Assembly: GCA_039704465.1 (NCBI GenBank) | Contig: JASFAU010000002.1 | Location: 1,736,001 to 1,800,000, forward strand | Direction: 5' to 3' | DNA from: Plasmodiophora brassicae | Lineage: Eukaryota > Endomyxa > Phytomyxea > Plasmodiophorida > Plasmodiophoridae | DNA: 64,000 bases | In this document: in pieces, positions 1-64,000 of the stretch | Numbering within the stretch: the first letter of the stretch is position 1 | Layout: each line of letters starts with the position of its first letter | Position numbers and translations under genes: made by a program | The notes under the pieces: model-generated | What the model was told of the DNA's origin: nothing | Database searches by the model: none | Seen by the model: only the letters and a program-made list of their open reading frames with translations

Positions 1-830
1 GACGATGGCCACCAACGCACCGCTCTGCAACATTGTCAACAAACGCGGATACGTCCTACTCGCAATGGCCATCGCCCATCGGGCAGGGGTAGGCCGGTAG
101 GGGACCCGCAAATAGACAAGGCCCCCTTTAAAGCGACTTGTGGGCGCTCACGGCAGATCAGGATAGCAATGTTCCAGGGCAGGTGTTGGATGCGACCAGG
201 CAGCGACAGTTTGTTCAGACGCGAGCGCGCGTTGAGCCAAATAAGAAACGAATCCGTGTTCTGGACACCCAACAACCACATCCCAACCTGACCATCGTGG
301 CCACGCTTCTCCAGTGGCATCTCTGTCGATCCCATTCAGAGAAGGACAGCACCGCGGTACTTCTTTATTACTGTTTACCTGCATTCGTTTAACGGTACAA
401 GGATTTCTGGTTCATGCCCCATCACGAAGCAATGCCTGGGGATACTATAATCGTCCAGAACCAACGACGGCGTGTACACAGCTATACGAGAAGTATCCAG
501 GGCGCAACCAACTCTGCATTGCAATTCCAGGCGCGGATCGCGAAGGTCCTCCGACAGGTTGGGGTTTGCCAAGACGGGAATCGATCTACGGCACCAACGT
601 TGTGCGTGTCCTGGGACGACCTCACAGACGCAACTTGATGCTCCACCCGGAACGAGGAGAGTAATGTGATCTGATCGGAGACGACTGATAAAGATTCATT
701 CGCCAATGTCTCTGTGTCGCTACTGCTCGGATCGCCGTACCTGGGCGAATCAACCAAGTACGCAGGGTGACGACGCGGGAATCTGAACGTCGCGCGCTTC
801 CATTCGCAAGAACGCTCCGGGCGTGTGCTG
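1..830. other. No supportable gene
   Basis: Several overlapping short frames are open on both strands, the longest being 147 codons on the minus strand at 482-925, but none shows a recognisable motif, a consistent exon chain or a signal sequence. A minus-strand stretch around 36-335 could be an exon remnant of a gene beginning left of the window, but I cannot support this. The right end presumably holds the promoter of the gene starting at 831. Confidence 0.4.
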
Positions 831-1598
831 ATGCGCCTGTTCTTGCTGATCGTTGCTATTGCTGCCTCATGTGCTGTGGGCAACCCAGGCCGGTGCCCGC
901 TGGATGGCACCCCGTGCCTGTACACGGTGGCGGATTTGCAATCGTCACCGCTGGGCGTGCCCTGGAATACGACGTTCTACCTCGGGTCCAGACCATACAA
1001 TGTGTCGCAGATGCAGGGCATTCTGCAGACGCCCAGTATCGGAGGCGACCGCCTGCAGGCGCTAGCGCAGCAGGAGATCACCACGTTGCTGAACGTGTAC
1101 CGCGGCGCAGACTGCTCGCCCATTCGGTCAGCCATTGCCAGCGCGGACGCGTTGATCGGGTCGCTCGTCGTACCACCACTTCCCGGGTACAGTACGCTGA
1201 CGTCTGGAGCCGCTCTAGAAGCGGTCGTTGCCAGCCTTCGTGCGTTCAACGCCCAGTCGCCGTGCACGAACGCCTCCACAGTACTGTCACCTAAGCGGAC
1301 CCCAGCACCAACAACGCAAACGATGGCACCCACTCCTGCACCGACACCACCGCCAACACCCGCACCGACACCAGCACCTACACCACAGCCGACGCTTGCA
1401 CCCACTCCTCGACCGACTCCTGCGCCTACACCCCAACCAACACCCGCGCCTACGCCACCACGAATCCCTGCACCAAAGACATTAGCCACCCCCAGTCTAC
1501 ATCCAGCACCGACACCCCATCCGACTCCAGCGCCTACCAGCTCCCTGCTATGCCGCATCTTTGGCCGGGCATGGTGCCTACGAATTGCCCGTCCTTAA
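831..1598 (+). CDS. Secreted Pro/Thr-repeat protein, short copy
   Basis: This single exon encodes 255 residues. The first in-frame ATG is at 831; an in-frame GTG lies two codons upstream. Residues 1-18 are a classic signal peptide ending in cysteine/alanine. Residues 20-150 form a compact domain with the motifs [25 protein letters not shown] and [12 protein letters not shown], followed by a Pro/Thr tail of APTP-type units and a short basic end. The domain resembles one I recall from bacterial secreted proteins (LGTVTY...LLSIL...LAHQLIAAKLN...ADALIGG..VPP). Its function is unknown. The next gene carries the same domain, so the pair is a tandem duplication. This copy lacks the hydrophobic C-terminus of its neighbour and may be truncated or soluble. 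It is probably extracellular or at the cell surface. Confidence 0.75.
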
Positions 1599-1828
1599 CG
1601 GTAAATACAGCGGCCAAGTGCATGCATTACTCGCTAGTCCAAGGGCAATTCCCAGCGTCGAATATCAGTCTTGTAGGATACCGTGCTTGTACGCGTCACC
1701 CATGGTATCGCAGGCACGATCGCAGCGCCACGCCCGTTCTAAAATCTTCTGCCAGTGGCAGATTCGCCCTAATGGGCACTGGGATGTCGCGTGCCCCCGC
1801 CACTCGGCAACAGTGCCGTGCGCCCCTA

Positions 1829-4800
1829 ATGGCGATGTGGTGGATCCTTCTCGCCATTGGCGGGGCAGCCGGGTGCCCCCTGAGTAACTACGCGTGCTTG
1901 CGCACGGTCGCATACCTTCAATCGCCATCGGCGACCTGGCCGGTGCCGTCGAGCGCGACGTTCTACCTCGGGTCCAGGAAGTACAATGTATCGCAGATGC
2001 AGACGATCATGCGATCGTCGGCTATAGGCGGCGACGAGTTGCAGGCGATGGCGCAGCAGGAGATTGCCGCGTTGATCAACGTGTACAACGGGGCGCCCGC
2101 TACATCCGTCGGATCAACGGTCGCCAGTGCGGACTCGCTGATCGGGTCGCTCATCGTGCCACCACTTCCTGGATACAGTACGCTGTCTGGCGTCGCTGTT
2201 GAAAACGTCACTACCAGCCTGAACGCGTTCAACACCATGTCTTCCGCATGTACATTACCACCTACGCCGGCCCCTACTCCAGCACCAACGCCCGCACCTA
2301 CGCCGGCGCCTACACCAGCACCAACCCCAGCACCAACACCGGCGCCCACACCCGCACCAACTCCCGCCCCTACGCCACAGCCTACTCCAGCCCCTACTCC
2401 GGCACCGACACCGGCGCCAACTCCAGCACCCACACCAGCACCAACTCCAGCACCGACACCAGCACCAACCCCAGCACCAACACCGGCGCCCACACCCGCA
2501 CCAACTCCCGCCCCTACGCCAGCACCCACACCGGCACCAACTCCAGCACCCACTCCAGCACCGACACCGGCACCCACACCAGCACCCACTCCAGCACCCA
2601 CACCGGCACCAACACCAGCACCGACACCGGCACCCACACCGGAACCAACGCCAGCACCAACTCCAGCACCGACACCAGCACCTACTCCAGCACCGACACC
2701 GGAACCCACGCCAGCACCGACACCAGCACCTACTCCAGCACCAACACCGGAACCCACACCAGCGCCGACTCCAGCACCAACTCCAGCACCGACACCGGCA
2801 CCAACACCAGCACCGACACCGGCACCCACACCGGAACCAACGCCAGCACCAACTCCATCACCGACACCAGCACCTACTCCAGCACCGACACCGGAACCCA
2901 CGCCAGCGCCGACACCGGAACCCACACCAGCACCGACACCAGCACCCACACCAGCACCGACACCGGCACCAACGCCATCACCAACTCCAGCACCGACACC
3001 GGCACCGACACCGGCGCCAACTCCAGCACCCACACCAGCACCAACTCCAGCACCGACACCAGCTCCAACCCCAGCACCAACACCGGCGCCCACACCCGCA
3101 CCAACTCCCGCCCCTACGCCAGCACCCACACCAGCACCAACTCCAGCACCCACTCCAGCACCGACACCGGCACCCACACCAGCACCCACTCCAGAACCAA
3201 CTCCAGCACCCACACCGGTACCTACACCGGCACCCACACCAGAACCAACGCCGGCACCCACACCGGCACCCACACCAGCACCAACGCCGGCACCCACACC
3301 GGAACCAACGCCAGCACCGACACCAGCACCTACTCCAGCACCGACACCGGAACCCACACCAGCACCGACACCAGCACCAACTCCGGCACCGACACCGGCA
3401 CCAACGCCAGCACCAACTCCAGCACCGACACCGGCACCGACACCAGCACCAACCCCAGCACCAACTCCAGCACCGACACCGGCGCCAACTCCAGCGCCGA
3501 CACCAGCACCAACCCCAGCACCGACGCCGGCACCAACTCCAGCACCGACACCGGCACCAACTCCAGCACCGACACCGGCACCAACCCCAGCACCGACTCC
3601 AGCACCAACTCCAGCGCCGACACCGGAACCCACACCAGCACCGACACCAGCACCAACTCCGGCACCGACACCGGCACCAACGCCAGCACCAACCCCAGCA
3701 CCGACACCGGCACCGACACCAGCACCGACCCCAGCACCAACACCAGCGCCACACCAGCACCAACACCAGCACCAACCCAGCACCCACACCGGCACCAACC
3801 CCAGCACCGACACCGGCACCAACTCCAGCGCCGACACCGGAACTCACACCAGCACCGACTCCAGCACCGACACCGGCACCAACGCCAGCACCAACTCAAG
3901 CACCGACACCGGCACCGACACCAGCACCGACCCCAGCACCAACACCAGCGCCAACTCCAGCACCCACACCGGCACCAACCCCAGCACCGACACCGGCACC
4001 AACTCCAGCGCCGACACCGGAACTCACACCAGCACCGACTCCAGCACCGACACCGGCACCAACGCCAGCACCAACTCAAGCACCAACTCCAGCGCCAACA
4101 CCGGAACCCACACCAGCACCGACTCCAGCACCAGCACCGACACCAGAACCGACGCCTCCTCTGACCTCAACGGTAACGTCAACCGCACGAGCACCAACGT
4201 CGACGACAATAACCCCGACACCAACGCCATCACCAACGCCTGCATCAACTCCCTCAACCGCTCCTGCTTCGACGATTGCATCTCCGTCCCCATTCACAGC
4301 GTCCACGTCGCCGAGGTCAACTTCACATCGAACGCCGACGACGACAAACAGGGTCGGATTCCTAACCGACCCCAACGGTAGCCGAACCACAGCCAGAGTG
4401 CACACTCTGCGACGAACGACGTCACGCTGGCTGCCGCCCACGCCAGCGGCAGCGCCTGTCCAGGCACCCACGCCCGTGTATGCACCGACACCCGCTCGCG
4501 CGCCAACACCAGCGCAGGCACCCACGCCCGCGCATGCACCGACACCCCCTCCAGCGCCAACACCAGCGCAGGCACCCACGCCCGCGCAAGCACCGACACC
4601 CGCTCCAGCGCCAACACCAGCGCAGGCACCCACGCCCGCGCAAGCACCGACACCTGCTCGAGCGCCAACACCAGCGCAGGCACCCACGCCCGTGCAGGCT
4701 CCCACGCCGCAGCGGGCACCTACACCCGCACCGACCGCCTCGGCACCAACGCCAACGTCGAGCTCCACGCCGCCATCGGCCTGGACAGCGATCCTGCTCG

Positions 4801-4832
4801 GCACCGCCGTTCCCATCATGTTCTTCCTATAA
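1829..4832 (+). CDS. GPI-anchored-like Pro/Thr-repeat surface protein, frame interrupted twice
   Basis: Start is the ATG at 1829, giving a short signal peptide ([15 protein letters not shown]). Residues 16-145 repeat the domain of the preceding gene ([31 protein letters not shown]). A very long APTP repeat follows. The frame is lost at about 3750 (one A missing from an AACACC unit) and again at about 3777 (one C missing), so the repeat is read successively in frames 2, 1 and 3. Frame 3 then stays open through 4141-4398 into QAPTP-type repeats and ends in a hydrophobic tail ([17 protein letters not shown]) typical of a GPI-attachment signal. With the two bases allowed for, the gene would encode about 1,001 residues. 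The deletions may be assembly errors in a repeat or real inactivating changes. The protein is likely a mucin-like, O-glycosylated cell-surface or wall component. Confidence 0.72.
2260..4140 (+). repeat. 12-bp APTP minisatellite with higher-order units
   Basis: About 150 copies of a 12-bp unit (consensus CCAGCACCNACA, coding [12 protein letters not shown]). Higher-order structure is visible. The segment from 2401 recurs almost unchanged exactly 600 bp later at 3001, and the 120 bp at 3781-3900 recurs exactly 180 bp later at 3961-4080. Because the unit has no stop in any frame, all six frames stay open here and produce spurious long ORFs. Confidence 0.95.
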
Positions 4833-4900
4833 AGACAACGTTACGGGGTGGTCCACACAGCGGGTTGCACCGGGTGCCGGCGGGGGGCGCGTTGCGATCG

Positions 4901-7900
4901 ATGACGACGGACGCGGGTCTGTCCGTTCGGGACCTTCGCGACGGCCTGCAGCGGCGCCTGGAGCGATCCGGCCTGCTGGACCGATTACGGGCACAGCTGC
5001 GGGCGCACCTGGTCGCCGAGATCCGCACCGCGTGTGCCGGCGCGGCGCCACGCACCTGCGCCGCACCGTCCGGAACGGCGCGCGCCCTGAACGTCGTCGT
5101 CGCCGAGTTCCTGGCCCGCCACGAACACGACTACGCCCGGTCCGTCTTCCTGTCGGAATCCGGCACCGACCCGGACGCGTTCGCCGCCGACGAGCTCGAG
5201 CGCCTGCTGTCGCTGCCGCCGAAGACGATCGTCGACACCGACGACCACTCCATCCTGGAGCACATCGTCCAGCGTATCGTCCTGTACGACGATGCCAATC
5301 AGCGATGCTCTGCGATCCGCGCGCGTAACAATGACGAACAGGAAATCCGACCTGAGGACGTGCTCGGTGCAGACGGAAGGGCGCGGCGACGACACGATCG
5401 AGCAGCGCCTGCGCGAGCTGAACGACAAGTCAGCGATCGGAACGCGTCCAGACGAGCGTCGCGCTAACGGGACGGTATCGGGATAGGTTCGCACAGGCGC
5501 GGGACGGCCACGACGACAGGACGTTCGACGAGCGGCTGTGGGCCCGCATCCGCGAGGTCGAATCAGCCGCCGACCAACGCATCAAACAGGTCGACAACGG
5601 GCCGGGACACCGGCGACACCACCCGGCCTGACCTGTTCGACAGGAGGTGGAGCGGATTCGTGCCACAGAACTAGCGGCGGTGCGCCTGGCGGAAAGCGAG
5701 CGGTACCGCGATGAGCTGAACAGCGCCCGCGATGGGTTCGAACGCAGGTACCAAGGTGGGGCAGGGTCCGACGTGAGGGAAGGTGTGTGCGCTGACCGCG
5801 GGCAGAACGCCTGGCGAGTCTGCGCGCCCGGGAGCAGGAGCAGGAGCAGAAACTCAGGGAGCGACAGCAGATCATGGAGGCGCAGGAGTACCAGCGACGA
5901 CAGCAGCTCCTCGCCGAGATCGAGGCCGTCCGCCTACGGTTAACGGCGTATCATCCGTCGGACGACGACAACAGCAACTCACCGACGATGACAGGGAAGT
6001 GGATCTGCAGCGGTCGATCGAACTGGATCGTCGCGCGTTGCAGATCGAGCGGGAGCGTCTGACGGATCAGCTGAAGGACGCCGAGCGGCGCGCCGACCTG
6101 ATGGAGCGCGAGTTCAAGCAGCGCGACCACCAGCTGGAGACACGTGCCGCTGAGGTCCGGGGGCGTTCTGGTCCGTTTCGGGGGGCAGTGACGATGACAG
6201 AAGCGCGCCTAGTACGGGAGAAGTTTCGAAGCGATGCACGCGGATGATCGGACGCGCCTCGAAACGGCTCTGATGCAATGCGCTGAACAGAGGCGCATTG
6301 CTGATGCACAGGTCGACGCGTTCCAGGAATGCCGAGAGAAACTCGCCCAAGCAGAGGCGGCCCTTCGGCAAGTCGACGCCGACCGTGTCGCGTTTGCCGA
6401 CACGAAGGGTAGTACCGCTGACAGCCCAGAGTCGCTCCTGTGTCGATCTAACGGCCACGTCAGAGAACATGTCGCAGTTGAAGGACAGGATTGGTCACCT
6501 CGAGGGAGAAGTCAGGACACGCGATGAGCAGATCCTGGTAAAGGGGCCCATGCAACAGGTTAACTTGGCGTTCTGACCGGTCGGATTAGGCGTTGAAACG
6601 GGAGATCGGGGAGCGCGACGGGAGGATTACAGCGCTAGACGAAGAGCGGCGCACGTTGGCGTCGAAAGTGGCGTTGGCTGGGAAGGAGCGCGCTGCAATC
6701 GAGGCGCGTTCTGCGTCAGTTGAGACGGGCTGGAGACATCGTTACGAGGAATTGCAGGCGCAAGTGAGGAGCCTGGCGGAAGAGCTGGAATGGAGGATCG
6801 AGGACGGGGAGCAGGCGCGGCGTGACCTGGAGGAGGAACAGCTGCGTTGCAAGGCGCTGGAACGGGACGTTGATGAGCTGACGGCCGACCTGCAACGTAC
6901 TCGGGTACAAACGGTGCGCCAGGTGCCAGTCCCGAAGATTACGCCGCTTAGTTGTTCAACGCGCCTGGAATTGGCACGTGAACGCCTGGAACACACTCTG
7001 TTCGAAGGCCGGCAGTATCGACCGGCACCCGTCGAATTGGGATCAGGCGGTGAGGAGTCACACCCGGAACTAATGCACACGCGCGCACCGGTACCGACTA
7101 CCCCAGCTATTGATTCGGTCGTCAATCGCCTTCCCAGCGCAGCAACGCCAAGGCGTGACAACAAGGCGGAGACTCAGGCGACGACGCCGACGGTGATACC
7201 GGCTGCCGCATCCCCAGCGATTGTCGCACAAGCACGAGAAACAGTACCTGAAGAATCCCGTCAGACAACCACGACGCGAAACGAGCCTGCAATGGCGTCT
7301 TCATCGATGCCAGAGGAGACACAGCCCGCAGAACGTGTCGACGACAAGGCTGTTGACGATGTGGAGAAAGTGCCTGTCAAACCGGAGCTCAAATCGGCAG
7401 CGAACGATGCAGATGACGAACCCGTCACAAAGGAAGGCACAACAGACCTAGAAGTGCTAGCTGCGATGACGGGTGTCGTCGAACAGGCGTCGGCACCTGC
7501 ACGTTGGCCGGACATGACTAACGACGTCGATATCGCGATCCAGCAACAGCAGGAAGAGGTCGTTGACGAGCAGAAGCGGGAAGCGGAACGGCGTCGACAG
7601 GAGATGATCGAGAAGCAACGGGAGGAGAGGGTGCTTCGAGCGGCACAGCAGCGGCGCGAGCGCGACGAACGCGATCGTCAGATGCGGGCGGCGTCGGCGC
7701 CGGCTCGACGACAGCAACCACAACGACAGCAACCACAACGACCGTCAGCGTCAGCATCTGTAAACCTGGCGCCGCCAGAGAGACGGAAGCTGGCGGTTGC
7801 AGAGCAGGATGCCGCTGGCACTGAGCAGAAGATCGACACGGAACCGGACGACCCACTCGAAGAGTACAAGAGGCGCGTCATGGAACGGATGCGACAGCAG

Positions 7901-7999
7901 CAGGGTGCCGATCAGCACCAATCGCAGACGCTTCCACTGCCGCCTGAATCTGACGATGAGCTCGCCTTCTCCGGTCCAGACGAACACGACGAACCTTAG
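4901..7999 (+). CDS. OFD1: OFD1-like centriole/basal-body protein
   Basis: Nine exons: 4901-5283, 5342-5428, 5487-5589, 5644-5755, 5806-5938, 5995-6154, 6213-6408, 6464-6537, 6590-7999 (introns 50-58 nt; total 2,658 nt, 885 residues). The N-terminus matches the OFD1 signature: a helix GLQRRLERSGLLDRLRAQLR followed by a LisH-type segment (VVAEFLARHEHDYARSVFL, then SESG) at residues about 65-88. The rest is nearly continuous coiled coil to residue about 650, then an acidic, Gln/Arg-rich tail. OFD1 caps the distal centriole and is needed for distal appendages and ciliogenesis; human OFD1 is about 1,010 residues. It ends 144 bp from the convergent TAF8 gene. The family call is strong; splice sites were placed by frame continuity. 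Confidence 0.88.
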
Positions 8000-8143
8000 C
8001 GTACGCGATACGTCCAGCACGACGTCGTTGGCTTCGTCTAAAACGTCGAACCGACAGTGGAGCTTGTTCGGTATATTGAATAGGGTCGTAACAAAGGATG
8101 CAATTATTATGTATCGACGGAGCTGTCAGCGAACGACTGCTTA

Positions 8144-9052
8144 TCATCTGTCAACCGGGACGTCAGTACCACACAACGAAAATGTCGATAAGGTGGCAGC
8201 GGGCGTACCCTTCTTTTGTATGGAGCGGTTCAGTCTGACGAGTGCGCTCTCAACTTGGCGTTTCTGCTTGATAATCAATTTTCTCTGCGGCGACGTCAGG
8301 GGCGCAGATTTGACAATCAATCCCTCTCATGCGAAACCCAGACCCTGGTTTTCGAGTCGACAGACATGTTCGGATAGACAGGCGTGTACGCGAACGTGTG
8401 CACAGGCGGAAGATCAGGCAGGCAGGGCGGTATATTCGGCAATGCAATATCATGAGGCAATTCCTCACGTTCCTCGATGCCGACCCGGTTGCACAGGATA
8501 ACATCTCGGGGCTGGGGCGTCGGCAACATATCTAATCGGGCGATGAGACACGATGGCGCACAAGAAGCGGTGAAACGCGATACCGTAAACAAACGGGACA
8601 TCGTGCGACGACTTCTTGTACTCCAGCAGTCGCTCGGGCGGCATGCCAAGATCGCTGACCGCGTTCACGATATCCCAGGCATTCGTGTGCGTTCTCCTCG
8701 CCAGACTGGACAAATGGGCGGCGTCATGCGAACGAGACACAACGGGGAGGTGGCTCCGGGCCGGTCGGCCTACTGTGCATTGGATCGGGCGTTGACCGCG
8801 ATCTCGGCGATGTACCGGGCGGCGATCTCGCTCAGCGTGTCCAGCGACGACTGGTGCGTCCGCATGTACCCGACGTCGATGGCCAGCTCGGCGCACGCCA
8901 CGCGCAGCGCCGCCAGCATCACCTGCGACACCGACGCCGCCGACTCCGACGGCATTGCGCCCGGCTGCCCCAATTGCCCAAATGGGGCGCAGTGGACAGC
9001 TGCGCCGGCAGTCCCCACAGGCCACACTAGCCTCATCGTAATTGCCAGACAT
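8144..9052 (-). CDS. TAF8: TFIID subunit TAF8-like histone-fold protein
   Basis: Exons on the minus strand: 9026-9052 (tentative first exon), 8774-8964 region, 8584-8705, 8362-8531, 8144-8284, with introns 8706-8773, 8532-8583 and 8285-8361. An alternative start is the ATG at 8955. The first half is a bromodomain-associated histone fold (VSQVMLAALRVACAELA ... LSEIAARYIAEIAVNA), followed by the TAF8-specific block DIVNAVSDLGM. The C-terminal TAF8 motif is also present: LPNIPPCLPDLPPVHTFAYT, then a helix QKRQVESALVRLNRSIQKK, as in human TAF8. TAF8 pairs with TAF10 in the TFIID core and bridges to TAF2. The gene starts about 12 bp downstream of the TMEM17 stop codon. The first exon and the 77-nt last intron are the least certain parts. 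Confidence 0.83.
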
Positions 9053-9064
9053 GGTGGTTCATTG

Positions 9065-9764
9065 CTACAGGTGCAACGTCGAGCGTCGCGGTCTGACGAT
9101 AGGGATCGCGGGCTGATAGTCGAGGCGGAACCTGGTGGTTTGGATGCCGATGACGCGCCGGACGGTGAAGTACCCGACGACGAGCTCGAAGAGGAGGAAC
9201 GCGAGCTGGATCCCGCCTGCGATCGAGTCGAGTGGCCAGCGCGGCGTCTGGAGGACGCAGGATGCGGCGACCAGGAACAGTTGCGGGAATATGGTCAGGA
9301 AGAAGAACGCGGCAAGGTGCTGGACGCGTTCCCTGAGGTTCCCGGCGTAACCTAGAAGCAGGCGGCCGATCTCGACTACCGCCCAGACGGAGAACAGAAG
9401 CGGCATCAAGTAATACCCGAGGGCACCAGGCCCGATCGCCATCATCTGAAATGGTCAGTCACCTGCGGGACGCGACACGTCTACCAGCAGGACCCACCTT
9501 ATACCGAATGCCCAAGATGGCGATGAAGGCGTGTAACGCCGAGTAGAAGGCGTTGTAGTACAGAGCCATTTGCAAGGCCAGAGACGACGCCACCTGTCGC
9601 TCCCGGACGAGCTGTTTCGGGACATGACGGGACGGGACCGCATACCCTGGGAACGCACCGCCAGGTGACACGAGCTCTTCAGGTCTGGTTATCGCCATCT
9701 CCAACACGTACTGACAACCGGTCACTGCTCCGGGGGTCGCGCGTTCCAATCGGGGCCTGGACAT
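9065..9764 (-). CDS. TMEM17: TMEM17-like ciliary transition-zone membrane protein
   Basis: Two exons, 9498-9764 and 9065-9445, with a 52-nt intron between (215 residues; human 198). Residues about 55-175 carry four membrane segments with the family hallmarks SSLALQMALYYNAFY and EIGRLLLGYAGNLRERVQHL. TMEM17 belongs to the MKS/B9 module that gates protein entry into the ciliary membrane together with TMEM231, B9D1 and TMEM216. The ATG at 9764 gives 22 extra N-terminal residues; an internal ATG at 9698 is an alternative. It is divergent from the orphan gene at 9843, so the two share a 78-bp promoter interval. Confidence 0.88.
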
Positions 9765-9842
9765 GTTTCATACCTGGCATGGGGTTCCGATGGCTTCGCT
9801 CTGGCAACCAGAAGCGCGTGAATCGGCCGAGGACTGGAACGT

Positions 9843-10244
9843 ATGCCGCTGAACGAGACGCGAACGTCGCCGGCTTCATCAGCGGCGCTATTCGCCACTG
9901 TATGGAAGCGCCCTAAACATGTGCGGGCACCAGCTGCTGGTGTTTCTACCTCGACACGGCCATCAAAGACGCAGAACAGGAAACGTGTCACCGTGGGTAT
10001 CAGTGGCCCCATCTTGCCCAATAACATCAGGCGTATCGTCGGGGAGCTCCTGTCTGCCCACAGTATCGGCCTTCATTGCACCAAGGTGGTAAGCACGACC
10101 GTCGGACGCGAGTACTTCGTGGCCCAGGTGGAGCTCTCCGTCCCGCCATCGATTTCCAGCGCCGATCTGGCAAAGATCATGACCGCGGTCCAGGACAAGT
10201 TTGGCTTCTGTGCCGGCAACATCTGCTCAGCCAATGGGCAATAA
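9843..10244 (+). CDS. Unrecognised 133-residue protein
   Basis: A single uninterrupted frame of 133 codons from the ATG at 9843. The first 45 residues are basic and Ser/Thr/Pro-rich. Residues 48-128 look like a small alpha/beta domain (GELLSAHSIGLHCTKVV, REYFVAQVELSVP, SADLAKIMTAVQDKFGF). I do not recognise the family. The alternation of strand and helix is reminiscent of ferredoxin-like or ACT-like folds, but that is only an impression. It lies head-to-head with TMEM17 and upstream of TFIIE-alpha, so co-expression with either is possible. No signal peptide or membrane segment is seen. Confidence 0.6.
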   Translation: MPLNETRTSPASSAALFATVWKRPKHVRAPAAGVSTSTRPSKTQNRKRVTVGISGPILPNNIRRIVGELLSAHSIGLHCTKVVSTTVGREYFVAQVELSVPPSISSADLAKIMTAVQDKFGFCAGNICSANGQ

Positions 10245-10501
10245 ACCGGCCGCAATTGATAGTGCCAATATCGTTGTTGTCTGAAAGAGGAAACGGTCGC
10301 GTATCTAAGACTAGCGGATCGATGGCCTATTTCATAGAGGACGATACTCGGATTGCCCTTAATGCTTCTTGATCTATGGATCAGCGCTGATCTAGGTGTT
10401 AGTGCCGGTTTTAAACCTGCCATCAGGGGAGGTGCTGACTGCGACAGCTGCGCTGCAGAGCAGCAGGTGGTACAGTGCAGACAGAAGACCAGTGGAGCGC
10501 G

Positions 10502-11848
10502 ATGGAAACTTCCGCGCGTTCGCCATTCCACGGAGTTGCAGCTGGCTGGCTGCTGCCGATGGGATCCCGGGCGCTCGCCGAACGCATCGCCCGCACCGTC
10601 GTCCGCGCCTTCTACGACGATGTAGGGCGCGCACGCGCTAAAGCGTCGACCTTTATCACGTGCTGACTCCGGTTGACTTCCAGGTCCACGTCGTTGTTTT
10701 CGATGCGTTACTCGTCGAGAAAGAGCAGCCGTGCGTACGCCCGCCTCGGCGCATCAGCGTCTTCGTGTATCCTTATTCTGTACTGCAGCGCGAAGGACAC
10801 TGACATTGCCGAGCATATCCGTTTACCGCCGAAACTGGTGCGTACGACTTTGCAGAAGCTGAAACGGGACGGGCTCGTGTTCGAGCGATCGCAGAAGCAG
10901 GCGGCCGGCGCCAAGAAATCGTCCGTATTCCTATGGGGGTTCGATCACGACAAGTTCCCTCGCGTGTTTCGGTATCGAATGTGTACGAATTCCCGTACTT
11001 GACATTCTGGGTCGATATGCTCATACCAAGCCTCAGTGATGATGCGACGAGCAGCGACTGAGAAGTTGCGATCGGCGATCGAGGAAGAGCGTTTCACGTG
11101 CCCAAACGAATCGTGTTACATGCATGAGCGTGGGCTGACGACGATGGAGGCCATGCAGGTGCGAAAGCAGATCGGAGCGACCGAGTTCGCCTGCGAGATC
11201 TGCTCGGCGCCGTTGGTGAAGATGCGGTCCCCGGCGGCGTCGTCTGATATCGGCACCACCGCCGAGGATATCAAGGCGCGCCTGAATCGGCAGATGATGC
11301 AGCTGGAGGCGATGGTCACGAACCTTCTGCAGGTCATGTATCAGGAGAAGCAGGATGCGGCGGCCGCCAGGCCTGATGCGAAGGAACCTGTGCGCCCTGG
11401 GACATCTGCGCTGGCCGGAACCGAGACGATCAGCGTCAAGCTGGAGGAGTCGGGCGCACCCGGTTTACTACCGACTCCAGTGGCGTCACGAGCGGCAAGC
11501 GTGGCCCTACCTTGGGAGGCCTCAGCGTCGTCAGCCGTTGCGGACGGAGACGATGCTGTTGAACCGCCAACGTCAGGGCTGGCGCCTGCTCGGTACGAAG
11601 AAATCCTGCGTCAGCAGGAAGCGGATCTGGAGGAGGAGAAGAGGCAGCTGCAGCAGCAACAGGCGAGTGTGCCACCCGAGGAGCGTGATGAAGCGTTGTC
11701 ATCGGTGGTCACAGTCACTGTCCAAGGCGTCGTCATGCCGCTGGACACGATCACGGAAGAGCATTTCGCGGCGATGACCGATGACGAGTACAGGCGGTAC
11801 GAGGAGATCGTCCAGAAGGAGGGCGACTACCACGACGAGTTCGGCTGA
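10502..11848 (+). CDS. GTF2E1: TFIIE alpha subunit
   Basis: Four exons: 10502-10621, 10684-10730, 10789-10982, 11037-11848 (introns 62, 58 and 54 nt; 390 residues). The N-terminal winged helix reads RIARTVVRAFYDDV ... DTDIAEHIRLPPKLVRTTLQ then KLKRDGLV, as in TFIIE-alpha and archaeal TFE. A zinc ribbon follows with FTCPNESC and a second pair in FACEICSAPL. The C-terminal half is acidic and coiled. It works as a heterodimer with TFIIE-beta, recruiting and stimulating TFIIH at the pol II promoter. The C-terminus ends 24 bp from the convergent RABL2 stop codon. Confidence 0.9.
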
Positions 11849-11872
11849 CTACACTGTATGTTGCTGCAGATC

Positions 11873-12961
11873 TTAGGCTGTAATCTCAATGTCGTCGTCG
11901 TTGTCTTCGCCTTTGCCGGAGGCGGACGCCGCGTGGCGACCTTTGCTCTTGGCGTCGAAGTACGCCACCGTCTCCAGGACGTCGTCCATGAAATCGCCCG
12001 ACGGTAGCGACTTGAACTCCATCGCCGCTTTGATCGCCTCCTTGAACACCTGGGCACGTGGTTCAACTGCTGGCGGTGCGTCTGTTACAGAACTGGGCTT
12101 ACGGTGACCACGTTCGTGCCATCGGACGCTGAACAGAAGAAGAACGGCAACTGCAGTGCTACGTGAGCCAGACGAGTGTGAACGCGCTGACGTGGACGAA
12201 CCTTTCGTTTCGTTGCGAACGCGAACGTTTTCTCTGTCACCTTGTAGTCCGCTGGTGAAGAACGGTTCATAATCTGGAGTCCATGCGTCCTGTTGACATG
12301 GTCCTACAGTCTATCTTGTTGGCGACGACGATGACAGGGATCTTCGGACGGTACTGCCGCAGCTCCTTGTACCAGGCGTTCATGTTCTGGTACGTTACCT
12401 TACGCGTGACGTCGAACGCCTGAAACGCATATCGGTAAGGCCAGGCCAAGGTAATGACGGTGATGACGTACAAGAATGCAGGCATGCGCTCGATAATAAT
12501 ACGACGGGTGCATCGAGGTGAACCTCTCCTGTCCGGCAGTGTCCCAGAAATCTGAGGGGCATAGTCAGATATTGGATTAAGGCGCAACCGACGGCTGTCT
12601 ACCTATAGAGACGGGTTTGCCATCGATCTCTGTGTTGTGCCGGAACACTGTCAGCGCATACGTTGACAGCTGTTGAGGTTCGCTGTACCGTCATCGAGGT
12701 CAGTGTTAAGTGGTAAACCCGGGCAACAGGCCTTACTAGTTATCCATCAGGTAACGCTCTACAAGTCTGCCGACGGGAGTCAGTGCGACGATGACGATGG
12801 GACGGAACTGCCCTACTTTGTCTTGCCAACAGCCGAGTCGCCCAGGAGGATGATCTTCAGTTCTGCGACGAACCGTCAGCATCTGGGTAACCGGATAAAG
12901 GCCCTGTCTGGGTCGAACCAGCTTCCATCGTCGTGTCTGCCGTCGCCTTCTCGGCCGACAT
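11873..12961 (-). CDS. RABL2: RABL2-type small GTPase
   Basis: Nine exons: 12919-12961, 12817-12862, 12737-12766, 12603-12682, 12472-12551, 12308-12419, 12202-12251, 12103-12150, 11873-12049, with introns of 50-56 nt (666 nt, 221 residues; human about 229). All GTPase boxes are visible: P-loop GDSAVGKTK with the RABL2-specific Lys after GKT, switch II WDTAGQERF, VVANKID and the SASDG G5 box. Other RABL2-diagnostic stretches are FDVTRKVTYQNMNAWY and the C-terminal FKEAIKAAMEFKS ... DFMDDVLE. There is no prenylation motif, as in RABL2. The GTP form binds IFT-B and the BBSome and promotes ciliary entry or exit. The reconstruction is tight because every exon matches the family. Confidence 0.93.
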
Positions 12962-13046
12962 CGTCACCGGCGTTCACCTCTGCTGTCGACTATGCAAGCA
13001 GTCAGTCAGTCAGCCAGCCATAGCACAGAGGTCGACAAACGACAGT

Positions 13047-13967
13047 TTAGAAGATGAACGGAATGATGCACCACCATTTCTTTGGGGTCTCCTTCGGGAA
13101 ATGCTGTTCGTACCAGCGTTTGTTGTCTTGAGCGACGACGCCGAGTTCGATGACGACAAAGGCAGCGATGCAGGCGGCGTTCACCATGCCCTCGAGGCAA
13201 CCCAGATGGATGACCGTCATGGCGAGGTATATTTCCACTTCGAAGAAGTAGTGCGGGCAGGCTAGGACACGAAACCATGGCGCCCTGGGCAGCTTGTAGG
13301 ACGCAGATTGGCCGGCGCCGCGTAACGATGCCAGCACCGCATGGCACCGATTCTGGTTGTACGACGCGTGCAGGAAAATGACGATGGCGGCAAGATGCCG
13401 AGGCTGAACCTGGTCTAGCAAACCCGGTACCCAATGCGCTTGACGCTGCGATTGCCCTGCGAGGGAATGGAGATTCGATGCAATAAGCGTCAGGGGCGCA
13501 AACGCATAGAACAGGAACCCGAGCAGATAGTGTGCCACATGCATACGAGCGGCAGACCGAGAAGCGGATACCCAGGACAGGCATTCGATGAGTCGACGAG
13601 CGGCCTGAATCTGCATTAGAACCAGACACAGAATTGCATCTAAGGGGGCACCGCATTCCGATGCACGTCGCTGGGTTTGCAAAATGAGGGGCCAGGAATT
13701 CGGACGAGCGCTCGTGACTAGAACAATCAGGGAGGCAACCCAGACCGTCGCGAACACGTAGAAGTGTGTGAAGTACCGCTTCGGAACGGTGGCCTTGCGG
13801 ACTAGAACGTCAACGGACCATGACGAAAACGTGTCCTCGTTCGCGCCGAGCGTCTTCCCGTATCGGTACGCTGCCTCGGCGATTCTCGACGGGATGGCGC
13901 GCGCCAGCAGCACGACGGCGGCGGAACCGAGGAAGAACGCTCGTCCGGCGAGGCTGAGGAAGTGCAT
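13047..13967 (-). CDS. SRD5A3: Polyprenol reductase (SRD5A3/DFG10 family)
   Basis: A single exon of 306 codons from the ATG at 13967 (the frame is open a further 42 codons upstream). It is a multi-pass membrane protein with family motifs LMQIQAARRLIECL, HVAHYLLGFLFYAFAPL and YKLPRAPWFRVLACPHYFFE; the C-terminus WYEQHFPKETPKKWW ... IIPFIF matches the SRD5A3 end. SRD5A3 saturates the alpha-isoprene of polyprenol, giving dolichol for N-glycosylation in the ER; human length 318. It is divergent from SHMT across 161 bp. The lack of introns contrasts with most neighbours. Confidence 0.92.
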   Translation of the reverse strand: MHFLSLAGRAFFLGSAAVVLLARAIPSRIAEAAYRYGKTLGANEDTFSSWSVDVLVRKATVPKRYFTHFYVFATVWVASLIVLVTSARPNSWPLILQTQRRASECGAPLDAILCLVLMQIQAARRLIECLSWVSASRSAARMHVAHYLLGFLFYAFAPLTLIASNLHSLAGQSQRQAHWVPGLLDQVQPRHLAAIVIFLHASYNQNRCHAVLASLRGAGQSASYKLPRAPWFRVLACPHYFFEVEIYLAMTVIHLGCLEGMVNAACIAAFVVIELGVVAQDNKRWYEQHFPKETPKKWWCIIPFIF

Positions 13968-14128
13968 GGCGCCGCGCACGGGGAAATGGTTAATGCGCGA
14001 CTTGCGTCGACAGTAACTCCGCAACTGTAGACAACGACTGTTGAGGACCCGCGTTGGCCGAGTGGACACGGGAAGGACGGGAACCGCTGTCAAGCGCCAT
14101 TTGAATTTTGGGGGTGTTGTCGTTGGGG

Positions 14129-15682
14129 ATGGCGCGTGGGGTTGGCGAGTCGGACGCGCGGTCGGTCAGCAATGTCAGCCTGAAGCAGGCGGACCCGGAT
14201 GTGTATGCGATCCTGCAGAACGAGAAGCGTCGTCAGTATGAGGGGCTGGAGCTGATCGCGTCCGAGAATTTCACGTCGCAGGCGGTGATGGAGGCGGTCG
14301 GGTCGGCGTTCACGAATAAGTACTCGGAGGGTCTGCCCGGCGCCAGATACTGTGCGACATGATCCGAATTCGCGTCCTATGTGCTTCCTGACAGTGTTGG
14401 GTTAGACGGCGGCAATGAATTCATTGATCAGCTCGAGACGCTGACGCAGCAGCGCGCCCTGAAGGCGTTCAACCTGAATCCCGAGGAATGGGGCGTGAAC
14501 GTGCAATCGTATTCGGGCTCGACGGCCAACTTTTCGGCGTTCACTGCCCTTCTGGAACCCAACGACCGGTATTGATTTACATCTTGTGTACGCTTTGCTC
14601 CCTGACTTACACGATCTCCTCAGGTTCATGGGCCTCGACCTTCCGTCGGGCGGGCATCTATCGCATGGATTCTACCGTGGGCACCGAAAGATCAACTGCT
14701 CCTCGGTTTACTTCTCGTCGTTGCCGTACAAGGTTGACGCTGCGACTGGCCTGATTGACTACGATGGCGTCGCCGAGCTTGCCGCGCTGTTCGCCCCAAA
14801 GCTGATCGTGGCTGGTGCCAGTGCGTATCCGCGCGAATGGGATTACGGGCGTATGCGCGCCATTGCCGACACGAACAAAGCGCTGCTGCTGACCGACATG
14901 GCGCATTACAGCGGTCTGGTCGCGGCCGGCGTTGTGGATTCGCCGTTCACCCACTCGCACGTCGTCACGACCACAACGCACAAGAGTCTACGTGGCCCTC
15001 GCGCTGCCCTGATCTTCTTCCGCAAGGACAAAGAGCTGAACCTGGAGCGTCGCATCAACTCGGCCGTCTTCCCCGGATGCCAGGGCGGTCCTCACAACCA
15101 CGCCATTGCAGGCGTCTGCGTCCAGCTCGCGGAGGTGGCGACCCCCGGTTTCAAGACGTACGCCATGCAGGTCGTCAAGAACGCCCGAAGCCTGGCAGCG
15201 ATGCTCATCAAGTACGGGTACACGATCGTGACGGGCGGCACCGACAACCACCTGCTTCTCTGGGATGTCCGCCCGTTGGGCCTGACTGGCAACAAAGTCG
15301 AGCTTCTCTGCGACAAGATCGGGATCACGCTGAACAAGAACAGGTGTAGTAGAGCGTCTCTTACCGTGTTGCGCTGACGTCTGACAACATCTACAGCGTG
15401 TTTGGCGATGCGTCGGCGATGTCTCCAGGTGGTGTCCGCATAGGAACGCCGGCGCTGACGTCCCGTGGCATGGTCGAGTCTGACTTTGACAAGATTGCCA
15501 GCTTCCTCGACCGTGCCGTCAAACTGTGCCTGGAGATCCAGGCAGACGCCGGTACCAAGGCACTGGCAGACTTCAAAGCCGGCATCGAGAAGAACCGCAA
15601 GGTCATCGACGCGATGCACGATGAAGTCAAGGCCTTCGCGCGCTCCTTCCCCATGAAGGGTTTCAGCACCGATGACCTTTAG
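14129..15682 (+). CDS. SHMT: Serine hydroxymethyltransferase
   Basis: Four exons: 14129-14351, 14406-14568, 14624-15343, 15397-15682 (introns 54, 55 and 53 nt; 463 residues). Clear SHMT landmarks are [37 protein letters not shown] (rebuilt across intron 1), and the PLP-lysine motif [16 protein letters not shown] at about residue 245-260. [16 protein letters not shown] lies near the end. It converts serine and tetrahydrofolate to glycine and 5,10-methylene-THF. The length fits a cytosolic form and no targeting peptide is evident. The start at 14129 is the first ATG giving a normal N-terminus; an in-frame ATG 21 bp upstream adds seven residues. Confidence 0.95.
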
Positions 15683-15784
15683 GCCGCGCACCATCAGTGG
15701 CACATCTTTCGATACACATGATATCCTCAGGTAGACGGAGGCGCTCGTTCTACAGAATGGCGTGTCTGAACAATGTAGACTGTT

Positions 15785-18700
15785 TTACTCTGCCGTTGCT
15801 GCCGCCGCCTTTGCGGCTTTCCTCGACTTCTTACTGAGCTCTGGTTCCCGATAGATGGTCTGCCCTTTGGCCAGACGGTCACACACGATCTTCATGTGCT
15901 TCCTGAGTCGTTTCGTGTCGCCAGGGATGGTCATCTCGCTGGACAGCTGGGTCCCCGACTTCTTATCGTCTTTCGCCAGCGTCGTCATGAGGAGATAGGC
16001 CAGCGATGCGTCCAACCTCTCCTCCCATCCCTGATCCATGCCGTCGTCGACCCGACTTGTCAGGTACGCTTGCAGGCTGGTCGCATTGTTCTCATCCATC
16101 CCATACGCGGAGCTGATCAGGGCGCACAGCAACGACATGACGCTGCCAATATCGTTCGCCAGGCGATCGACATCACCCTGCAGCGCCCTTGTCGCATCAC
16201 CACGCTCCAACATGCTCTGCAACGACTCGCGCAGCAACAGGTCTAAGTTGGCCAACGGCGCTGGTGTCGTATCCTTGAACCGGGCCAGCAACCGCTTCTG
16301 GATGGCGCGAATCTGCTTCGACAGGTTCTCCATCACCTGTGCGTTCACCCGAATATCAAGCCGGCCTTGAAGATGCCGATCGACGACATTCCACAGGTCG
16401 TCGACCGGTAGCGGCCCATCACAAGTCAGGCGAAGCGGACCCGCCGACGCTGATGCCGATTGCTTCCAGAATCGAGTCAGTTACGAGAGCCACTTGGGGG
16501 AAAGATTCCAGACCTGGACTTCACCGGCCTGGTTCCAGTACGTGTTCAACCTCGATATCAACTCCAGCGTCAGCAGATTCAGCCCAGCGAGTTCACTGGA
16601 CTGCACGCGATACCGTCCTGAACTTCGTGCTGAGCAACCGCTGTCGACGTTTGGGCAACCGCGTCCCGACCTGCGTTCTTCGACAAGACGATGCTGCAGT
16701 CGAGGCCTCGGCAGTGGTACTTCACCGACAGAATGTTCGGGACCTCGCCCTGATGCACGCCCGGGAACAGGTCACGAAGCGACGACGGCGCCGGACGATT
16801 CGTGTCGATCGTCACCTGGTCAAACGCGTTCTCTGAATACGCGTTCTGCGTGCGGCGACGAGCAACGTACGAAGAACTGTGTGCTCCGAACCGGTGCCAC
16901 GACGTTGCCGATCATCGCGAATGGTAACGGGACCGTGACGGTGGAGACCCTGGGCTGATCATCGACGGTCAGGAACGACGCCATGACCTGCACCCGTCGA
17001 TTCAGCAGACGATGTCCGTCACGTCACATTCGTCATACCCGAACGGCTGCGTTGGGCGGTAGCCGCGATCGACTGGCGTAGATGCGAATCGGGACAACGG
17101 ACGATGATCCGCCAGTCGGTGCTGACGGTTCTGTTAGTACGCCCACTGGGTGGTGATACGGTCGTTCCGGTACCGAAATTGTGGATCACGAAGATGTTCC
17201 GTTCGGCGATGAATCCAGGACCGGCGTCAACGGCGATCTGCAACGTCCGAATCGGGTAGCTGCCTTGGTAGGCGATCTTCAGCTCCAGCGTGCACGAAAT
17301 GGGGACCCCTTGCCCATCCACCGCAATGTCACTCGAGGCGCCAGGCGGTGCCACCGCCGACCGATGCACGTCGCAGTGGCGTGGCGGGTCGCACGACAAT
17401 TTCACGTGATCGGTTGGGTCCATCGCCAGCTGGCCTGAACAAGACCAACGTCAGCCGGTCGACGAACAAACCAGACGAGGGCGCGCCTCAACTGATCTGA
17501 GCATGACGAATGAACTTTTGCAGGGAACGATACTCGGCGGCGATGGCGGCGTAGTCGACGTCCTTGCCTTCGGTCACCGGCTTCGACGTTGCCGGCGGGT
17601 CCTGTGCGACAAACGCTTAGTCGTGAGTCGTCTGGCGGGTGCCACTGCTGTCGGGGTACTGTGCCCAGGTAGCAGATCTGGATTTCGCCGCTCTGGAACA
17701 GGACGACGATGAGGCCGGAAATGCCCGCGAACGTCGCAACCGCGACGGCGATGGGGACGTCCTTCGTCTTGGCCGCCCAGATCAGCTCCGACCCACGGAA
17801 CACGCTCAGCGACTTCGCGTGCGTCCCGATGATCAGGTTGTGCTTCGACCCAACTTCCCAACACGCGTCAGCCTCCTGGATGGCAGGACCCTCGCCAGAC
17901 GTACATGTTGCAGCGCCGTTGCTGGTCGGGTACGTGCACGCGCATGATGGGTTGGCGTCGAGGATCTTCTGCAGCGCCAGTTGCCCCTGGGGTTTCAGCG
18001 CGAACAGCGAGCGCTCGCCAAGGACGACGATGTCGGACTGGGATGCGGCGATCGATTCAGTGAAGCGCGCGGTGAGGATCTGGACGGCGTGCTGGCCCAG
18101 GTTCATCGACCAGCTCTTCTGCAACGCTCTCGGCCCCGGTCCCGCCATGGCGGCGCCGCTCGATGACCCCAACGCTTGGTACCTGCGTTATCGTTACGGT
18201 TTGCAGAAGCGGGCGCCCGACCGGGGATGGCGTACGTGTAGCACTGGCACTCCATCTGCGAGTCGACGCAGATGAACGAGTCGGTCCTGGAGACGTACGC
18301 GAGTGGGCCCGGGATCAGAATATCGGGGATCGTGCACACGAACGCGACCGCATCCTGCTGGAACATGGACCAGCGCCCGTCCATCGACTGAACGCAGATC
18401 GAATCTTTATCTGTTCGATGGTGAACCAGGCCGGCCTGCAGGGCGCCCACCACGACGCATACCGTATCCACCAAACTGGCCAAACACGAGGCTGTGTGCA
18501 GGAGCCTCCAGCTGATGCTCGTACTGGATGACAAAGTCAAAGTACCGGGCATTGGCGCCCATCCCCCCAACCGGGGTCAGCTCATACACGGCCAGACTTC
18601 GCGGGTGCAACAGACAGACGCCGATGTCGTTCTTGTTGCTGCAGAGGGAACTCAGCAGGCGGGAACGATATCACGCGACAGCATTGCGCGTTACGCGAGG

Positions 18701-18963
18701 AACCGGCCGCATTCGACCTGAAGAACGGGTTTGCCGATATTCTTCTCGACGATGAGGTCCTCGATTCGATATTCGCGCTGGCTGGGGAAGTACACGCGAA
18801 CGACGCCGTCGAATCCGCCGACGATGATCTTGTCGGCCGGGGGCACCTGGTTGTCGACGTTGCCGACACAGAGCGCGCGACGCCCGCATCGGAGGGTTGC
18901 ATCCGGGTCGGCACCGTTGTCGACCGGCGCTGACCACCATTCGCGCGCCTGGAATAATGACAT
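15785..18963 (-). CDS. BBS9: BBS9/PTHB1, BBSome core subunit
   Basis: Eleven exons: 18704-18963, 18463-18650, 18174-18410, 17660-18126, 17493-17601, 17174-17434, 17039-17130, 16871-16987, 16671-16815, 16514-16617, 15785-16462. Total 2,658 nt, 885 residues (human 887). The start MSLFQAREWWSAPVD is nearly the human N-terminus. Later landmarks are GGFDGVVRVYFPSQRE, CVQSMDGRWSMFQQDAVAF and LGERSLFALKPQGQL in the beta-propeller. VTIDTNRPAPSSLRDLFPG follows, and IRAIQKRLLARFKDTTPAPL lies in the C-terminal coil. BBS9 is the scaffold of the BBSome, which moves membrane cargo out of cilia. The intron between exons 3 and 4 could also be placed 24 nt upstream. A decayed copy of exon 1 lies at 20277-20430. 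Confidence 0.93.
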
Positions 18964-19342
18964 CACTCGCCTCGGCGAGATTCTGATGACCGCGCTGTCG
19001 ATCACCCGTCTCTGTAACGATTCGATGTGGCCGCAGAGCGGCGCGGCCTATCGTCCCCAGCCGCATAAGAAGCGTCTGTAGCGTTCCTGGCAATTAATGC
19101 CCAGATGCCCGCTCGGGGCTTGCCGCCATCGAGTGTAGTTGGTGACGTGTCCCGCTATTAATAGGTACGGAGTTCTGCTGGCGTGTCTCGCAACGTAAGT
19201 AAAAGGGCTGCTGGCGTGTCTCGCTATTAATAGTCTGACGCCGCCAGATCGGTCAAAGTTGCTGCGGCCTGCTGCGGCCATGCCAGGGCCCAGACCGATA
19301 TCGAACCTGCAGTACGAACATCGAGGAGGCTCCTGATCCGAC
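18964..19342. promoter_or_regulatory. Divergent BBS9 / SKP1-like interval with repeated motif
   Basis: This 379-bp gap lies between the BBS9 start codon and the first SKP1-like gene. It holds two copies of an 18-bp element (GTGTCYCGCTATTAATAG, 19147-19164 and 19216-19233). A third, slightly altered copy lies at 20457-20473, ahead of the duplicated SKP1-like gene. The element may be promoter-related or simply part of the duplicated block. Confidence 0.4.
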
Positions 19343-20025
19343 ATGTCCTACTACCCGCATGCGACGCGCACAGTGCCAGTGCTGCTCGTGACCCTGGCCC
19401 TTGTCACCGGACACTGCCATGCTGTGTGGCTTCATGTGGGCAACGACTTTGCTCAAGGTTTTAATGTTCCCGGCGATCGTGCCGCCAGGCACTGCTATGC
19501 TCTTCACGGTCACGCCCGTGTTGATCCCACACGCGGTCAGTTTGTCTGGCATTATCCCGTCTCGCACCGGGTCAGTTTCGCAATTCAGGAGTTGGAAATG
19601 CTCGTGGGCTTCATGGACACTGTCGACGAGGTATTGCATTACCTGTCTTTGACAGATATAATTTACTTAAGTTGTGAGCGCGCCCCCAGAATGACGTCGA
19701 GAGTGCCGGCATGTGGGCGGTGGAATCGCTGCGCCCGGACGAGCCTGGCCAGATTCACCAGCTCCTGGCGGCCGCCAAAGATCTGAAGATGTATGCGCTC
19801 ATCGTTGCAATCGGAATATATGTACCGTTGCCGGCGACGGGGCAACCTGTCCTATCACTCGGTCGCGGTATCGTTGATAGTCGGCACGTCGGGCCGACAC
19901 TGGAGACAATTACAGACAACTGGATCCGGCTACCATTAACATCACGTCGCGCGGTCACTTGTACGTGGTCTGGTATCGATGATGTCGTATCCCGTTGGCA
20001 GCAGGCAAGCGACGCCAGCGCATGA
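19343..20025 (+). CDS. SKP1/BTB-like protein with N-terminal signal-like segment (copy 1)
   Basis: Two exons, 19343-19630 and 19690-20025, with a 59-nt intron (207 residues). Residues 10-28 are hydrophobic (VPVLLVTLALVTGHCHA) and look like a signal peptide or anchor. The following region aligns with the POZ fold of SKP1 proteins as deduced from the better-preserved copy 2, ending in QIHQLLAAAKDLKMYALI. A C-terminal helix follows (GPTLETITDNW, the SKP1 helix position), then DDVVSRWQQASDA. The residues that normally bind cullin or F-box proteins are weakly conserved. It may be a diverged paralogue or decaying. SKP1 proteins are adaptors in SCF ubiquitin ligases; a secreted version would be unusual. 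Confidence 0.55.
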
Positions 20026-20276
20026 CCGAAGTGTCGGCCTGATTGACCCGATACCTGATCTTTCGCGCGCAGTTCCCACGATTTTGAATACAGCACAAGG
20101 CTTCCCGTGCAGAACGCAGCAGCCATCCGCGTCTGTGATGGACTGCCGGTCTTGAGATTGCTCGTCAAGCTCAGAGCGGACGTCGCGATCCTACAGACGA
20201 CGTCAGTCCCAGCCTGTTTATGCGGCTCCTTGATGGGCGGCGCCAACGATGACAGTCACAAGGCATGGAGACCTTT

Positions 20277-20430
20277 TCGCATTCGACCTGAAGAACGGGG
20301 GTGCCGATATCCTTCTCGTCGAGGTCCTCGTTTCTAGATTCGCGCTGGCTGGGCAAATATACGCGAACGACGCCGTCGAATCCGCCGACGATGATCTTGT
20401 TGGCCGGGGGCATCTGGCTGTCGACGAGGA
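20277..20430 (-). pseudogene. Decayed fragment of BBS9 exon 1
   Basis: Minus-strand translation gives NKIIVGGFDGVVRVYLPSQR and VLQVECE, matching residues about 40-85 of the adjacent BBS9. The DNA is about 90 percent identical, but the BBS9 start codon and first 40 residues are missing and there is a 3-nt deletion. No other BBS9 exon is present. It arose with the segmental duplication and cannot make BBS9. Confidence 0.85.
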
Positions 20431-20631
20431 CCCTCAAACTCCTGTGGCCTGCTGTCGTGTCCCGCTAATAATAATCACCTGGGGCGTAGTGCGTGGTACC
20501 ACGGTAGGTACGCAGTACGCGGCGCTGAAGGCCGCACCACAGCCCACATGTTTGCTGCGGCCTGCGGCCATGCCAGGGCCAAACCGATATCGAACCTGCA
20601 GTACGAACATCGAGGAAGTTCCTGATCGCAA

Positions 20632-21660
20632 ATGTCCATCTACCTGCATGCCTGCGCCCGTATCAAGCCTGCGACGTGCCCAACTGCAGTGCTGCTCGTG
20701 ATCCTGGCCCTTGTCACCGGACATGGCCATGCTGTGAAGCTTATAGCCAACGATGGTCGTGAAATTGTGGTTGATGGCCGCATCGCCGCCATACACTGCC
20801 GAGCACTTTGGGGTACGAATGCTATTGATGAGCGGCGTGTCGTGGTTCGTCGATACCCCGCTGAGCGCCACGTCGACTTGGCGTACGATGAATTGGTTCT
20901 ATTGGTGGACTTCATGACCAATTACGGTAAGATATTTCGGTACCTGTAATTGACAGACGCCGCATACGTGAGTTGCTTGTGACCACAGTCCAATACGTCA
21001 ATGATGCCTGCCGCTGGGCCGAGAGGCAGCTGCGCCCACGATCGAACGAATCTGTCCTGATTTACCGGCTCCTGTCGGCCGCATGGCACCTGCAGATGTA
21101 TACGCTCATCGTTGGAATCGGAATATCTGTGCCCCTGCCAAGGACGGGACCGCCGCCGAGGACGGGACAACCTGTCCTGCCACAACTCGATGTCTTTGTG
21201 GCTCTGAGGGCCGACCCAACTCTGGAGAGAGTAACCCAAGCGTTTACAGTCCACGACGACAATCTGCAGCAAAGCACCGAGCCTTTCCTGTAACTCCCTG
21301 CGCCGCACGCTTGTACAAATCGTGTCATCTCACAGCGTCTGCAGGTGCCATGTGTGCCGCCAGACGTACGACAGGAATGGCGAGTTGCACTTCCGACGGA
21401 TGAAGGCTTGTCGTCACATCTTCCACCGCCAAACTTGTGTTCCCGATGCAAAGTTGACGGACAGTAACAAGTGTCCAGTAGAATGTTGCTATCAAGTGGT
21501 CCGTATACCGCCCGCCGACGTACTCGACCTACCCACGTTGGGCTATGGCATACTCTTCATTCTGCCGTCTGTCGACATCGTTGATGTTGTACGCAGCTGG
21601 CAGGAGGTGGCGGACTGGTCGCAGACGCGCAGCAGACGACGCCCACTTCGAAGTCGGTGA
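20632..21660 (+). CDS. SKP1-like POZ protein with RING-like C-terminus and signal-like N-terminus (copy 2)
   Basis: Three exons: 20632-20926, 20989-21289, 21336-21660 (introns 62 and 46 nt; 306 residues). Residues 17-35 are hydrophobic (TAVLLVILALVTGHGHA). The SKP1 POZ fold follows: VKLIANDGREIVVDG, then LIYRLLSAAWHLQMYTLI and the C-terminal SKP1 helix DPTLERVTQAFTVHDDN. Exon 3 adds a cysteine/histidine cluster CHVC-x14-CRHIFHRQTC-x11-CPVECC that resembles a degenerate RING-H2 (one spacing differs from consensus), then a tail with DVVRSWQEVAD. SKP1 and RING modules are normally separate SCF subunits. The joined reading is supported by in-phase splice sites. The activity and the export signal are inferred. 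Confidence 0.6.
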
Positions 21661-22208
21661 TGGATGCCCCCCGTGGCCTGATTGCCCGATATTGTACTTC
21701 TTCCCAGTTCTCGCGGTTCTGAATACAACACCATCGACCGACGTTTACCTGTCAACGACGGCTACACCGTCGAGGTCATGATCATGTTGCTGCGGAATGC
21801 TCTGACCACGTCGATCTACTGAGCACGAAACCATATGGGAAGTCGCCGATCTGCATGTGGCCGCCTGGCAACGACACCTACGACCGGTATCATCCGTCAT
21901 CACGTTCAGGTTGCTGGATGCCCCGGGCATCGATGTCAGGGAGACGATGTCCTCGGTTTCGTAGTACTCGGACGCGGAATCCCACATCGTACGACGCTTT
22001 TGTCATCGTTTGATGGCGTGGTGCTTAGCTTGGAAACGGCCAAAGTGGCCACGTAGGAACCTGCGATACCGGCAGGGAGCATAGTAATCGTCGCCGGCTG
22101 TGCTCGGTGACCTGAGGACCGATGCGACACCGGTGATCCGTTCGCCAGGTCTTCCCGTCGCCGAACGCCAGATGATCAGTATGCAACCACGACATTCATT
22201 AACGTTGA
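21661..22208. other. Unassigned interval
   Basis: The left part (to about 21760) still aligns with the end of duplication unit 1 near 20080. The remainder has short frames on both strands, for example a plus-strand stretch at 21830-21960 reading LLDAPGIDVRET. None has a start, splice chain or family that I can support. Confidence 0.35.
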
Positions 22209-24655
22209 CTAATGAAGCCAGCGTGCCACACAAACGGCGACAGTTACAGCCAGCAACACGTCAAGGAGCATGATGGCGCGCGGGCGACGAACCAACGGCA
22301 GTGCTTGGGACACCATCGTACGGAGGAGCGCCGCGATGAGTATGAACACGAACAGTGCCGGTGGGTCCCTCGCAACCATGAGCTTCTTGTCAGCTGGGGC
22401 GCAGTCGTCGGCACTGTGCCTCGTTCGGTTTCCCGCGCCCGGTTCAGTTCGACGTAGGCCCCGTTTGGTCAGAGATGGCTCCGAAGGCGCGATGTCGGCA
22501 TTGGGTTGTACGATGCCTGCGACCCGTCGTGGAGCGGGGTCGAGGGCGAAATTTGTCGTTGGCGAATTCGCGAATGCGAACCGGGACTTTGAAGCGGGTT
22601 TCAGGGCAGTCGAACCGTTAAGCGGTGCGACCGTTAATGAGGAGATGCTCGTCATGTCGTTCTTGTGGATCCTAACCTCTCGTGTCAGGGTTGGGCGCCG
22701 AACAACACTGGCCATGGTGAACGTCGACGCAACATCGTGTCTGGGCGACGGCTCTGGGACAGTAACGGGTTGCAGGAGGAGGCTGGATGCGTTCGGCGCC
22801 GGACGGTCTCCACAAACAGCACGATAAGTCGGAATGGCGCCGGGCCGCCGTCTCAGCGTCCCAATGCTGGGCGTGCCGAGTTCGGGAGACTTGATTGAGG
22901 AGGGAACATGGGTGGAATCGTCAATTGGAGCGGGGCCTACAGCGTCTACAGGCACTGAAGATGGTGGCGGCGATGCCATTGATGATAGCCCTGAAGTTTG
23001 TGATGGGGATGGCAGCGGTGCTGGCAGTGGTGCTGGTGGTGCTGGTGCCGGGTTTTTTAGGGCTGCTTTGGTCCGTGTCGGTGCTGGTTCTGGTGTGGGT
23101 GATGATGATGACGATGATGACGATGTTGAGCCTGACGAGCATGAGGTCGAGGACGAACCGCAGGAGGCTGAGCTGGAACGGGATGAGCAGGAGGCGGATG
23201 ACGCAGACCGTATGCAAGCCATTTCTGGCTTCTCCAACACGATAGTAGACGTCTTGGGATGGACCGCAGCATTGCTGGTGCTTATCTTTGTCGCCGACGC
23301 GACGTTCGCCTCGTTGTTGGCCGACTCTCCCGAACGTGGTCCTAAAGGCGTCGATGAAGCCACAGTCTTAATCGATGTGTCTGTAGCGCCTTGTGGTGCC
23401 GGCGAGCGCAACGTGAATCGCCTTAGCGCGTCTCGGAACGCTTCGTCCGCAGCCGTACTAGTGCTGTTGCCTGTTGCCATGCGGTCACGCCCAGCCGGGA
23501 CGTCCAATTCAGCTGTTTTCGGCCTCGGTTTCGGGTCCCTGCTGAATCCGACCCGCAACGTTCCCGTAGGCGCCTGCACCGCGGCAACCTTCGCGTCGAA
23601 CAGATTAGGTGGTCGGAGTACTGTCCGTCCAGCTGCGCCTTCCAACTTGCTCGCCCGCCTGATCGTTGCAGAAGCAGCGGACACATCCACTTTGAAACGT
23701 TCGTCCAGTGATCTATCGATAACTGGTGCCGAGGAGTACCGCGTTGCAAGAGATCTCGTATGGTGCTGCAGGCGGTCAAGCAGCGCCTTCGTCTCGGGTG
23801 GCAATTCCGTACACGTCTTCTGAGCCGCTCGCCTGGCCACATCTCTGTCTAAGCGTAACGCGCGAGCTGCCTGGTCTCGCTCATTCTCACCGCGCATGAC
23901 TGCTATAAGGCACGCGCCTTCACTCCAAGCGTTTAGATAGCGACCCTTTCGAAACGACCAAGACTTGATTGTCTTCCTTGCTTCCGCGTGTAAGTCGTGG
24001 TTCACGTCCAGGACTCGTGATCGACGCGTGCGGCTCCTGCCGTCCGGTACCGCCACAATCGAGTATCGCGGTCGTTGACAGAGGTCGCCAACTAGGCGGT
24101 CGCAACGACGTCGTGCAATTGCGCGAAAGACCACGACTTTGCATATTCTTGAGACACCGCGCCATAAGAGCAGTCGGATCAAGAGCCGGAGATGCGTGAT
24201 CAAAGACAGGTGATTCTCGGGTACGTCCTCATATGCCTGCATCCCGCTTCCATGGGCAAAAGTCGATGGTAATCGACACTGTCACATCGGGAACGTTGCC
24301 GAAGATGTTCCGAAGGTGTTGAGGTTCCTTTGACGAGCACCGGCACCATAACGGGTTCAACGTTCGCCTCGTCATATAGGTCAAGGGAAGAACGTAACAT
24401 ACCTGGCAATGGAAATCAGTACCAATCGGAAAAGTAGGTCGTCTGCTGCTTACCGCTTCGTCACTCATCCGGCGAGCCGATTCTCTCTCGACGTTGCAAC
24501 CACTTGTCGACCAGGCCAACATCGGCAACTTGCGACGGCAGCGGGATCATATTTGCGATAACCATATCGTCAAGGTCTTCGAGAGAGATGGGGATATGGC
24601 TCGAAGGCGGGCGATCACTGGATAGTGAAGCAGCTAGCACCGTTGAATCGAGCAC
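22209..24655 (-). CDS. Disordered, C-terminally membrane-anchored protein (exon structure unresolved at 5' end)
   Basis: The main exon runs from about 23905 down to 22209 in one frame; it may continue to 24242. Upstream exons are likely around 24461-24655 (SLEDLDDMVIANM) and 24230-24390 (NVEPVMVPVLVKG). In the main exon an initial charged helix (ENERDQAARALRLDRDVARR) is followed by about 350 residues of Ser/Pro/Ala-rich disorder. One serine block (around 23100-23200) is encoded by trinucleotide repeats. The last 60 residues hold two hydrophobic segments, VFILIAALL and MLLDVLLAVTVAVCVA, separated by a basic loop. I do not recognise the family. The topology would suit a tail-anchored ER or nuclear-envelope protein, but that is inference. 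Confidence 0.5.
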
Positions 24656-24774
24656 ACGTCTGTATCATCATCAACGGTGGTGGGCTCAAGGCCTACAGCC
24701 ATGGCTGCGCATAGCTCTGCTCCTGCCTCTGGGACGTCGTTAGGGGACGCGTGCCACCGCCCAAGATATCTACG

Positions 24775-25215
24775 ATGGCGACGAACAAGGCGATGGGGCG
24801 CAGCTTCTCGGTGCCGACGCTGGTTCCCCGTCATCCGACGCGTTCCCAGGACAGGATCCGGCTGTCGAGGAGGCAGATGGCCAGTGGTCATGCACCGAAA
24901 TCGCCACGATCGCGACCGCCAGGCCTGACGTTAATGCGGCTGCCGTCGCTTCGTCACGATGTCTGCTGCGGGTACTGCCTGCACCATGATCGTGCACCGC
25001 TCAAGCTCGTGCGAATGAGGCACAGCCCGTCCAGTAGCCACTTCAGCGACGTCCAGCCAGCAGCGGTCACTATTCTGCCCAGAGTCATACGACGCCGACC
25101 GGTCCCAGCCGTCCATCGGAAGCCATCACAGGCCCCCAGGGATTCCAGCGATGACGCAGTGCTCACGAACGGAACCACGTCTCGTCGTCGGCTGGCCTTA
25201 CCGGCTTGGCCGTGA
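24775..25215 (+). CDS. Weak ORF, 146 codons
   Basis: An open frame from the ATG at 24775 encodes a basic, Pro/Arg/Ser-rich product (MGRSFSVPTLVPRHPTRSQ near the start, CCGYCLHH in the middle). Another frame from 24701 overlaps it. No domain is recognisable and it could be a chance ORF in GC-rich DNA. It is listed only because it fills the gap between the membrane-protein gene and PDI. Confidence 0.25.
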   Translation: MATNKAMGRSFSVPTLVPRHPTRSQDRIRLSRRQMASGHAPKSPRSRPPGLTLMRLPSLRHDVCCGYCLHHDRAPLKLVRMRHSPSSSHFSDVQPAAVTILPRVIRRRPVPAVHRKPSQAPRDSSDDAVLTNGTTSRRRLALPAWP

Positions 25216-25295
25216 ACAAAGTAAATCAACGTACAGCTGGATGTGATGTGGAAACTGTGTGGGGTGACAGTGAACAATTGCTAGTGAGTAACCGC

Positions 25296-27062
25296 CTAGA
25301 GTTCTTCCTTGTCTTCGTCATCGTCGCCACTCGGCTCTTCCTCGTCCTCGGCGCCATCATCAGACAGCGATGAGACCGCCTTCTTCCGGTCGGCCGACAG
25401 GGTCGTCGACTTGTCCGCAATGAACTTGGCGATCGCGGCAACGGAACGCTCGCCTTGGTAGGTGAGCGGGTTCGACTTCTTGCCGGCTGGGAAGAAGAAA
25501 ATCGTCGGGAAACCTTGTATCTCCAACGGAATGTCATTCTGCGTCCCGTCGACTTGAGCAATGACAACGGATTTGTCGTCGGCAAACATGTCGGCAAGCG
25601 TCTTGTACTTGGGGGCAAGCTGCTGGCAGTGGCCGCACCACGGCGCGTAGAACTCAAGCAGAACGTCCTTGCTGTCGTCGAGAACGATCTCGTCGTAGTT
25701 CTTGCCGACAATCTTCGTCAGGGGGCCAGAGTTGTCCTCGGGGACCTCTTCGGACTTGACGAAAGGCGCAACGTCGCCATCAAGGACCTTTTGCGCCCAC
25801 GACGACAGGTCGCCCGCGGCGAACGACGAATCCTCCGGGTACAAGTACTTCTTCTTGTTAGCCTGATCGTCGATGACGACGCCCGGCCACTTGTCCGACA
25901 GGCCCATGTTCTCGGCGTGACGCGCGTAGTCGACAGCGTCAAGCCAGACCCAGCTGAGCTTGCCCTTGGACTCCTTAGCCGCCTCCTTCAGGACGGCGAT
26001 GTGGTCGTCGCGACCCGACTTGTCCAGGAACGCCCAGACAAGAGGTAGGCCGCGATCAACATAGGCTGCGAGGCGAGCAATCAGAACAAACATCGTCTCA
26101 TGCACGACCATCCACGGCACCCTACATTTGTAATTCTCTGGGGAGATTTCCGCAACGAGCGGGAACGACTCTGCCTTGATGAACTCCTCCAGGGAGGACT
26201 TGTCGAACGCGTTCCCAGTGTAGCGGACAGGTGACTCGGCGAAGGGAAGGAATATCAGGAAGACAGGAGCCTCGGCCTTCGCCGATTCAGCGTCAACTTC
26301 ACCGACGACCTTGTAGGGCGCGACAGCAAAGCTGACGTCGGCGCGCAGCTTTTCGGCAACTTTGTCAACGACCGCACGGTGCTTGCTGTCCTTCTTCAGG
26401 AACGCAACCGCCTTGATACCCACATCCTTTGTGAACTTCGCCACATCCTCAGCCGAGGCGAGGTCGACAACAGCGGGACCGGAGAAGCGCTTGACGTATC
26501 CCGCAATGGCTGTCACGGCAGGGACCAACGTCATTGGGCGGACAGCATCATTACGTTTGCAGGTCACGTTACCGTCTGCTTTGCGACCACCATCGTACTC
26601 CCTGGCGACGCCATCCGAGAACCATTTCAGGGTTGGGTACCCTTGGACCTTGTAGCGTTCGCAAACTTCCTTCTCCTCTGTGCAGTCGACCTCTACAACG
26701 CGAATAATGAGTACGTTCGAACACACCGCGACTATCGCGGATCCATACTGGCGAGCTTGGCGCCAACTTTGTCCTTCTTCAGATGCGTCGCCGCCTTCTC
26801 GTACTCCGGCGCGAGCGCCTTGCTATACAATCAACAGCGCATCACGTCGGGGCGGCGCCCACATCGACCGAGAGACGACCCCCACCGACCAGTGTCCGCA
26901 CCAGGGCGCGTAGAACTCGACGAGCACGTTCTTGTGGTCCTTCAGCGCGTCGTCGAACGACGACGTCGTCAGTACCAGGACATCGCCGTCAGCCTCCTTG
27001 GCGAGCACCGCGCACGCCAGCACCGCCGCAACGCCCAGCCAGGCCACGACGCGCAACGCCAT
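25296..27062 (-). CDS. Protein disulfide isomerase
   Basis: Five exons: 26890-27062, 26749-26822, 26573-26692, 26126-26509, 25296-26065 (506 residues, the usual PDI length). A signal peptide at residues 1-22 ([14 protein letters not shown]) leads into the a-b-b'-a' architecture. Active sites are APWCGHC (rebuilt across intron 1, WCGHCKALAP) and [14 protein letters not shown] near residue 390. The acidic tail ends in KEEL, an ER-retention-type signal. It forms and isomerises disulfides in the ER. Introns 3 and 4 are 63 and 60 nt with no in-frame stop, so the reading frame passes through them; splicing them out restores the family sequence ([13 protein letters not shown]). It is divergent from the ZIP transporter. 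Confidence 0.95.
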
Positions 27063-27288
27063 CCACCCGACGCCGCCGCCCCAAAAACGCAAATGAAATA
27101 TTGCCGCCCGGCGGCGCCGACGGCACGTGCGACTGCGACTGCGAGGACGTGGCCAACGGCGCTGTGCCCATTGCCAAACGGCGGGTTGACTTTCGGCAAA
27201 ACGCCGCCGCCTCTCGCGGACCGCCTTTGCCAACGGCCACGCGGACTGTGCGAAGACAGGCGCAGCTGGGAACATCGCCGCCGGGTCG
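27063..27288. promoter_or_regulatory. Bidirectional promoter interval PDI / ZIP11
   Basis: This 226-bp GC-rich gap separates two divergent genes. It contains GGACGTGGC at 27145-27153, whose GACGTGG core resembles the unfolded-protein-response element, and a palindromic CACGTG at about 27125. The match is short, so the regulatory reading is speculative, though it would suit an ER chaperone gene. Confidence 0.3.
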
Positions 27289-28533
27289 ATGAATGATGTC
27301 GGCATCGTCGGCGCGTTGTAGTACGGTGGCGTTTGGCATACGGCGTTGGCGCGGGGAGTGTATTCACGGTTGCGCAGTGGCACGCTGCTGACGTGGGGGC
27401 TGACGGCGGTCGGGGCGGCCGGCATCCTGGTCATACCGGCGTCGACGTCGCCGGCCCGGCAACGCTGTATTCTCGATGCGTCTTTCGGGTGAGGGTGCCG
27501 CGTTACCGTCCCCGGTCGACGCTAACCCTGTCTGGTCAGGTTCGCGGCTGGTATCATGACAGCGGCGTCGTTCTGGTCGCTGCTGCACCCGGCCATGGAA
27601 TTGGCGCAGGCCACCGGCGCCTTCGTGTCATGCCCCTACGTCCCCGTATCCATCGGGTTCATTCTCGGCGCCGCGTTTGTGCATTTGGCGGACTGGGCAC
27701 TGAAGGAATACCGATTTGACGGGATGGCGCCGTCGTCGTCGTCCGGCGACGACGACAAGATCGCCAAGGCCAAATCGCAGACGCAATGGCGTCGCACTGT
27801 GCTCATGTACTGTGGTAATCCGCTATTGGTACGTAATGCACCGTGAGTTCGCTTACCGATTGCGATGCGGTGATCAGCGTGATCGCCATCACGGCCCACA
27901 ACGTAAGTCGTATACACTATCGTCCTGTGCTGAAACGACATCAGTGACGGGCCTTGCAAACAGATACCAGAAGGGCTGGCCGTTGGCGTTGCGTTTGCGA
28001 CGATGCCGCTAGGTCGCGCGCGATCGCTCGCCATTGCGATCGGCCTTCAGAACATGCCCGAGGGCCTGGCGGTTTCGCTACCGCTGTACAGGGCCGGCGC
28101 GTCCGCCTGGAAGGTTTCGATACGGAACGCTCTGCGCGTACGCCGTATCTGAACGCTCGATGGCCAGGCGTTCTTTATTGGCCAGCTGTCCGGCATGGTT
28201 GAACCGGTGGGCGGGTTCCTCGGCGCGTACGCCGTCACGCTGTTCGAACCGATGCTGCCATGGGCGATGGCGTTTGCCGCTGGTAACGTTGCGTCGAACA
28301 CCACCCGCGGGCCGTCCCTGTGGCTGACGTTGTCGTTTCGACTAGGTGCAATGATATTCGTTGTGTACGACATTGGCGCACGGTACCGCGTCTGGGTCAC
28401 GTTGCTGACTCGTGCGCCTGGCAGGTTCGACGACATTGTCCCTGAATGCTCGGCCGAAGGGAACACGCGCCTGGCATCGTGGTTCGGCATCGGCGGGTTT
28501 GTGCTCATGACCGTCATGGATGTCATGTTCTAA
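27289..28533 (+). CDS. SLC39A11: ZIP11-type zinc transporter
   Basis: Eight exons: 27289-27317, 27378-27488, 27540-27806, 27878-27902, 27964-28113, 28168-28282, 28346-28364, 28425-28533 (274 residues; human about 340, the difference being a shorter cytosolic loop). The two ZIP metal-site helices are plain: [17 protein letters not shown] and [35 protein letters not shown] follows, and FVVFDDIVPE comes at the end. The loop near 27740 is Ser/Asp-rich. It imports zinc (or related divalent cations) into the cytosol across a plasma, Golgi or vesicle membrane. Two tiny exons (25 and 19 nt) are fixed by these conserved motifs. Confidence 0.92.
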
Positions 28534-28749
28534 CGCGACGTTGACTCATTATACACCTACCCTTTCAATCGGTAAGCCCCGCCTCCAGTGTCGCCGACAC
28601 GGTGCACGGCGATGAGCGTTCCGCTTCGGATCACCGTCAGATCGTACGGTACCGGTGGGAGAGAGTTCCCATGGCGGCGCTGATCGGAAAGGGATCGCTC
28701 GCGTACGGCTTCGCGTTGCCATTAAAATCTAACCGTCGTATCGTCCACG

Positions 28750-30515
28750 ATGGCCGGGGTGTCGATACGCGGCGTCATCTGCATCGTGTCGGCGGTGGTG
28801 ACGGCCGTCGGCACGCTCGCCTTCATTGCCCACCGTCACCAGCAGCCGATTCGGTCGGTCATGCACCGTCTCTGCAGCGAGTCGACCTCGCTGATACCCG
28901 CACCGGCGTTAGGTCCCTGTGGCCATTGTTCCTGTCGATCACCATGCCGCTCATTACCATCAGCATGGGCGTTCTGGGCGTCGACTACCTGCCCTGCGCC
29001 AGGCAGGCCGTCCTCGACCAGGTTGTCACCGACGTCTCCTTCGTCGTCGTCTGCGTCTTCGCGTTCGTCATCTACCGTACGGCACACCTTCGTTGCCCTC
29101 GTCTATGGTTCGTTAACGCCCGACCAGGGACACGTCGTCAGACGCAGGACAAGGTTGAGTACGGCGGGAGCGGGTCGCCGAAACCATCTGTGAACCGTCC
29201 CGAGAACGTTCGCCGCTCGATCGGGAACATCCCCGAGCGCTCGTCCGAGTCGCGAAGCACGACGGCGAAGGACGCAGACGGCGCCGTGATCATGAACGCG
29301 CGCGAGTTCGCGAACGTGGCGGAAGGCGCCCAGATCGCTAAGCGGATCAAGACGAAAGCCGTCAGCCGTCGTGGCGGAATCGTCGTCAAGCGCAACACAC
29401 GCCCTCGGCCGGTATCCGCTGCAGAAATCGTCGTCGTCGCTGTCGCGTCGCTCGTCATGGCGGCGCCGGCGATAACGAGCATCGTCCTGTCGGCGATCGG
29501 CGGTTCGACATCCTGTGGGACGAACGTGATCCGGGTGGTCGGCGTCGCACGTACAGGACTGGCCGTCCTGCTCGGCGGTGTCACGATCGCCGTCCTGCAG
29601 AGCAAGAAGCAGGTCAAGTCAGGCATCATGCAGTACATGGTGGGCGTGTGGGCGGCCACGGTCGCCACCCTGATCGAGCAGGTCGTGTTCGTCGCGTTGC
29701 CGAACGTCCCCGCGGCCGTCCAGGCCCTGGTCCCGTACTTCACGCTGAACGTCGCGATTGTCGGGTACTTTGTGTTCCTCCAGCTCTGGAAGCATCGGTC
29801 GGTTCCATCGTCGCGCCTTTGGGAGGTCGTGGTTGACTGGTGGCTCGACAGGTACATTGAAGTGCAGATGAGGGCGTTCCGGGCGGCACAGGACAATGGG
29901 GGTGCGGACCAGTTCGCGTCGTTCCTGAGGACGGACAGCGGATTCGAGGCGTTCCGCCAGCACCTGATCGATGAGTTCAGCGTCGAGAACCTGCTGTTCT
30001 ACAGGCGGGTGGAGGAGTACAACGCGTTCGTGATGCAGTGCTCGCTGGAGGCGGGCAAGGAGGTGACGCCGGGCGAGGTCCTGCGCCAGGGGCCGATCCT
30101 CGAGATGGCGTCCATGCTGTACTACGATTTCCTGCATCCGGAGGCGCCCCTGGCCATCAACTTGTCGTCGCCGTTGCGCGCCAAGTACAGCAAGATCTTC
30201 AGCCCCGTCGTGTACAGCGACGAGGGCATCGACTTCGACCACCTGGTCATCGAGTCCAACCTGTTCGACCCGGCGCGCGACAGCATCATCAAGCTGATGA
30301 TGACGGACTCGTTCTTCCGGTTCAAGCGGACCGAGCGCGGCCAGCGCGCTTGGGTGGAATTCATGGCGCCCAAGAGCCGCATGTCGCGTCTGTCCAAGCA
30401 CCTGACCACGAACCTGTCGTCGACGCTGCACCGTCTCCAGACGCGACGCGGCACGTCCCAAGATCGGGCCGGCGAGGCACACACGCCCACCGGCGGCGCC
30501 GGCAACGCGGTCTGA
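28750..30515 (+). CDS. Multi-pass membrane RGS protein (7TM-RGS type)
   Basis: Three exons: 28750-28853, 28913-29076, 29128-30515 (551 residues). About seven hydrophobic helices occupy residues 5-375 (VICIVSAVVTAVGTLAF, FLSITMPLITISMGVLG, FVVVCVFAFVIY, VVVAVASLVMAAPAI and others). An RGS domain covers residues about 385-520, with FEAFRQHLIDEFSVENLLFY and FDPARDSIIKLMM. RGS domains accelerate GTP hydrolysis on G-alpha subunits. A receptor-like membrane region fused to RGS is known from plants (AtRGS1 type) and some protists. The 51-nt intron 2 is in frame and stop-free; splicing it gives FVIYRTRRQ. A cytosolic basic loop precedes TM4. Confidence 0.82.
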
Positions 30516-30555
30516 CGTTTCGTTCAATGAAGTCAACCGCTGGGTCAGCCGGCGG

Positions 30556-31358
30556 ATGTCACGTGACCAAGATTTCAGCGAATGCCTTGACCCGCAGGCG
30601 GACCCATCGCACCTCGGCAGAAGCATGACGCTGCCCAGGAGGCCTGTCGCGAAACTCGTAGGCACCATGTGGCCTTGGGCGGGCGCCTGAATCTGATCGA
30701 GGGCAGGGCCCCGCGCCGACTAGTCCCCAGGTGCGCACGCTGGTCGATGGGAACCAGGCCGATTTCGAGGAGATCGCGCAGCGTGTCACGTCGGAGCTCG
30801 AAAGCTGTGTGCCGCCTGCCGACAAGGACGTCGTCGTACGCACCGTCCTCTATCGTCTCGGCAAGCGCTTCTCGGAGTGCAACGACCGCATTATACAGGT
30901 CACGATGGTGGCTAGGTGCGGACCAGGGCCAGGCAGTGCTGACGGCCATCTGGTATAGATATGCAGCCAGAGCAACGAAGCGGCGCTGGAGGAGCCGCCG
31001 AAGAAGAAAGCGTGCCGGACGACAGGGTCGAACGTCGAACCGATGAAGAAGTGGTTCCTGGAGCATCTGAACTACCCTTACCCGACGAACGAGGAGAAGG
31101 CCGTTATGGCGAAAGAGAGCGGGCAATCCGTGCGACAGGTCAGCAACTGGTACGTCAGCGACTCCCGATGGGTGCGCTCTGTGCTCAGCAATGCGCGGCA
31201 GGTTCATCAACATCCGCATGCGCGTCTGGACGCCCCTCGTCAAGAGCTATGGCATTGTCCTCGTGGAAAACGGCGGCCCCTTCGCACGGGAGCGCCACGT
31301 CCTCCCAGACGACGCCGTCCAGGAAATCCTGGGCCACTTCAAGCGCAACGAACCATAG
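30556..31358 (+). CDS. TALE-class homeodomain protein
   Basis: Four exons: 30556-30657, 30731-30898, 30959-31149, 31202-31358 (introns 73, 60 and 52 nt; 205 residues). The homeodomain spans about residues 110-175: MKKWFLEHLNYPYPTNEEKA contains the extra three residues (PYP) of the TALE loop. Splicing intron 3 produces the recognition helix NWFINIRMRVWTPLV, close to BELL/KNOX NWFINARVRLWKP. An N-terminal helical region (DFEEIAQRVTSELE) might dimerise. It is probably a DNA-binding regulator, possibly of sexual or life-cycle transitions as for TALE proteins elsewhere. The start at 30556 is the best in-frame ATG but is not certain. Confidence 0.85.
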
Positions 31359-31615
31359 CACCAACCAGGAGCCGTTCTGAAGGTGGGGACTTGAGGGCGG
31401 AACGTTCCCCGTGGGCGGATGCAAAACGTGAGCTAAAACAGTTGCACAAATGTACATGTTTTTTTGGTCTGCGAACGGTTGCGCACGGAGTCCGTGACGG
31501 AGTCCGTGGCCGATCGTGCCAAACGTCGTAGTGGCTGCGCCCTACCTGGAAGCTGATACCTCCGCGGAGGTCTCTCCCCCTCTCTCGGCAGGCGGCGCTC
31601 TAGTCCAGACTTATA

Positions 31616-32974
31616 ATGGCGGACGCGAACTCTGCGCGTCGTCGCCGTGCGGAGGCTGACCCGCCGTCGACGTCGTCGAAGCGGGCGCGTGGGCCCGCGG
31701 AGCCGCTCCGCCACGGGTTCAAGCTGAACGAAGACGACCTGAAATGCGTTGTGTGTCTCGAGTTCCCGGTGGGGACCATCGTCCAGTGTGCAAACGGGCA
31801 CCTGCTGTGCACGGATTGCCATGAGCGCGTTGTGGAAGCATACCAGTGCGTGTGCCCGACGTGCCGCGTTAAGCTGTCCCGGGACCGCCCGTCCAGGAAC
31901 CGATTCGCTGAATCCGTCCTCGCCACCGTCATCGTCCCGTGTGGCAACGCCGGCTGCCAGGAGCGCCTCGCGTTCGCCAAGGTGCATGAACACCAGTCGG
32001 ACCTGTGCCCGTACCGCATGTCGACCTGCAAGTTCGCACCGCTCGGGTGCGACTGGCGCGACCACGACCACAAGCTCAAGGCCCATCAACGCGAATGCAC
32101 CATGCGACACAAATCCGTCAAGTCGATCCTGAAGAAGGTCGTCGAACGTGACAACAACATCAAGGCCGAAGAGATCCGGCAACGCGAACGATTCCAGGCG
32201 CAGATCAAGGTTGCCGAGTTGCTGAACAGCCGGTGCCGCGACATCTGCATTCGTGAGGTCGTCATCGAACGCGACGAGATCTGCGACATCGTCTGCAGCA
32301 AACCGTTCCGCGTGTTTGGCGTCACCATGTCCCTCGAGCTCGTCATCGACGAACCCGCGGTGCTGTCGTCACCGCCACCCGCAGTACCTCCACCTCCAGC
32401 AATATCGTCTGCTGACGGGGCGGAGGCTCCCGTAGAGCCACCTCCCGTTGTCGAAGCGTCGTCTTCGTCGGATTCGGGTCAGCAGCGCCCCGCGGATAAG
32501 TCCTCCGTCGGTCTGGTGCTGACGCAGCGCTCCCGACGCGTCAAGCGCATGCGCATGTCGGTCTTCCTGATGAAGGGCCCCGATTCCGAGATGACGTTCG
32601 CGCCCGTGGTCCAGAACGTGCACTTCACGCGCAGCAAGCGGAACAGCGAGAAGTTCCCGTTGCCGCTGACGGCGCAAGCCGCTCGCGACCTGTTCGAGAT
32701 GGGGTCGTTGACGCTCAGGATCGGCATGGTCGACCGGCGCCGAGGCCTGTCAAGGTCGTTCTCGAGCGAAGGCGCCGACGCGCGTGACGACGGCGGCGAT
32801 TCGATGACGAGCTCGTCGTCGGATGACGACGGGTTAATGAGCGACGACGGCGACGAAGGCGGCCCGGATCAGTACTACTCGTCCAGTGAGCCGGACAGCG
32901 AGGATCTCGACTGCCTGCACTTCATGGAAGAAGACGACGATAACCACTACAATGGATCCGGATCCGAGTACTGA
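31616..32974 (+). CDS. CYHR1: CYHR1/ZTRAF1-like RING and TRAF-type zinc finger protein
   Basis: A single exon of 452 codons. A RING-like finger begins at residue 43 (LKCVVCLEFPVGTIVQCANG ... LLCTDCHERV ... CPTCRVKL), with TRAF-type zinc finger repeats behind it (VPCGNAGCQERLAF, MSTCKFAPLGCDWRDH). A beta-rich C-terminal domain with VFLMKGPDSEMTFAPVVQNV matches the CYHR1 end. A Pro/Ser linker interrupts the domain, and the last 70 residues are very acidic (many Asp/Glu/Ser). It is a possible E3 ubiquitin ligase; the family's role is poorly defined. It ends 50 bp from the convergent DUSP-like gene. Confidence 0.85.
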   Translation: MADANSARRRRAEADPPSTSSKRARGPAEPLRHGFKLNEDDLKCVVCLEFPVGTIVQCANGHLLCTDCHERVVEAYQCVCPTCRVKLSRDRPSRNRFAESVLATVIVPCGNAGCQERLAFAKVHEHQSDLCPYRMSTCKFAPLGCDWRDHDHKLKAHQRECTMRHKSVKSILKKVVERDNNIKAEEIRQRERFQAQIKVAELLNSRCRDICIREVVIERDEICDIVCSKPFRVFGVTMSLELVIDEPAVLSSPPPAVPPPPAISSADGAEAPVEPPPVVEASSSSDSGQQRPADKSSVGLVLTQRSRRVKRMRMSVFLMKGPDSEMTFAPVVQNVHFTRSKRNSEKFPLPLTAQAARDLFEMGSLTLRIGMVDRRRGLSRSFSSEGADARDDGGDSMTSSSSDDDGLMSDDGDEGGPDQYYSSSEPDSEDLDCLHFMEEDDDNHYNGSGSEY

Positions 32975-33024
32975 CGTATGCAGAAATATAAAATTGCACA
33001 GGAACGAAACGTGCCCTATGTTGT

Positions 33025-33960
33025 TTATCGCTGGGAGAGTCTGGATGCGACTAGGCGACGGGATTCGAGAGCAGGTGCTGCCGAACACGGTCGGTCCTGG
33101 CCAGATGTGCTGCTGTTGCCGCTATGAGCAATTACCCGCGCTGAGCTGGCTGTATGAGGGCGAACCGGCACTGCTACTGGGGTACCCGCGACTCGCAGGA
33201 CGCTCGTTGGCGGCGACTGCCCTGGTTTGGAGGACGGCTGCTCGTGTAACTTGATTTCAGGCAGGTCGGTCTTTGATACGGACCTGACACACGTTTCGAT
33301 GGCGGACCGCATCGTCCATCGCTTGGAGAAGACGTCGCAGAAGGCACGTAGTCGGGACAGGGCGGCGCGTGCCGATAGACCTGCCAGGCACCGCATGAGA
33401 AGGGCGGCAGCAGCCAGGTCCCATCCATCGTCAGTGGGGCAGCGAAGCAACAACGCGTGGTGCTCGTTCTTGATTATATCGTGAATGCTGTCCACCAGCG
33501 TTCTCTTGTCTGAAACACGGTACGGTATCTGCCTGATTGGCAAGCGACGCCCATTTGGGCTCGCTACGGACGCCATTCTCGACGACCTGAAATCAGCAAT
33601 CGCTCCGATATGTGCTAGATTAATGGATCGGCGAAGAGGCGTGCCGGCCTGGTGCAGTGAACAGGACAGGGCAACTCGATCCGGGATCACCCAGAACAGT
33701 TCATGGTCTATCCGGAGCATCGTCAAGATCGCTGGCGCCTCTTTCGTCAACGCAGGGATTCGCGCCAGCGTCATTACATCGACAGAGGCGCCGGAGCAGG
33801 GCTTCCCATCTTTTGCCTGCGATTGGTTTGTCTTCCGAGCAACGGGATCAAGCGGAATAACATAAAGCGGAGGACCTGCTTCCGAAAAGGGTGGCGAGGA
33901 TAAGCTTGAAGCAACAAGGTGGACCTGTTGCCATGCACGGTGCTGTCGCCGCGATGCCAT
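33025..33960 (-). CDS. DUSP23-like pseudophosphatase
   Basis: A single exon, 311 codons from the ATG at 33960 (the frame is open 18 codons further upstream). Residues about 85-220 follow the small dual-specificity phosphatase pattern: FWVIPDRVALSCS (compare FSWVLPGRLA in DUSP23), an IGAIADFRS strand and helix, and then ALLLRCPTDDGWDLAAAAL at the P-loop position. The helix LAGLSARAALSRLRAF comes next. The catalytic HCxxGxxR loop is replaced: His is Arg, and the loop Gly and Arg are gone, so it should be inactive. The C-terminal 90 residues are Ser/Pro-rich. The phosphatase relationship is a pattern judgement and could be wrong. Confidence 0.55.
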   Translation of the reverse strand: MASRRQHRAWQQVHLVASSLSSPPFSEAGPPLYVIPLDPVARKTNQSQAKDGKPCSGASVDVMTLARIPALTKEAPAILTMLRIDHELFWVIPDRVALSCSLHQAGTPLRRSINLAHIGAIADFRSSRMASVASPNGRRLPIRQIPYRVSDKRTLVDSIHDIIKNEHHALLLRCPTDDGWDLAAAALLMRCLAGLSARAALSRLRAFCDVFSKRWTMRSAIETCVRSVSKTDLPEIKLHEQPSSKPGQSPPTSVLRVAGTPVAVPVRPHTASSARVIAHSGNSSTSGQDRPCSAAPALESRRLVASRLSQR

Positions 33961-34166
33961 TATGTCAGTAACTGCTGAGTGCTGAGGCACACGCACGCCC
34001 AGCAGTGATGTCACGGCTGCCCTTCAACAGCGATCCGGTGCCTCTTCCAGGATCTGAAACTAAGCGCTCCAGCGGGCGCCCGCGTCCGATTGTTTAGGAC
34101 CGCATGATAACATAAGGCTAGGTTCGGCATTGATTTGTTGAATCTTTCATGGGTCCTTGCTTAGTT

Positions 34167-35054
34167 TCACAGGGATTTTCGAAACTGCTGCCTGAGCGCG
34201 CGCCGGTCCTGTTCATCAATGTGGCCGAACTCCTCCATGGCGCGACGAACCGGTTGGGATGCTTTGATGTAGACGTCCTCGATATCCTCCCGAAGGTGGC
34301 ACACATTGTCGTAAGGCTCCATGGTGTCGCTCCAAGGGCCTTTCCACCGGACCCGATACAGAACCTGCCCGTTGTCGTCCAGTTCCGCACCGACAAGGGT
34401 ATCCACCGTGTACGTCTTGCTAGTTGACGTCTTGGCCGGCGTCTTCGCGGACGCACCTTTGGTGCTCTTTTTCGCGGACGACGACGCGGATGACATCGAC
34501 AGCTTCGCTGGACGCCCCCGGCGCTTTGTTGGCGAATGTATGACAACGTCGTCGGATGACGGGTTCGGCGGAGAAGGTAGAACGGGTGTGGCGGAAGCTC
34601 CAACAAGCGTCTCGACAATGATAGGTTTCGACACGAGCGGGGTTGGACGCTCCACTATAGTCGGTTTACGAAGCGGCGTAGCGGAAGGCGTCTTCGCCGG
34701 CATTGTCTTCGACGGCAACCCACCTGCGGGTGTTGCCAGCCTGGCAGTGGGTTCGCGGCGGCGCTTCCTTTGTGGGACATGCCACTGGTTCTCAAGGAGA
34801 CCAGCAATGGCTGACTGGGACGACGACGGTTTTACCGTCACGGACGGTGGGCCTGGCGAAGGACCACGCTCGAGGTATTTTTTAGCAGAGTGATGGCGGT
34901 CCAGCTCAAGAATAAGGTCGACCAGATCCCTGGTCTTATCCTCGGCGGCAGCCAGCTTTCATGGTTGCACCATCAGAAACGCTGACGTAAACGTGAGTCC
35001 CGAGAATCGCACTACCTTGAATGCTAGTTGCCCCACTTCCCGCCAGGCGTCCAT
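34167..35054 (-). CDS. Chromodomain protein with AT-hook-like motif
   Basis: Two exons, 35016-35054 and 34167-34955, with a 60-nt intron (275 residues). The N-terminus is helical (MDAWREVGQLAFKLAAAEDK after splicing). A Pro/Ser/Thr-rich middle contains KRRGRPAKL, an AT-hook-like GRP motif. The chromodomain is at residues about 205-255: YTVDTLVGAELDDNGQVLYR then VRWKGPWSDTMEPYDNV, with the aromatic cage positions (Tyr, Trp, Tyr) apparently present. It should bind methylated lysine on histone H3 and DNA minor groove. A basic helix follows at the C-terminus. The first exon was found by splice continuity. Confidence 0.85.
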
Positions 35055-35093
35055 TGTGCGACGACGGTGGCGACAACGCCGCGACCACCACCG

Positions 35094-35396
35094 ATGCGAT
35101 TTGGCCCCGCGCGCCAATTCGGCACAATGCCGCGGCGGCGAAAATTAGAGACAGATGAGACTCCCGACACTTGGAAGTTGGGATTGGCGGAACAGGAGTG
35201 CACTGCGCACGTGTTCATGATCGCACAATCGCAGGTGGCGCTGGTCGACAACGGCTATTCGTCGGGCTGCTTCTACAGCGCCCAGCAAGCTGTTGTTGCT
35301 CTGCGTCAGAGTGGTGATCTGCTGACCTGGGCGGCAAGATCGTTCGGAGATCTCGCCACGTCACCCTGCGTGCATGCAAGATGCCAGCGAGGTTGA
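35094..35396 (+). CDS. Weak small ORF, 100 codons
   Basis: An open frame divergent from the chromodomain gene, only 39 bp away. The product has a basic start (MPRRRKLETDETPDTW) and no recognised domain. It may be a real small protein, since SSGCFYSAQQAVVALRQSGD looks like folded sequence, or a chance ORF. Confidence 0.3.
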   Translation: MRFGPARQFGTMPRRRKLETDETPDTWKLGLAEQECTAHVFMIAQSQVALVDNGYSSGCFYSAQQAVVALRQSGDLLTWAARSFGDLATSPCVHARCQRG

Positions 35397-35464
35397 AACC
35401 CTTCAAAGGGCGCCTTATAATGTCACCCGGGTGCAGCGGCCAGCCCCCCGGTCACCCGCCCGCC

Positions 35465-35735
35465 ACCCTAGTAACGACCTGGCCGACAGCCATACCCGCC
35501 ACCTTCAGTCCCATATAAAACGGGTGCATAATAACGACCTGGCCGACAACCATATGAAACGGACGGTATGCGACGTTTGGTGTAATATGAAACGGACAGT
35601 GTCGCGGATTTCAGTGCCATATGAAAACGGACGATATTGCGAATTTCGGTGTCATATGAAACGAACGACGTTGCGGAATTCACTCTAATAAGAAACGGAT
35701 ATTGCAAATTTCGGTGTCATATGAAACGCACCATG
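35465..35735 (+). repeat. Degenerate tandem repeats, CATATGAAACG family
   Basis: Six or seven imperfect copies of a unit centred on CATATGAAACGGAC, spaced about 30-45 bp, several with the flank TTGCGAATTTCGGTGT. A second motif, TAACGACCTGGCCGACA, occurs at about 35472 and 35532. Local base composition is more AT-rich than the flanking genes. No coding potential is evident. The following 400 bp also has paired motifs (CAGTCCGAGCAGC at about 35843 and 35892). Confidence 0.7.
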
Positions 35736-36289
35736 GATTTTCGAGCAGGCCAACGTAGCTGGTCCGGTCGGACGCACGCCAAATAGGGAAGATTGGTGCG
35801 GAAGCACATAGCACTACAGACAGGTGACACCAGTCAGTCCGAGCAGCATTTGACGTAGCATCAGTTCAAGCGACAGGGCATGACGTACGTACCAGTCCGA
35901 GCAGCGGTGTGTGACGCATCACCAGTGCCTGCAGGTGATGTCACGCGTCATGTCGACCAACGTCGACGACTACGTGACACGTGCAAGTGACCGGTGTGTG
36001 TCCAGTCATAATTCCCGCGCAGCATTTTCGGTGTCGTCACTCGTCACGTCTGCACACCGCGGCGGGGAAAAGACGCCGTCAGTCGTCAGATGGAGTGCAA
36101 CGATAGAGACAGCGTATGGAGGCGACAAGCGGACGAGGACTCGGAAGACTCGCGTCCTCATCTAGCAGTGACGATGATATTGATGAAGTTGTCACGGCCG
36201 GCTTGACGCTCAGCGAGCAAGTGCTCAACCCGCGGCCAAAGGTGGCAGCCAAGCGCGGATGAGGTGGCGCTCGACCTGGACGGGCGCCG

Positions 36290-36460
36290 AACGAAAACCG
36301 CCGGCGACTGTTGTATGCCCAGCTACTCTTTGATGATTACTGGGGCCCTGATCCGGTTTATGATGCCAATCGTTTTTCGACGGACGTTCCGAATGCCGAG
36401 GGCGCTTTTCGATGAGATTCACGAATACTTCCTGCAGAAAAGGATGCTTTTGGGGTAAGG
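36290..36460 (+). pseudogene. Harbinger/ALP1-like transposase N-terminal relic
   Basis: Translation gives RRLLYAQLLFDDYWGPDPVY then, after a 1-nt frameshift at a run of T near 36375, RRTFRMPRALFDEIHEYF. This is the conserved beginning of PIF/Harbinger DDE_Tnp_4 proteins (pattern FxDYF...PVYxxxxFRRRFRMxRxLFxxI). The catalytic region is absent downstream. The relic is inactive and marks this island as transposon-derived. Confidence 0.7.
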
Positions 36461-36598
36461 ACTGTTCTGTTCTACCTGTCGGTTGCGTTTATAACCGAAT
36501 CTTCCTTAGGTTCCAGGGTTTACGTCCTTGCAGAAAGTCGTCTGTGCGGTGCGCATACTCACTCCAGGTGATTCAGCACACGAGCTGGACGACAAATT

Positions 36599-37022
36599 CA
36601 GGTTCAGCACGGTGTCATGAAGCTGGAGAACCGTGTGGCATAGGCGGTCGACCGTGTCCTTCAGCGAGAAGACGTCCACGGTCAGTCGGGCCGCCACCTC
36701 CGGCTGAGCGTCTCGCAGCATGCTGCCCGGGATCGCGGTGATGTTCACTCTGAGAAACTCGACCAGGATCTCCCCTGACCATCCCACGATGAGTCGTGCT
36801 TGCGATGAGCTCGGCTTGCCGAGGTCAACTCTGAGGGGATGGTCAGAGGAGATCCTGGTCGAGTGTCTCAAGGTGAACATCACCGCGATCCCGGGCAGCA
36901 TGCTGCGAGACGCTCAGCCGGAGGTGGCGGCCCGACTGACCGTGGACGTCTTCTCACTGAAGGACACGGTCGAGCGCCTATGCCACACGGTTCTCCAGCT
37001 GCATGACACCGTGCTGAACCTG
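36599..37022. repeat. Foldback palindrome with 187-bp arms
   Basis: Left arm 36599-36785 and right arm 36836-37022 are near-perfect inverted copies around a 50-bp loop (36786-36835). Each arm reads outward as coding-like sequence: GWSEEILVECLKVNITAIPG ... LTVDVFSLKDTVERLCHTVL. The right-arm frame is preceded in the loop by a helix-turn-helix-like ACDELGLPRSTLRGW. The structure would form a strong hairpin in RNA or single-stranded DNA. It probably derives from inverted duplication of a transposon gene segment. Confidence 0.9.
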
Positions 37023-37509
37023 CAGCGAGAGAACCGCCAACAGGCCCACCGAGGTCGCCCAGGCTAGGCGAAACCGACGCAAGGTGTTCGTATCTGTCAG
37101 CCAGCGTATCGAACATTCGGTTCAGATACGCTGACGCGCTGCTGGAAAACGGCATCTGGGCCCGCTTTTCAGGTGGCGACGCCCTCCCACATTCCAATGG
37201 AGAAAGGAGATTCCGGCCATCGCGCCAAACTGCAACCAACAAGCGCCGGTTGTCGTCGAACGCGAGCACGTTGTAGTCTGTCGTCTGCCTGCACGTACCA
37301 TGAAACGTCTCACGCTCCCGAACGAGGACGCATCATGCCATAAGAAGCGGGGATATCGTGAGTCGATTGCGCCGCTGCAGTAGGCCTGTCAGACATCGAT
37401 CAGCACCTCTAGGATCTCGCTCTGCATTTGAGCCATTGCGAGGGCCTGTTGGCGGTTCTCTGTGTGGTGTCGACCAGCTGCGTGTCGGACATCCGCGGAC
37501 CGTCGGGCG
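37023..37509. other. Unassigned interval with minus-strand ORF remnant
   Basis: The minus strand is open from about 37269 to 37060 and reads VLAFDDNRRLLVAVWRDGRN, with SASAYLNRMFDTLADRYEHL further on, which looks like real protein rather than noise. No start, family or splice partner can be assigned. It may be another piece of the adjoining mobile element. Confidence 0.35.
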
Positions 37510-39479
37510 ATGGACCGCGACTGGGACGACATGACCGATGCCGAATGGGAAGCGTACGAGGAGCGCGTGTACCAGGAGCAGTTGGAGGAGATCAAGCAGA
37601 CCGTCCGGGTCACACTGCCGTGTCCGTCTACATGGACGTGCATGCCCAATTGCGGTGGACGCTGACGCGCGAGCCGTAATAGGGGTTGCGCGACAGATCG
37701 GCGTCATGCTGGGCGTGATGTTCTGCAAATGGGGCACCGGGGCCATCGGGCATGGGACATCAGCACCCCGTACTGCAAAGCGCTGTGCTGACACTGGCGC
37801 AGGTTCCACGCGCCTCCCATTCCGAACATTGGCCAGGAAGCCAAGCGATATTACATCAGCGAGCGCGTCCGCAGGACGCTTCAGGCCCGCGACCTTATCT
37901 TCGTCGGCGAACGCGTCGGCCTTGCGGCGCTTGACTGACGGGGCGATTCTGAATACAAACTCAGCCGGTACGTACGTTCGCGTGCGATCTCGAATATCTT
38001 GCGCGCGCTTGATGGACCGGGAGATCGCGAAGCGGTTGACCGAGGTGCCGCTGTCCTGGCAGTGGCCAGCAGGGCAGCTTGCATTCCGCTTGCACTTGCG
38101 ATTCTGTCGCCTCCAAGCGATCCCCGATGTGGACCGCTTGATGTTATCTGTCCAGCCTAACGACATCGCCCAGGCGGATTTCTCGTTGAACGCCATCGAT
38201 CGCATCGACGGCGCGCTCGCGTCGTTCGCGATGGTTCGCGACCTGAACCTGTCGAAGAACCTGCTGACGACGCTGTCGCTGACCGCGTTGCCGAACCTGA
38301 CACACCTGAACCTCAGCCACAACGTCATCGACACTATTATCAACGTCGACCTCCCGCGCCTCGTGGACTTGGATCTCAGCGGGAATCGCCTAACGGACGA
38401 TGGGTTCGATACGCTCGCTCGAGGCGCACCTCGTCTTGAAACGCTGGATCTGACCTGCAACATGGTCACGACGTTGGACGGCATTCGAACGTTATCACGA
38501 CTGGCAACGCTGCTGGCTTCCCGTAATCGAATCAGTGATCTGGGGCCGTGCGCGTCCCTGCCCCAGTTAAAGGTGCTGGTCGTCGCGGAGAACCAGATCG
38601 GATCGCTGGATACGACCAGGAAAGCGCTGGCGCTCCTGAAACCAATGCAACGGGTCAGCCTGTGGGGGAACCCGATCGCCGAGGACCCGTTCTACAAGCT
38701 GACGATCCTTGATGCCGCTGCGCCTGATCTCCTCGACGAACAGGCCATTCGCCCGTACGTTCGTGCGCAACTTGCCGACCTGAAGAACAAGGAATTAGGT
38801 TAGCTGATGAACTATTCATCGAAAGGTTTTACTAACCGAGTTGTGACACAGTGGACAACCTTCTCGTGGCCATTACCGACGAATGTCAGTTACTCTCGTC
38901 CATATCGTATGCGTACCTGACGAGGGACGAAACGCAGATCGAGCAAGGATCGAGAGCGAGGAAGCACTGGCCCAGGAGTACATTGACGAGTTACGTGCGG
39001 CGCAGGTGCAGGCGGAACAGCGATACATCGACTACCGGAACGAAATGAACCAGGAGCTTCGTGAAACGATCACGTTCCTGCAAATGGCGCGGGGCAAGCC
39101 CAGTTGGCTGTTAACCCAGGAAGGCCTGCTGGAATGGAAATCGAGGCTTGATGCCCTGCAAGTCGAACGCGAGACCGCCGTACATCGAACTCGTGCAGAG
39201 GCGACGAAACAGGCCGTAGAGGCGCGGAAGAAACTCGTCCAGAGCCAGACCATGACGAAGAAGCTCTACGCCATCTCCATGACGAAACCACAGATCTGGA
39301 GAGCCATGAAGGCTCGCGAGCTTGAACTCATCCAGCGAGAAGAAGCAACAGGGTTACGCACGGTAACAACGACACGTGGCAATGGTGTCCAGCAGGATCA
39401 CCCGCTCCCGAGGCCAGGTGCGGACGCGCTTCACGACGCGGTGCGTGACGTTGTTGGTAGGGCCCGCCGCACTGACTAG
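37510..39479 (+). CDS. Leucine-rich repeat / coiled-coil protein (5' middle exons unresolved)
   Basis: A first exon at 37510 begins MDRDWDDMTDAEWEAYEERV. A middle exon around 37803-37930 (GQEAKRYYISERVRRTLQAR) is likely but its borders are not fixed. The LRR exon runs from about 38117 to 38798 with at least seven repeats of SDS22 type (DLNLSKNLL, HLNLSHNVI, DLDLSGNRL, TLDLTCNMV) and an LRR cap. Two 53-nt introns follow (38799-38851, containing TACTAAC; 38885-38937), joining exon 38852-38884 and the last exon 38938-39479, which encodes a coiled coil (EEALAQEYIDELRAAQ). LRR plus coiled-coil proteins of this shape are common in axonemes (for example the DRC3 and LRRC23 types), but I cannot assign an orthologue. 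A stop at 38801 is inside the intron. Confidence 0.68.
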
Positions 39480-39639
39480 GTTACCGTCGGCAATGTGTGT
39501 GACTAAGCCCGCCCCCTCCCCTCTCCCCTGGCGATCTGGGTACCGCCTCAGCACCAGTCCAATGTATTATGAACGTCAGCAATTAATTGGTCAATTTGTA
39601 TTGCCCCAGTACTGGGATCATTCAATACCGATCAGGGTG

Positions 39640-39775
39640 ACCTGCGATCTGGCGGCCATTTCGGCTTGCATCCCTTTCGAGTGCGTGCCATCTCTCCTAT
39701 ACCGGTCGGTGCCGAGGATGCGAACGGCATCGGGCACGATGCTCTAGATGATTATCTCCTGCGGGAATCCACGAA
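39640..39775 (-). pseudogene. Decayed copy of the 3' end of the 40205-43285 gene
   Basis: The DNA from CCATTTCGGCTTGCATCCC through CCGAGGATGCGAACGGCATC to GGGCACGATGCTCTAGATGAT aligns with 40245-40345, the last 35 codons of the large intronless gene, at about 75-80 percent identity. Substitutions and indels remove the frame. The surrounding 39480-40204 holds no supportable gene. Confidence 0.65.
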
Positions 39776-40204
39776 CTCGAGGAAACAGACGCCAGGCTAG
39801 CTAGACGTCATATACCGCCTGACCTCATCGACGTGTGGTTTAGCACGATGCGAAAGAGCAAACCCATCCGATCAGGGTCAGGCCGATCGATATGTGGGTC
39901 GGGTTCACACTAATCGCAACAACCAACAGGGCTTCTGAAGAAGCGTCATCGCCGACGACCATGTATGCACCTTGGCGACGCGGTGCCATCCACCTGCTTT
40001 CCAATCGTTTGGTGAACGGTGGCTGTATGTGCACTCGTCGCCTGTATCAGAAGCATGAGTCTCATCCTGTTAGCTATGGACGTTCATCGTAGAATCCATC
40101 ATGTGACACTCGAAACAGGTAGAGACAAAGTAGGCCAGCTACTTACGCTGTTGTAGTGAGTACTGCCAGAAACGCTTCATTCGTTTATTCATTAGCGTCA
40201 ACGA

Positions 40205-43200
40205 TCAGAATGAGCAGAAGCTACCTGCCAGGTCTGTCGCCCTGGTGATCATCTCGGCTTGTGTGCGCTTTGAGTAGGTGCCATCGGTTCGCGTCCGGTA
40301 TCCGAGGATGCGGACAGTATTGGGCACGACGCGGTAGAAGATCCTTTCGTTGCCAATGCGAACGCGATACACGCGAGGGTTCTGTGTGTGCCAGACCGAT
40401 TTCGGATGCATCGATAGCAGGCTGTCGAGCGTTCGAAATCGAGTCTCTTTGGAGACAAGTTCCTTGATGTGCTCATCCAAGGCGTCACAATGTACGACAA
40501 CGCTCAGCAGCGGCGAAGAAGAGGCATCGGAAAGAGCTGGTGTGGGCAGGAGCTCTGGTTTGCGTTTTTTCGGGCAACTGTTCTGCCGTCGTTTAGCAAG
40601 TTTAGACGTCAACGGAAGCGCAATAGCGCTAACGTGCAGGTCGACATCGTGCCTCATCGAGGAACCGCCCACCTCCGGTCGAGAAGACGACGTCGACGGT
40701 AACACCGAGGTGCACTGCGCCACGATCTTTGCTTCGATCCAACTGCTAAGGCCGGGTAGTCTTGGCATGCGCTTATGCTGAAGCAGACGATGGAAGTCGT
40801 ACAGAACACCGCACATCTCGGCATGAGGGAGCATCTCACGGCCCCACACGTTTGTGTCATTGCAAGCGATCGCAAATATTGTCGCGCTGACGTCGCTCAT
40901 CAGTTCAGCAACGTTTCGCAGGTTTCCGTTCGAGTCGAGAACGAGGGCGACCCGGGCAGCCAGCAACGAGTAAGCAGCTGGGCAGCGCGGTAAACGCGTC
41001 ACGGCCAGCAAGGCGTCATCAACGGACGTTGATAAGGTCGATGAGCTGCTGACCGCGTTCAGGAACGCGATTTGTCCGGCGAACATTGGGGCAAAGTCTC
41101 TGGCATCCAAACGCGTTACTTTGCCGACCTTATCAGAGCGGCGTAACGAGAGCTGCGCCACGAAGTTCATGAGGCGACGCCAGATCTCAAATGCTGCAGG
41201 AATGCGTGCGATGGCATTGGAAATGGCCTTTTTCAGGTAGCGATCACGGCGAGCGAACACCAATGCGATTAACCGAATGCACTCTAGACGAGCATCGTCA
41301 TTCGTCCCCTTTTTCAGTTCCTCCAGGATACGGTCAACGCGAGCGCAGGAAACAGGTTCACTGATTTTGGTTTGCAAGGCTGTCATCCACCAGTTGGGGC
41401 CCATTTGGGTAACCTCGACCAGGTCCAATAGCAGCAGAATGGCGCGTCGCAATGCGTCTGGGAAGGGCCGTTCAAAGAATCGGCCAAAATTCTGCAAGAG
41501 GCTCACGTGACAACCGGACAGGAGGATTGGCAGCACATCGTTGACCGAGTCAAATGGTGCCGTGAACAAATTGGCCTCAACTGAGGTCCAGTTACGTGCC
41601 TCCCGGAAGTCAGCAGTTCCAAGAAATGCCAAGACCATGATCGGGTTGGACCATTTGATGTCTGGGTGAATGACCAGTTTGCTCAGGTGGCCCACGTCGA
41701 ATGTCGTGGAATCATCAGGTTGGACCATCGTGCAGAACTTTCGCAAGATAACCACCCGATCATCGTCATGGTCGTCGTAATCGGCAGACAGCGCTCTCTG
41801 GCAGATGTAGCGTAACGTCGAATTTGTCGACGGTCGGGAGAGCAAATCGTGTACACCATCATCAGTCTCTAAGTTCAGGCCAAGGTCCTGGAAGACCAGT
41901 TCAGGCATCATCTGGCGAATATCGAAAACATTCCGCCAGAGTGACCTTGTATCTTGAAGTGACCAGTTGGCAAATGAAACAGACCGGAATACTGATGCGG
42001 GTGATAGAGCCACCGCCTTCGCCATACCATGTACAATGTAATCATCACGGTCCGTGGACACCATTAGGACGCTCTCGTTCGCCGCCGTGCAAGGGACAGC
42101 CTGCGCTGACAGTTTCTGCTGTTCTCGTGCATACGCATTGTCAACTGTCTGCGCAAGACGAGCAAATGCAGAAGGGTTCCCATACAGAAGCGATTGTGTG
42201 ACGGCGTGTGCGAATTCAATATGGATCCGCATGGAGGAGATCCCGGGCGTCCATATTGCGTGTGTCGCTTTGTCGAGGTGGATGATGGCATCAACGTACT
42301 GCCTACGGGCGCTTGCAATGAACCACAGTGTCAGAGGGTGGCTGGGTCGACATTTTGCGAATTCAAACACGTCGATGATTGGCTGAAGTTCCCATCGCAA
42401 GTTCTCGAGCTGCGACAACGATGTGAGAAAGCTGCCTTCCAAAGCGGTACCACAGACCACGTCTCTCAATCGAGAAAATCCCGGCTTAGCAGCGATTTGA
42501 CGAATAGATGGCAGCGCCCGTAGCGTGTGTTTGACAACGGAGTCATCGTCCATATCGTCGTCGACAGCAAATTTCGTCACAGCAGCGACAACGTGTGATC
42601 CAGGGTTGTCCGGGAACACGCTGGTCAGCTCGTCAGCAATACGACGGGCCTCGTCCAGCCAGGTCTGGCGATAGTGTCTCTCGGGAGGAAAGGCGTAGGC
42701 AGCAACAATCCGGTGGATGGCTTCCAGATACAACCACGCGAATGTCGCCGGCCGACCGCACAGTTGCCAAGACGCCGAGCAGAACGTCCGTTCTGTGAGA
42801 GTCAGCACCCTCTCGTCCAGCATGGCAGTGTAGAATTGCTGAATCGCCGGTAACACCACCGGACAGAACGTGCCTTCACGAACCGGATGATGATCCCCAA
42901 TAACTCGATGAAGCGTCCTGTTGCATTCGCGAGCCTTTTCCACGTTCCAGGGGTCAACGTCATCAGGACCCAGCCTATAGCATATCTGGACAGCTAGAAG
43001 CAGCGGCCTGACGCGCTGTAGCCGCACATCGCCTCCCATCATGCCTTTCCGAACCAGACGATGCAGGTAGGCATCTCCGTTGCACGCGGCGACATGCAGC
43101 AGCGACGCGGCCGCGAGCAACACTATCGCCACCATGCTGTCGGCGCCTGACCGTCGAAGTTGCGTGCAGACAATCTCCGCCGCTGAGCTGCAGGCCGCCA

Positions 43201-43285
43201 GCGGCGCAAGTCCGCCAGGCCACATCGGAAATCTGCGGCCCGTGTCCCAGTCCGTCACAAACGCACGTCTGTTCATCCCGATCAT
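40205..43285 (-). CDS. Large intronless orphan protein, 1,026 residues
   Basis: One uninterrupted frame from the ATG at 43285. The first 110 residues look like two ankyrin-type repeats (LLHVAACNGDAYLHRLV ... RPLLLAVQ). The remaining 900 residues are mostly helical with no motif I recognise; a basic stretch (KLAKRRQNSCPKKRKPEL) near residue 930 could be a nuclear signal. The C-terminal 80 residues (SVWHTQNPRVYRVRIGNERI) form a small strand-rich module, a decayed copy of whose coding end lies at 39640-39775. The lack of introns and slightly lower GC set it apart from its neighbours and suggest retroposition or a lineage-specific family. Function is unknown. Confidence 0.75.
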   Translation of the reverse strand: MIGMNRRAFVTDWDTGRRFPMWPGGLAPLAACSSAAEIVCTQLRRSGADSMVAIVLLAAASLLHVAACNGDAYLHRLVRKGMMGGDVRLQRVRPLLLAVQICYRLGPDDVDPWNVEKARECNRTLHRVIGDHHPVREGTFCPVVLPAIQQFYTAMLDERVLTLTERTFCSASWQLCGRPATFAWLYLEAIHRIVAAYAFPPERHYRQTWLDEARRIADELTSVFPDNPGSHVVAAVTKFAVDDDMDDDSVVKHTLRALPSIRQIAAKPGFSRLRDVVCGTALEGSFLTSLSQLENLRWELQPIIDVFEFAKCRPSHPLTLWFIASARRQYVDAIIHLDKATHAIWTPGISSMRIHIEFAHAVTQSLLYGNPSAFARLAQTVDNAYAREQQKLSAQAVPCTAANESVLMVSTDRDDYIVHGMAKAVALSPASVFRSVSFANWSLQDTRSLWRNVFDIRQMMPELVFQDLGLNLETDDGVHDLLSRPSTNSTLRYICQRALSADYDDHDDDRVVILRKFCTMVQPDDSTTFDVGHLSKLVIHPDIKWSNPIMVLAFLGTADFREARNWTSVEANLFTAPFDSVNDVLPILLSGCHVSLLQNFGRFFERPFPDALRRAILLLLDLVEVTQMGPNWWMTALQTKISEPVSCARVDRILEELKKGTNDDARLECIRLIALVFARRDRYLKKAISNAIARIPAAFEIWRRLMNFVAQLSLRRSDKVGKVTRLDARDFAPMFAGQIAFLNAVSSSSTLSTSVDDALLAVTRLPRCPAAYSLLAARVALVLDSNGNLRNVAELMSDVSATIFAIACNDTNVWGREMLPHAEMCGVLYDFHRLLQHKRMPRLPGLSSWIEAKIVAQCTSVLPSTSSSRPEVGGSSMRHDVDLHVSAIALPLTSKLAKRRQNSCPKKRKPELLPTPALSDASSSPLLSVVVHCDALDEHIKELVSKETRFRTLDSLLSMHPKSVWHTQNPRVYRVRIGNERIFYRVVPNTVRILGYRTRTDGTYSKRTQAEMITRATDLAGSFCSF

Positions 43286-43358
43286 ATCATTCTAGTCCAA
43301 CCTGCTGGAATGTACAGCTGATGTATATATGGTATGAAACTGTCCGTTGCAGATGAAT

Positions 43359-46300
43359 CTACAACGCGTTGGAGGTGTCGTCCGGATCGCCGGTTACGTC
43401 GAGGGCGTTGTCAGTGACGTCGACGGATTCGACTTTCATCCGCCGTCGGCTGACTGCCTTCTTTAGAGAGTGCGAAGGGTCTTGGTCCGCCCTTCTGGCT
43501 GGCTGCAACTGCGGAGGCAGCTGATCTTCTTCCGCTGCCGGATCAACAAACGTCGTGACTGTGATCCCAGACGGACACTTGGTGATGTAGGACTCCAGCC
43601 TGGTGCTCCGCTCCGCTTTCAGTGCGATCGTCGTTCCGTTGCAGGTGAACCTCCACCCATCGTTCGGCATGCCCAGATCATTGATGATCTGCGCGCGGAC
43701 ATCGTCCAGTGTTGCCGACGGCCCGACAAGAACAGCACCCATCACTCGAGCCTGATTGGTCTTCGTCACCAGCGACACCTTTACGATGACGTCGCTCGCG
43801 ACAGTACTGCTCGTCGTCGTCGACTGACCGACCGGTGCGACATCTCGAAGCACCGCTCGCTGGCCAATGGTACCAAACACGCCAAATTTCCCTTCCTGCT
43901 TCTTGGCTATGGGCGCGTCCCCCGCCAGGAACAACCACTGGTCCGGAACCTTGCCACCCAGTGACTCGCTGATGACGCTTCGCAGGTCCTCGAGCTTCAA
44001 AGTCTGTGTTCTAGGAAACAGAACGAACCCCACAGGGGTGTCGTACCCTTCCATAAACACATCGATCCGCTCCTGGGTGCTGACATGTCGCCTGGGCGAC
44101 GCTTCAATAGCGTCAACGGCATGCGGAGGCATCGGCAACTGCTGCTGTTTGGCTGCAGCGAGTGTGGAAGAAGGGGCAGAAGGTGTAGCCGATGAGCTGG
44201 GAACCGCGGTTTGGGGCCTGGTCTCGACTGGCTTCGGTTGACTGAAAAGCAATAGGCTGGACTCCAGCGTGCCATCATCCGGCTCGTTGATGATACTGGC
44301 GCGTGACGCGATCCGTTTCGCTTCATCCTGCGCGGGGACGTTTCGTTCCGCCTTCCAGGCGCGGGATTTGTTGGGAATCGACGGCGACACCTTGCCTTTC
44401 TTAGCCTCCAGCAGCGTGATCGATGGCGGAGGCTCGTCGGGTGGCATGTTCAACTCCTCGACCAACTTTGCGACGTTGACACCGAGCGCCGAACGTCGGA
44501 ACTCGGGCGTTGCCGTTTTCGATGCCTTACTGTTGACCTCGAGCGTTGGTGTGGACGACGTCACATCCGTTGTCCGGATCGTGATCAAGAACGCGTTCTC
44601 ACCCACGGCGGTTCCGATCTCCCCGAGACGCATCGTGTTCTCCTGTCGGAACCCGACTGGGTTTGCCCCCGAGAGGAACACGAAATCCTGCAGGTCCGGC
44701 AACGCCTTCTGGATCATCTGCCTGACTGCGATCAATCGTTTCGGGCCAGCGTCCACCGCCACGGGGATCGATGTCGCCTGCCTTCCTCCTTCCACGCGCA
44801 CGTCGATGTAATTCGACTTGTCCTCCTTGCTGGTGTTGTACGCTGCCGGAGCGACACCGTCAGGTGCAATTTCGACGTTGGAAGTCTGCGCGGGAGACGC
44901 CTCATCAAGACTGGGCGGCGCAGCAGGCGCCGATTCGTTCTGTGCTGATTTGCCGTCAGTCTTGCTCTCGAGCGCGGTGCTGACTGTCGGCGATGGTGGT
45001 TCAGATTCAGGAGGGGGCATGCTCCAGGACAGCACGGAACCAGGGTATCCTGCGATGAGGCTGGGGCGGTGTTCATGTTTAGGAGTTGGCCTATTGGACG
45101 ATGTTGCGTGCCGGGTGATGGTGCTAGGCCGAGGCGTACTGTTGACGACAGGCCGGATCAGGATGAAGAAGACGTTGTCTGCTCCATTAACGGCGACAGC
45201 AACCTCCGACAGTCGGACAGTGTTTTCTTGGCGGAACCCAACGGTGACGTTGCTGACCTTCACGAGGAAAACGAACTCAGGCAGATCCGACGACGCCTTC
45301 ACCATTAGATCCCGAATCGAAATCAGTCGTTTCTTCAGCGAAGGTTTTGGAACCAACAAGGTCGACGCCGGTGGTCCGGATTGCCCTTCGGTGCGGATTT
45401 CCAGTCGAATCATCCCATCAGCGATCTCATTCGTTGACGAATTTGTCGAAGTTGTCGTTGTCTCTTCGATAACAGGGACCTTATCTTCGTCGGCGGGTAT
45501 CGGATCGACAACCGGTGGTCCAGCGGGAATCGCTGAACCTTCCTGCGTCTGCAGCCGAATGCGTTCGGCCAGCAAGAGGACGAGTTCGTACCCGCAGGTG
45601 ACGTCATGAACGCGCCAGCGGCCGAGGTCCACCGGGGTGGGCATAGGCACCATCCCCATTGTCGATCTACTGTCTCCCGTCGACACCCCGTCAAGATCGT
45701 GAGGAGTTCCCCAACGGAACAAAGCCCCTGACGAGGTGACCGCCAGGGTCATCGACTTCCCACAAGCGACCGTGCTAATCGTGACGTTGTCGAACGCGGG
45801 AACCTTAACGGGAACAGTCGACTGTCGTTGAAAGGCAGGGTCGACAAGCCCAAGTTGACCGCCCGTGTTGCATCCCCAGACGTAGAGCGCGCCGTCGCGA
45901 TCCATCAACGCTGCGTGCCGTGACCCGGCACGAATCGAAACGGCTCGTCCTTGAACGGCCCTGTTCGTGATACGCGTCAGAGCTGGACGATCCAGGCAGT
46001 CGCCATGCCCCAAACGCCCATGGCGTCCACTGCCGCACGAATAGACAAGGCCTTGATCCGTTAGAACGTACCTAAACATGTTTTCAGACCACCAATTTGC
46101 ATTTAACGCGATGCTGTCTTACGTGCTTTCAGTGGCGCAAGCGATCTGGCTGACTTTAGCGGTCAAGGTGATGTCAAGAGGGACAGGTTTGAAGTGGTGA
46201 ACGGACTGATCGCGCCCGAGCCAGGGTCCCTGGCCGCCCCAGGTCCAGAGGCGGTTGTCCTCGGTGCAGACGACGCTGTGCTTAGCGGCGGTGGCCAACG

Positions 46301-47801
46301 CTGTGACCGTCGTTGATTCGAAAGCAGTGATTCGTGTCGCTTGTGCAACGACCTTCACCTGTCCGCGCATGCCTAACAACGAGCACCGACCCCAGCCGTA
46401 GAGGTGTCCGGCCCCGTCCAACGCCAAATGGTGATCGCGACCGCACGAGACCGACTGGAACACAACAGGACTTGGGTCTTCGGTGCTGATGCGCATGACT
46501 GGCGACATGGTGACGCCGTCGTCCTTAACAGACCAAGCCAGCAGGTGCCCGGAAGTGGTGACGGCGGCCGCCTCCGAACAGGACGCCGATATGTACGCGA
46601 GGTTATCGGCGATGTTCACGAGAGACAGTGTCCCGTCTGCCTGCAGAGACAGGACGTGACGATCCGATGACGACCAGGCTGATGATAACATGGGATCGTG
46701 CTCGATCGCCACGTCACTGGCAAGCTCTTTGTGGGCGCCGTCGGGCGTTGGCACATCCGCAATTTCGTCCGCGTCCTTCTTGATATGATCGCTGTCATCG
46801 GTTTTGACGAATACGTTATGGAAGGCGGTGCCTTTGTCCGACACGACGACATCGTCGGGCTTGATGCTCTTCCGCCCGGAGACCAGCTCGGATATCGTCA
46901 TCCCGCGCATTGACCTGCCGACGACGGCCACAGGGGCTATCGACGACTGCGACGGCAGCGGCTCCTCCTCGACCTCCTCGACTTCGTCATCGTCCGCCGC
47001 GGCTGCGGCAAATGATATCTTCCTCGGAGCGGCGACAGGCTCAAGTCTCGCAGTTGTCTGCACCACGGAGTGTTTCGCAGCTGCGCGTGCCGAGGAGGGC
47101 CTCTGCACCAGAGGGTGCGCCACTGGCGCAATGTTCTCCGTGGACTGCAGCGCGGCCGCACTGGAGATCTGCGAGTGCGGGGTCGGCGCGGGCGACTGCA
47201 TCAGTGGCTGCGACGATTTCGCCCGCAGCGCCATGGCGCGATTGAACGCCACGATCCATTCCTGGCGGTCGCGTTCCGTGCCGACCTCGAGGTCGTGGTC
47301 GACGTCGTCGGCGCCGGTGAGCACGATGGACGCCTTGCCGACCAGGCGGATCTTGCTGGACGTCAGGTCGACGACGGTCGTCGGCGTCGCGCTGACGGTG
47401 ATGACGAGGCGCGCGTCGGCGGTCAAGACCAACGTGACGGTTGCAGATGCCATCTGGGCCGGTCCCGATCGTAGCGGGCGATCCGGCGCCTTCAACGACC
47501 GGTCGAGAAGCGACCGGAGCATGGCCTCCTGCTGACGGGCGTCGAACATTGTTTGCGATGCAATGTCGATGGGCAACGCGTCGGTGCGGTAGATGGTCAG
47601 CATAAGCGGGTCGCGAAGCTCGACCTGGACGCAGAGGATGCGCTGGACCGGGATCTCGATCGACAGCAACCCGTTGACGAACACCTCCACCGACTGCCGG
47701 AACGCGTTGACGCGCACGATCGACGGCGTTGCCGGCCGACCCGGCAGCCCGACATCGAACCGCGCCGGGATGCAATGCTGGGCCTGGACCTGATCTGCCA
47801 T
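43359..47801 (-). CDS. RCC1-repeat protein with PH-like domains and four beta-grasp-like repeats
   Basis: Two exons, 46123-47801 and 43359-46071, joined across a 51-nt intron (1,463 residues). Residues 20-110 and 125-200 look PH-like (VRVNAFRQSVEVFVNG; HDLEVGTERDRQEWIVAFNR). RCC1 repeats run from about 390 to 760 (GRDHHLALDGAGHLYGWG, LWTWGGQGPWLG, VYSCGSGRHGRLGHGD, GALYVWGCNTGGQLG). The C-terminal half carries four copies of an 80-residue unit with the signature FVFL...PVGFRQENT, separated by disordered linkers; the fold looks ubiquitin-like. RCC1 propellers often act as GEFs or scaffolds, and PH domains bind lipids. Starting at the ATG at 47801 removes an upstream frame that only shadows the next gene. 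Confidence 0.85.
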
Positions 47802-47968
47802 GCCGCCGCCACCGCCGCCGCCGTGGTCTTGTACACGCTCGACGATTACCCTACGAGTACGCTGCGGCGATCTTGTCCAGATCGCACACGTTCCCGGACC
47901 AGTCGGTTGTGTATTGTTCAGGAGCCATTCTAGCGGGAAGGGCTGGCGTCCCCGGCGCCCGCGACGGT

Positions 47969-50900
47969 TCACCGGTCCAGCTGACGACGAACGTAGTCCT
48001 TCAGCGTGCTCATCTGGTTCATGACGTCGGGCGGGATTAGCATGAGAAGCGACCGCGTGCGCTTGATGTTGGCGTCGAGCTCGCCGATCAGCGGTTCGAA
48101 GACGAACACGTACGACAGGACGATGGCGACCATGACCAATGCGAACAATGTGATCTGCAGCGACTGTAGGCTGGTGACTTGGTCCTTGACAAGGGTTCTG
48201 ACCAGCTCCGCCACGTTCGTCATCGCCTGCGATAGGAACTGGAAGACAGCGACCGTGCTTGTCGCGAACGACGGCGTTTGGAACGTCGTGTTGATAGCCG
48301 TCGGCGTCATCAGCGAGTACAACCCGAAAGGGAGCTGTGTTCGTGCGGCTTGCGCCTCGTAAGTCTTCTGAATAGCGTCGAACCGATGCGCGCTCTGCTG
48401 GATCAGCATCATGACCAGGCGCATGGCCGCCTGCAGGCCCGCCGTCATCATGCCGTGATTGAACGTCTGGCACGCCGCGTAATCGACACCGTTCGTCGTC
48501 ACCCACCCGTTGCAGGCGTCAAAGACCCAGACCGTCAGACGCGCGTCGGAGAAGTACTTCCGATTCAGGATGCCCGGCTCGGGGTACCCGGGGAACCCGA
48601 ACATGAACAGGCGCTGGTGGTTGTCCAGGACGCTCAACTCGTTGGCCACGTCCACATACTGGTACCCGAACGCGTTGGCGGTCGGCCCACCGGTGCCGGC
48701 GCCGAGCGCGCGCACCGACGTCATCATCAGCATCGTCTGCACGATGCGCATGCCGACAAAGTTCAGGTCGTTGCACCCGGTGTCCAGCAGCTCGGTCGGC
48801 GCCGGCGCGTAGATGATCGCGCCGAGCACGGCGGCAATGTACGCGGCGACGACGATGACCAGGAAGTACATCTTGACGAACATGACCGCCTTGCGAACGC
48901 TAAACGTCTCGCCGGTCGACACCATACGACGCTTGCTGGCATCTTCGTTCTTCTTCTTCATCTTCGGAACGCCGACCACCTGCCCAGCATCCTCCTTGTT
49001 GGCGGCACCGGCCGGGCCGGCGCTTGAATGATCAGACAGGGTGTCCGGTTCGCGTTGCGATCCGGCGCCACCGCCCTGCTGTCCTAGGGCAGCATTGAAG
49101 TCGGCGGCGTCGTCAAGGTCGTCCCCATCAGCGGCATCGGACGAACGTTGGTCCAGCCGGTCCTGGAATTTCTTCTCGAGCGCGGCGACCTTGTCGACGG
49201 AGATCTCCAGGAAGAACCCGATGATCTGGTCCTCGTCGCGCTCGATGGATTTAACAACTGAACAACGTCACCGGTCAGCGTCTGCGAAAGGCGTGTCAGC
49301 GGGCATGATTACGTGGACGTAGCAACGTGAACAGGATGCCAATGATCAAGACGATCGAGACGACGGCCATGATGATAAACTGTTCATTGGCCGACACAAG
49401 GGCCGCCTTGCCTTCTTCCGCGAGGCCGTTCGCCGTCGAGTTCAGCATGCCGAGCATCGACGAGTCCCCGCGATGGTTCATCATGAGGATGTAGAGCAAC
49501 TCGGACCCGGGGCCCAGCTGGTCCAGCGGCGTCGTCGCCGCGATCTGCGCCTTGCCGGCAACGTACGAGCAGGCCTGATGCACCAGCTGCCGGACGATGA
49601 CATTCGACGACCCGACCCGCGTGTTCAATTCCACAACCGCAGACGATTCCGCGTTAAGGACCGCCGACCCGAGGCTTGACGACGAATGCACAAAGTCGTC
49701 GTTCTGGATCAGGGCGACGGCGTTCGCCACCTGGATCAGCACACACACAGTCAGCCCCCTCGAACCGGAGCGTACGACCAGCACAGCGCACGAGGTTGGA
49801 CCGGGCTATATCCTCCGACGCGAACGGCAACTGGATGCCCTGGCTCATGAACATCAACGACTGGGCGTTGTACGCGATCTGCATGAGGTTGGTTCGCCGC
49901 TTGACAGCAGCGTTCAGCACGTCCAGGTACTGGTTGTCTGAGACGGACAACAGCCAATCAGGCCTCAGGGCAAGAGCGGTACGTGAACGCCCGTTTGAAC
50001 GTACAGGTATCGAAGCTCATGAACTGGACGACGAAGACGGCGGTCATGATGCCCATGATGGCCAGGACCGCGACGCGGTACACGCGTCGGAATGAGAACA
50101 GCGTCCTGTCCAGGGACTTGCCCCGGCGGTTCAAATTGGTGAGGAGGACGCTGACGGACGACGACGCTGTTCCCGAGGAACCCGTCGCTCCGCTGACGAC
50201 CGTTGACGCCTTCTTCTCCGGGTCACCGGCCACAGCCTTCTGCACGCCGGAAGCAGCGGTGCCTGCTGTCCGCCCGCCCTCGACGGTGGCGGACCCGCTT
50301 CCAGGCGGCACGCTCCGGAACTCGGTCACGCCACCAGGCGATGTGACGGTCGTGCCGCCGACGTCGGACGCCTTCTCATCGCTGGCGCTGTCGCTGGACG
50401 ACGACCCGGCCGAAGCATCATCACCAATGCCCTGCTGGCCTTGGACACGAATACGAACAATGTCGACGACGTCGCCATTGCCGATCGGCATCGGATCGAA
50501 ACGCATCTGCACAAGCATGGCGGCGCCGTTGACGACGATCTTCATGTCCATCCCGGCGGAGTCGTCGTTCGCGAACGACTCGTCGGTTTCGAACGCGGCG
50601 CGTCTGTCGTCGTAGTCGGGCACCAGGCTGCGGATAGCGATGTCTCGCGCGTCCACACTGTCTTTGGTGATACCAAACAGGTCCAGGGCGGTCTGCGACA
50701 CGGCTGTCACCAACCCATCCCGGCGGTCGACGACCATCTGCACGTCGTCGTGGTTCATCGCCGTGACGATGCCGAGGTACGACAGCGCCATGCCGTTGTT
50801 CTCGACGAACGCCTTCAGGTAGATGGCCGCGTCCGCAATCAGCCCGTTGCGCTTCAGGACGACGATCTTACGCTTCCGGTCCAGCAGGCGCGACCGGGAC

Positions 50901-52908
50901 TCGCAGACGTTCCTGCGGACCATGGCCGTGTGCGCCCGGGAGATCGGCTCCGGGACTGCACGCGCACAGTCAGCGCCCGAACCAACGAAGGTTCGCCCAG
51001 CGGCCACCTACTGATGATGTCGAGCTGTTTGCCGACCAGGGCGGCCCGCGACAGACCGAACAGGGCCTCGGCGGCGTCGTTGACGTTCGTGATCTGGCAG
51101 AGCGTGCGCGGGTCGCCGCTGATGACGACGATAGTAGACCGGTCGCTGAAGAGCGTGCTGCGGAACGACTGGTCGTGCGAGCGCGCCTCCTCCGCCTTCT
51201 CCAGCGTCGACGCGCGCTCTTCCAGGGCCTGACCGCTGCCGGGGTCGTGCCCGAGATCCGCCAGGAACTTTGCAAACTGACGCAACGATGACACCGATCG
51301 GCTGTGAATGCGGAACATGTCCTTGTAGGCGGCACGAGCGGCGTGCTCGTCCCTGGAGATGGCCTCGCCGAGCGTTCGCAGCAGGTCGGTGTCCGGGGTC
51401 GGCTGGCGAAGTTCACCCCAGAACAGCGTCAGCGACTTGGTCAGCGACTCCTCGTACCGCTCGCCGGACGCCAGGTGCGCCGTGTACCTGTTGAAGTCGA
51501 CGACCTCCCGGTTGGCCTCCGACTCGAGGATGACGCGCTCGCTGTCGCGCTGCGTCCGATAGACGAGGAAGTCGTAGTCGACGGCGGACTCCAGGGCGGC
51601 CGCCCGCCCCAGGTGGTCGTACCCAACGTATTTGATGTCCAGGAAGCGGAAGTGCAGGATGGCGGCCCGGATCTGCAGGAAGACGGACGTGGGGAACTTG
51701 CTCAGGCCGGTGTCCATGATCGACTTGGCCTCAGCATAGAACGGCGCGGCGGTTTCCTCTTCCACCGATCGGTCGCTGGTCAGGTTGAAGATCTCCTCCT
51801 CGGTGGCGTCCTCGGTCAGCTTGGACAGCGTCCACTCCAGGTACGCCTCCCTGGCCGCCTTTTCAGCTTTCTGGAGCACGAGACGGCACTTCAGGTCAAT
51901 CTCGTAAGGGTCTTGGATCCTGTCCACTGGAACCGCCTCGATCTGGCTGATGCGCATGGTGATCAGGACGACGGCGCCGCCGATAACAATGGGGAGGCCG
52001 GCGAGCAGCATGTAGACCGGGCCGTTTGACGAAGGGTTGTCGATGGCAACGGCGACGGCGAACACGATCCCGATCCAGACCTGGGCCCAGAGCAGTGACC
52101 CGCGCAAGTACGTCAGCCGACGCGAATAGTCGGGCAGGATCCACATGTAGACGTAGGCCATGGCGGCGGGACCGCCCAGACCGACCAGCAGCGTGACGTA
52201 GTTGCTCGCCGCCGAAGAGACCGTGCCGCCGACTACGAACGATGTCTTCAGCATCAGGTACGCCAGCTCAACGCGTTGCGTTGGGCGGGACACGATCGAG
52301 GTGGCCTTCAGGTCCATCGGGGACAGAATGGCAACGGAGACAGCCGACGCGACAATGAGGATCAAGGAGGCCAACGTGCAAAGCCCGCCGCTGGCGGAGG
52401 ACGACGACGACGACGCGTTGTTGTTGGTGCTGTTGATGAGGACACTCAGCAGTGGGATGTACAAGACGGTGCTGACGAGGACGAGGACAACGCGAAAGAC
52501 CTTCTGGAATAGGGCTGATCCGGTCAGCTTGTCGCTGACGATGCCGAGTGCGCCAGCGATGGCGATGGCGTAGACGATGAGGCTGACGAGGAGCGGCGCG
52601 CTGTTGGCAATGGCGCCGTCGAGGGGAACGCGACCTACGATGGCGCAGAGCTGGCGTATCCAGAGCGTGTCGGCCGGGGCCCAGACCAGGTGGGTCGTGT
52701 CGATAGGGAACAGGAACTGGCACATCTGCAGGGCCTCCAGGACGTACGCGGCGATCCAAAGCACGTTCAGCGACGACTTGTTGGCGTGCAGCGTCAGCGC
52801 ATACGACAGCGCGAACGCGTTCTTCCCGAAATGCTTCAGCGCGTCCAGGACGGCGCTCTCGTCGCCGAGCTTGGCCGTCTCCATCCTGTCGTCGCCCGCG
52901 TCCGCCAT
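47969..52908 (-). CDS. TmcB-like multi-pass PAS protein, array copy 1
   Basis: Five exons: 51012-52908, 50005-50955, 49792-49937, 49313-49730, 47969-49257 (introns 56, 67, 61 and 55 nt; 1,566 residues). Residues 30-365 hold about nine membrane helices. Residues 370-590 form the TmcB/TmcC TPR-like region (DPYEIDLKCRLVLQKAEKAA ... RAAALESAVDYDFLVY). PAS domains lie at about 590-660 (NVNDAAEALFGLSRAALVGK then LDIIIPEPISRAH) and 705-760. A helix at 930-948, an extracellular-type loop to 1115, and further helices at about 1116, 1260 and 1505 follow. It ends KRTRSLLMLIPPDVM ... YVRRQLDR. It is likely a sensory membrane protein. Intron 1 explains an apparent frameshift at about 50995. Confidence 0.88.
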
Positions 52909-53246
52909 TGGTGCCGTGTCGAGGCTGTGAACGCGAAATGCCACAGTCGACCGGGGGCGCTCCGGCACAGACCCCCACGCGCTGCTGCCTTCCCACTGCC
53001 CACACACGAGACGTCACCCAATCACAGGCAACGCGTACCCAATTCCACCCTATACAGGCAGTCCTCAGGAGTCTCCCTCCCTCATTGATGCCGTTCCAAG
53101 TTATGAAGTTCGCGCGACAACCTCCAGTAGAGTGCAACGGCAGGCGCGGAACGTCCGGTCGGCTCGTCGGACAGTGCAATGGACCTGCCGGGACTGGCAC
53201 ACACAGAACAGGTACGCGCGTGCGAGACGTCGCCGCTGTATTGTGT

Positions 53247-56200
53247 TCAGCGGTCCAGCTGGCGGCGCACGTATTCCTTGAGGGATTTCATCTGGTTCAT
53301 GACGTCGGGCGGGATGAGCATCAGCAGCGACCGCGTGCGCTTGATGTTGGAGTCGAGCTCGCGGATCAGCGGCTCGAAGACGAACGCGTACGACAGGACG
53401 ATGGAGACCATGACCAGCGCGTAGAGCGTGATCTGCATCGACTGCAGGCCGGCGACCTGGCTGTTCACCAGCAGCTTGACGACGTTGCCCACATTGGTCA
53501 TCGCCAGGGTCAGGTACTGGAAGACGGCCACCGTGCTCGTCGCGAACGACGACGTCTGGAATGTCGTGTTGATGGCCGCTGGCGTCATCAGCGAGTAGAA
53601 CCCCAACGGCAGCTGTTTCTGGGCGGCGTGCGCCGCGTACGTCTTCTGGATGCCATCAAAGTGGTATGCGCTCTGCTGGATTAACATCATCACGGTGCGC
53701 ATGGCGGCCTGCAGCCCGGCCGTCATCATGCCATGGTTGAACGCGCGGCACCCGTTGTAGTCGACGCCGTTCGTCGTCACCCACCCGCTGCAGGCGTCGA
53801 AGATCCAGACCGTCATGCGCGACTGGGCAAAGTACTTCCGGTTCAGGATGCCTGGCTCGGTGTACCCGGGAAACCCGAACAGGAACAGGCGCTGATGGTT
53901 GTCCAGGACGTTGATCTCGCTGACGACATCGGAGAACTGGTACCCGAATGGGTTGGCGGTCGGCCCACCGGTGCCGGCGCCGAGCGCGCGCACCGACGTC
54001 ATCATCAGCATCGTCTGCACGATGCGCATGCCGACAAAGTTCAGGTCGTTGCAGCCGGTGTCCAGCAGCTCGGTCGGCGCCGGCGCGTAGATGATCGCGC
54101 CGAGCACGGCGGCGATGTAGACGGCGACGACGATGACCAGGAAGTACATCTTGACGAACATGACCGCCTTTCGCAGGCTGATGGTCTCCCCGGTCGACAC
54201 CAGGCGACGTTTCGCGGCGTCGTCCTTCTTGTTCTTCTGCGCGTCGAGCTTCTTCTCGTCCTCGACGGTACGTTTGTTACCGGCGACGCCCTCGTCGCTG
54301 GAGTGATCATCCGATGGGTTGCCAGGTTCGCCCCGGGACCTGTCGCCCGCCGTCGCCTGGCCCACTGGGCCCACCCCGGTGGCCTCGTTGAATTCATCGG
54401 CGTCCTGAAGGTCGTCTCCATCGGCGGCGTCCGTCGATCGTTGATCCAACCGGTCCTGGAACCGCTTCTCCAGCTTCGCCACCTTGTCGACCGGTATCTC
54501 GAGGAAGAACCCGATGATCTGGTCCTCGTCGCGTTCGATGGACCGCACAACTGAGCACGCCAGGCCGGGTCAGACATCGCGCGCCGACGCCCCGTCGACG
54601 AAACGGGCCGACGTACGCGGGCGCAGCAACGTGAACAGGATGCCCATGATCAGGACGAGCGAGACGACGGCCATGATGATGAACTCCTCGTTGGCCAGCG
54701 TCAGGGCCGCTTTGCCCTCCTCGGACAGGCCGTTCGCCGTCGAGTTCAGCATGCCAAGCATCGACGAATCCCCGCGAATGTTCATCATCAGGATGAAGAT
54801 CAATTCGGACCCGGGGCCGAGCTGGTCCAGCGGCGTGGTCGCCGCGATCTGCGCCTTGCCGGCAATGTACGAGCAGGCCTGGTGCACCAGCTGCCGGACG
54901 ACGACGCTGGACGAGCCGACGCGCGTGTTCAGCTCGACGGCCGCCGACGCTTCGGCGGCGAGCACCGCCGACCCCAGGCTCGATGACGAATGGATGTAAT
55001 CGTCGTTCTGGATCAACGAGATCGCGTTGTTCACCTACAGGGCAGATCGGCTCAGGAGGTGGACAAGGATGCGGCCGCGGCGCGTGTGGCCGACCAGGTT
55101 GGACCGGGCGATCGCCTCCGACGCGAACGGCAACTGTATGCCCTGACTCATGAACATCAGCGACTGGGCGTTGTACGCGATCTGCATCAGGTTGGTGCGG
55201 CGAGCGACGGCCGCGTTCAGCAGCGAGAGGTACTGGTTATCTGTCAGGGTAGGTGAGCCGAAGCAGGACGTGCTGCTGCTGCTGCTGCTGTTGTTGTACT
55301 TACAGTTGTCGAAGCTGGTGTACTGGACGACAAAGACGGCCGTCATGATGCCCATGATGACCAGGACGGCGAGGCGGTACACTCGCCGGAACGAGAACAG
55401 CGTCTTGTCGAGCGTCTTGCCCCGGCGGTTCAGATTGGTCAGCAGCACGCTGACCGACGACGACGCCGCCGTCCCCGACGACCCCGTCGTGCCGCTGACG
55501 ACCGTCGCCGCCTTCCTGGCCGCATCGGCGGTCACCGCCTTCTGCACGGCGGACACGCCCCGGGCGCCGGCTCCGCTCGCGTCGACGGTGACAGATTCCT
55601 GGTCAGGCGGCACGCTCCGGAACTCGGTGCCGCCGCCTGGCGACGACGTGACGGTCGTGCCGCCGACGTTGGACGCCTTCGCGTCGCTCTCGCTGGCATC
55701 CCACGACGGGTCGGAAACGGCGCCGTCGTCCACGCCCTGCAAGCGGCGATACCGAATGCGAACAATGTCGACGACGTCGCCATTGCCGATCGGCATCGGA
55801 TCGAAACGCATCTGCACATGCATGGCGACGCCGTTGACGACGATCTTCATGTCCATCCCGGCGGAGTCGTCGTTCGCGAACGACTCGTCGGCTTCGAACG
55901 CGGCGCGTCTGTCGTCGTAGTCGGGCATCAAGCTGCGGATGGCGATGTCGCGCGTGTCCACCTTGTCCTTCGTGATGCCGAACAAGTCCAGAGCGCCCTG
56001 AGATACGGCTGTCACCAACCCATCCCGGCCGTCGACGACCATCTGCGCGTCCTCCTCGTTCATCGCCGTGACGATGCCCAGGTACGACAACGCCATGCCG
56101 TTGTTCTCGACGAACGCCTTCAGGTAGATGGCCGCGTCCGCAATCAGCCCGTTGCGCTTCAGGACGACGATCTTGCGCTTCCGGTCCAGCAGGCGCGACC

Positions 56201-58208
56201 GGGGCTCGCAGACGTTCCTGCGGACCATGGCCGTGTGCGCCCGGGAGATCGGCTCCGGGACTGCACGCGCACAATCAGCGCCCGAACCAACGAAGGTTCG
56301 CCCCAGCGGCCACCTACTGATGATATCGAGCTGTTTGCCGACCAGGGCGGCCCGCGACAGACCGAACAGGGCCTCGGCGGCGTCGTTGACGTTCGTGATC
56401 TGGCAGAGCGTGCGCGGGTCGCCGCTGATGACAACGATGGCGGACCGGTCGCTGAAGAGCGTGCTGCGGAACGACTGGTCGTGCGAGCGCGCCTCCTCCG
56501 CCTTCTCCAGCGTCGACGCGCGCTCTTCCAGAGCCTGACCGCTGCCGGGGTCGTGTCCGAGATCCGCCAGGAACTTGGCAAACTGACGCAACGATGACAC
56601 GGAACGGCTGTGAATGCGGAACATGTCCTTGTAGGCGGCACGAGCGGCGTGCTCGTCCTTGGAGATGGCCTCGCCGAGCGTCCGCAGCAGGTCAGTGTCC
56701 GGCGTCGGCTGGCGAAGTTCGCCCCAGAACAGCGTCAGCGACTTGGTCAGCGACTCCTCGTACCGCTCGCCGGACGCCAGGTGCGCCGTGTACCTGTTGA
56801 AGTCGACGACCTCCCGGTTGGCCTCCGACTCGAGGATGACGCGCTCGCTGTCCCGCTGCGTCCGATAGACGAGGAAGTCGTAGTCGACGGCGGACTCGAG
56901 GGCGGCCGCCCGCCCCAGGTGGTCGTAGCCGACGTACTTGATGTCCAGGAAGCGGAAGTGCAGGACGGCCGCCCGGATCTGCAGGTAGACCGACGTGGGG
57001 AACTTGGTCAGGCCGGCCTCCATGATCGACTTGGCCTCAGCGTAGAACGGCGCGGCGGTGTCCTCTTCCACCGATCGGTCGCTGGTCAGGTTGAAGATCT
57101 CCTCCTCGGTAGCGTCCTCGTTCAACTTGGACAGCGTCCACTGCTGGTACGCCTCCCTGGCCGCCTTTTCTGCTTTCTGGAGCACCAGTCGGCACTTCAG
57201 GTCGATCTCGTATGCATCTTGGATCCTGTCCACTGGAACCGCCTCGATCTGGCTGATGCGCATGGTGATCAGGACGACGGCGCCGCCGATAACAATGGGG
57301 AGGCCGGCGAGCAGCATGTAGACCGGGCCGTTTGACGAAGGGTTGTCGATGGCAACGGCGACGGCGTACACGATGCCGATCCAGACCTGGGCCCAGAGCA
57401 GTGACCCGCGGACGAAGGTCATTCGACGCGAATAGTCGGGCAGGATCCACATGTAGACGTATGTCATGGCTGCGGGCCCGCCCAACGCGACCAGCACCAT
57501 GAAATAGCTGCTCGACGAGACAGTGCCCGCGATAACGAAGGCCGTCTTCAGCAGCAGGTAGGCGAGCTCGACGCGCTGCGTGCACCGGGACACGATCGAG
57601 GTCGATCGCAGGTCCACGGGGGACAGTACGACAACAGAAACACCAGCGACGATAGCGAGGATCAATGCGGTAACGCTGTTGAATCCGCTGCTGGCTGAGG
57701 AGGACGACGAGGCGTTGCTGGCGCTGGCAACGAGGACCTCCAGGAATGGTGCATACAGGACGGTGCTGACCAGGACGAGGACAGCCCGAAGAACCTTCTG
57801 CATGGGGACGGATGTGCCGACGTCGACTCGTACGATAGCGAGAATGAAAACCAGCGCGATGACGACAACGACGAGGCTGACGAGGAGCGGCGCGTTCTTC
57901 TCGCCGACGGCGCCGTCGATGGCGACGCGCCCGAAGATGGCGCAGAGCTGTCGCAGCCAGACGGTGGCCGTCGGCGACCAGACCAGGTCGGTCGTGTCGA
58001 CCGGCAACACGAACCGGCACATCTGCAGGACCTCCAGGGCGTAGGCGACGACCCAGAGCGCGTTCAGCGACGACTGGTTGGCGTGCAGCGTCATCGCGTA
58101 CGACAGCGCTGACGCGTTCCCGCCGAAGCGCTTCACCGCGTCGAGCAGGTTGCCGTCGTCGCCGCCCAGCTTGACCGCACCGGCCCGGTCCCCGTCGACG
58201 TCCGCCAT
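53247..58208 (-). CDS. TmcB-like multi-pass PAS protein, array copy 2
   Basis: Five exons: 56318-58208, 55304-56260, 55095-55240, 54617-55034, 53247-54550 (introns 57, 63, 60 and 66 nt; 1,571 residues). Architecture is as in copy 1. Introns 1 and 2 are multiples of three without stops, so the raw frame runs through them; the donor GTAAGT at 55303 and comparison with the other copies show they are spliced (giving DNYNQYLSLLNAAV). The TPR-PAS segment is nearly identical to copies 1 and 3, whereas the first 350 residues differ widely. Linker residues after PAS2 are Ser/Asp/Thr-rich (DPSWDASESDAKASNVGG). A 338-bp gap separates its stop codon from the start of copy 1. Confidence 0.9.
55271..55297 (+). 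repeat. CTG/TTG trinucleotide run inside intron 2 of array copy 2
   Basis: TGCTGCTGCTGCTGCTGCTG followed by TTGTTG lies within intron 55241-55303 (CAG/CAA on the coding strand). If retained it would encode a Ser-rich insert. The other two copies lack it. Confidence 0.85.
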
Positions 58209-58384
58209 GTCGGTGCAGGGAAGCGGGAAATGCTTGGCTCCACAACGACGCACCCGGCACAGACGCGCGTGTCCAGCCAGTGCTCGAGACCCGTTCCATC
58301 GTCAGCCAATCACAGGACCTGCAGGCGTTTAACCACCGCATGGCTCAGCGCAGGACGTTCCAGGGCGATGTCCCCCTGTATTGC

Positions 58385-61300
58385 TCAGCGGTCTAGTTGA
58401 CGACGCACGTACTCCTTGATCGACTTCATCTGGTTCATGACGTCGGGCGGGATCAGCATCATCAGCGACCGCGTGCGCTTGATGTTGGTGTCGAGCTCGC
58501 GGATCAGCGGCTCGAAGACGAACGCGTACGACAGGACGATGGAGACCATGACCAGGACGAACAGCGTGATCTGCATCGATTGCAGGGTGACCACCTGCGC
58601 GTTCACCAACCCCTTCACGACGTTGCCGACGTTCGTCATCGACGGCACGATGTACTGGAAGACGGCCACGGTGGCCGTCGCGAACGACGGCGTCTGGAAC
58701 GTGACGTTGATCGCCGGTGGCGACATGAGCGAGTAGAACCCGAACTGGAGCGGGCCTTGCCGGGCGCTGTCCTTCGCGTACGATTGCTGGACCTTGTCGA
58801 ACAGGTGCGCGCTCTGCTGGATGAGGACCATCACCGACCGCAGGGCGGCCTGCAGGCCCGCCGTCAGCATGCCATGGTTGAACGCGCGGCACCCGTTGTA
58901 GTCGACGCCGTTCGTCGTCACCCAGCCCTTGCACCCGTCGAACGACCAGACGACCAACCGCGACTGGTCAAAGTACTTCCGGTTTAGGATGCCCGGCTCG
59001 GGGTACCCGGGGAACCCGAACAGGAAGAGGCGCTGGTGGTTGTCCAGGACGCGCATCTGGTTGGCCACGTCCGCGTACTGGTACCCGAACGCGTTGGCGG
59101 TCGGCCCGCCGGTGCCGGCGCCGAGCGCGCGCACCGACGTCATCATCAGCATCGTCTGCACGATGCGCATGCCGACAAAGTTCAGGTCGTTGCAGCCGGT
59201 GTCCAGCAGCTCGGTTGGCGCCGGCGCGTAGATGACCGCGCCGAGCACGGCGGCAATGTACGCGGCGACGACGATGACCAGGAAGTACATCTTGACGAAC
59301 ATGACCGCCTTGCGGACGGTGACCGTCTCGCCGGTCGACACCACGCGACGCTTCGCGGCGTCCTCGTTCTTCTTCGTCCTGACGCCAGGCCGGTTGTTGG
59401 CGTCCTGGTCGTCACCTGCCCCGGCGACGTCCTTTCCGTCGGCATCAGCCTGGTCGTTGCTGGATCGATCCGACCGGTTCGAACGCGCGGTCGCCTGCGC
59501 CACCTGGCCGATCCCGGTCGCCACGTTGTACTCTACGGCGTCGTGCAGGTCGTCATCGTCGCCGTCCACCGACCGCTGATCCAGCCGGTCCTGGAACTTC
59601 TTCTCGAGCATCGCGACCTTGTCGACGGCGATCTCCAGGAAGAACCCGATGATCTGGTCCTCGTCGCGCTCGATCGCCTTCACGACTGGCACAGGACGCA
59701 TTAGACGATTGGCGACGATGGGCGAATCGCAACGGGGCGCGTACGCGGGCGCAGCAACGTCCACAGGATCGTCATGATCAGGACGAGCGAGACGACGGCC
59801 ATGATGATGAACTCCTCGTTGGCCAGCGTCAGGGCCGCTTTGCCCTCCTCGGACAGGCCGTTCGCCGTCGAGTTCAGCATGGCCAACATGGACGACTCCC
59901 CGCGAACGCTCATCATCAGCGTGTAGATCAGGTCGGAGCCGGGACCGAGCTGATTCAGCGGCGTCGTCGCCACGATCTGCGCCTTGCCGGCCACGTACGA
60001 GCAGGCCTGGTGCACCAGCTGTCGGACGACGACCCTGGACGATCCGACCTTGGTGTCCAGCGCGACGGTCGCTGCCGACTCGGCGTTCAACGTCGCCGAC
60101 CCGATGGCCAGCGACGAGTGGATGAAGTCGTCGTTCTGGATCAGCGAGATCGCGTTGTTCACCTGGCAGGGACGCTGTCGCGTCAGAGACCGGGTGGCAA
60201 ACGGCGGGCCGCCTGTGTACCAGGTTGGCGCGCGCGAACGATTCGGTGGCGAACGGCAGCTGGATGCCCTGGCTCATGAACATCAGCGACTGGGCGTTGT
60301 ACGCGATCACCATCAGGTTCGTTCGGCGCGCGACGGCCGCGTTCAGCAGCGCCAGGTACTGGTTATCTGCCCAAGCATCAGCAGGTGACGGGGCGTGCAG
60401 GACGAGCGTCCTACAGCTGCTGAAGCTGGTGTACTGGACGACGAAGACGGCCGTCATGATGCCCATGATGACCATCACGGCGACGCGGTACACGCGCCGG
60501 AACGACGACAGCGTCTTGTCGAGCGTCTTGCCCCGGCGGTTCAGATTCGTCAACAGCATGCTGACCGACGACGAGGCCGCCGTCCCCGACGATCCCGTCG
60601 TGCCGCTGATGACTGTCGCTGCCGGTTTCGTGGCCGCATCGGCGGTCACCGCCTTCTGCACGGCGGATGGGCCTGACCGTCCCGCCGCCAGGACGTTGTT
60701 GATCGACACCGATTCGTTGTTGGGCGGCACGCTCCGGAACTCGGTGCCTCCGCCCGGCGACGTGACGGACGCCCCGCCGGCGTCGGACGCCTTCTCGTCG
60801 CCGTCGCTGGACGACGGGTCGGTGGCGTGGTCGTTCGCTCGTGGCAGGCGACGGTATCGAATGCGAACAATGTCGGCGGCGTTCCCGTTCCCGATCGGCA
60901 TCACGTCGAACCGGGCCTGCACGTCAAAGACGGCGCCGCCGACGGTGATCTTCATGTCCATCCCGGCAGAGTCGTCGTTCGCGAACGCCTCGTCGGCCTC
61001 GAACGCGGCGCGTCTGTCGTCGTAATCTGGAATTAGGCTGCGGATGGCGACGTCCCGCGCGTCCACCTTGTCCTTCGTGATGCCGAACAGGTCCAGGGCG
61101 GTCTGCGACACGGCCGTGACCAGACCGTCGCGGCCGTCGACGACCATCTGCGCGTCCTCCTCGTTCATCGCCGTGATAATCCCGAGGTACGACAGCGCCA
61201 TGCCGTTGGTCTCGACGAACGCCTTCAGGTAGATGGCCGCGTCCGCAACGAGCCCATTGCGCTTCAGGAACACCACCTTGCGACGTCGATCCAGGATCCG

Positions 61301-63312
61301 CGACTTCGACTCGGTGGCGTTCCTGCGGACCATGGACGTGTGCGCCCGGGAGATCGGCTCCGGGACTGCACGCGCACAATCAGCGCCCGCACGCCGCAAC
61401 AAACGAAGGTTCGCCCCGGCCGCCACCTACTGATGATGTCTAGCTGTTTGCCGACCAGGGCTGCCCGCGACAGGCCGAACAGCGCCTCGGCGGCGTCGTT
61501 GACGTTCGTGATCTGGCAGAGCGTGCGCGGGTCGCCGCTGATGACGACGATGGCGGACCGGTCGCTGAAGAGCGTGCTGCGGAACGACTGGTCGTGTGAG
61601 CGCGCCTCCTCCGCCTTCTCCAGTGTCGACGCGCGCTCTTCCAGGGCCTGACCGCTGCCGGGGTCGTGCCCGAGATCCGCCAGGAACTTGGCAAACTGAC
61701 GCAACGATGACACGGATCGGCTGTGAATGCGGAACATGTCCTTGTAGGCGGCACGAGCGGCGTGCTCGTCCTTGGAGATGGCCTCGCCGAGCGTTCGCAG
61801 CAGGTCAGTGTCCGGCGTCGGCTGGCGAAGTTCGCCCCAGAACAGCGTCAGCGATTTCGTCAGCGACTCCTCGTACCGCTCGCCGGACGCCAGGTGCGCC
61901 GTGTACCGGTTGAAGTCGACGACCTCCCGGTTGGCCTCCGACTCGAGGATGACGCGCTCGCTGTCCCGCTGCGTCCGATAGACGAGGAAGTCGTAGTCGA
62001 CGGCGGACTCCAGGGCGGCCGCCCGCCCCAGGTGGTCGTACCCAACGTATTTGATGTCCAGGAATCGGAAGTGCAGGATGGCGTCCCGGATCTGCAGGTA
62101 GACCGACGTCGGGAACTTGCTCAGGCCGGCCTCCATGATCGACTTGGCCTCAGCGTAGAACGGCGCGGCGGTTTCCTCTTCCACCGATCGGTCGCTGGTC
62201 AGGTTGAAGATCTCCTCCTCGGTGGCGTCTTCGGTCAGCTTGGACAGTGTCCACTGCTGATAGGCCTGACGGACGGCCTGCTCCGACTTCTGGAGCACGA
62301 GACGGCACTTCAGGTCGATCTCGTACGGGTCTTGGATCCTGTCCACTGGAACGGCCTCGATCTGGCTGATGCGCATGGTGATCAGGACGACGGCGCCACC
62401 GATAACAATGGGGAGGCCGGCGAGCAGCATGTACAGTGGGCCAGATGATAACGGGTTGTCGATGGCAACAGCGACAGCGTACACGATGCCGACCCAGACC
62501 TGGACCCACAGGAGCGACCCGCGGACGAAGGTCATTCGACGCGAATAGTCGGGCAGGATCCACATGTAGACGTAGGCCATGGCGGCGGGACCGCCCAACG
62601 CGACCAGCAGCCTGAAGTAGTTGCTCGACGAGACGGTGCCCGCGATGACAAACGCCGTCTTCATTAGCAGGTAGGCGAGCTCGACGCGCTGGGTGCACCG
62701 GGACACGATCGAGGTGGATCGCAGGTCCACAGGGGGCAAGACAACGACAGCGACGACGGACATGAGGATGAGAATCGGGGCGGCGACCGTTCCCAAACTG
62801 GCGTTGGCGGACGAGGTAGACGTGTTGGCACTGGCGACGAGGACCTCGAGGAACGGCACGTACAGGATGGTGCTGATGATGACAAGGACGGCGCGCAGGA
62901 CCCTTTGTAGGGGTACGGAAGCGCCTAGATCATCGTTGACGATGGCAAGGATGAACCCGGCTGCAATGGTGATCACGATCAGGCTGACGATGAGCGGGGA
63001 GTTCTTGGCCCCGACGATGCCGTCGACGACGACGCGGCCGAAGACGGCACAGAGTTCGCGCAGCCAGTAGGAATCGGCTGGCGCCCAGACCAGCTCGCTG
63101 GCGTTGAGCGGCAGCACGAAGTGGCACATCTGAAGGACCTCGATCACGTAGACCACAACCCAAAGAACGTTCAGCGACGACTTATTGGCGGGCACGGTGA
63201 GCGCATAGGATAACGCAAACGCGTTCTTCCCAAAGTGCTTCAACGTGTCGAGCGCGTTGCCTTCGTCGCCCAGCTTGGCCGTGTCCAACAGGTCGTCGCC
63301 GAGGTCGGCCAT
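58385..63312 (-). CDS. TmcB-like multi-pass PAS protein, array copy 3
   Basis: Five exons: 61431-63312, 60415-61365, 60221-60366, 59745-60162, 58385-59685 (introns 65, 48, 58 and 59 nt; 1,565 residues). Same order of domains as copies 1 and 2: N-terminal membrane helices, TmcB-type TPR region, PAS (IIPEPISRAHTSMVRRN after splicing), second PAS (DGLVTAVSQTALDLFGI), and C-terminal membrane region ending KEYVRRQLDR. Exons 3 and 4 have exactly the same lengths (146 and 418 nt) in all three complete copies. Its start lies 153 bp from the stop of copy 4. Raw frames run through intron 3 in part, which explains an odd Arg/Pro-rich stretch there. Confidence 0.9.
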
Positions 63313-63465
63313 CGCGGCCCTGATGGCAGCCGGCGACGCGAAATGTCGACGAGCACACGTGCCCGGCACAGACCGGCGGCTCGTTTCAACTCGACGAGCT
63401 GATCTCCACCCATCACACCAGCGCGTTGCCCGCGTGTACAACGCGGTCGGGATTTATGGGGGACG

Positions 63466-64000
63466 TCAACGGTCCAGCTGGCGGCGGATGTACTCCTTGA
63501 GGGACGGGACCTGGTCCATGACGTCGGGCGGGATCAGCATCAGCAGCGACCGCGTGCGCTTGATGTTGGCGTCGAGCTCGCGGATCAGCGGCTCGAAGAC
63601 GAAGGCGTACGACAGGACGATGGCGACCATGACGAGGACGTACAGGGTGATCTGCAGCGATTGCAGGCTGGCGACCTGCGTGTTCACCAGCACCTTGACC
63701 TTGTTGCCGACGTTGGTCATGGCGGGGACCAGGTACTGGAAGACGGCCACCGTGCTCGTCGCGAACGTCGGCGTTCGAAACGTGGCATTGATCGCGGACG
63801 GCGTCATGAGCGAATAGAACCCGAACTGAAGCGGGCCTTGCTGAACGACGTTCTTCGCGTACGCCTGCTGAATCGTGTCGAAGCGATGGGCGCTTTGCTG
63901 GATCAGCAACATGACAGATCGTAGGGCGGCCTGCAGGCCCGCCGTCATCATGCCATGGTTGAACGCGCGGCACCCGTTGTAGTCGACGCCGTTCGTCGTC
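63466..64000 (-). CDS. TmcB-like multi-pass PAS protein, array copy 4 (partial, runs off window)
   Basis: Only the last 177 or so codons are present, from NGVDYNGCRAFNHGMMTAGL to the end SLKEYIRRQLDR. They include the final membrane helix (VLVMVAIVLSYAFVFEPLI) and the conserved KRTRSLLMLIPPDVM. The sequence is clearly homologous to the last exon of copies 1-3. The 5' part lies to the right of position 64000. Confidence 0.9.
   Translation of the reverse strand, partial: TTNGVDYNGCRAFNHGMMTAGLQAALRSVMLLIQQSAHRFDTIQQAYAKNVVQQGPLQFGFYSLMTPSAINATFRTPTFATSTVAVFQYLVPAMTNVGNKVKVLVNTQVASLQSLQITLYVLVMVAIVLSYAFVFEPLIRELDANIKRTRSLLMLIPPDVMDQVPSLKEYIRRQLDR

What the first reader, a model, noticed from the sequence alone, without database searches (positions are those of the whole stretch)
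47969..64000. Head-to-tail array of four TmcB-like PAS receptors with a homogenised sensory core
Three complete genes and one partial gene share the same strand, five exons, identical lengths of exons 3 and 4 (146 and 418 nt) and intergenic gaps of 150-340 bp. The TPR-PAS segment (for example 51013-51900, 56319-57210, 61432-62325) looks about 95 percent identical in DNA, while the first 350 residues and the post-PAS linkers have diverged strongly. That mosaic suggests gene conversion of the PAS core with diversifying membrane/ectodomain parts, as expected for a sensor family with a shared signalling core.
Basis: partly seen in the sequence, partly recalled or inferred. Interest (0 to 1): 0.75.

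Follow-up and report, generated by a model that had tools for sequence, protein, structure and literature searches.

The report
Gene-converted array of four membrane sensors
In the clubroot parasite Plasmodiophora brassicae four neighbouring sensor-like genes have repeatedly copied stretches of DNA from one another, so parts of the genes stay nearly identical while the rest drifts apart; this is a clear example of a known process, with a side clue that these sensors may carry an oxygen-sensor-like pocket.

Summary
The array is real. Genes A, B and C lie whole in the window; D runs 4.46 kb past its end, and no further copy was found. They are TmcB-type (TPR-PAS) multi-pass proteins of Plasmodiophora brassicae.

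Gene conversion is strongly supported. Synonymous divergence among A, B and C is 0.13-0.20 in the TPR/first-half-PAS segment and mostly 0.25-1.1 elsewhere. Intron 1, inside that segment, is 93-98% identical among A, B and C over aligned columns; most comparisons of introns 2-4 do not beat shuffles. Different pairs are near-identical in different places (quartet heterogeneity, 0 of 2000 permutations). A dispersed pair of the same family shows no comparable sustained dip.

Corrections: the homogenised block starts near residue 245, not 350; PAS after intron 1 is homogenised mainly in A/B; a second island and further tracts lie in membrane and ectodomain parts. No region of A-C has dN/dS above 1, so diversifying selection is not shown. 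D is frame-shifted in this assembly; an intact counterpart is in the protein database.

Lead: the PAS has the FixL/DosP heme-pocket His and Arg (+20) in four of four and Arg (+6) in A-C. Heme binding is untested.

The parts
47969..52908 (-). Gene A, five exons: 51012-52908, 50005-50955, 49792-49937, 49313-49730, 47969-49257; 1566 aa
   Evidence: P0001, one residue different
53247..58208 (-). Gene B, five exons: 56318-58208, 55304-56260, 55095-55240, 54617-55034, 53247-54550; 1571 aa
   Evidence: identical to P0002
58385..63312 (-). Gene C, five exons: 61431-63312, 60415-61365, 60221-60366, 59745-60162, 58385-59685; 1565 aa
   Evidence: P0003, two residues different
63466..64000 (-). 3' end of gene D; the gene goes on to 68463 in window numbering (contig C2:1799466-1804463); its exon 2 is frame-shifted in this assembly
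50456..51542 (-). A/B conversion tract (A coordinates): 3' part of exon 1, intron 1, 5' part of exon 2; 95.9% identical
   Evidence: 0 of 1000 permutations; silent sites alone 51223-50456, 0 of 10000
50909..51387 (-). A/C tract (A coordinates), 96.5% identical; a B/C tract at 50909-51547 overlaps it
   Evidence: 0 of 1000
51711..51934 (-). B/D tract (A coordinates), 99.6% identical; B/C is 84.7-95.3% in the windows there
   Evidence: silent-site run 51883-51736, 1 of 10000
50956..51011 (-). Intron 1 of A (56 nt): 98% identical to B and 93% to C over aligned columns; D has a 122-nt intron that aligns poorly
48641..48924 (-). Second homogenised island in exon 5 (A/C tract): membrane helix and start of the last ectodomain
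49341..49449 (-). B/C tract (A coordinates), 109 bp at 100%, in the membrane helix near the end of exon 4
   Evidence: 0 of 1000
50099..50249 (-). B/C tract (A coordinates), 94.2%, end of linker before the first C-terminal membrane helix
   Evidence: 0 of 1000
48448..48566 (-). B/D tract (A coordinates), 95.8%, in the last ectodomain
   Evidence: 0 of 1000
51187..51522 (-). TPR_TmcB domain of A (residues 463-574)
   Evidence: Pfam PF25474, 64.1 bits, cut-off 27
50864..51129 (-). First PAS domain of A (residues 594-663), split by intron 1; His641 and Arg661 at FixL-pocket positions

Best explanation
A tandem array of four TmcB-type multi-pass membrane receptors (N-terminal membrane domain, TPR, PAS, a second weaker PAS-like stretch, then two helix-ectodomain-helix modules) in which short, repeated interlocus gene conversion between neighbours has homogenised some segments and left others to drift under purifying selection. 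Shown: the array, its domain and hydropathy anatomy, and the patchwork of pair-specific tracts including an intron. Inferred: conversion rather than another form of exchange; that constraint on the TPR/PAS core keeps it similar enough to go on converting; which parts face outside; and that the proteins are sensors whose ectodomains or PAS detect a signal and pass it through TPR contacts. No enzymatic output domain was found by Pfam.
For: dS for A/B, A/C, B/C in residues 250-632 is 0.13, 0.19, 0.20; the two linkers 0.44-1.09; residues 1-190 0.44-0.81; island 1240-1345 0.13-0.25. Bootstrap intervals of core and N-terminus do not overlap in any of the three pairs. Intron 1 is 93-98% identical among A, B, C (0 of 500 shuffles each); of the 18 comparisons of introns 2-4, 3 are reached by 5% of shuffles or fewer. 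Quartet patterns change along the gene, chi2 108.8, 0 of 2000. Tracts for AB, AC, BC and BD significant after x6 correction; silent sites alone: AB, AC and BD 0 of 10000 in the scored test. Control: the C19 paralog pair has dS 0.31, 0.24 and 0.30 in its three coding blocks. Domains; hydropathy.
Against: The test is my own re-implementation, not the program GENECONV. Silent-site tests are not significant for CD (1585 and 1644 of 10000), weak for AD (289 and 151 of 10000) and for BC in the scored version (333 of 10000; 70 of 10000 for the unbroken run). A block-preserving circular-shift test is weaker: 60 of 1560, 19 of 1553, 60 of 1560, and the block limits were set after seeing the data. In the C19 control one TPR window also has dS 0.11, and its TPR-PAS block is the lowest of the three. 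D's intron 1 is weakly like A's (9 of 500). GC3 is 0.72-0.96, so dS is compressed. Island 2 is alike in all four copies and gives few pair-specific sites. Sensor function rests on domain names only; both structure predictions failed (mean pLDDT 41.3 and 34.2).
Confidence: 0.87

Rival explanations
1. No conversion: synonymous sites (and the intron) in the TPR/PAS segment evolve slowly because of codon, splicing or mutational constraint.
For: The core is also the most constrained at protein level (dN/dS 0.11-0.15); the C19 pair has one low window (dS 0.11) in its TPR segment.
Against: Similarity is pair-specific: B/D 99-100% in two windows where B/C is 84.7-88.7%; D leaves the block before intron 1; intron 1 is shared closely by A, B, C only; the C19 pair shows no sustained dip.
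Confidence: 0.06
2. Unequal crossing-over within the array made chimeric genes, rather than conversion tracts.
For: Tandem, same-strand copies are ideal for it; copy number could have changed.
Against: Several interior tracts between different pairs, the long ones 109-1087 bp, with divergence on both sides, would need many double events. A single tract cannot exclude it.
Confidence: 0.05
3. Assembly artefact: collapsed or duplicated copies.
For: Near-identical segments are where assemblers err; D carries a frameshift in this assembly.
Against: Four distinct proteins matching A-D are in the database, each listed on two contigs of which the longest is 1,933,843 bases against 1,914,452 here; D's counterpart is intact at 1567 aa, though its listing names no source. 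Copies differ widely outside the tracts.
Confidence: 0.02

Closest known systems
TmcB-type proteins (Pfam PF25474 TPR_TmcB with PAS)
   Same: P0001-P0004 score 62.0-65.3 bits against a cut-off of 27, with PAS directly after the TPR segment; D of this assembly scores 67.2 over that stretch. Ten further loci of the same genome are over the cut-off (two matches on C6 merged).
   Different: The best-scoring paralog is 28% identical. No relative from another named species was found, each of which scored only about 7990-7997 candidates; the one other hit was an unnamed multi-PAS histidine-kinase protein.
Interlocus gene conversion in tandem protist gene arrays, such as Trypanosoma brucei (PMC1855330; search listing and start of abstract only)
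   Same: Tandem duplicates and gene conversion in a protist.
   Different: Here several tracts between different partners are read along one multi-domain receptor, with intron sequence as the neutral witness.
Conversion of one sensory domain between neighbouring genes: GAF-A of TbrPDEB1/B2 (PMC2689650; search listing and start of abstract only)
   Same: A sensory-domain stretch is shared between adjacent paralogs.
   Different: Here the homogenised stretch is membrane helices + TPR + half a PAS, in a four-copy array with further tracts elsewhere.
FixL/DosP heme PAS
   Same: All PDB sequence matches of P0001 (13, E up to 0.1), P0003 (13, E up to 1) and P0004 (13, E up to 1) are FixL or DosP, counting the entry named yddU as DosP (recalled) (P0002 not searched). 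His641 and Arg+20, and in A-C Arg+6, fall on FixL His194, Arg214 and Arg200 by position and spacing.
   Different: No kinase or phosphodiesterase found; far below NCBIfam equivalog cut-offs (18.5-29.8 against 850-857 bits); the position of DosP Met95 is Arg here.

Membership tests
TmcB-type receptor (PF25474) | TPR_TmcB domain over the curated cut-off | tested here: met
   62.0-65.3 bits against 27 in 4 of 4 database proteins P0001-P0004; genome stretches of A, B, C and D also over it
TmcB-type receptor (PF25474) | PAS domain after the TPR segment | tested here: met
   PAS_8 and PAS over cut-off in 4 of 4 and PAS_9 in 3 of 4 of P0001-P0004; TIGR00229 35.1-39.3 bits, cut-off 22.9
TmcB-type receptor (PF25474) | Multi-pass N-terminal membrane domain (recalled as a family trait) | tested here: met
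   Hydropathy peaks over the first ~325 residues in 4 of 4 of P0001-P0004; topology not predicted
TmcB-type receptor (PF25474) | Biological role as in Dictyostelium TmcB | not testable with these tools
   No paper on it in the listings (one search showed 15 of 2,731)
Interlocus gene conversion | Non-uniform synonymous divergence along the copies | tested here: met
   (A, B, C)
Interlocus gene conversion | Tracts specific to particular pairs, beyond permutation | tested here: met
   AB, AC, BC, BD; AD marginal; CD not significant
Interlocus gene conversion | Neutral (intron) sequence homogenised inside a tract | tested here: met
   intron 1 in A, B, C (0 of 500 each); intron 4 in B/C (1 of 500)
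Interlocus gene conversion | Shared polymorphism between copies in a population | not tested
   Only 1, 0 and 2 residue differences of A, B, C against one other protein set
Diversifying selection on ectodomains | dN/dS above 1 | tested here: not met
   Ectodomains 0.14-0.45 among A, B, C; over the whole genes 30-codon windows with dN>dS: 13 of 307, 1 of 305, 14 of 307; no site model run
Heme PAS (FixL/DosP type) | Proximal His on the F helix | tested here: met
   Gapless alignments shown for P0001 and P0004; same residue in P0002 and P0003
Heme PAS (FixL/DosP type) | Distal Arg at His+20 and Arg at His+6 | tested here: inconclusive
   +20 Arg in 4 of 4; +6, read by eye from the same printout, is Arg in A, B, C and Ala in D
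Heme PAS (FixL/DosP type) | Bound heme | not testable with these tools
   needs spectra of purified domain

The most novel reading that the evidence does not exclude
The PAS of these eukaryotic TmcB receptors is a FixL-type heme pocket, making them membrane-bound oxygen or other diatomic-gas sensors of an intracellular root parasite, and conversion keeps that shared sensor while each copy keeps its own membrane and linker parts.
Probability: 0.15. Interest if true: 0.7.

Novelty: new member of a known kind. Interest (0 to 1): 0.4.

Why it matters
It gives a clean protist example of a receptor array being rewritten by exchange between neighbours, and warns that trees of these receptors depend on which segment is used. 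Exchange between copies also bears on whether P. brassicae recombines: PMC6823432 (abstract and passages seen) argues for possible recombination from meiosis-related gene homologs; ectopic conversion does not itself require meiosis. If the heme lead holds, it would name the kind of signal.

Tried and rejected
Diversifying selection on the ectodomains: not supported, no regional dN/dS above 1 among A, B, C. Biased conversion raising GC3 in the core: no consistent rise (core 0.87-0.89 against 0.85-0.88 at the N-terminus and up to 0.96 in other parts). The two C-terminal modules as an internal duplication: not shown; hhalign lines up the helix after each module's second membrane span, but at probability 0.6%. 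Fold identification: both AlphaFold2 models were too poor to search, so no fold search was run. Relatives elsewhere: one search gave none, one search gave the four P. brassicae proteins and one unnamed multi-PAS histidine-kinase protein, (query: paralog C11) gave one P. brassicae protein; in each only the 7990-7997 candidates sharing most words were scored. Heme specificity: the control, 447 residues of that unnamed multi-PAS protein, has FixL as its best PDB match among 66 of many kinds, so the name of the hit alone proves little; read by eye, the control's FixL-like PAS has the His but not the two Arg. A C19 paralog frame has no PAS match in PDB. Paralog C7 matches FixL first but also PAS kinase and potassium-channel PAS; C11 matches FixL first. 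A loose His-motif scan of 15 paralog loci records (several covering the same place) gave five places with a PAS-like context; Arg+20 is present in three, one has Gln, one reads Gly, perhaps across an exon end. Literature: no paper on TmcB sensors or on this array in the listings; some searches listed only 15 of 2,731, 15 of 3,704 and 8 of 28. One search (heme PAS, protist, oxygen sensor) found none. PMC8298192 (passages seen) reports one P. brassicae 'PAS domain S-box' gene overexpressed in one host at low nitrogen; I did not link it to these genes. PMC3019232 (passages) on oomycete PAS proteins did not help.
Full report
What was checked. The window is contig C2:1736001-1800000 of a 25.34-Mb, 21-contig genome. 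Database proteins matching the genes are labelled Plasmodiophora brassicae. The size and contig count resemble the published long-read assembly of strain e3 (25.1 Mb, 20 nuclear contigs plus one mitochondrial; PMC6823432, abstract and passages), but I did not establish which strain this is.

The array. Four genes on the minus strand, five exons each. Exon lengths: A 1897/951/146/418/1289, B 1891/957/146/418/1304, C 1882/951/146/418/1301. A, B and C are open and encode 1566, 1571 and 1565 residues; they agree with P0001, P0002 and P0003 at all but 1, 0 and 2 residues. D has the same exon 3 and 4 lengths, but its exon 2 is out of frame in this assembly; an intact 1567-residue protein, P0004, identical to D over exon 1, is in the protein database. 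D ends the array at 68463 in window numbering. tblastn of P0001 over 89 kb shows no further copies or remnants, and a whole-genome DNA search with the 892-bp core gives four matches (such counts are lower bounds).

What the proteins are. Pfam finds TPR_TmcB well over its cut-off in 4 of 4 database proteins, followed by PAS. A second, sub-threshold PAS-like stretch follows in exon 2 of A, B and C (PAS_8 15.8-17.6 bits against 21.8). Hydropathy shows a multi-pass N-terminal domain and two further pairs of hydrophobic helices bracketing ectodomain-sized stretches at the C-terminus. The family has ten other loci over the Pfam cut-off in this genome (C1 x2, C5 x2, C6, C7, C11, C18, C19 x2, two matches on C6 merged). 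The C1 and C19 loci match both C-terminal modules; C6 matches a short piece of the second. So the architecture is that of a family, and the array is a local expansion within it.

The mosaic. Identity in 150-bp windows runs from about 48% to 100% along the genes, and the nearest partner changes: A/B 98.7% near position 817, B/D 99.3-100% at 967-1042, A/C 99.3% near 1267, A/B again 97.6-99.2% through intron 1 and into exon 2. Synonymous divergence follows: core 0.13-0.20, second island 0.13-0.25, elsewhere mostly 0.25-1.1, with post-intron PAS at 0.14 in A/B but 0.35-0.37 with C. Quartet patterns are heterogeneous (chi2 108.8, 0 of 2000). A GENECONV-like scan with x6 correction gives tracts for AB, AC, BC and BD, a marginal one for AD (0.042-0.048) and none for CD. 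With silent sites alone AB, AC and BD stand (0 of 10000 in the scored test), BC and AD are weak and CD is not significant.

Why conversion and not constraint. Intron 1, inside the A/B/C tract, is 98, 93 and 95% identical over aligned columns for AB, AC and BC (0 of 500 shuffles each). D carries a longer intron 1, which beats shuffles only weakly (9, 43 and 33 of 500 reach it for AD, BD, CD). Of 18 comparisons of introns 2-4, three are reached by 5% of shuffles or fewer: B/C intron 4 (1 of 500), near a B/C tract, B/D intron 4 (12) and C/D intron 3 (13). As a control I took the family's C19 pair, an inverted 5.4-kb duplicate about 230 kb apart: its dS is 0.31, 0.24 and 0.30 in N-terminal, TPR-PAS and C-terminal coding blocks, with single windows from 0.11 (in the TPR segment) to 0.47 and no sustained core dip. 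Block-preserving shifts give weaker support (19 of 1553 to 60 of 1560).

The homogenised part is not the PAS as such: it begins in the last N-terminal membrane helices, and only the first half of PAS is shared by all of A, B, C. Tracts also lie in membrane and ectodomain parts. The most diverged parts are the cytosolic linkers and about the first 245 residues. No region shows dN/dS above 1 among A, B, C, although some 30-codon windows do have dN>dS (13 of 307, 1 of 305, 14 of 307); older divergence under purifying selection is enough.

How it most likely works. Shown: anatomy and exchange. Inferred: the copies are membrane sensors; the TPR/PAS part is the shared signalling core; strong constraint keeps it alike, which in turn favours more exchange. 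No output enzyme was recognised, so the partner is unknown.

A lead. All 13 PDB sequence matches of P0001 (E up to 0.1), of P0003 and of P0004 (E up to 1) are FixL or DosP (P0002 not searched). The printed alignments place His641 of A on a FixL His and a DosP His. Spacing identifies them: His+20 is Arg in 4 of 4, as in FixL His194/Arg214, the Arg that contacts bound O2, and His+6 is Arg in A-C (by eye), as FixL Arg200 (PMC10765370, passages seen). For DosP, His77 and Arg97 are known to me from titles in the reference list of PMC4263535, and I counted the residue from the aligned chain assuming a 20-residue tag (recalled). Paralogs C7 and C11 also match FixL first, C7 with other PAS kinds as well. 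The control shows that FixL is a common match. I rate heme binding at 0.15.

Verdict. A real, well-supported case of patchwork gene conversion in a receptor array: known process, new example.

Noticed in passing
L055 and L056 (C19:20001-30000 and C19:255001-264900): A second TmcB pair: inverted 5.4-kb duplicate about 230 kb apart, 87% identical, used as a control.
   Followed up: yes
63466-64000 and on to 68463 (contig C2): Gene D is frame-shifted in exon 2 in this assembly, while an intact counterpart is in the protein database; strain difference or assembly error.
   Followed up: partly
2279-4145: About 78 copies of a 24-base C/A-rich repeat with very strong base skew.
   Followed up: no
45567-46607, minus strand: RCC1-repeat matches in two adjoining minus-strand frames next to the array, probably exons of one gene.
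   Followed up: no
L012, L014, L016, L018, L021: Other TmcB-type loci carry the same PAS His; three of these five also have Arg at +20.
   Followed up: partly
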